Below, one piece after another: positions 1 through 30,491 of a stretch of 30,491 nt of DNA. The DNA comes from a virus. The stretch lies in the IMG/VR virus record IMGVR_UViG_3300046820_000143, positions 1 through 30,491 of that record, one strand, 5' to 3'. The notes under the pieces are model-generated. The model was given only the letters and a program-made list of their open reading frames with translations, was not told the origin of the DNA and made no database searches. How positions within the stretch are numbered: the first letter of the stretch is position 1; every line of letters begins with the position of its first letter. The translations under genes were made by a program, and so were the position numbers.

Positions 1-528
1 TAATTCGTCAAAAACAAAATTTCCATTCATATCTTGGCTGTTATCGTATGCTTCCTGACCGTCTGGCTCGCCGTAATCAAGTACACAACTAATTATAATA
101 TCGCTATATGTTGCTCCGCTGATGTGTCTTATTTCCATTTTATTTCTAATTGGGTCTGTATTCTCAGCGGCATTTTGATCTACAACTTTTGTATAAGTTT
201 GATTGTATAAACTTGTATTAATACCAACGGTGTTAGGCGTCAAATATGTAATAAGCCCTGTAGGATCTACCGTTGTGCCTCCATTTCCAAAGGCCATTTG
301 ATAAATTGTCCCGAGACCTTGATTCGACATTGCATTTACCATTGCAATACTCATGTTTTCATAATGAATGGCATTTCTTTTATCAATGAAAACCTCTTTG
401 GTTTCAGGGTCAAAAATCTTAATGTGACCCTCAAAGTGGAATCCACCAGTTTCGTTTGGTTTCTTTTCTGGCGGATTTTCAGGTTTTGAATGAATTTCTG
501 TTTGCATAGTTGTCTCGGGTTTTTTCAT
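1..528 (-). CDS. Partial phage structural protein, unknown function
   Basis: This reading frame stays open for 176 codons from an ATG at 526-528 to the window edge, so the C-terminus is missing. The N-terminal 35 or so residues are Pro/Lys/Glu-rich and probably disordered. A folded part follows, with motifs such as HIKIFDPETKEVFIDKRN, HYENMSIAMVNAM and ITYLTPNTVGINTSLYNQT. I do not recognise a named family. Its place directly after the giant wedge/fibre-type protein, on the same strand, suggests a virion or baseplate-periphery protein. The start is uncertain. A late-promoter octamer at 536-543 would put the transcript start almost on the 528 ATG, while the ATG at 505-507 would leave a leader of normal length. 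Neither has a strong Shine-Dalgarno. Function by context is inference. Confidence 0.8.
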   Translation of the reverse strand, partial: MKKPETTMQTEIHSKPENPPEKKPNETGGFHFEGHIKIFDPETKEVFIDKRNAIHYENMSIAMVNAMSNQGLGTIYQMAFGNGGTTVDPTGLITYLTPNTVGINTSLYNQTYTKVVDQNAAENTDPIRNKMEIRHISGATYSDIIISCVLDYGEPDGQEAYDNSQDMNGNFVFDEL

Positions 529-535
529 AATACTA

Positions 536-543
536 TATTTATT
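536..543 (-). promoter_or_regulatory. T4-type late promoter octamer AATAAATA
   Basis: Read on the minus strand this is AATAAATA, one mismatch from the T4 late promoter TATAAATA and identical to the octamers at 23733-23740 and 28646-28653. It overlaps the TAA stop codon of the giant gene and lies 7 bases upstream of the first ATG, or 28 upstream of the second ATG, of the partial gene at 1-528. It would be recognised by gp55-containing RNA polymerase. Confidence 0.6.
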
Positions 544-2870
544 CGGGTAATTCTGTAGCTCTATCTGCAATGAAATTAGCAATGGGCGTGTCGTTAGCTA
601 ACAAAGTAATACCTAAACTGGCGCTTTCTTGGCCTCTTTCGTACCAAATTTTGCCTCGCTTTCTAATAACTAAAATTCTTGTACCAGCAGGCACAGCTTC
701 AGTTAATCTAATATACGGTGTAATACCGTCAACTGAAAACTCAGCATCAATTGTTTCGTCTGCGGCAGGGCTGGATATCCCGTTATCTTCAACGTAGACG
801 GAAATAGGATCTTTCCTCAATCGCTTGCCTGCAACAAAAACTTCAATTTCATCACAGGGCCCGTGTGTAGTAGGAATAGTAGATTCAGCAGCGTACCATG
901 AATTTTGCCAATTCTTTCTTAGTGCAGATGTAGTATCTGCCGATGTTGGCACAAATTCTAAGGGACCGATTTCTTTTGTAGAACCGTCGCTGATAAAATC
1001 AAATTTATCTTGATTTTCTAAGTATGGTAGAGTTTCTGTGTAGCTAGAATTTATAACATAACTATTTGCCGGATGCAGTTCCAGCATAGCTGTTCCTAGA
1101 CTTCCTCTTCTTAACTGAGAAAGAACATTTCCAGTTTTCTGGAAGTATTCAATTCTTTCTTTATTAATAATAACTACACCTGGAATATTTCTTGCAGGCA
1201 ACGGAGTTGGCAAGTCGCTGGCATCTGTTACTTCAAAACTTGTATCATAGTAATTTAAATTCTTTACTAATTTTACGTTATTAGTAATTGAATATCTCTT
1301 ATAATAATAGTTGTTTAGCATGTCCTTATAAACTTCGTATGCTTTAGGAGCTTCGTATATCACATTGCCAAACTGAACAATTTTAATTTCGTCGGAAGTT
1401 GATGAAGGATCATTTAGATAAACTACTGATCGCTGGGCGGAGACAAAATAATCCCTTTCTTGTGTTAATCTATTTCCGTTTTTATATACCCATACGTAGC
1501 TAGGGTTCAATGGTTTTCTAGGCAATTGATAATTTACCTTTCCTCCGGTGAACTCATCAGTTACTATGTTCATTGTTGGGTACTCGCTGAACCATGTTAC
1601 AACAATCACATCTCCAGCAGTTAATGCTAGATCTTCATCAAATACAATATTACCATTAGATACAGAATAAGATGTTCTAACATCGGTTTCAATTCTAATA
1701 ATATCATCTACGGTAAGTTTTTCTGCAGGAATATTAATTAGATTTAAATTACCATTGTATGTATAATCAATAACAAATCTTTGTAATTCGCCGTTGATAT
1801 AAACTTTAATAGCTCCCGAAGTAATTGTGCCAATTGCCTCTTCAGGGTCAACACCTAATATAATATCGTTGTTTGAACCGTTATAGACAACATAAGTAGA
1901 ATCAATACCTCTAAGTTGTACATTATTCACCTCAACTAACATTGACGACATTATTGACGAACGTCCAAGATCGATAAAGTTATCTAAGTCAATTGTTCGT
2001 GTTGTGCCGTCAAAAACAATCGTCTGACGATTAACTCTGATAAATGGAATTCCTGTTGAATCGGTTTGTGAACTAGGGCCAAAACAAATAATTTTAACTA
2101 CTTGTCTATAAGCAGGTGATATTCCAAATTGAACCATAGTTTTGTTTTTAGTGTCAATGAATTCACTGCTGTTTACAAATCCTGTGTCAATTGATTCGCC
2201 ATCGACGGTTACTAAGACACTAGCCGTTTGATCGTACAATGCTTTAGTTAAAAATAGACTTGTTTCACCATCGGCAACAAATTCTTGATAATCTAATAAT
2301 CCAATGCCGCCGATGCCGATAGATAATATTTCAATAACAGCACCTTCAATTGGCGCTATGTTAAATTCAACGTTGTTATCGATGTAATTGATAATATATC
2401 CATCAGATCCTGTACCGTTATATTCTTGTTTTACTTTGTCAACGTAAACCATAACTGATTTAGATTCGACAATTCTTAATCCTATATCGTAGATTCTTGT
2501 AGATCCGTCACCAATAAGAATTTCAGAATGTAACGGTGCGGCACCAGGATCAGTAGCCGTAAACACTTTGATACTTAAACTATCTAAAACTTGGCCGGGA
2601 AGACTTTCCTCAGGTGCCGGAACTTGATCCGGTCCTACGAACTTTCCTCCATCTATCGAAATTTCTTCAGGAGTCAAACCTGTAGCAGTAGTATATGCAC
2701 TGCCTAATGCAGACAATGTACCTCCACTGATACTTGTATCTAACAAGTTTACGTCAGTGATTACAACCGATCCATCGCTTTCTAGTGTTCTAAAAATAAT
2801 GGTATCTTCATCATTCAGATCTGTATAGGACTGGATATTAATAGTCCTTGTTGACCCGTCACCAATAAAC
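539..2870 (-). repeat. C-terminal tandem GDGST-type beta-sandwich repeats in the giant protein
   Basis: At least six degenerate repeats begin with motifs like GDGSTRTINI (near residue 3864), GDGSTRIYDI (3980), ADGETSLFLT (4059), FDGTTRTIDL (4147), FTGGKVNYQL (4300) and SDGSTKEIGP (4487). Each is followed by a segment of the type VxVxVNGxxL...Y and a hydrophobic strand ending in IxIxxFG. This pattern is common in phage fibre and baseplate proteins as strings of small beta-sandwich domains. Residue positions are approximate. Confidence 0.6.
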
Positions 2871-5800
2871 GTTGCCATTATTGCTGTTTCTGGAGCAGAT
2901 GTTCTGCCGTTAGGCTGAACGGTTACACCGTCATACAAATCGTAGTACGGGTCATCAACTCTTACAGATTTAGATTCTCCGCTACGCTTAATGTACACAG
3001 AAATAGGCTGATTGTTTTCAGGCGTATAAGGTAAATCAAAAGTTAGCTCTTGCCAAATATTTGGAAACTCAATTGGTGGGCTATCAGTATTTGCCGCAAG
3101 TGCCTTATACAATGTTCCAAGATATTTTACAATAATACCTGCCTTGTAAGTTTTTGGAGAACTATCAGGACCTGTTAATGTATAGGTCTCGCAGTTAACT
3201 ACGTAATAGAAATCTGAATTGCTTTCGACGCTGTCCCAATTATCTGTAAACCAAGGCAGGGCATCCCAGCCGCCAGTTACATCAAATGTTGTTCCTTGAA
3301 CTTGAACACCACCGTAGTCAATACCGGTCATTAATTGATTAATCTCTTTGCCTTTCATTCCGGCTGTAGGAGAATAATACTTGTTAATTCTATTAACAGC
3401 ATCTAATAAAGAATCGTTTTTATCGTAGGTAATTGTGATAACATCGTCTTTTTTAGGAGCTACAAAAAATCTTAATTTTCCTTTTAAAATATTGTAACCG
3501 TCTGTTAAATCGTTGTATAAATTAATCTCATACTCGTTGTTTAAAATAATCTGTCCGTTTTTTACTACAGATATTTTAGACTTGTCTCTAGTAGGAGCAT
3601 AAGACAAATTAAAGATTGCACTATAACCAGATGCAACAAACGTATCAGGTTTAGTAAATGAATTATAGATACCAGTTTTGCTGATTCTATCAAACTTCAT
3701 TGTTATATCAAAAGTTCTAACAGCAGTATCGCCCATTACAGCCACAGCTTTTGCAATGTTTTGACTTGTTCCATTGCCGCCGACTAGAGTAATTGTTGGT
3801 ACAGAAGTATAACCCGATCCAGGGTTATCAACTCTAATTCCAGATACTTTTCCGCTGGAAATAAATGCCGTTGCTGCGGCACCTGTGCCGTTACCAGAAA
3901 TTAATATAGTTGGAGGAGTTTTGTAATCGCCTCCGCCGCTTGAAACATTAATTGCAGTTATAGAATAACCTTTATTATCTGCCCACCATTTCCATGGATA
4001 TTCGTCAAGTCTATTATAGTATTGACCCACAGGTAAAATTTTTCCGTCTCTGACAGAATATGCCGGAGGGCAATCAAAGTCTGTAGTTGATCCTGAATAT
4101 TTTTCATATTCAGTATATCTACTTGTGTATTCTCTAATAGTTGTTCTATAAGGTTTGACTTCTTCTATGTAGTTTCTAAAACTATCTAAGTTATCATTCT
4201 TATAATTAGGTCGTTGATTTAAATCGCCAATGTTGTGTATTGCATTTAAGAAACTGGTCTTAAATGCCCAATCAATATATGTCTGCTCAGAGAAAGCATA
4301 TCTAACTGATGAGAAGAACAACTTATTCCACTCAACCGCTAGATTGTCAATAAAGATATCTTCTTTTGCTGCTTTTAAAATTAATCTTAATTCTTTAATT
4401 GGCTGTAAATCATAGAAGGATGCGTCATAAGATCCGACGCTGTTATCAAAACCAAGTGCTGTTGTTACAAAATTATATAGGTTATCCTTAATACGAATAG
4501 TTCCGTTTTCGCGCCCTACTAAATTATAATTTTGTAATAGGTTACCTAGACCTGCTTCAGTTTTTTCTAATACTGCCCAGCCACCGTTTGAATATTCTTT
4601 GACTCTTAGTAGCGTACCAACTTCTAAATTAACGGTTGGCTCTTCGTAGAAGTTTGTAATCTCTTTAGTAATTCTAGATTTAGAATCGTAGCCAGTTGCC
4701 CACCAGTCGGTGTATTCCCAATACAAAGTTACATCATAGCCTTGAGATTTACTTCTATAGAATATTCTACGTTGTTGATCCCAAGAATATATTGCCCAGA
4801 AATTTTTATCGCTGGCGTCATTTCTAACTAGCACAGAGAACGGTCTAATTTTTACAATAGGAGTTACCGTATCAGTTTTTAGATATTTTCTTCCTCTGTT
4901 TGTTACGGTCACTGAAGAAACTCTTCCTTGAGAATCTAAAGTTATAAATGCTTTTGCTCCTGTGCCTGTGCCTTCGATAGTAATGTAAGGAGTTGTTCTA
5001 TAACCAAATCCAGTATCAATAATATCAATGGTGTCAATTTCACCATCAATTACGTTAACTGCAAATTTGGCTTGTCGAACCTTTACCGTACCAACTTGTT
5101 CTAAGTCAATGAAGTTATCAACTTCTAAATCGTATTGATTTAATAATGCATCAGGAATAGGATCTTTCTTGTTTAGATTTTCAAAACTCAGTGTGTCAAC
5201 AAACGGGCTTGTAGTTAAAACTGAATTAATATTGTCAATTACAATTTTTAATGCTTTAGCACGATTGGCAAACATAGTCTGTCTCGGTCTAAAACTCAAT
5301 CCGTAACGTTGTTTAATTGGTAAGTTGAAATCAGGGACGGTATTGCCTGCTTCATCAAAGCCTACTAAACTATCTATCCATTTCTTTTCTAAAAATTCAG
5401 CAGGAACATTATCAGCCACGCCTTCAGTTAATAATTGATATTCTCTGTGTACAGGATTAATTCCTACTTTATCAAGATTGTATTCAATGTTTACCAATGC
5501 AGTATCTGTAGAAATTATTGAAACAAAATTGTTGAATAAAAATTTATCTTTGTCAATAATAGATACAAACGGAATTCCTGTTCCTATTGGATTGGAAATG
5601 TAAGAAGAAATCGATGACACAGATACTCGTCTATCTTTATTCTTAGGGAGAATAGTTTTATTCTTAACCCAGTAATAATATAGTGTAGAAGTAGTTGCAC
5701 CTGTTGTAGGATTGTATAAAACTTTTACGTTGTATACAGAATCGTCAGCATGTTTAGGTTGCCCAGAAATGCCTTCAATTAAGCCTTCTGCCGTGTCTGC

Positions 5801-8800
5801 TAATAAACTCCATTCTGAAGGTAGTAACGGTGTTTCGACCCATTCGTATACATCCACTGAGGAACCAGTTGCTTGTTCGCCCCAATGGCCAACCCTATAA
5901 CTTAGGTCGTCTTGTTCGTAATTTAAAAACTTAACGGTGCTTAGATCCCACCAAACTTCGCCAACATGATCTTCAAACCATGCTGTAGTTTCATCTATAA
6001 TTTGATCATCAGTTCCTAGCATATAGGCTGCAGGATCATAGATAGTTTTAAATTTGATATCTTGTTCAGCTACGCTTAATACTTTTAATTTAAAAGGATC
6101 AAGTATGTCTAAATCTGCTATCTTAATGTTGTTAACATTATCGTACAATTCAACATTTTTAATAGCATCTAAATCTATTTGTTCAGTCTGCAATCTAATA
6201 GTGTTTAAACTATCTTTGTTGGCAGTTTTCTTGAATAATCTAACTTTGCCGATTTCAACATCTTCTAATTTGTATCCTGGGGATCCAACTACAATTACTG
6301 AATTTGTGCAATCAACTGCTGCGCCAAAAGATTCGTATGGTTCAAAAGCAGCATCTAATTTTTCTGCAAGGAAGTAACCTTCATCTTTACGTTCAAATAC
6401 GTAGACTTGTCCAGGGAATCCTAATCTGCCGCTGAATGTTGTTCTGCGACTATCGAACTCAGTGCCAAGTCCAAAAGTTGTTACTAAACTATAACCTGCA
6501 TTTTTAGCGCCAACTACAATGCGCTCAGTAGCAGCACTAATAGAAACACTAGAACCAAAATATTCGTTAGTGTAATTTTCGTAGCTTTGAAGTTTTTGTT
6601 TTAATCTAAATTCGTTGTTTACTTTCTTTAATACATAGACAGCACCTTGGTTTTGTCTATCGATGTCAGCTAGTGGGCTGCTAACAATTAAAGTTGTTCC
6701 CGATGAATCAATATCCAATGCTGTTCCAAACTGGTCGCCTGAATTGATTGTGGTCGACAATCCAGTATCATTAATATCTTCTAATGATTGAGAAGTAATT
6801 GTTTGTATTAAGCTATAGACATTATTAGAATTTCTTTCATAGATAAAAATTTTACCTGTAGTTGTATAAGTGCTGTCACCTACATCAACCCAAGGTTCTC
6901 CAACTGGCTCAATACCTACACTAGTATCTGCTAATAATCTATGATAGCCACCTTGCCATTTTACAACGTCATTTAATTTATATTCTTGATAGTAATTAAA
7001 TGCACCTCTGTAATTTGCAAAATATTGGCCGTCGCTGTTAGGAGCTCCTACTACTAGTATACTGCCATCCCTCGACATAATTAAGCTCTTACCAAACTTA
7101 TCACCGTCTTTAACTTGCTCGGCAAGTTGGTCTGTTGTTAATATGCCTGATGCTAATGTCGAACCGTCGTCATCTACAGCAATATTTGTAGGTAACGAGT
7201 TTTGTGTAGATACTGGATCTAATTTAATCCAAGTAGCCACTTCATCTGGTGTTGTTCCAGAAACATAATCAATGTCAATTGTAGTCTGATATAAGTATCC
7301 GTTGTACCAAACTATGCTGCCTGCTGGATAATCAAACGAGTCAGGATCTCTAGACTCTGCTAACGATCCGCCAACTAACGCATCGCCGAATACGCCAACA
7401 TATTGTGTGTTCTCTAAATGACTCCAAGCTGTTCCGTTAAACTGATATAGGTAAACGCGGCCGCGGCCCGAACTTGCACCAATAGCAGGATCACACATTG
7501 ATCCTTCTGCAGAAATAGCCATGTAATAATTTGTACCGCTTACACCAATTGTAATTGCACTACCAAATCTTTCGTCTGTTGCTTGACGTGGGCTTACGAA
7601 ATTATAAACATTATCCCATTGTCCGTCTGCGTACAAGAATAAAGATACCATACCTTGATTTACAAATCCGTCAGCACGGCCGATAGAATTTGCATCAACT
7701 ATTGTAGCTGGTTCCCAATCATCACTATTAAAATTAATAGAACTGCCGTCAGCGATTGCAATATTTGTTTTGGCCTTCCATAGTTTACCATTATATAAAA
7801 CTATTTCTCCGGCAAGATAACTACGTGGAGTTAACTCTCCCATGTAGGTGCTAGTAACTGCGCTTGCAAGTGGTGAGCCAATTGCTAGCCATTTATTATC
7901 AGGACTTACCGCTAGTACTTCTCCGTAGACTCCGGATACTGCATCTTCAAATCCGCTAGGTGCAGGAATAATTTGTTTTAAACCTAAAGTTTGATTAACT
8001 GCTGTTCTGTCGGTATAAACCATTACATAGCTTGAAGCTGGCAAACTTGTTACTACTTGTTTCAAGCTATCGATATAGGCTACAGCGGTACCTGTTCCAA
8101 GTGGCGCTGTTATTCCGTATTCAGTTAGATCGTAGGTTTGATATTGTCTAATCTTTTCAATTACTTCCCAGTTTTCGTTTTCATTAGAATCAACCCATAT
8201 CTTAGCCCCAGGAGTTAATAATGCAGTTTGTTCAAAGTCTACATCTTGATAAGTTTCAAATCTAGCTTTAGATAATATTCCAATGATTGCTGATGAGCTA
8301 TCAGTGATGTCTGGGTCGGCACTTGCAGTTGTAGTAACATTAAATGTCAATCTAGTAACTGCGGTAATTTTATAAAAGCCCGTTAAATTAGCTACCTGTA
8401 AAATACCAACAATATCTCCAACTTCAAAGTTATGAGCTCGATTTAATGTTACGGTTACATTAGTATCTTCTTTAACTGCTGCAACAACTAACAATGATAA
8501 TTCTTCGTTGTATCTTAGAACTTCCCAACTAATACCGTCAAATGTAATCCAGAAATGTGTGTTGTCTGTTAACGCAGTTATGTCAACATTTAAAATTTCG
8601 TCTCTAGAAGCAAAAATATAGTCAACATCGTTGACGTTTACATATCCAGCAGATCTAGAAACTCCGTCGTACTTGATTACAGGATTAATAGTTGTATCAA
8701 AGTTTGTAGGTTTAATTGTGAATTTTGATGCATCAATTCGTAGATTTTGATCAAGAATAACGTTGCCTTGAGATTCAACAATAATGGCAGGTTGAGGATT

Positions 8801-11800
8801 TAACACTAGAGACTTCTTGTTAATCTCAAACTCAGTTTCTCTTAGTTGATTAACTCCGCCAAGCTCGCCTACTTTAAATGCCCATTCTTCGTTTAGTACG
8901 ACACTATCATCAGTGGTTCTGCTAATCTTGTCGAAGACTTTAACAATGGCATTGTTGGTACCTTTTTCTCTAATAAAGCCTTGATATAATCTAAATTGGC
9001 TAATTTCGTCTTCTGCAAGGCCTTGTAAGTATTCTCTCGGTTGATAACCAATTGCGTGCCTTGCTAGGTCACGCTGGCTTGATCCGATTCCGTCCGAGTC
9101 AACTTCATAGTAATCTTCAAATTGATTGATTCTATAATCGTAGTTTGCAACTAGGCCCTTAGTTGGTGTTGAGTCTAACTTTGTCCAACCTGCATCGTTG
9201 AAATTTTCAACTCCTAGTTGATTAGTTTTACTAGTCCAATAATACGATTTATAAGATACAATGTCTCCTAATCTATAATCAGTGAACGGTTGCCAAACTT
9301 GAATGTTTACATTATCAAATACAAATCCTGGGCTGGTATAATCTCCATCCCAGTCAACGGTTCTAAAACCTCTAGACTTAATTCTTTCTTGGCGATAACC
9401 AGTTGGCTTATCGTAGATCACATCGTTAAACACGGTTCTATCATCAAATACTACAACATGCTCCTTAAGAACAAAGTTTGCTCTCATAAAATATATTCCA
9501 GCTGTTGTATTAACCGTTGACATCGACAATGATCTAAAATCTCTCTTTACATTAATAAAGGTAGGCTGTAAAGGAGTCCCGTCGTCTCTTAAAATTTGAT
9601 AATCGTAGAAACTATCTAAGAAGTTGTCTGCAACTCCTAGAGGAACACTCATGTTAATATTTTCTGCGCTTGGGCTTAAGGTCAATAATGAACCTTCGCT
9701 CCAATTGTGTTTACTCCAGAACATGAATTCTTTCACTGATGTAAACCAATCGTAGGCTGTTTGTGTAGTTGCATCGTAGCCGTCAAATACAAATCCGGCG
9801 CTGATCAAATATTCTTGATAGCCTAATAAAAAGTCAACTACTTCTTGTATTGTAGTCATTAGTGACCCGTAGGTCATTTTACTTAATTTTAACTTGTTAT
9901 AGTTTCTTCTTCTAAGTGCTGTAACAGCATTTTTAATCGGTAGAGATGGCAATTGCTTCCATAACGCTAATTCAAATGAATCGGTGCTGGTATGACTCTT
10001 TAAACTTCTGTAATATGTAGAACCGTATAATACTACTACACCGTTACCATAGAATTTTTCAGGAGCCCAGGATAAGAAGTTTTCACTGATGCCCCCTACA
10101 GAAATAACAGGATCTGTTTGTGTAGGAATTGGTTGATAATAATTAAAGAACGGATCTTTGCTATCATATCCAGAAATTTTCCAGCCGTTGGCGGTCTTTT
10201 CTATGATAACACCACTATAGGCTGCGCTGTAAATTGGAGAGCTAACATTAAAAATAATGTCATAATTCTCCGAAGGAACAAAAATACTGCTAGTTGTCGA
10301 ACTAGGATTCTTGCTGTCTAATACATATTTTTGCTGACCTTGATCAACAAATCCCGAAAGTCTATTAGTTAAGTTAACATCGATTCCTGTGATTTTATCT
10401 GTTAAAATTTGAATCGGCGATGTCTTACTCTTTAGATAATTTGTAACATAAGTTACTAATCCAGAAATGATTTTAGTAGATGTGTTCTCATATAATAAAT
10501 CATCTATGGTAAAAAACGAATTAGATGTTTTATTAATTGTCTGGCCAAGGATGTTTAAACCTGTTTCCGATTTATTAAAATTATCTGTAATAAATTCAAA
10601 AGGCTTTAATAAGCATAGTGCTTCAATAACAGCAAAAGGCCATTCGCTGCTAGATCTCCAAGCAGCTTCAACTGGGCCTTGATCGCCTAAAACAAAGGCT
10701 CCTTTGTTATTAATTAAAGTAAAGTTATTTGCTAATCCGGAATCTAACGGACTTAACAAATTACCGTCGCCGTCTGTAGGAATATGCGACATAATGCTAG
10801 GACGCTTGTATCTGTCTTTGATTCCAGCACGGCTACCCTGACGAATAATGCCGTCACGTAGGTCTTCCCAAAGAATTAAATTGTTTCTTGTGTAAGGAGC
10901 AGGACCATATTCTGCTTCCCACCAATCTGGCTGTTCGCTAAAGCCTAACATTTCCCAAGGACAAGTATGAGGCCTATCAGTATCGTAGAACCATTTATAT
11001 ACTCCTCTCCAGTATCCTGGCAAGTTCTTTGAACTTGTAGGATCTGTCATGTTTGAATATGTATATGTAAAACTATCTTCGCTGTCGAAGAAAATATTGT
11101 TTACATAATCAATGTTAGTGTCAGCGATCCACTTTAAGAATTCTGGTACTACAATAGTATCTAAAGAAGTTTTACCAAATAAAGAATTTCCGTAATAACC
11201 CCCTAGTACGGCATCATTGTTAAACAACGACTCGTCGTATTGTTGTTTAATATTGTTGTAAATTCTAAATTCTAATTCTAATAAAACATCGTCTCTAAAG
11301 TCTCCGTAGGCAACGGTAATACTGCCGTCGTGTCCTTGGATGACTTCTTTAGGTTCTAAATATGTGTCGTCTAAGAATTTTCTAGGAGTATATTTTTTGT
11401 ACAAACCTAACTTAGTCGGAGTGGGCGGAATAAAATTAGTAGAAGTAGAAACATACTCTCTAATAATAATAACATCGCCTTCTATTAGGTCAATTTTTAA
11501 ATTAACAAAACCAAATGTAGAGTTAAACTCATAATCTCGGCCGGCCAGCAATTGCTGATTATTCTTGTAAATGTAAACTGCTCTAGAACTTAATGTTTCA
11601 AGGTCAAATTTTTCAGACAACGCAAATGTCTTAATTCCTTCGTCTTCAACTTCGTAGGTAAACGTAGTATAAGCACCAGAACCGATCATGTCTGATTCTG
11701 AAAACGGTTTTCCTGTATTTTGTGTTTTGCTAATTTCTTCTAAGACAACGTCAACAAAATCTAAAGGATTTTGATCATAGTATAATGTATATGCTAGATC

Positions 11801-14461
11801 AATAAATGTATTCTTAAAATCAGTGTATGCTTTTTTAGAGTATTGTAGAGATTTAATAATGTTAACTTCTTTATCGCACAGCAACACCATTGCTAATGGT
11901 GCAATATTAGAATGTTTTAAAAATCTCTTTGACTTGTTTTGATAACCTGATACATCTCGTAGATTACTAATTCCAGGATATCTTCCTGAAAATTCATCGA
12001 TCATCTCAATACCAGTTAATACATGATCAGCTGCTTGCCCTAATGTAAATGTTTTAATTTTTTCATTTAGAGGATTTTTTTCTAACCCTAGCGGAATCTC
12101 ATAATATCCTGTAACAGGATCAACGTCTGCAAAAATTTTAAATGTTACTACATCGTCAACACTAAAAGAATTTACAAAAGTAAACACACCCTTGCTTCTA
12201 GTAAAAGTATCGGTTGATTTAATACCGTTAACATAAACTAGGATTTTTCTAATTGTAGATTCTAAAGTATTTTCCCAATCAATAGCTGTAGTAGTTACTA
12301 TATTAGTAACTTCTGTAATTGGGACAGAATCAATAATAGGTTGAGAAAAGTCTTTATCTGATACTAACCAGCCGTTGCTGTATTCCTCTGGTGCATTTTT
12401 CTTAAAGAAACCTGTATATAAATTTTTTGTATATGTTGTCTGTGCGACTTTATAAGAGAAACTTTCAAATTCAAGATCAAACTCAAATTGAATGTCGCCC
12501 ACATTATCAATATTCAAATAGGATAAACTAAATCCTAATTCATTGTCAATTGTTGCTGTGCCTGCTTTATATCCTAAAATTCGAGTTCCTGCAAAAGAAC
12601 TTACAGGGTAGGTATCGGCATCAGCAAAACTAACTTGATTGCTGTCATACATATCAAATAAGGGCGGCTGGTTGACTGCGGTTTTTAACTGACTCTGTGT
12701 CCAACTTGTTCCGTTAAAATGGAACATTAATCCTTTATTAACATGACCTCTACGAACTAATACGCCTTCGCCTAATATGGAATCACCGTCGGCTGCTTTT
12801 TGTAAATTAATTTGAGTAGAGTTATTATGTTTAATAAACTTAACAACATAAATTTGATTGTTAGCTAAACTATCTGTATCAGCAGTTATTAAAACTCTGG
12901 CGCCGTCAAACAATGATTCGCCATCAACAATATAACCCTGACTTCCTTCGATTGTAGAAAACACGTCAGTGGTGAATGTATCAACGTAATCCACAACTTG
13001 TTTTGCAACACTACCGTGATTAAACAATTGTAAGTTAGAATTAAATTCAATAATTGGTCTTTTAGCCCTTGCTGTTTCACTGGCGTCAAAACTTGTTCCG
13101 TTAAAATTGCTAGAATATTCTAAAACACTTCTGTGGAACCAACGATTGTATCGGCTCCAAGGATTTGAGTCTACACTTGATTTTGAAATCGTAATGTAGT
13201 CCTTTAAAGCAGGATAAGCACTAGCATCATCAAACGGTTGACTATCAAATCCGCCGTTATCAAATAAAATTTCTAAACTGCCGGCTGTAAGATTTTCAGA
13301 TACAATTAAATCTGTATATTTTGTCAGTGTGATTTTATTGCCAACACCTTCAACTAACCATTTGTCTCCGTCAACTGAATACTTTGCAGGAGTTACTAGC
13401 CCTGTAAAATAAATTAACATGCCGTTAGATAACTCAACTCCGTTACTGCTGGTATAAGTTGTCTTGCCGACGATTTCTTTTTCTACATCTATCTTTGTAT
13501 TTGTATCAACATTGGCAATTAAAAATCTGCCAAATCTATTAACATCTGTGGTGCTTTGATAAAACAAAACATCGGGAGCATCAAGAGGAACTTCAAAGGT
13601 TAATGTTCCGTTAGTAATTCCGTTGTTAGTAACACCCTTGTTATAATCTAATGCCGATGTTGATAAAACGTCATCAACATATTCCCAGTCTTGAGAATCT
13701 ATGTCAATAGTACTGCCATCATACGGCGGAATATTAATCTTTGCTTTCCACAACTTACCATCAAATACGGTAAGCTGTCCTGCGCTGTAGGCTAGATACG
13801 GATTATATAGTAGTGTACCTGTATCAATAGCAGTTTTAATTGTGACTCCGTTGTCAGGAGCATTAACTAAAAACTTGTAGGTTTGACCTCTATATAATGT
13901 TAGAGTTGGGTTGTTTGTTAATCCGTCTGGTGTAAGAATAAAAACGCTGCCTGTTCCCAGAGCAATTTTATATGTGCTGGTAATTTTTTGAGATTGCCCT
14001 GCAATTTTTACAGCGGCTGGGCCTTCTGGAACCCAATAGTATTCTCTATAGTTTACAAACTTATCCCAATCAATCGGGGGATTCCAGCTATAATGCTCTT
14101 GGTCAGTTACAATAGCGTCTAACTCTTCGTTGTTGCCGAAGAATTTAATTTGATTTTTGAAATCTAAATAATCATAAAAATTATTAATAGTGCCGTTTTT
14201 CTTAACGGTTACTCCAGGCTCTAGCTGATAGCGGCTGCGTAGAGTTTCATCTGTGTCTAGATAAACATCAGATGTTTTATAAGTTTTACCGTAACGTCTG
14301 CCAACGTATCCTACCGTTTTTTGTAAAATACCAGGTTGCACTAATGGATCTAGTACTGCCGACAAAAATTTATCGTTACTTTCCGTTTGAAAAACTTGAG
14401 GTAATAACTCTACGGTTCTTCTAATTGGTAATTGACTTTCTGGGTAAAATTGTTTTGCCAT
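539..14461 (-). CDS. Giant modular baseplate/tail-fibre-type structural protein (4640 residues, gp7 position)
   Basis: This protein sits directly after gp6, where T4 has the wedge protein gp7 (about 1030 residues), but it is more than four times longer. gp6 stops one base before its ATG and there is no clear Shine-Dalgarno, so translation is probably coupled. The N-terminus (from MAKQFYPESQLPIRRTVELL) and the first 1450 or so residues have no module I recognise apart from a carbohydrate-binding-like one near 220-262. Later parts are modular. More CBM5/12-like modules (pattern GxxVxYxGxxYxA...W) lie near 1465-1506, 1722-1765, 2205-2252, 2371-2415, 2487-2528 and 3769-3805. FG-GAP-like blades lie at about 2170-2745. 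GxGY...PPT glycine-rich repeats lie near 3132-3197 and 3499-3575. GDGSTxx beta-sandwich repeats run from about 3860 to the end. It is a virion protein that likely joins wedge architecture to host-surface binding. The gp7 equivalence is inferred from position only. Confidence 0.85.
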   Translation of the reverse strand: MAKQFYPESQLPIRRTVELLPQVFQTESNDKFLSAVLDPLVQPGILQKTVGYVGRRYGKTYKTSDVYLDTDETLRSRYQLEPGVTVKKNGTINNFYDYLDFKNQIKFFGNNEELDAIVTDQEHYSWNPPIDWDKFVNYREYYWVPEGPAAVKIAGQSQKITSTYKIALGTGSVFILTPDGLTNNPTLTLYRGQTYKFLVNAPDNGVTIKTAIDTGTLLYNPYLAYSAGQLTVFDGKLWKAKINIPPYDGSTIDIDSQDWEYVDDVLSTSALDYNKGVTNNGITNGTLTFEVPLDAPDVLFYQSTTDVNRFGRFLIANVDTNTKIDVEKEIVGKTTYTSSNGVELSNGMLIYFTGLVTPAKYSVDGDKWLVEGVGNKITLTKYTDLIVSENLTAGSLEILFDNGGFDSQPFDDASAYPALKDYITISKSSVDSNPWSRYNRWFHRSVLEYSSNFNGTSFDASETARAKRPIIEFNSNLQLFNHGSVAKQVVDYVDTFTTDVFSTIEGSQGYIVDGESLFDGARVLITADTDSLANNQIYVVKFIKHNNSTQINLQKAADGDSILGEGVLVRRGHVNKGLMFHFNGTSWTQSQLKTAVNQPPLFDMYDSNQVSFADADTYPVSSFAGTRILGYKAGTATIDNELGFSLSYLNIDNVGDIQFEFDLEFESFSYKVAQTTYTKNLYTGFFKKNAPEEYSNGWLVSDKDFSQPIIDSVPITEVTNIVTTTAIDWENTLESTIRKILVYVNGIKSTDTFTRSKGVFTFVNSFSVDDVVTFKIFADVDPVTGYYEIPLGLEKNPLNEKIKTFTLGQAADHVLTGIEMIDEFSGRYPGISNLRDVSGYQNKSKRFLKHSNIAPLAMVLLCDKEVNIIKSLQYSKKAYTDFKNTFIDLAYTLYYDQNPLDFVDVVLEEISKTQNTGKPFSESDMIGSGAYTTFTYEVEDEGIKTFALSEKFDLETLSSRAVYIYKNNQQLLAGRDYEFNSTFGFVNLKIDLIEGDVIIIREYVSTSTNFIPPTPTKLGLYKKYTPRKFLDDTYLEPKEVIQGHDGSITVAYGDFRDDVLLELEFRIYNNIKQQYDESLFNNDAVLGGYYGNSLFGKTSLDTIVVPEFLKWIADTNIDYVNNIFFDSEDSFTYTYSNMTDPTSSKNLPGYWRGVYKWFYDTDRPHTCPWEMLGFSEQPDWWEAEYGPAPYTRNNLILWEDLRDGIIRQGSRAGIKDRYKRPSIMSHIPTDGDGNLLSPLDSGLANNFTLINNKGAFVLGDQGPVEAAWRSSSEWPFAVIEALCLLKPFEFITDNFNKSETGLNILGQTINKTSNSFFTIDDLLYENTSTKIISGLVTYVTNYLKSKTSPIQILTDKITGIDVNLTNRLSGFVDQGQQKYVLDSKNPSSTTSSIFVPSENYDIIFNVSSPIYSAAYSGVIIEKTANGWKISGYDSKDPFFNYYQPIPTQTDPVISVGGISENFLSWAPEKFYGNGVVVLYGSTYYRSLKSHTSTDSFELALWKQLPSLPIKNAVTALRRRNYNKLKLSKMTYGSLMTTIQEVVDFLLGYQEYLISAGFVFDGYDATTQTAYDWFTSVKEFMFWSKHNWSEGSLLTLSPSAENINMSVPLGVADNFLDSFYDYQILRDDGTPLQPTFINVKRDFRSLSMSTVNTTAGIYFMRANFVLKEHVVVFDDRTVFNDVIYDKPTGYRQERIKSRGFRTVDWDGDYTSPGFVFDNVNIQVWQPFTDYRLGDIVSYKSYYWTSKTNQLGVENFNDAGWTKLDSTPTKGLVANYDYRINQFEDYYEVDSDGIGSSQRDLARHAIGYQPREYLQGLAEDEISQFRLYQGFIREKGTNNAIVKVFDKISRTTDDSVVLNEEWAFKVGELGGVNQLRETEFEINKKSLVLNPQPAIIVESQGNVILDQNLRIDASKFTIKPTNFDTTINPVIKYDGVSRSAGYVNVNDVDYIFASRDEILNVDITALTDNTHFWITFDGISWEVLRYNEELSLLVVAAVKEDTNVTVTLNRAHNFEVGDIVGILQVANLTGFYKITAVTRLTFNVTTTASADPDITDSSSAIIGILSKARFETYQDVDFEQTALLTPGAKIWVDSNENENWEVIEKIRQYQTYDLTEYGITAPLGTGTAVAYIDSLKQVVTSLPASSYVMVYTDRTAVNQTLGLKQIIPAPSGFEDAVSGVYGEVLAVSPDNKWLAIGSPLASAVTSTYMGELTPRSYLAGEIVLYNGKLWKAKTNIAIADGSSINFNSDDWEPATIVDANSIGRADGFVNQGMVSLFLYADGQWDNVYNFVSPRQATDERFGSAITIGVSGTNYYMAISAEGSMCDPAIGASSGRGRVYLYQFNGTAWSHLENTQYVGVFGDALVGGSLAESRDPDSFDYPAGSIVWYNGYLYQTTIDIDYVSGTTPDEVATWIKLDPVSTQNSLPTNIAVDDDGSTLASGILTTDQLAEQVKDGDKFGKSLIMSRDGSILVVGAPNSDGQYFANYRGAFNYYQEYKLNDVVKWQGGYHRLLADTSVGIEPVGEPWVDVGDSTYTTTGKIFIYERNSNNVYSLIQTITSQSLEDINDTGLSTTINSGDQFGTALDIDSSGTTLIVSSPLADIDRQNQGAVYVLKKVNNEFRLKQKLQSYENYTNEYFGSSVSISAATERIVVGAKNAGYSLVTTFGLGTEFDSRRTTFSGRLGFPGQVYVFERKDEGYFLAEKLDAAFEPYESFGAAVDCTNSVIVVGSPGYKLEDVEIGKVRLFKKTANKDSLNTIRLQTEQIDLDAIKNVELYDNVNNIKIADLDILDPFKLKVLSVAEQDIKFKTIYDPAAYMLGTDDQIIDETTAWFEDHVGEVWWDLSTVKFLNYEQDDLSYRVGHWGEQATGSSVDVYEWVETPLLPSEWSLLADTAEGLIEGISGQPKHADDSVYNVKVLYNPTTGATTSTLYYYWVKNKTILPKNKDRRVSVSSISSYISNPIGTGIPFVSIIDKDKFLFNNFVSIISTDTALVNIEYNLDKVGINPVHREYQLLTEGVADNVPAEFLEKKWIDSLVGFDEAGNTVPDFNLPIKQRYGLSFRPRQTMFANRAKALKIVIDNINSVLTTSPFVDTLSFENLNKKDPIPDALLNQYDLEVDNFIDLEQVGTVKVRQAKFAVNVIDGEIDTIDIIDTGFGYRTTPYITIEGTGTGAKAFITLDSQGRVSSVTVTNRGRKYLKTDTVTPIVKIRPFSVLVRNDASDKNFWAIYSWDQQRRIFYRSKSQGYDVTLYWEYTDWWATGYDSKSRITKEITNFYEEPTVNLEVGTLLRVKEYSNGGWAVLEKTEAGLGNLLQNYNLVGRENGTIRIKDNLYNFVTTALGFDNSVGSYDASFYDLQPIKELRLILKAAKEDIFIDNLAVEWNKLFFSSVRYAFSEQTYIDWAFKTSFLNAIHNIGDLNQRPNYKNDNLDSFRNYIEEVKPYRTTIREYTSRYTEYEKYSGSTTDFDCPPAYSVRDGKILPVGQYYNRLDEYPWKWWADNKGYSITAINVSSGGGDYKTPPTILISGNGTGAAATAFISSGKVSGIRVDNPGSGYTSVPTITLVGGNGTSQNIAKAVAVMGDTAVRTFDITMKFDRISKTGIYNSFTKPDTFVASGYSAIFNLSYAPTRDKSKISVVKNGQIILNNEYEINLYNDLTDGYNILKGKLRFFVAPKKDDVITITYDKNDSLLDAVNRINKYYSPTAGMKGKEINQLMTGIDYGGVQVQGTTFDVTGGWDALPWFTDNWDSVESNSDFYYVVNCETYTLTGPDSSPKTYKAGIIVKYLGTLYKALAANTDSPPIEFPNIWQELTFDLPYTPENNQPISVYIKRSGESKSVRVDDPYYDLYDGVTVQPNGRTSAPETAIMATFIGDGSTRTINIQSYTDLNDEDTIIFRTLESDGSVVITDVNLLDTSISGGTLSALGSAYTTATGLTPEEISIDGGKFVGPDQVPAPEESLPGQVLDSLSIKVFTATDPGAAPLHSEILIGDGSTRIYDIGLRIVESKSVMVYVDKVKQEYNGTGSDGYIINYIDNNVEFNIAPIEGAVIEILSIGIGGIGLLDYQEFVADGETSLFLTKALYDQTASVLVTVDGESIDTGFVNSSEFIDTKNKTMVQFGISPAYRQVVKIICFGPSSQTDSTGIPFIRVNRQTIVFDGTTRTIDLDNFIDLGRSSIMSSMLVEVNNVQLRGIDSTYVVYNGSNNDIILGVDPEEAIGTITSGAIKVYINGELQRFVIDYTYNGNLNLINIPAEKLTVDDIIRIETDVRTSYSVSNGNIVFDEDLALTAGDVIVVTWFSEYPTMNIVTDEFTGGKVNYQLPRKPLNPSYVWVYKNGNRLTQERDYFVSAQRSVVYLNDPSSTSDEIKIVQFGNVIYEAPKAYEVYKDMLNNYYYKRYSITNNVKLVKNLNYYDTSFEVTDASDLPTPLPARNIPGVVIINKERIEYFQKTGNVLSQLRRGSLGTAMLELHPANSYVINSSYTETLPYLENQDKFDFISDGSTKEIGPLEFVPTSADTTSALRKNWQNSWYAAESTIPTTHGPCDEIEVFVAGKRLRKDPISVYVEDNGISSPAADETIDAEFSVDGITPYIRLTEAVPAGTRILVIRKRGKIWYERGQESASLGITLLANDTPIANFIADRATELPE
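3735..3965 (-). repeat. Glycine-rich GGGDYKTPPT / GSGYTSVPT repeat pair in the giant protein
   Basis: Two adjacent copies follow the pattern GxGY-xxxPTIxxxGGNGT followed by an Ala-rich strand, at about residues 3499-3575. The arrangement suggests a small beta-helix or beta-prism element. The motif is widespread in phage virion proteins, and its precise role is unknown. Confidence 0.6.
4870..5066 (-). repeat. Second glycine-rich GFGYRTTPYIT repeat pair in the giant protein
   Basis: This is the same repeat class as at 3735-3965: GFGYRTTPYITIEGTGTGAK followed by GRVSSVTVTNRGRKY, at about residues 3132-3197. The two sites are separated by roughly 300 residues of unrelated sequence. Confidence 0.55.
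6227..7954 (-). repeat. Putative FG-GAP-like beta-propeller region with inserted binding modules
   Basis: Blade-like motifs recur at about residues 2174 (GEVLAVSPDNKWLAIGSP), 2294 (ERFGSAITIG), 2450 (DKFGKSLIMSRDGSILVVGA), 2572 (DQFGTALDIDSSGTTLIVSS), 2630 (EYFGSSVSISAATERIVVGA) and 2705 (ESFGAAVDCTNSVIVVGSP). The pattern is FG-x-S/A-(hydrophobic)...hydrophobic-VGAP/SP, as in integrin-type FG-GAP repeats. CBM5/12-like modules at about 2205, 2371 and 2487 lie between blades. The propeller fold is inferred from motif spacing. Confidence 0.6.
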
Positions 14462-14462
14462 A

Positions 14463-17400
14463 TTAATTTGTACTTGTAACTATAGTGCTTTCTAATGCTC
14501 TAATTTCAGATGCAGAAATTGCCGATACAATTTCAATATCATCAACCCTTGCGCCGCTAACAAAAATCTCATCTATCCTACTTTGAATTTCAAACAAACT
14601 TCCAAAGCTCTGAGACGCTTGTCTTGGAAGAATAATCATGTTAGAAATATCGGGTGCTGTAGTATTGATTACATAAGTGATCAATTCGCTTACATAAAAT
14701 CTATCTCCGAAGTCCCAATTATTAACATCAAAGAAATCGTTTATAGCACTAATGATTCTAACTTTTAAATCGTTATCATTAATTAGCTTATTAGGATTCT
14801 TAACAACTTTAAACTTTGCCTGTAATTTTACATCTGCTGTTGAGCCGAATAAAACTTTATAAGTCACAGGATGATAAATGATTTCGTCGCTAATAGTTTT
14901 GATAAGATTAAGTTTAGAGCCAAAGCTGATTCTTAAACTATCGCTGTTAGGAGCATCTGGTTCTGTAAGTACTGCTCCAGATAGATAATTCCTGTAGCTA
15001 GTATCATAGCTTCTTGTTAAAATATAAATGTCAATGATGTTGCTAGCACTAGGATCGATTCTACGATCAACGCTGGCATTATGAACATACTGAAATTTAA
15101 TATCAGCACGTCCAATGTTTGCAACATACGAGCTTTCGAGAACTAGAGTATTTGTTGTTTTATCAACTCGTTTTACCCTGTCTTCTGCGCTGTCATAAAA
15201 ATAAATTAAATCCCCGTCATTGTAATCATTGACGTTAATTAAACTTTCTTTTTGTACAATTGCAATATGATTATCAGTGTTATCGATATAATTTCTAACT
15301 TTATTTCCCAAATTGTCTGTAGTATCTTGGAAAAACAAAAATTTAAAATTGTTATTGTCAGAAACAATGTCGTCAAATGCTTCCGGATTGTCTATAACTC
15401 CGTCATCGTCGGAATCAGCAAAAGCAATTTTAATTTTATCTGCACTTTGATATCCGTCGTCGTATCTAATAGTATCACTGATTTCAAAAGCAATATCACG
15501 CTTTAATGGGTATAAAAATGTTTTGTCAGAATTTATAGATAAAACATTGATTTTATCTTTTACAACTTTTCCTGTTTTGCTGTCATATGCTTTTGCTTTA
15601 GAATCAAAATAAAATCTATTCTGTGCAATACTACCAAAGACATAATCTAACCCTCTAATTCTAACAACGTATTCGTCTGCTTCCTTGACAAATGCAATCA
15701 GCCAAGATGCATCTAAACTGCTGTTAGAAACGTCGCCGGCTTTACCTAAACTAAAATTAGAAAGTAAGTTTAAATTCCCTGCTGTTATTAGTTTCCACTC
15801 GCCGTCTATAGGACTATATCTTAATCCAAAATTTAAATTACTAAACATCTGATTAGTCATTTCTGTTTCTAATGCTAGTGCTAGATTTGTAGTAAATTTA
15901 GGAACAATTCTCGAAGCAATAGCTCCTGTTGGAACAATATCATTGAATTGAATCGGGCCTGCTCCGGAAGATAATACTCCTCGGCCTGCATTAGTTCCGT
16001 CTCCGGTAACTTTAACAACCTTTAACCAAATTTTATCCGTTTGTTCTGGATCGGTTGCATCAGTTGTAACTAGTTTTCCTCTTCTAAAACTTTTGCCGGA
16101 AGGAGCAATAAATTTAACCAGTGCACCGGGAGCAACATATTTCAATGTGCTAGTAGTGTAGGTTCCAACTTTTAAAATAAGATTAGTATCAACGGCATTT
16201 TTAAAATAACCAGTTGACAAATTTACATCTGTTGTTAGTTGATTCCATAATGTATTTGTATCTGTAAAATTAATCTTATCAAATTTTGTAAAATAGAAAT
16301 TAAACACATCTGTGTCATTAACCACTGGCTCTATTGAGTTTCTAATAAAATTTAAAATTTCAATTCTATTTGTATACTTGAAAGATAAAGAACGTTCAAT
16401 TTCTTCTTTGTAGACAAACCCGTCATTAGAGAAAACATTCACAGAGCTGTATTTTCCAGTAGCATCTATAATTTCAAAATTCCTACTGATGCCGCTAGAT
16501 GTTCTATTAATGGCATTAATTTTTAGTATATCTTGAGAAGTAGATAACGGAGCAAGATTGTAATCTTCTCCTGTGACCATTCTATTCTGCGTATAGTATT
16601 GTGCCGGAGCATTTGCTCTAATAGAATCTATCGATTCGCTGGCGGACGAAGAACTAACGGTATACTTTAAACCAAGTGTGATTGTTAGAGTATGTCTAAT
16701 TCCTTGCCTGTTAACATAAGGAACAGAGATAGTAATACCTCTCATTTCCGAAGGAGCAATTTGATATAATAGTCCGTTGCTTCTTCTATAAAATACTCGG
16801 AAAGCACCTTGCGGTAAATTTCCATAAACTCCATCAGCAAAGGCTAGGTCAACTCGATCGTTGGCTTTTGTTATAACAGAGTAAATGTTTCTAATATCGG
16901 AAGTAACGCTGTTATAAGCAATGTTACTACCTACTAAAGAAGAAACTTTTGTCCATTCGTTTTGTTGGACTCCGGCTGCACTTAATCCAAACAACCATAC
17001 ATCATCATTGTTGATGTTATCGCTGTCTACTGAAATAATTTCATTTGTTGACGGAATACTAATTGAGAAGTCAGCAAGTTCTAAACTTCCCTGTTTAAAC
17101 ATCAAGAAAAATCCTGTGTTGGAACTTGTGCCGCCACGTCCATCATTTCTGTAAACAAAGCCTAGTTGATTTCCAGGAACTGGAGGCTCTTCATAAATTT
17201 CTTCTTTACCTTTGAAACTAGTACTTACTAGCTCAAAAGTCATTTGTCTACCAGATACTACTTTACCAAAAGTGAAAATAGGCACATCAGTAGAAGATGT
17301 TTTAAATCTATATTGCTCGGTTTGAATGCCTTCAATAGTATCTGAACCTTGGCTTCTTCCAAACTCAGTGTTATCTGTCATTGCTGCGTTTAGAACTGCA

Positions 17401-17870
17401 ACAAATTGCTCTGACCAGTTTTGATTGGTTGGGTCGTTCCAAATAATTGTTTGTTGTGCTAGATTTTTTCCGTTGCTGTCAAGCACAGATTCTGTTGTAC
17501 TAACGGTGTCAAACTTTAAAAGGCCTTTAGCTGAGATGTTTCTTTTAGCATTATAGCTTAACATCTTTGCTAATCTTAGCACTGACTCTTTACGTTCTGC
17601 AAGTTCAATAAAATTTTCACGGCTAGCTAGATCAATACGAAATGCTAAACTTTGACCTAAAAATGCAATAGCGTCTATTAAGGCGAGGTATTCACTGCTT
17701 TCAATGTAATCGTTGAAATCTTCAGGATAATTTTCCCTAAAATATGAAATAATTACTCGACGAAGATTTTCAAAATCGTAAGATTTAAAATCAGCATTTT
17801 TAAATGTCTGATAAATCCTTGTCCAATCCTCATTGAGTATTAGGTTGTTTAATCTTGAAGTTGTTGTCAT
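14463..17870 (-). CDS. 6: Baseplate wedge protein gp6
   Basis: gp6 is the core wedge subunit of the T4 baseplate, dimerising to form the inner ring that rearranges on contraction. The N-terminal 120 residues carry the typical start of marine T4-like gp6 proteins: DWTRIYQTFKNADFKSYDF, then YFRENYPEDFNDYIESSEYL, then a helical stretch around LASRENFIELAERKESVLRL. The protein is 1135 residues against 660 in T4, so the middle is greatly expanded. Residues 819-830 read DSDDDGVIDNPE, a textbook DxDxDGxxDxxE calcium-binding loop. The C-terminal part resembles phage J-like wedge domains. The start at 17870 has AGGA about 10 bases upstream. The gene lies between gp25 and the giant protein. Confidence 0.85.
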   Translation of the reverse strand: MTTTSRLNNLILNEDWTRIYQTFKNADFKSYDFENLRRVIISYFRENYPEDFNDYIESSEYLALIDAIAFLGQSLAFRIDLASRENFIELAERKESVLRLAKMLSYNAKRNISAKGLLKFDTVSTTESVLDSNGKNLAQQTIIWNDPTNQNWSEQFVAVLNAAMTDNTEFGRSQGSDTIEGIQTEQYRFKTSSTDVPIFTFGKVVSGRQMTFELVSTSFKGKEEIYEEPPVPGNQLGFVYRNDGRGGTSSNTGFFLMFKQGSLELADFSISIPSTNEIISVDSDNINNDDVWLFGLSAAGVQQNEWTKVSSLVGSNIAYNSVTSDIRNIYSVITKANDRVDLAFADGVYGNLPQGAFRVFYRRSNGLLYQIAPSEMRGITISVPYVNRQGIRHTLTITLGLKYTVSSSSASESIDSIRANAPAQYYTQNRMVTGEDYNLAPLSTSQDILKINAINRTSSGISRNFEIIDATGKYSSVNVFSNDGFVYKEEIERSLSFKYTNRIEILNFIRNSIEPVVNDTDVFNFYFTKFDKINFTDTNTLWNQLTTDVNLSTGYFKNAVDTNLILKVGTYTTSTLKYVAPGALVKFIAPSGKSFRRGKLVTTDATDPEQTDKIWLKVVKVTGDGTNAGRGVLSSGAGPIQFNDIVPTGAIASRIVPKFTTNLALALETEMTNQMFSNLNFGLRYSPIDGEWKLITAGNLNLLSNFSLGKAGDVSNSSLDASWLIAFVKEADEYVVRIRGLDYVFGSIAQNRFYFDSKAKAYDSKTGKVVKDKINVLSINSDKTFLYPLKRDIAFEISDTIRYDDGYQSADKIKIAFADSDDDGVIDNPEAFDDIVSDNNNFKFLFFQDTTDNLGNKVRNYIDNTDNHIAIVQKESLINVNDYNDGDLIYFYDSAEDRVKRVDKTTNTLVLESSYVANIGRADIKFQYVHNASVDRRIDPSASNIIDIYILTRSYDTSYRNYLSGAVLTEPDAPNSDSLRISFGSKLNLIKTISDEIIYHPVTYKVLFGSTADVKLQAKFKVVKNPNKLINDNDLKVRIISAINDFFDVNNWDFGDRFYVSELITYVINTTAPDISNMIILPRQASQSFGSLFEIQSRIDEIFVSGARVDDIEIVSAISASEIRALESTIVTSTN

Positions 17871-17890
17871 AAAATACTCGTCCTATAGTG

Positions 17891-17898
17891 TATTTACC
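17891..17898 (-). promoter_or_regulatory. Weak late-promoter-like octamer GGTAAATA
   Basis: On the minus strand this is GGTAAATA, two mismatches from the T4 consensus TATAAATA. It lies 20 bases upstream of the gp6 ATG in one of the few real gaps of the block (17871-17914). The spacing matches the exact octamers elsewhere in the window, but the match is weak and AT-rich sequence makes chance likely. Confidence 0.25.
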
Positions 17899-17914
17899 CT
17901 ATAAAATAATGTGG

Positions 17915-18349
17915 TCAGTTAATAATGTTATTTTCTTTGTCGAAGTTAAAAGTCATACGTTCGTTGATATTAAAAGGCAAATATGTTATGTCGGCTTCTA
18001 TTCTTATGCCCATATCAGTGCTATCGATAACTACTCCATTAATTGCAATCCTTGGATCATAGTTAATAATTTGTTCAACGTCTTCTGTGATTAATTTTTT
18101 TACTTCTTCTGTAAAAGGTTCAAAAAGTATGTCCCAAATAATTGTACCAAAGTCGGGATTTTCAAGTTTTTCACCTTTACGGATATAAAAATGATTAACA
18201 ATATCTTGCTTTACTAAATCAATGTCGTAGAGTTTGTAATTGTTTTTAACTTCTTTAGAACTGAAACCTTTGTAGGTAAAAGCTGCTTGGCTATCTGAAA
18301 CCGTAGCTGTTAAAGATGCAACAGATTTTTGATTATATAATTTTGCCAT
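17915..18349 (-). CDS. 25: Baseplate wedge / sheath initiator gp25
   Basis: gp25 (GPW_gp25 family) sits at the top of the baseplate wedge. It nucleates sheath polymerisation by offering a handshake partner for the first sheath ring. At 144 residues it is close to T4 gp25 (132). Diagnostic segments are HFYIRKGEKLENPDFGTIIW followed by DILFEPFTEEVKKLITEDVE, then the strand INGVVIDSTDMGIRIEADIT. The ATG at 18349 has AAGGA about 8 bases upstream; this overlaps the TAA stop of the gp5 gene (TAAGGA), implying coupled translation. The gene sits between gp5 and gp6 on the same strand, as in other T4-like phages. Confidence 0.93.
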   Translation of the reverse strand: MAKLYNQKSVASLTATVSDSQAAFTYKGFSSKEVKNNYKLYDIDLVKQDIVNHFYIRKGEKLENPDFGTIIWDILFEPFTEEVKKLITEDVEQIINYDPRIAINGVVIDSTDMGIRIEADITYLPFNINERMTFNFDKENNIIN

Positions 18350-18360
18350 AGTATTTTTCC

Positions 18361-19917
18361 TTATGCATCCCTATCTGTATTTTTAGCATTAACAATTGTA
18401 GGAGCATTGTTTTCATGTAATGCCCACGGCTCGTGCATAGGAATTCTTCTCATAATGCTGTCTAATGTTCCGTTAGAATATCTCTTTTTATCGCCCCACT
18501 TAGACGAGGAACTAGTTTTAATATTTTGATGAGTTGACAATGCACTTGCTGCCGTAGCGTCTGCTGCTGCTGGGGCTGCCGGGCCATTTAAATCTATTTT
18601 TCCCCCTGAGAAAATTAAATTTGCTCCGCCAATACTAGCATTGCCTCCCGCAGTAACTTTTGTTGCTCCACCGCTCTTAAGATCTAAAGTGCCGCCGGCA
18701 GACATTTTATTATTGCCAGATGTTTTTATATCTAAGTTCCCGGTGGTCGTTATCTGACCGTTTGCTCCAACTACTAGTTCTAAGTTTGTAGCTATGTCCG
18801 CATGTAATCTTCCTGTGACTGATTTTAAATTAATATTGCGGCCAGCTTCCATATTGATATCTCTATCTGCACGGATATTCAAATCATTTTCTGTATGGAT
18901 ACTAACGCTGTCTTGTGCAAAGATATCAATCTTACCGTTGCTGGTCATTTCAATCCACGTAGTACCGCGAGCATTGCCAATATAAATTATATCTTCAGAG
19001 TTATGTAAAAGTATCTGATGACCGGTTCTAGTCCTAACTCTAAAATATTCATTGTAAGGAACATTAACGTCCCCTTTCTCGCCAGCTAAAGTGTCTGCAT
19101 ATTTTATAGGACCTGTGGCCGCAGGAGTTTTTCTCACATACTGATCGTCGCCGTCGTCAAATACTAACGTAGTTCCACCGAGACGACTTACCGGTACTGC
19201 CGATGCACTCTGTGTTTGTTTTTTACCAATGAATTGTTTTTTAGCATTGGCGCCTCGATCAAAAGGCCCAGGTGTTGAAATTCCAAATACAGAGTTAGGA
19301 ATACTGCGTCTACTAGTTGAAGTTGTTACACCTCTAATATCATCTTCTAATAAACCTTGTTCTAAAAATCTATCAGCAATAGGGTGTACTGCTTTTTTAA
19401 TTTTCCCCATCTCTAATTTTTTTTCTAGGTCATTAGTTTTTCGGTTTACTTCTGCTACAGGCAAAGGTTGTGTGGTATCGTATTTTTTCTTATCTTCCGG
19501 AGTTAATTCTACTTCTGTAGATCCACCTATAGCCGGAATCATTTGATTACCAAATTTACTAGGCACACAGGCAAACCAAAAACCGTCCGAAGTGTTGCCG
19601 TCTATGAACGCACAGATAACCGTAGTACCAATCTCCGGAGTCGGGAACCACATACCGTAACTTTTTTGTGTATCGTTAAAATCAGATTTGTTTAATCCCA
19701 TATGCTCATAGGCAGTGGATCCGTAGAACGGAGGAGCGTATTTTAAAGTATAAGTTTGACCAATATCGCCTACCGTATTTCCTATGTCTCTTATTAAGGT
19801 GACTTCAATGCCTCCCATTAAAGAGGGATCTAAGTAGCCAACTACTTTAGCCATCATTAATCCGGTTCCGAGTTTACCGGTGGCCGGATTAGAGGGTGAT
19901 CTTGTTTCAATTGACAT
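18361..19917 (-). CDS. 5: Baseplate central spike gp5 (no lysozyme domain)
   Basis: gp5 forms the trimeric spike at the tip of the tail tube. Residues 15-130 look like the N-terminal OB-fold (MMAKVVGYLDPSLMGGIEVT, then GMWFPTPEIGTTVICAFIDG). Residues 295-445 form the C-terminal triple-stranded beta-helix of gp5/VgrG type: GHQILLHNSEDIIYIGN, then short strand repeats such as DRDINMEAGRNINLKS and GNLDIKTSGNNKMSAGGTLD. Between them, where T4 gp5 has a lysozyme domain, there is a charged linker (about 135-290) with no visible lysozyme motif. The C-terminal tail RIPMHEPWALHENNAP is typical of marine T4-like gp5 proteins. AGGAT lies 7 bases before the ATG and overlaps the stop of the upstream gene. 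Confidence 0.9.
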   Translation of the reverse strand: MSIETRSPSNPATGKLGTGLMMAKVVGYLDPSLMGGIEVTLIRDIGNTVGDIGQTYTLKYAPPFYGSTAYEHMGLNKSDFNDTQKSYGMWFPTPEIGTTVICAFIDGNTSDGFWFACVPSKFGNQMIPAIGGSTEVELTPEDKKKYDTTQPLPVAEVNRKTNDLEKKLEMGKIKKAVHPIADRFLEQGLLEDDIRGVTTSTSRRSIPNSVFGISTPGPFDRGANAKKQFIGKKQTQSASAVPVSRLGGTTLVFDDGDDQYVRKTPAATGPIKYADTLAGEKGDVNVPYNEYFRVRTRTGHQILLHNSEDIIYIGNARGTTWIEMTSNGKIDIFAQDSVSIHTENDLNIRADRDINMEAGRNINLKSVTGRLHADIATNLELVVGANGQITTTGNLDIKTSGNNKMSAGGTLDLKSGGATKVTAGGNASIGGANLIFSGGKIDLNGPAAPAAADATAASALSTHQNIKTSSSSKWGDKKRYSNGTLDSIMRRIPMHEPWALHENNAPTIVNAKNTDRDA

Positions 19918-19925
19918 TTATTATC

Positions 19926-22262
19926 CTAGATATATTGGCCTTGATCGTCACCGTAACCGGACGCCTCTTCGGCAGTTTCAATTGGCCCGGTCTTAGGCGG
20001 TTCAGGTTTGGTGGTGTCGTACAACATTTGATTCTGCTTGCTAATTGCTTCGGATCCGTCAATGAAGTCGTTTGCTTGACCTTGAAGTCTAATTAGTTCT
20101 AATGTCTGCTGAAAAGTCCCGCCGCTGAATTTACTATTAACATATGCAACTTTATAAATTCCGCTGAAAGGACTTACCCATTCGCCTTTGGGGAAATTAT
20201 ATAATCCTCCACGTCCGGTAGTCCCAAGGTTAGGTTCAACAGGGCTTCTCCAGGTCAAGTAGACAAAAATTTCACTGCCTTCCCAATTCATGCTTCCGCC
20301 GGATGTAACTTGATCGTTAGGGCCGGGCTCACCTAAATAGTTAGAATTAACGCCGCTATCGCCGACAAAATACAAATCGCCAAGAATATCAATATTAACG
20401 TTGGCTAAGTCTTTTGATCCATTTAAGAATGCGTTATTAAATGCATCGGCAACAACCTGCTCAACGGTTTTGTCTCCAGAAGCAGTGCCTGTTTTAATAG
20501 AATAATCAGGCTTTACGGTACTAGCTCCAGAAGTTGCCGTTACTCCGCTAGGGGCTTCACCTTTTTGCAGTTGGGCTTGATTCTTTTGCTCGTCTGAGCC
20601 TGCCTGAATGTCTTTATTTGCAATACTACCGTGTTGGTTAGGTGGCCTTGGCATTTGCCCCTGATACCATAAATTATTCAATTGTATATCAAATTTTAAA
20701 ATGCTGTTGTTCTGCCCCGTGTAAAGATAATCATATCTTTTAGCAATTATTTTTTGAATACTTGCTTGTCCTGCAGGCGCTGCATTGGGATTTTTAAATG
20801 TGCCTGAATTAACTTTATACGGAACAACTCTATACACATATTTTTTAGCTCTAACGTTTCTTTTTGAGTCGTATTTTAAAAGTTGAATTTGGCAATCTAA
20901 TCTAAACCAATCAATCATGCCGTCTTTGATTGCTTCTGGCTTTAATGCATTTTCTGCAAATTTAGAACTAAGGATAATACGTTGAATAACTTCACTGATT
21001 TTCTCTTGTTGAGGAAATGTAAACAATCGAAGATTAGTGTCTATAGACATTTTTTCTTTGACAACTTTTTGTCCTTTCTCGTCGACTACATCACTTTCTG
21101 ATTTGAATACATAATTACCGCCCGACGTTGCATCAAATCCCATAGTGTTAGAATCACTGCCTATTGTGCCTTGGCCAAAATCAGTTTCAAAAAATTCTGG
21201 GTTTGATCCTATAAACGATTCAAGTGCTATTTGCTTTTCAGGATCAGCTGTGGCTCCTAGAGACGAGGCATCAGATTCAAAATTTTCAAGTCCAACTCGG
21301 TCATATGAATCTACCGGAAATACTATTTGATATATGTCTGGAAATTGTTGTTGTTTTTTGTCAACTAATTCTTGCTGAATTCTATTCAATGTTGCACATA
21401 GGCTTCTAGAACCAGACGACAAGACACTCTTACAGGTTTCGCCAGTAATAGCTATTTCGTTAGGCAACACGTTTACTAAATCACTAAATCCTGAATATTG
21501 CAAAGGCATCGCAGTCACTTTGTATTTGCTTCCGCCTTCATCAACTTTAAACTCAATTTGATTAATTCTTATTGTAAAGTATCTCGACAATTCGTTAGTG
21601 GCTACAAACATTGCTCCACTATCTTTATAACCTTTAAATTCTAAGACTAGTAGATAGGGAGTAACTTCTAGGTAGCTAGGATAACCAGCATCTACTGCTG
21701 CTGTTTTCATACTTTGCAAAAACAATCCCATGCTATATGGTTCGTAAACATCAAATGTAATGTTAAAGTTATTTGTATTACCTTCTTTAGCGCCAGGAGC
21801 AACGTTATGCCTCATCTGAACGTTATCTATAAAATATTCAGGTGCGCCATTCGTAGTGTTTGCTCGCTTTCCGTCAAATCGGCCAGCTGACGATAAAATT
21901 ATATGCGACAAGGCGCTTGGGTTATTTCTATAGGTACTAGGATCATTATATTGGTTTGGTTCAAGACAAGCCAATGTCCACAACGGTGCGTAAGAAGCAA
22001 ATTGCTCTAATATATTTTCATAAGGAGGGCCGCCTGCAGGAGGTTTTACAAATGAATATTCAACCGGAGGTATTTTGTTAGGATCAGGTTCCCATTGTTT
22101 ACCTTGTCCGGTTAATAAAGTTGCACCTGCTTCAATTGCTCCAGTAACAGCTCTCGCTGACCCTACTGGAATTCCAGCTGCACTGGCAATGTTTAAAATA
22201 GGGTTACCGTCGGGCCTTAGAATATTTCCTACTGCTTGACCAATGTCTCTAAAAAATGACAT
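19926..22262 (-). CDS. Putative baseplate hub protein (gp27 position)
   Basis: This 778-residue protein lies between gp53 and gp5. Hub proteins of the gp27/gpD type trimerise on gp5 and link the spike to the tube. I cannot show gp27 homology by eye, so the hub role rests on position and style. Segments include FNITFDVYEPYSMGLFLQS and LLVLEFKGYKDSG early on, a strand-rich middle, YDYLYTGQNNSILKFDIQLN near 509, and near the C-terminus FSGIYKVAYVNSKFSGGTFQ. The last two resemble conserved pieces of hub proteins in marine T4-like phages. The first 55 residues are small and Ala/Gly-rich. A Gln/Gly/Ser-rich linker lies around 550-600. AGGAG lies 7 bases before the ATG inside the end of gp53. No peptidase or lysozyme motif was seen. 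Confidence 0.65.
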   Translation of the reverse strand: MSFFRDIGQAVGNILRPDGNPILNIASAAGIPVGSARAVTGAIEAGATLLTGQGKQWEPDPNKIPPVEYSFVKPPAGGPPYENILEQFASYAPLWTLACLEPNQYNDPSTYRNNPSALSHIILSSAGRFDGKRANTTNGAPEYFIDNVQMRHNVAPGAKEGNTNNFNITFDVYEPYSMGLFLQSMKTAAVDAGYPSYLEVTPYLLVLEFKGYKDSGAMFVATNELSRYFTIRINQIEFKVDEGGSKYKVTAMPLQYSGFSDLVNVLPNEIAITGETCKSVLSSGSRSLCATLNRIQQELVDKKQQQFPDIYQIVFPVDSYDRVGLENFESDASSLGATADPEKQIALESFIGSNPEFFETDFGQGTIGSDSNTMGFDATSGGNYVFKSESDVVDEKGQKVVKEKMSIDTNLRLFTFPQQEKISEVIQRIILSSKFAENALKPEAIKDGMIDWFRLDCQIQLLKYDSKRNVRAKKYVYRVVPYKVNSGTFKNPNAAPAGQASIQKIIAKRYDYLYTGQNNSILKFDIQLNNLWYQGQMPRPPNQHGSIANKDIQAGSDEQKNQAQLQKGEAPSGVTATSGASTVKPDYSIKTGTASGDKTVEQVVADAFNNAFLNGSKDLANVNIDILGDLYFVGDSGVNSNYLGEPGPNDQVTSGGSMNWEGSEIFVYLTWRSPVEPNLGTTGRGGLYNFPKGEWVSPFSGIYKVAYVNSKFSGGTFQQTLELIRLQGQANDFIDGSEAISKQNQMLYDTTKPEPPKTGPIETAEEASGYGDDQGQYI

Positions 22263-22263
22263 A

Positions 22264-22563
22264 TTAGACTCCTATGTACTTTTCTAAATTAGATTTTTTA
22301 GGGCAGTAAATTTTTGTACCTGGAGTAAAATCGTAAATTGGATCTTTTAATACACTCATATTTCGTTGTGTAAAAACCCACCAAAGTTTTGCATTGCCGT
22401 ATAAATCATAGGCTAACAAGTCTGGCCGATTTTCATATTGTGTTTCAATAGTATACAAATAATCATCAGCTTCGGCAGGTACCGGTCTGATAGTAATTAA
22501 TTCTAAGTATAAATTATTTTGCTTAGTTTTATAGTACGGAGATGTTCTGTTATATTTTGCCAT
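22264..22563 (-). CDS. 53: Baseplate wedge protein gp53
   Basis: gp53 staples neighbouring wedges to the hub in T4. This copy has 99 residues, about half of T4 gp53 (196), which is the usual short form in marine T4-like phages. Family features are the SPYYKTKQNNLYLELITIR opening, the segment YENRPDLLAYDLYGNAKLWW with VFTQRNMSVLKDPIYDF, and a LysM-like end (FTPGTKIYCPKK). The gene is three bases from gp48 and one base from the hub candidate, within a tightly packed late transcription unit. AAGGA lies 12 bases before the ATG, at the longer end of useful spacing. Confidence 0.88.
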   Translation of the reverse strand: MAKYNRTSPYYKTKQNNLYLELITIRPVPAEADDYLYTIETQYENRPDLLAYDLYGNAKLWWVFTQRNMSVLKDPIYDFTPGTKIYCPKKSNLEKYIGV

Positions 22564-22566
22564 AGA

Positions 22567-23715
22567 TTAGATAAATCCTTGTCCAGCTACCGTATTTCCT
22601 TTTGCATAATCTTTTAAATTAAATTGTCTTAGTCGTGTTCGATTATAGATAGGGGAAACCGTAACAGAAATTGTAGACATGATAGGAACCCAAGTTGGGT
22701 TGCCGCCACCTTTTGTACATTTAATATAATTCACGTCATCTTTAAAATCTACCGAAATACTTTTTACAATCACAGGAACGTTGTTAAAGACTCGGGCGCC
22801 GTAGCCTGTTAAATTACAGATCACTGGAGGATTTCCTACATTGTCGCCTGCACCAAAAAACATTTTAGTTGCTGTTTTTAAAAACGTAGTTCCTTGAATC
22901 CAATACTCTGCATCCATTTCGTTTTCAACTGAAAATTCGCCGGCGATAGTTATATCGTCTACTTGGCTATTTTTGTAAGCATAGAACGGTTGGATATTAT
23001 GTATAGGATCGATCTGTGTGTAGTTGGCTCTAGATGCTACCGTGATGTTTGGTAAGTAGGGCCAAACAAAACCGCCAGTAGCGTCTAGTCTATTAAATGC
23101 GCTGCCAAACAAGCCAAAGTTACAATTTAACTTAACACGCCAGTCATCGGCGGCTCCCGGTTTTAATTCTACAAAGGATCCTTGGCCGCTAAATAACTCT
23201 GCACCACTAGGTAAGTTCTTGCCTCTTGCCATGCTAAGAAGATTATTAATCATTCCAGCAGCCGAAGAAATCTGACCGGCAACCTGCGCAAGACCGCCAC
23301 CTAAACCACCACTGGCTAAACCTAATTTGTTTAAACTAGCACCAATTGAAGCACCAATGTTGCTTACTGAAGCGGCAGCGCCACCTAGTGAACTAGCAAG
23401 ACCGCCTAACGATCCTTGGGCATTTGAAGCTAAACTTTGTATGGGATTGCCTACGCCGCCTAATGCTGATTTAGCACCAGCTAACGCACCGCCGGCTTTA
23501 CCAATGATGTCATTAGCTGCTGCTGTGGCTCCGTTTAATCCGCTGCCGATTTCGCCGCTTAATCTGCTAACCGTAGAATCTACATTAGCTTTAAACGAAT
23601 CAAAATTTGCACCAGATAATGCACCCGACGCTGCATCGCTTGCAGCAGAAACTTGCTCAGAAACAGAGCTGACTAACTTAGCCAAAGGATTTATAGATAA
23701 CGCCATTTTGAACAT
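22567..23715 (-). CDS. 48: Baseplate tail tube cap gp48 (gp48/gp54 family)
   Basis: gp48 and gp54 sit on the hub and start tail-tube assembly. The C-terminal half (about 180-382) has the family pattern: NYTQIDPIHNIQPFYAYKNS, then DAEYWIQGTTFLKTATKMFF, then FNNVPVIVKSISVDFKDDVN, and finally TWVPIMSTISVTVSPIYNR. At 382 residues it is close to T4 gp48 (364). Residues 20-165 are an Ala/Gly/Ser-rich low-complexity region with no matching features that I know in T4 gp48. The first ATG (23715) has AAGGA just 3 to 4 bases upstream. The second Met (residue 4) would have a 12-base spacing and is also possible. It is the first gene of the minus-strand late block and has an exact late promoter octamer 17 bases upstream. 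gp48 is preferred to gp54 by its position before gp53, but the two are paralogues. Confidence 0.82.
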   Translation of the reverse strand: MFKMALSINPLAKLVSSVSEQVSAASDAASGALSGANFDSFKANVDSTVSRLSGEIGSGLNGATAAANDIIGKAGGALAGAKSALGGVGNPIQSLASNAQGSLGGLASSLGGAAASVSNIGASIGASLNKLGLASGGLGGGLAQVAGQISSAAGMINNLLSMARGKNLPSGAELFSGQGSFVELKPGAADDWRVKLNCNFGLFGSAFNRLDATGGFVWPYLPNITVASRANYTQIDPIHNIQPFYAYKNSQVDDITIAGEFSVENEMDAEYWIQGTTFLKTATKMFFGAGDNVGNPPVICNLTGYGARVFNNVPVIVKSISVDFKDDVNYIKCTKGGGNPTWVPIMSTISVTVSPIYNRTRLRQFNLKDYAKGNTVAGQGFI

Positions 23716-23732
23716 TTTTCCTTGTTATAGAC

Positions 23733-23740
23733 TATTTATT
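23733..23740 (-). promoter_or_regulatory. T4-type late promoter octamer AATAAATA for the baseplate block
   Basis: The minus-strand octamer AATAAATA ends 17 bases before the gp48 ATG, and the expected transcript start would leave a leader of about 10 bases containing the AAGGA Shine-Dalgarno. It is identical to the octamers at 536-543 and 28646-28653. It is likely the main late promoter of the gp48 to gp6 block. Confidence 0.7.
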
Positions 23741-23741
23741 A

Positions 23742-23761
23742 TTGACAAAATGTGCTATTAT
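23742..23761 (+). promoter_or_regulatory. Extended -10 promoter candidate for gp55
   Basis: The 72-base divergent gap holds TGCTATTAT (23753-23761), which fits an extended -10 element (TGn plus TATTAT). A perfect TTGACA at 23742-23747 lies only 8 bases upstream of TATTAT, too close for a normal -35 pairing. An extended -10 promoter would put the transcript start near 23768. Assignment to host-type sigma70 polymerase is inference. Confidence 0.4.
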
Positions 23762-23787
23762 ATTAACTCATGGAGAACTCAGAATAA

Positions 23788-24642
23788 ATGACAACCGCGC
23801 CACCAAAAATAAAATACCTAACAAATAAGGATCTTTTAAAAGAAATTCACCTAAGTAAAAACACATATTGTTCTTTTACTGATCCTGCCTATGCAGATTA
23901 CGATTTAATTTTGCCCAATTTAGAAAAAGTTAACATACGATCTATTGCCGAAGCTAAACGTAACAGGGCTTCTAAACTTTCAAAGCAGGCACACGAAGCG
24001 GCAAACCTTACTGGCAAAAAGCAGCCAGCAAAAAACTTTGAAGTAGATTACAAAACAATTAAAAAGACTGATGTAGTATTTCGCATCATGACCTTTGAGC
24101 ATATTCCGCTAGCACCTGGTCGTAAAAAGACTTTGAAGAATACTGCTGATAGTCACGACAAAGTAAATTTTCCACCATTCCAGCATTGGAAATTTGATGA
24201 CAACGACAATTTAATTCTTGTAGGTAAAAGCCATTGGAAGGGCGATTTAGCTACAGGATCGTTTAATAAAGAGCATGGTAGGATGACTAACAATCTTGCT
24301 CGTATGTTTTTAAAACTATGTGAACGATATGCAACAAGAGGCAACGTCCGTGGATATACTTACAACGACGAAATGCGTGGTCAAGCAATACTTCAGCTTA
24401 CCCAAATTGGTTTACAATTTGATGAAAGCAAATCCGATAACCCGTTTGCTTATTATACCGCTGCTGTTACTAATAGTTTTGTTAGGATCATTAATATCGA
24501 GAAGCGTAATCAAAATATCCGAGATGATATTTTAGAAATGAACGGAATGAATCCAAGTTGGACTAGACAGAACAGCGGCGGCGGCAGTTCTTATACCGGC
24601 GGAGGGCCTGTAATGAGTGAAGGCGGCGGCGATTGGGATTGA
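23788..24642 (+). CDS. 55: RNA polymerase sigma factor for late transcription gp55, N-terminally extended
   Basis: gp55 is the phage sigma factor that directs host RNA polymerase to late promoters. The sigma-like core lies at about 155-255: HGRMTNNLARMFLKLCERYA, then NDEMRGQAILQLTQIGLQF, then NPFAYYTAAVTNSFVRIINI with EKRNQNIRDDILEMNG, which is the region 2-like block seen in T4-like gp55. At 284 residues it is about 100 longer than T4 gp55. The extra part is an N-terminal domain (1-150) with KDLLKEIHLSKNTYCSF and VVFRIMTFEHIPLAPG. The last 25 residues are Gly/Ser-rich and end in DWD, unlike the hydrophobic/acidic clamp-binding tail of T4 gp55. GGAG lies 12 bases before the ATG. It opens the plus-strand block, and its expected targets are the AATAAATA sites. 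Confidence 0.85.
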   Translation: MTTAPPKIKYLTNKDLLKEIHLSKNTYCSFTDPAYADYDLILPNLEKVNIRSIAEAKRNRASKLSKQAHEAANLTGKKQPAKNFEVDYKTIKKTDVVFRIMTFEHIPLAPGRKKTLKNTADSHDKVNFPPFQHWKFDDNDNLILVGKSHWKGDLATGSFNKEHGRMTNNLARMFLKLCERYATRGNVRGYTYNDEMRGQAILQLTQIGLQFDESKSDNPFAYYTAAVTNSFVRIINIEKRNQNIRDDILEMNGMNPSWTRQNSGGGSSYTGGGPVMSEGGGDWD

Positions 24643-24667
24643 TTATTAAATTGTAAGAGTTTATACT
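24639..24667 (+). promoter_or_regulatory. Sigma70-like promoter candidate before gp47
   Basis: TTGATT (24639-24644), a 17-base spacer and TATACT (24662-24667) match sigma70 elements at 4 of 6 and 5 of 6 positions with ideal spacing. The expected start base is at about 24674, which is the A of the gp47 ATG, so the transcript would be nearly leaderless. No Shine-Dalgarno is visible upstream of gp47. AT-rich sequence makes chance matches common. Confidence 0.35.
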
Positions 24668-24673
24668 ATATCT

Positions 24674-25684
24674 ATGAATCTATTTAAAAAAGTTGCTTGT
24701 TTTACAGATATTCACTTTGGACTTAAATCAGGTAGTAGAACGCATAACCAAGATTGCGAAGATTTCGTAACTTGGTTTTGTGAAACTGCTCAAGCAGAAG
24801 GTTGCGAAACTGCAATTTTTCTAGGTGACTGGCATCACAATCGTAGTACTACAGATGTTAGTACAATGAATTACACCGTTAGTAACTTAGAAAAACTAAG
24901 TCAGTCTTTTGAAAAAGTGTATTTTATTTTAGGAAATCACGATTTGTTCTACAAAGACAAACGTGAAATTAACTCTGTTGAGTTTATGCGGTTGTTTCCA
25001 AATATTATTCCCGTAAAGGATAGGATCACCGAAGGCAATGTAACTATCATGCCTTGGCTAGTTGGAGACGAATGGAAGAGCATTCCGAACATCAAAAGCA
25101 AGTATATATTTGGCCATTTAGAATTACCTAGTTTTTATATGAATGCTATGGTGCAGATGCCGGACCACGGACAGGTACAAAGCAGTCATTTTGTAAATCA
25201 AGATTATGTGTTCACTGGTCACTTCCACAAAAGACAAAATGCAGGGAATATACATTACATCGGTAATGCTTTCCCGCACAACTATGCTGATGCCGGAGAC
25301 GACGATCGCGGTATGATGATTTTAGAATGGGGTTCTAAGCCCGAGTTTAAAACTTGGCCAGGACAACCTGTATACCGTGTTTATAAGTTGAGCCAGATCA
25401 TCGACAATCCGGAAGGGCTTCTTAAAGAAAAAATGCATTGTCGTGTTACTATCGACCTACCTATCAGTTTTGAAGAAGCTAACTTTATCAAAGAAACTTT
25501 TATGCCGCAGTACAATCTGCGTGAGTTAATGTTGATCCCTGAAAAGGTAGAAGTTGAATCTAACTCAGTGCCTATCGATATTAACTTTGAAAGTGTTGAT
25601 ACTATTGTTATGAATCAAATTAATGCCATCGAAAGCGATACCTACGATAAAGGATTGCTACTAGGAATTTATCAAGAACTATGA
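24674..25684 (+). CDS. 47: Recombination nuclease subunit gp47 (SbcD/Mre11-like)
   Basis: gp47 is the metallophosphoesterase subunit of the gp46/gp47 complex. The complex resects double-strand ends to feed recombination-dependent replication and helps degrade host DNA. All family motifs are present: DIHFG (D12, H14), GDWHH (D52), GNHD (N88, H89, D90), FGHLE (H148) and GHFHKR (H183, H185). These residues coordinate the two metal ions. Length (336) is close to T4 gp47 (339). The stop TGA overlaps the gp46 start as ATGA, giving equimolar coupled translation. The gene starts 31 bases after gp55, and no Shine-Dalgarno is visible. Confidence 0.95.
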   Translation: MNLFKKVACFTDIHFGLKSGSRTHNQDCEDFVTWFCETAQAEGCETAIFLGDWHHNRSTTDVSTMNYTVSNLEKLSQSFEKVYFILGNHDLFYKDKREINSVEFMRLFPNIIPVKDRITEGNVTIMPWLVGDEWKSIPNIKSKYIFGHLELPSFYMNAMVQMPDHGQVQSSHFVNQDYVFTGHFHKRQNAGNIHYIGNAFPHNYADAGDDDRGMMILEWGSKPEFKTWPGQPVYRVYKLSQIIDNPEGLLKEKMHCRVTIDLPISFEEANFIKETFMPQYNLRELMLIPEKVEVESNSVPIDINFESVDTIVMNQINAIESDTYDKGLLLGIYQEL

Positions 25685-27459
25685 TTAAGATTAAAAATCT
25701 AACGGTACGTAACTTTATGAGCGTGGGTAATCAAACCCAAGCTATTGACTTCGACAAAGGTCAGCTAACCTTAGTCTTAGGTGAAAACATGGACCTAGGC
25801 GGAGATGATAGCGGCGCTCGTAACGGTACTGGTAAAACTACTATTATTAACGGACTTAGCTATGCTATCTACGGCAATGCTCTAACTAACATCAAGAAAG
25901 ATAATTTAGTTAACAAGATTAACAGCAAAGGTATGTTATGTACCGTTACGTTTGAAAAAGATGGTATAAACTATCACATCGAACGTGGACGCAAGCCCAA
26001 CGTTTTAAAGTTTAGTATCAACGGTCACGAGCAAGAACTTAAAGATCTAGACGAAAGTCAAGGCGATAGTCGCGAAACACAAAAGGCCATCGAAGAAGTA
26101 TTTGGCATGAGTCACGACATGTTCAAACACCTAGTTGCTTTAAACACTTACACTGAACCATTCCTTTCAATGAAAGCTGCTGATCAACGAGCTATCATTG
26201 AGCAATTGCTAGGCATTACACAATTAAGTGAAAAAGCAGAAGCTCTTAAAGAACAGATTAAATTTTCTAAAGATGCTATTTCAACAGAAAACACCAGAAT
26301 TGAAACTATCAAAGTATCCAATGATAGGATTCAACAAAGTATCGATTCCCTAGAACGTAAACAAAAACTATGGGAAGATCAAAAAGAAACCAGTTTAGAG
26401 AATCTAAGAAAGAGTATCGATCGATTAAGCAACATTGACATTGATGTTGAGATTGCTGCTCAAAAAGCACTTGCCGACTGGAATAAAAATAAAAAAGAAG
26501 TTGATAGCATTACTGCGTTAATTGCTAAACAAACTGCTACATTAGAAAAAGAACAGCGTGTATCTGAAAAATTAAAGAACGAACTTAGATTGTTGGAAGA
26601 TCACAAATGTCATAGTTGTGGTCAAGACCTTCACGATACTCAGCATGAAACTATGTTGCAGACTAAGCTCAAGCAGGCACAAGAATCTTCTGAAAGCGTT
26701 ATTGAGTACACTAAAGAATTAGAAGACTTAAAAGAAGCATTAACGTTGGTTGGTGATCTAGGTCCTTGTCCTGAAGTACATTACGACAATTTAGAACAAG
26801 CTCTAGGACATAAAAACACATTAGGCAGTTTAGAAAAAGAACTTGTTATCAAAGAAGCTGAAACAAATCCGTATGTTGAACAAATTGAAGAACTTAGAAA
26901 CACCGCAGTTCAAGAAATTGACTGGGAAGCTGTTAACGAGTTAGTAAGATTGAAGGATCATCAAGAATTCTTACATAAATTGTTAACAAACAAAGATAGT
27001 TTTATACGCAAACGTATTATTGATCAAAACTTAGCGTTCTTAAATCAACGATTGACATACTATCTCGATAGAATTGGATTGCCGCATCTAGTAGAGTTTC
27101 AAAACGACCTTAGTGTTGTTATTACTCAACTAGGTCAAGACTTAGACTTTGATAATCTTTCACGTGGCGAGCGCAATAGATTAATTTTATCTATGAGTTG
27201 GGCATTCCGTGATGTGTGGGAAAACTTATATCAAAGTATTAACCTACTATTCATTGACGAATTAGTTGACAGCGGCATGGATGCTAGTGGAGTTGAATCT
27301 AGTATTGCTGTGTTGAAACGTATGACTAGAGAAAGAGATAAGAATGTTTTCTTGATTAGTCATCGAGATGATTTAACTAGCCGTGTAAATCACGTACTTA
27401 AAGTTATTAAAGAAAACGGGTTTACTAGCTACTCAACAGATATTGAAATTCTAGCATGA
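25681..27459 (+). CDS. 46: Recombination ATPase subunit gp46 (SbcC/Rad50-like)
   Basis: gp46 is the SMC-like ATPase partner of gp47. The Walker A motif RNGTGKTT lies near residues 47-54, and the N-terminal lobe ends with a Q-loop-like segment (HLVALNTYTEPFLSM). Two coiled-coil arms (about 180-305 and 325-450) flank the zinc hook CHSC at 310-313, which dimerises through Zn. The C-terminal lobe has the signature LSRGERNR (493-500), Walker B LLFIDE (522-527) and an H-loop at H561 (SHRDD). Length (592) is close to T4 gp46 (560). Overlaps of the ATGA type exist at both ends, with gp47 upstream and the 77-residue gene downstream. All motifs are intact. Confidence 0.95.
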   Translation: MIKIKNLTVRNFMSVGNQTQAIDFDKGQLTLVLGENMDLGGDDSGARNGTGKTTIINGLSYAIYGNALTNIKKDNLVNKINSKGMLCTVTFEKDGINYHIERGRKPNVLKFSINGHEQELKDLDESQGDSRETQKAIEEVFGMSHDMFKHLVALNTYTEPFLSMKAADQRAIIEQLLGITQLSEKAEALKEQIKFSKDAISTENTRIETIKVSNDRIQQSIDSLERKQKLWEDQKETSLENLRKSIDRLSNIDIDVEIAAQKALADWNKNKKEVDSITALIAKQTATLEKEQRVSEKLKNELRLLEDHKCHSCGQDLHDTQHETMLQTKLKQAQESSESVIEYTKELEDLKEALTLVGDLGPCPEVHYDNLEQALGHKNTLGSLEKELVIKEAETNPYVEQIEELRNTAVQEIDWEAVNELVRLKDHQEFLHKLLTNKDSFIRKRIIDQNLAFLNQRLTYYLDRIGLPHLVEFQNDLSVVITQLGQDLDFDNLSRGERNRLILSMSWAFRDVWENLYQSINLLFIDELVDSGMDASGVESSIAVLKRMTRERDKNVFLISHRDDLTSRVNHVLKVIKENGFTSYSTDIEILA

Positions 27460-27689
27460 CCACAGACGCTCACGATAAAATGATCCATGCTTTCCAGGAG
27501 TATTTTAAGTGGGCGGATCGGTTTGAATACAAAGGCAGCGACGAAGCAGGCATTAAGGCAAGATATTGGCTCAGCGAAATACGTAACGAAGCATCAATTA
27601 GGCGAGTAGAAATACAACAAAAGCGAGAAGAACGCAAAGAAGCCAGAAAAGGCATGATAGGCAGGCCCCCTAAGATACATAAGGGATGA
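27456..27689 (+). CDS. Small charged protein of unknown function in the gp46/47 operon
   Basis: This 77-residue protein is highly charged and mostly helical by composition. It has an aromatic N-terminal half (HAFQEYFKWADRFEYKG), a middle ARYWLSEIRNEASIRRVEIQ, and a basic tail (KREERKEARKGMIGRPPK). The RGMIGRPPK-like end resembles an AT-hook-style basic patch, which could mean nucleic-acid contact, but that is a guess. Similar small genes occur near gp46 in marine T4-like phages as I recall, with no assigned role. The ATGA overlaps with gp46 upstream and with the GIY-YIG gene downstream argue that it is a real gene. Its job may be tied to recombination. Confidence 0.75.
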   Translation: MTTDAHDKMIHAFQEYFKWADRFEYKGSDEAGIKARYWLSEIRNEASIRRVEIQQKREERKEARKGMIGRPPKIHKG

Positions 27690-28120
27690 CATGGTTGTAT
27701 AAGAAAAAAATCGTTGAAGAAATCTCGGAAGAGTACATCGGATTCGTGTATCTTATTACAAACAACATCTCTGGGCGCAAGTACATAGGCAAAAAACTAG
27801 CCAAGTTTGCAAAGACAACTTATAAAACGGTTACTTTAAAGAACGGTAAAAAGAAGAAAAAGAAAATCAGAGGCAAAATTGAAAGCGATTGGAAGGACTA
27901 TTACGGTTCTAGCGATGCGCTAACAGCAGACATACAGGCACTAGGCAAAGAAAACTTCACCAGAGAAATTCTATTTTACTGCACAACTAAGTCAGAATGC
28001 AGCTACATCGAGGCAAGAGAACAATTCAAACACAAAGTTCTAGAATCTACAGACTGGTATAACGGTCACATACAGGTTCGAGTTCACGGCTCACATATCC
28101 TCAAAAAACCTAAAAAATAA
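27686..28120 (+). CDS. GIY-YIG-like endonuclease
   Basis: The 144-residue protein has a GIY-YIG nuclease core: GFVYLITN (19-26, the GIY strand, Tyr22), RKYIGKK (31-37, the YIG strand, Tyr33), the DWKDYYGSS segment (68-76), and the helix with catalytic-type Glu in YIEAREQF (E109, R111). NFTREILFYC provides the next strand. Between strand two and the helix there is a very Lys-rich stretch (about 47-65), probably contacting DNA. No separate DNA-binding domain of the homing-endonuclease kind follows, so it is a minimal enzyme. Overlap with the previous gene by ATGA makes it an integral member of the gp47-gp46 operon rather than an obvious inserted homing gene. The TAA stop is followed by TAG. Its target is unknown, and processing of branched DNA is one possibility. 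Confidence 0.8.
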   Translation: MTWLYKKKIVEEISEEYIGFVYLITNNISGRKYIGKKLAKFAKTTYKTVTLKNGKKKKKKIRGKIESDWKDYYGSSDALTADIQALGKENFTREILFYCTTKSECSYIEAREQFKHKVLESTDWYNGHIQVRVHGSHILKKPKK

Positions 28121-28131
28121 TAGACAGACAC

Positions 28132-28468
28132 TGCCGCTAGGCACACTTAGGCTCAATAAATCCAGGCATTTAATCGCCAAAAAAGCCCGCACAGGCGACT
28201 ATATTGTGCCCAAAATCCGTTCTGATGTGTGACGGTAAGGAATCTCTACTTGGCGAAGAGTAGCAAATCACTATCCTTAACAGGACGATGATCGGATATG
28301 CCTTCATAAAACCGGTTTGATTTGTAAGAAAATATTGTAGACAAGGCTAAAAGAGGGTGAAAAACCCACGGCTGCAAGTATGTTAGCGTATATTTTGCAG
28401 GCCCGCCGTCGTATTAAGACGCAGCTAAAGGTACCGGACGACCGCCTTAGTAATGCTGTAACGCTAAG
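28132..28468 (+). ncRNA. Candidate structured non-coding RNA, unknown class
   Basis: Helices seen by eye, in order, are: GGCACA 28140-28145 with TGTGCC 28205-28210, enclosing TCGCC 28174-28178 with GGCGA 28194-28198. CCGT 28217-28220 pairs with ACGG 28232-28235 and is directly followed by TAAGGA 28236-28241 with TCCTTA 28274-28279, which caps CTACT 28246-28250 with AGTAG 28259-28263. Further helices are GGGT 28355-28358 with ACCC 28364-28367, CTGCAA 28372-28377 with TTGCAG 28395-28400, GTCGT 28408-28412 with ACGAC 28438-28442, and CTTAG 28446-28450 with CTAAG 28464-28468. I could not match it to tmRNA, RNase P, group I or II introns, or tRNA. Strand and ends are assumed. Confidence 0.4.
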
Positions 28469-28501
28469 TGACCATTGTGCAACTCAGATAATGTTCATTT
28501 T

Positions 28502-28519
28502 TTAGCCCGCAAGGGCTAA
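28502..28519 (+). repeat. Hairpin with GCAA tetraloop
   Basis: TTAGCCC (28502-28508) pairs perfectly with GGGCTAA (28513-28519) around GCAA, a GNRA loop. A run of T lies on the 5' side and none on the 3' side, so it is not an intrinsic terminator on the plus strand. On the minus strand a run of A follows, which is not one either. Confidence 0.7.
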
Positions 28520-28548
28520 GTGTGACTGAACAATCTAGATAATATTTA

Positions 28549-28563
28549 AACTGCTTCGCAGTT
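28549..28563 (+). repeat. Hairpin AACTGC-TTC-GCAGTT
   Basis: A perfect six-base-pair stem with a three-base loop, the second of four compact hairpins in the array. No T-run follows. Confidence 0.65.
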
Positions 28564-28596
28564 AATAACTTCTACAATGTTATTAGAAAGAAAATA

Positions 28597-28623
28597 ATTC
28601 GTTGAGCGTTAGCGAAAACGAAT
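28597..28623 (+). repeat. Hairpin ATTCGTT / AACGAAT
   Basis: Seven base pairs (28597-28603 with 28617-28623) enclose a 13-base segment that can itself form a small CG-TTAG-CG stem. Its last base is shared with the first base of the next hairpin. Confidence 0.65.
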
Positions 28624-28640
28624 ACGAGCTTTAGCTCGTA
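28623..28640 (+). repeat. Hairpin TACGAGC-TTTA-GCTCGTA
   Basis: A perfect seven-base-pair stem with a TTTA loop. It abuts the previous hairpin and ends six bases before the late promoter octamer. Confidence 0.7.
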
Positions 28641-28645
28641 ACTAC

Positions 28646-28653
28646 AATAAATA
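28646..28653 (+). promoter_or_regulatory. T4-type late promoter octamer AATAAATA
   Basis: The exact octamer AATAAATA lies 22 bases before the ATG of the downstream partial gene. It is identical to those at 536-543 and 23733-23740 on the other strand. The predicted leader is about 15 bases and includes TTGGA as a weak Shine-Dalgarno candidate. Confidence 0.65.
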
Positions 28654-28675
28654 ACAAATACATCCTTGGATTGAT

Positions 28676-30491
28676 ATGAGACTACAACAAATATCTAATA
28701 ATAACACACAATACCTATATGAAGGTCTGGATTATAATGCTAGAAAGACTATGGTATTATGGGAAAGTGCGGCTTTAGAATTAAAAGAAGCGGCACTAAC
28801 TGCTGATCAAATTCAGAATCTATTTAAAGAAATTGAAACACAGGCAACTGCTGCCGGTGGAAATAGAACTATGCTAGGCAAAGGCAAAGATGCCGCAGGT
28901 GCTGTTAACAAAGCATGGGAAGATCTAAAGACAAAAGTTCAAGATAGCGGACCAATCAAGGCTGTAGATCAAAAATATGATGATGTCGTAGCTAAGATTG
29001 AAAAAGGTTTAGGTGGTCCGGATAATGCTGTTAGCAAAGTTATTATGGGCTATCGTAAGTTTGCCAAAGAGCATCCGATTGCACAGGGTTTAATTTACTC
29101 TGCACTGATTGCTGCTGCTGGTATTTCGGGTGCAGGTCTAGGTGGCGCTGCTGTTCTAGGCTTGTTAAAGATGACTGACAAGCTGTTGCAAGGTGAAAAA
29201 TTTAGCTCCGCTGCCTATTCAGGCGCAAAAACTGGCGCTATGGCCTATGGTGCAAGTAAAGTTGGCGACTACATCAAAGGTAAGATGGCAGACAAAGATG
29301 CCTTTGATGCTATGGGGGATGCTAAAGAACTTAGAAGACAGCTAGGAGAGCCAGATGTTGGGTCGGGTGGAGGTATTGCAGATAGGATGAATGACAATCC
29401 AATGGCTAGTCCTACACTCAAAAAATTAGCTGCTAAAGTAGCTAACGGTGAAGCATTAACTGATCAAGAAATGACTATACTTGATAAATTAGAAGCATCG
29501 TCTGTTAAAATGACTGACATGGTAAACGCTCAAGGAGCATCGGGTGTTGGTCGAGCAGGCGCAGAAATTACACTCAACACGGGTGAAAAAATTGCAGGCG
29601 ATGCAGCAGCTCAAGCTGCAAATGCACATTTTGATGCTATACAAGATCTTAAATCTAAGGCTGTCGAATTAGTAGGTAATGCCAAGTACGGTGACGCAGG
29701 CAGTATTGCTAGTAAAGCCGCAGGAGCAGCAGCTGATGTTGCCGCTTCAGCACCGAAGGGTGCCGCAATGGATCCTTCTTATTTAGAAAAAATTATCAAT
29801 GGCGGCATACCTCGTCCAAAGATCAGTGCAGATCAAGCTCAAGCAGCCTTAGACTGGCAGGCACAGAACGGTGGTCAGGCAGTGTCGGCTGCTAAAGATG
29901 TAGCAAAAGCCGCAGGCGGATATAGCAAAGATTATTTAGAAAAAGTTATCAATGGCGAACTTCCTCGTCCGATGATATCAAAAGAAAAAGCCGCAGACCT
30001 ATTAAAGAACATGGAAAGCGTGGGCCACTATGGCAAACAACTCAGCGAAGGTTATGTATACCTAGTATTTGATCGTGTTTGTAAACTTAATAACGCAATG
30101 CTGTCTGAAGGTAGATTAATGGAAGGCCCATTGGATGCGATCAAAGGTCTTGCTGGTAAAGCAATGAACAAGGCCAAAACAATTGGTACTAATTTAACAA
30201 CTAAAGTTACAGCAGACAAACTAAATTCTGCATGGCAAAAAGCTGGAAGCCCAACAGACAGCGAAGAACTTAAAAAGTTTTTAACTCAACAAGGAGTAGC
30301 TGCTGATGTTGTTGACGGAGTTTATACCTCTTTAAAAATTACTAGTGGACCCGAAGCTGCAACAGACGCTGCACCGGGCTCCGCACAAGTAGATATAGAA
30401 CAAGTTAAAGCAATGATTACTAAATTACCTGCAGATCGTAAAGCAAGATTATTAAAATATCTACAAAAAAATTCAGGTCCTGCTGCTAAAC
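28676..30491 (+). CDS. Partial candidate internal head protein (gp21-type cleavage motifs)
   Basis: The frame is open for 605 codons from the ATG at 28676 to the window edge, so the C-terminus is missing. I do not recognise a named family. It is Ala/Gly/Lys-rich and mostly helical by composition, with a hydrophobic Gly/Ala segment at about 138-165 (GLIYSALIAAAGISGAGLGG). The N-terminus MRLQQISNNNTQYLYE-G ends in an L-x-E motif at 14-16, resembling the short capsid-targeting peptides of T4 internal proteins cut by the gp21 protease. Further L-x-E motifs are at 36-38, 456-458, 476-478 and 481-483 (LSEGRLMEG). A 51-residue repeat is present at about 367-440. The upstream AATAAATA octamer marks it as a late, probably virion, gene. 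The head role is inferred. Confidence 0.8.
   Translation, partial: MRLQQISNNNTQYLYEGLDYNARKTMVLWESAALELKEAALTADQIQNLFKEIETQATAAGGNRTMLGKGKDAAGAVNKAWEDLKTKVQDSGPIKAVDQKYDDVVAKIEKGLGGPDNAVSKVIMGYRKFAKEHPIAQGLIYSALIAAAGISGAGLGGAAVLGLLKMTDKLLQGEKFSSAAYSGAKTGAMAYGASKVGDYIKGKMADKDAFDAMGDAKELRRQLGEPDVGSGGGIADRMNDNPMASPTLKKLAAKVANGEALTDQEMTILDKLEASSVKMTDMVNAQGASGVGRAGAEITLNTGEKIAGDAAAQAANAHFDAIQDLKSKAVELVGNAKYGDAGSIASKAAGAAADVAASAPKGAAMDPSYLEKIINGGIPRPKISADQAQAALDWQAQNGGQAVSAAKDVAKAAGGYSKDYLEKVINGELPRPMISKEKAADLLKNMESVGHYGKQLSEGYVYLVFDRVCKLNNAMLSEGRLMEGPLDAIKGLAGKAMNKAKTIGTNLTTKVTADKLNSAWQKAGSPTDSEELKKFLTQQGVAADVVDGVYTSLKITSGPEAATDAAPGSAQVDIEQVKAMITKLPADRKARLLKYLQKNSGPAAK
29778..29817 (+). repeat. 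Copy 1 of internal coding repeat, 153-base period
   Basis: This encodes YLEKIINGGIPRPKIS and is repeated 153 bases (51 codons) downstream as YLEKVINGELPRPMIS. Bases are largely conserved (TTATTTAGAAAAA, TTATCAATGGCG, CCTCGTCC), suggesting recent duplication. Confidence 0.75.
29931..29970 (+). repeat. Copy 2 of internal coding repeat
   Basis: This is the second copy of the YLEK-INGxxPRPxIS unit. It is followed by an Ala/Lys-rich helix (SKEKAADLLKNME) matching the helix after copy 1 (SADQAQAALDWQ). Confidence 0.75.

Follow-up and report, generated by a model that had tools for sequence, protein, structure and literature searches.

A 4640-residue protein in the gp7 slot of a T4-type jumbo phage baseplate: a probable enlarged wedge scaffold bearing docking modules

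The stretch of DNA analysed here (the window) is a virus record of 30,491 bases, and what is said below of the giant protein's own genome covers this stretch. Genes for baseplate homologues run along its minus strand in the order gp25–gp6–giant, with a single base separating the end of the gp6 gene from the start of the giant gene:

539-14461, minus strand: giant virion protein (phrog_10938 family) in the gp7 slot, ATG start, 4640 amino acids, 518.7 kDa
14463-17870, minus strand: gp6 homologue, 1135 amino acids (phrog_10646, E 1.2e-291)
17915-18349, minus strand: gp25 homologue
18361-19917, minus strand: gp5-like central spike/hub protein, in which Pfam found no lysozyme domain
22264-22563, minus strand: gp53-like wedge protein (phrog_7145)
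1-582, minus strand: phrog_11259 gene, downstream of the giant and cut at the window end

The homologues of gp55, gp47 and gp46 are encoded divergently from the giant/gp6 strand, and for the PA5oct homologue of the phrog_11259 gene the listing gives detection in virions by mass spectrometry (MS). The initial annotation had described an uninterrupted 13.9 kb frame directly after gp6, at the place of T4 gp7, without giving a strand; the frame is confirmed at 4640 codons on the minus strand and the slot is borne out. By chance, 4640 random codons of the giant's composition would contain about 325 stops; the giant frame contains none. The same single, intact frame (approximately 4.0–4.7 thousand amino acids) is present in more than 30 independent viral contigs from other samples and is therefore not an assembly artefact. 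These contig relatives are 43-79% identical to the giant over residues 761-1960, and the longest open frame among them has 5021 codons (G006). In three relatives (L090, L092 and L137) the giant is instead found as two overlapping frames (4050 and 572 codons in L092), reflecting either sequencing frameshifts or a real split of the gene.

The giant matches the phrog_10938 profile with 1107 bits, significantly over the conserved blocks described below. Searching with its N-terminal 1333 residues (tblastn) produced matches in 87 phage records, with 24-34% identity among the matches listed, and the phages concerned are large T4-superfamily jumbo phages, including K64-1, GAP32 and SCTP-2 beside RaK2, 121Q, CBB and PA5oct. 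Members of phrog_10938 include RaK2 ORF070 (3326 amino acids), CBB gp236, 121Q gp582, PA5oct gp355 (3857 amino acids), Atu_ph07 gp180 (4449 amino acids), phAPEC6 gp245 and a Phosso protein (4555 amino acids); the RsoM2USA form is shorter, at 2541 residues (PMC8504454). The position directly after gp6 is also seen in PA5oct, Atu_ph07, CBB, RaK2, 121Q and Phosso. In Salicola phage SCTP-2 (L192 10624-19914), the gene preceding the giant encodes not gp6 but a 3096 amino acid beta-propeller repeat protein.

In the database records, family members are annotated either as 'virion structural protein' or as 'hypothetical'. The phAPEC6 protein gp245 (381.9 kDa) is present in virions, where it was identified by MS with 17 unique peptides, and adjoins gp244, a 131-kDa wedge protein (PMC7247149); the record for PA5oct gp355 carries an ESI-MS/MS note (virion detection). 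By analogy with these two relatives, the window protein is likely to be a virion component. No gp7 assignment for a phrog_10938 protein was found in the relatives' records consulted or in the open-licence literature searched. The family of giant virion proteins to which the window protein belongs, as one of its large members, had been catalogued before, and both size and slot are on record; what is new here is the plausible assignment of a gp7-type function to that family.

Four blocks of the giant (residues 1-140, 405-1300, 1520-1860 and 2773-3480) are kept in all relatives and, together with the slot after gp6 and the virion protein status, constitute what it shares with the other phrog_10938 proteins. 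It differs from the RaK2-like giants in being up to 40% longer and in possessing an FG-GAP block with CBM-like modules set into it and, towards the C-terminus, four beta-sandwiches. From the N-terminus to the C-terminus, its parts are:

14042-14461, minus strand: N-terminal block, residues 1-140, present in all relatives
13676-13810, minus strand: CBM5/12-like module, residues 218-262
10562-13249, minus strand: conserved block, residues 405-1300, of which 1041-1300 are the best conserved
12125-12283, minus strand: beta-sandwich (gp10-XD/fibre-anchor-like), residues 727-779
11453-11638, minus strand: beta-sandwich (gp10-XD/fibre-anchor-like), residues 942-1003
9950-10069, minus strand: CBM5/12-like module, residues 1465-1504 (profile match to the chitinase A1 chitin-binding domain, E 0.002)
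9362-9904, minus strand: conserved block preceding the core, residues 1520-1700
9176-9298, minus strand: CBM5/12-like module, residues 1722-1762
8882-9172, minus strand: probable gp7-type core, residues 1764-1860, motif YQGFIREKGT (hhalign and reciprocal HMM; AF2 helices)
6242-7981, minus strand: six FG-GAP repeats, residues 2161-2740, with three CBM-like inserts
7709-7831, minus strand: CBM5/12-like module within the FG-GAP block, residues 2211-2251
7220-7333, minus strand: CBM5/12-like module within the FG-GAP block, residues 2377-2414
6881-7003, minus strand: CBM5/12-like module within the FG-GAP block, residues 2487-2527
4022-6145, minus strand: second conserved block, residues 2773-3480, motifs DWAFKTSF and EVKPYRTTIREY, in all relatives
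4862-5074, minus strand: glycine-rich (GSGY) module 1, residues 3130-3200
3770-3964, minus strand: glycine-rich (GSGY) module 2, residues 3500-3564
3422-3592, minus strand: beta-sandwich (gp10-XD/fibre-anchor-like), residues 3624-3680
3044-3160, minus strand: CBM5/12-like module, residues 3768-3806
1364-2515, minus strand: four C-terminal beta-sandwiches, residues 3983-4366, of which 4188-4303 align with T4 gp10 279-398
1037-1306, minus strand: module common to the giant and a cyanophage giant, residues 4386-4475

The repeated modules noted previously are indeed present and can be counted as seven CBM5/12-like, six FG-GAP, two glycine-rich (GSGY) and seven beta-sandwich modules; the E-values behind these counts are not independent for the window, as the seeds were taken from it, and the relatives L086 and L116 match too. 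Pfam places CBM_5_12 and FG-GAP_2 above cut-off. The FG-GAP block is probably a beta-propeller and is lineage-specific, with little or none of it aligning in RaK2, CBB, 121Q or PA5oct. A PDB sequence search with the whole giant returned nothing, no significant PDB fold match was found for most of residues 405-1300, and in PDB profile searches only the chitin-binding modules stand out, with weak E-values. When 800-column windows were compared by hhalign with all T4 wedge and neck proteins, only the modules common with the cyanophage giants emerged. Matches to phrog_438 and 'head closure Hc2', considered as signs of gp8 or a neck protein, were rejected: they fall on a glycine-rich module of a kind common in phage proteins.

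Gene order in other T4-type phages speaks for the gp7 slot, being gp6–gp7–gp8 in T4, wedge subunit–gp6–gp7 in Aeromonas phage P19 and gp25–gp6–3032 amino acid protein–separate gp8 in the cyanophage S-CAM1. Two PHROG 'baseplate wedge' families, one of 765 and one of 4179 positions, are matched by T4 gp7 through its residues 646-759 and by the S-CAM1 protein as well, and HMM searches link the T4 gp7 core and the cyanophage proteins in both directions (E 4e-5 to 3e-4). The cyanophage core in turn provides the route to the giant. Among 115 giant windows compared with this core by hhalign, residues 1807-1855 scored best at 28.1, the next unrelated window reaching 18.7 and the reversed-profile maximum being 22.0. 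Run against all the cyanophage and T4-group ORFs searched, an HMM built from giant residues 1764-1860 places its top matches on the core in six cyanophage proteins, and in the reverse search the best match to the cyanophage core HMM is a family giant at the corresponding place. The match covers only around 50 aligned columns, with single HMM E-values of 0.1-0.4. Folded alone by AF2, the core segment is helical with a pLDDT below 50; a low-confidence helical core of this sort would be consistent with a bundle of helices that gp6 completes.

A direct connection to T4 gp7 is harder to see. The hhalign score of the giant core against T4 gp7 (16.4) is under the reversed background (21.1), none of the Pfam gp7 domain models matched by T4 gp7 is reported for the giant, and the gp7 family profile phrog_964 has no match in the giant or in any relative. 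HMM searching found no counterpart of T4 gp7 residues 848-915 in the jumbo phage proteins, and both T4 gp7 and gp8 are absent among the Foldseek matches listed for giant residues 761-1960 and 2760-3940. A separate gp7 gene was likewise not found in the records of 17 relatives, by a search that a very diverged gp7 would escape. Two weak hhalign matches, between residues 2081-2154 and T4 gp7 517-593 (27.9, background 21.7) and between residues 3881-3987 and gp9 (24.7, background 19.1), were left out of the argument. Residues 1-140 had been suggested as the gp7 core by a motif seen by eye; HMM searching gave no support for this.

The best reading of the giant is that it probably contains a gp7-type core at about residues 1764-1860, the homology being drawn through the cyanophage proteins. 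The earlier wedge interpretation gains from the slot, from this probable core and from the lack of any other gp7 in the 17 relatives' records, but not from any significant direct match to gp7. We consider it likely that the giant is the gp7-equivalent of the wedge. The best-surviving alternative, itself unlikely, is that the slot is occupied by a different peripheral baseplate protein, gp7 having been lost or persisting as a small unrecognised gene elsewhere. Such a protein would account for the non-significant direct match to gp7 and for a well-folded part most of which has no PDB counterpart; it would leave unexplained why the core and the cyanophage gp7-slot protein match each other in both search directions, why the slot is retained across very diverged phages and why no other gp7 candidate was found.

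Large proteins in the gp7 slot are also known from the cyanophages, namely the 3032 amino acid S-CAM1 protein, phrog_2885 ('baseplate wedge subunit', 4179 positions) and phrog_701 (6136 positions). These resemble the giant in lying after gp6, in carrying glycine-rich and other inserts and, probably, in the gp7-type core, and their expansion is likewise located behind the core, between it and the second gp7 segment. They differ in that their core is N-terminal (residues 140-245), the second T4 gp7 segment (848-915) is recognisable and a separate gp8 gene can be recognised. T4 gp7 itself (1032 amino acids, 119 kDa) shares with the giant the slot and the proposed core with its KG motif, but is 4.5 times smaller, and the giant shows no recognisable equivalent of the fn3, helical, V and VI domains of T4 gp7.

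The beta-sandwich modules have a different set of relatives. Foldseek matches them to a gp10-sized chain of a T4-like baseplate cup (9f4b_FA), to the N-terminal part of CBA120 TSP4 (TSP4-N) and to tail/fibre-adaptor domains of podophages, with figures for the gp10-XD-type likeness of probability up to 1.00 and E 5e-4 to 0.2. By hhalign, giant residues 4206-4303 score 33.4 against T4 gp10 292-398 (XD3), with a reversed maximum of 20.5, and in the relative L086 the Pfam model Phage_T7_tail, representing a T7-type fibre N-terminal domain, gives E 1e-4, just under cut-off. Each module-to-gp10 match, taken alone, is below usual significance. Judged from the Foldseek matches and a weak profile similarity, the beta-sandwich type is what the giant would share with T4 gp10, the CBA120 TSP4 XD domains and T7-type fibre N-termini; those belong to trimeric fibres, whereas in the giant about seven copies are found within a protein of the wedge slot. 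The initial annotation had expected segments of the giant to resemble wedge proteins, and this holds for some modules, which are gp10 XD-like, but not for gp8, gp9 or gp7, whose profiles gave no significant direct match to giant segments (gp8 hhalign scores being at background). In T4 gp10, XD2 and XD3 bind gp12 and gp11 (PMC8825819), which makes docking a likely role for the giant's beta-sandwiches: by analogy, these would most likely dock separately encoded collar and fibre proteins.

That the fibre proteins are separately encoded is indicated by several relatives. G004 has a giant with 70% identity to that of the window; behind it come the phrog_11259 gene and a row of four paralogues, each encoding 584-696 amino acids (L278 4966-12804); one of the four was scanned and has a Tail Collar domain (E 4.5e-18) with weak Gp10_C similarity. 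Four relatives' records, searched in full, have the T4 gp10 N-terminal anchor in frames of their own, 184-2685 codons long, one of these frames clearing the Pfam cut-off for T4_gp9_10_N, and PA5oct has a separate gp10-like collar gene. In RaK2, where the giant is ORF070, the long fibres are made of nine separate proteins (gp526-gp534) placed by immunogold microscopy (PMC10253068). Searches with PHROG and Pfam found no Collar, other fibre-tip or gp9/10 N-terminal anchor domain in the giant. The existence of these separate collar, gp9/10-type and fibre genes in relatives implies that the giant does not include the fibres, and the earlier proposal of their fusion into it is not supported.

The fuller form of that claim, in which gp7, gp8, gp10, gp11 and fibre functions are fused in one chain to give one fibre set per wedge, is for the same reason already largely refuted as regards the fibres, and we regard it as very unlikely overall. 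It draws on the size of the giant, on its gp10-XD-like beta-sandwiches and CBM and FG-GAP modules, and on the failure to find a separate gp8 in the jumbo relatives, where phrog_977 gives a weak partial match in Atu_ph07 only, the phrog_438 matches lie on the glycine-rich module and a diverged gp8 would escape; the collar-type gene series directly downstream and the RaK2 fibre cluster weigh against it. Of the separate gp7 and gp10 genes that the initial annotation had named as counting against it, no gp7 was found in the 17 relatives' records, and gp9/10-anchor proteins exist in several relatives. Less likely still is that the giant is an adhesin-like side protein whose main function is to bind host or environmental polysaccharide through its seven CBM5/12-like modules and FG-GAP block, given that RaK2, CBB, 121Q and PA5oct keep the giant with FG-GAP undetected and CBM modules few or absent, and that these modules may serve folding or contact.

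In all probability the giant serves as a wedge scaffold that has been enlarged and fitted with modules for docking. In the architecture that we propose, one copy would join two copies of gp6 in each of the six wedges via the helical core at about 1764-1860; the 2:1 stoichiometry with gp6 and the six copies per virion are inferred. A wedge built as a 2:1 heterotrimer is known from other contractile tails, an example being (gp31)2-gp32 in A-1(L) (PMC10966104). Around the core, the chain would have grown approximately 4.5-fold, by the conserved blocks of the jumbo family and by inserted surface modules, these being the FG-GAP block with its CBM-like inserts, the glycine-rich modules and the gp10-XD/fibre-anchor-like beta-sandwiches. 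It is conceivable, if rather doubtful, that the wedge periphery has been reorganised further, an enlarged gp7 with several gp10-XD-like docking modules having taken over the linking function of gp8, gp10 and gp11, while the neighbouring four collar-type paralogues sit on different modules of that one chain.

If the wedge scaffold reading is correct, the giant of the RaK2-like, PA5oct-like and Atu_ph07-like jumbo phages would acquire a functional name, that of a gp7-type wedge core, and T4-type baseplates could be suggested to enlarge by insertion of modules around one wedge subunit, as those of cyanophages appear to do.

Several further features of the window deserve mention. A frame without a PHROG match occupies 28676-30490; it has at least 605 codons and is still open where the window ends. 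Positions 22567-23715 encode a 382 amino acid protein with an Ala/Gly/Ser-rich first half and a C-terminal half that matches phrog_12050. Following the gp46 homologue and a small gene is a SegE-type GIY-YIG homing endonuclease (27686-28120; Pfam SegE_GIY-YIG, 4.8e-33), whose best PHROG is labelled 'NAD synthetase', a label that looks wrong. Finally, the gp6 homologue (14463-17870) is itself enlarged, at 1135 amino acids compared with 660 in T4.
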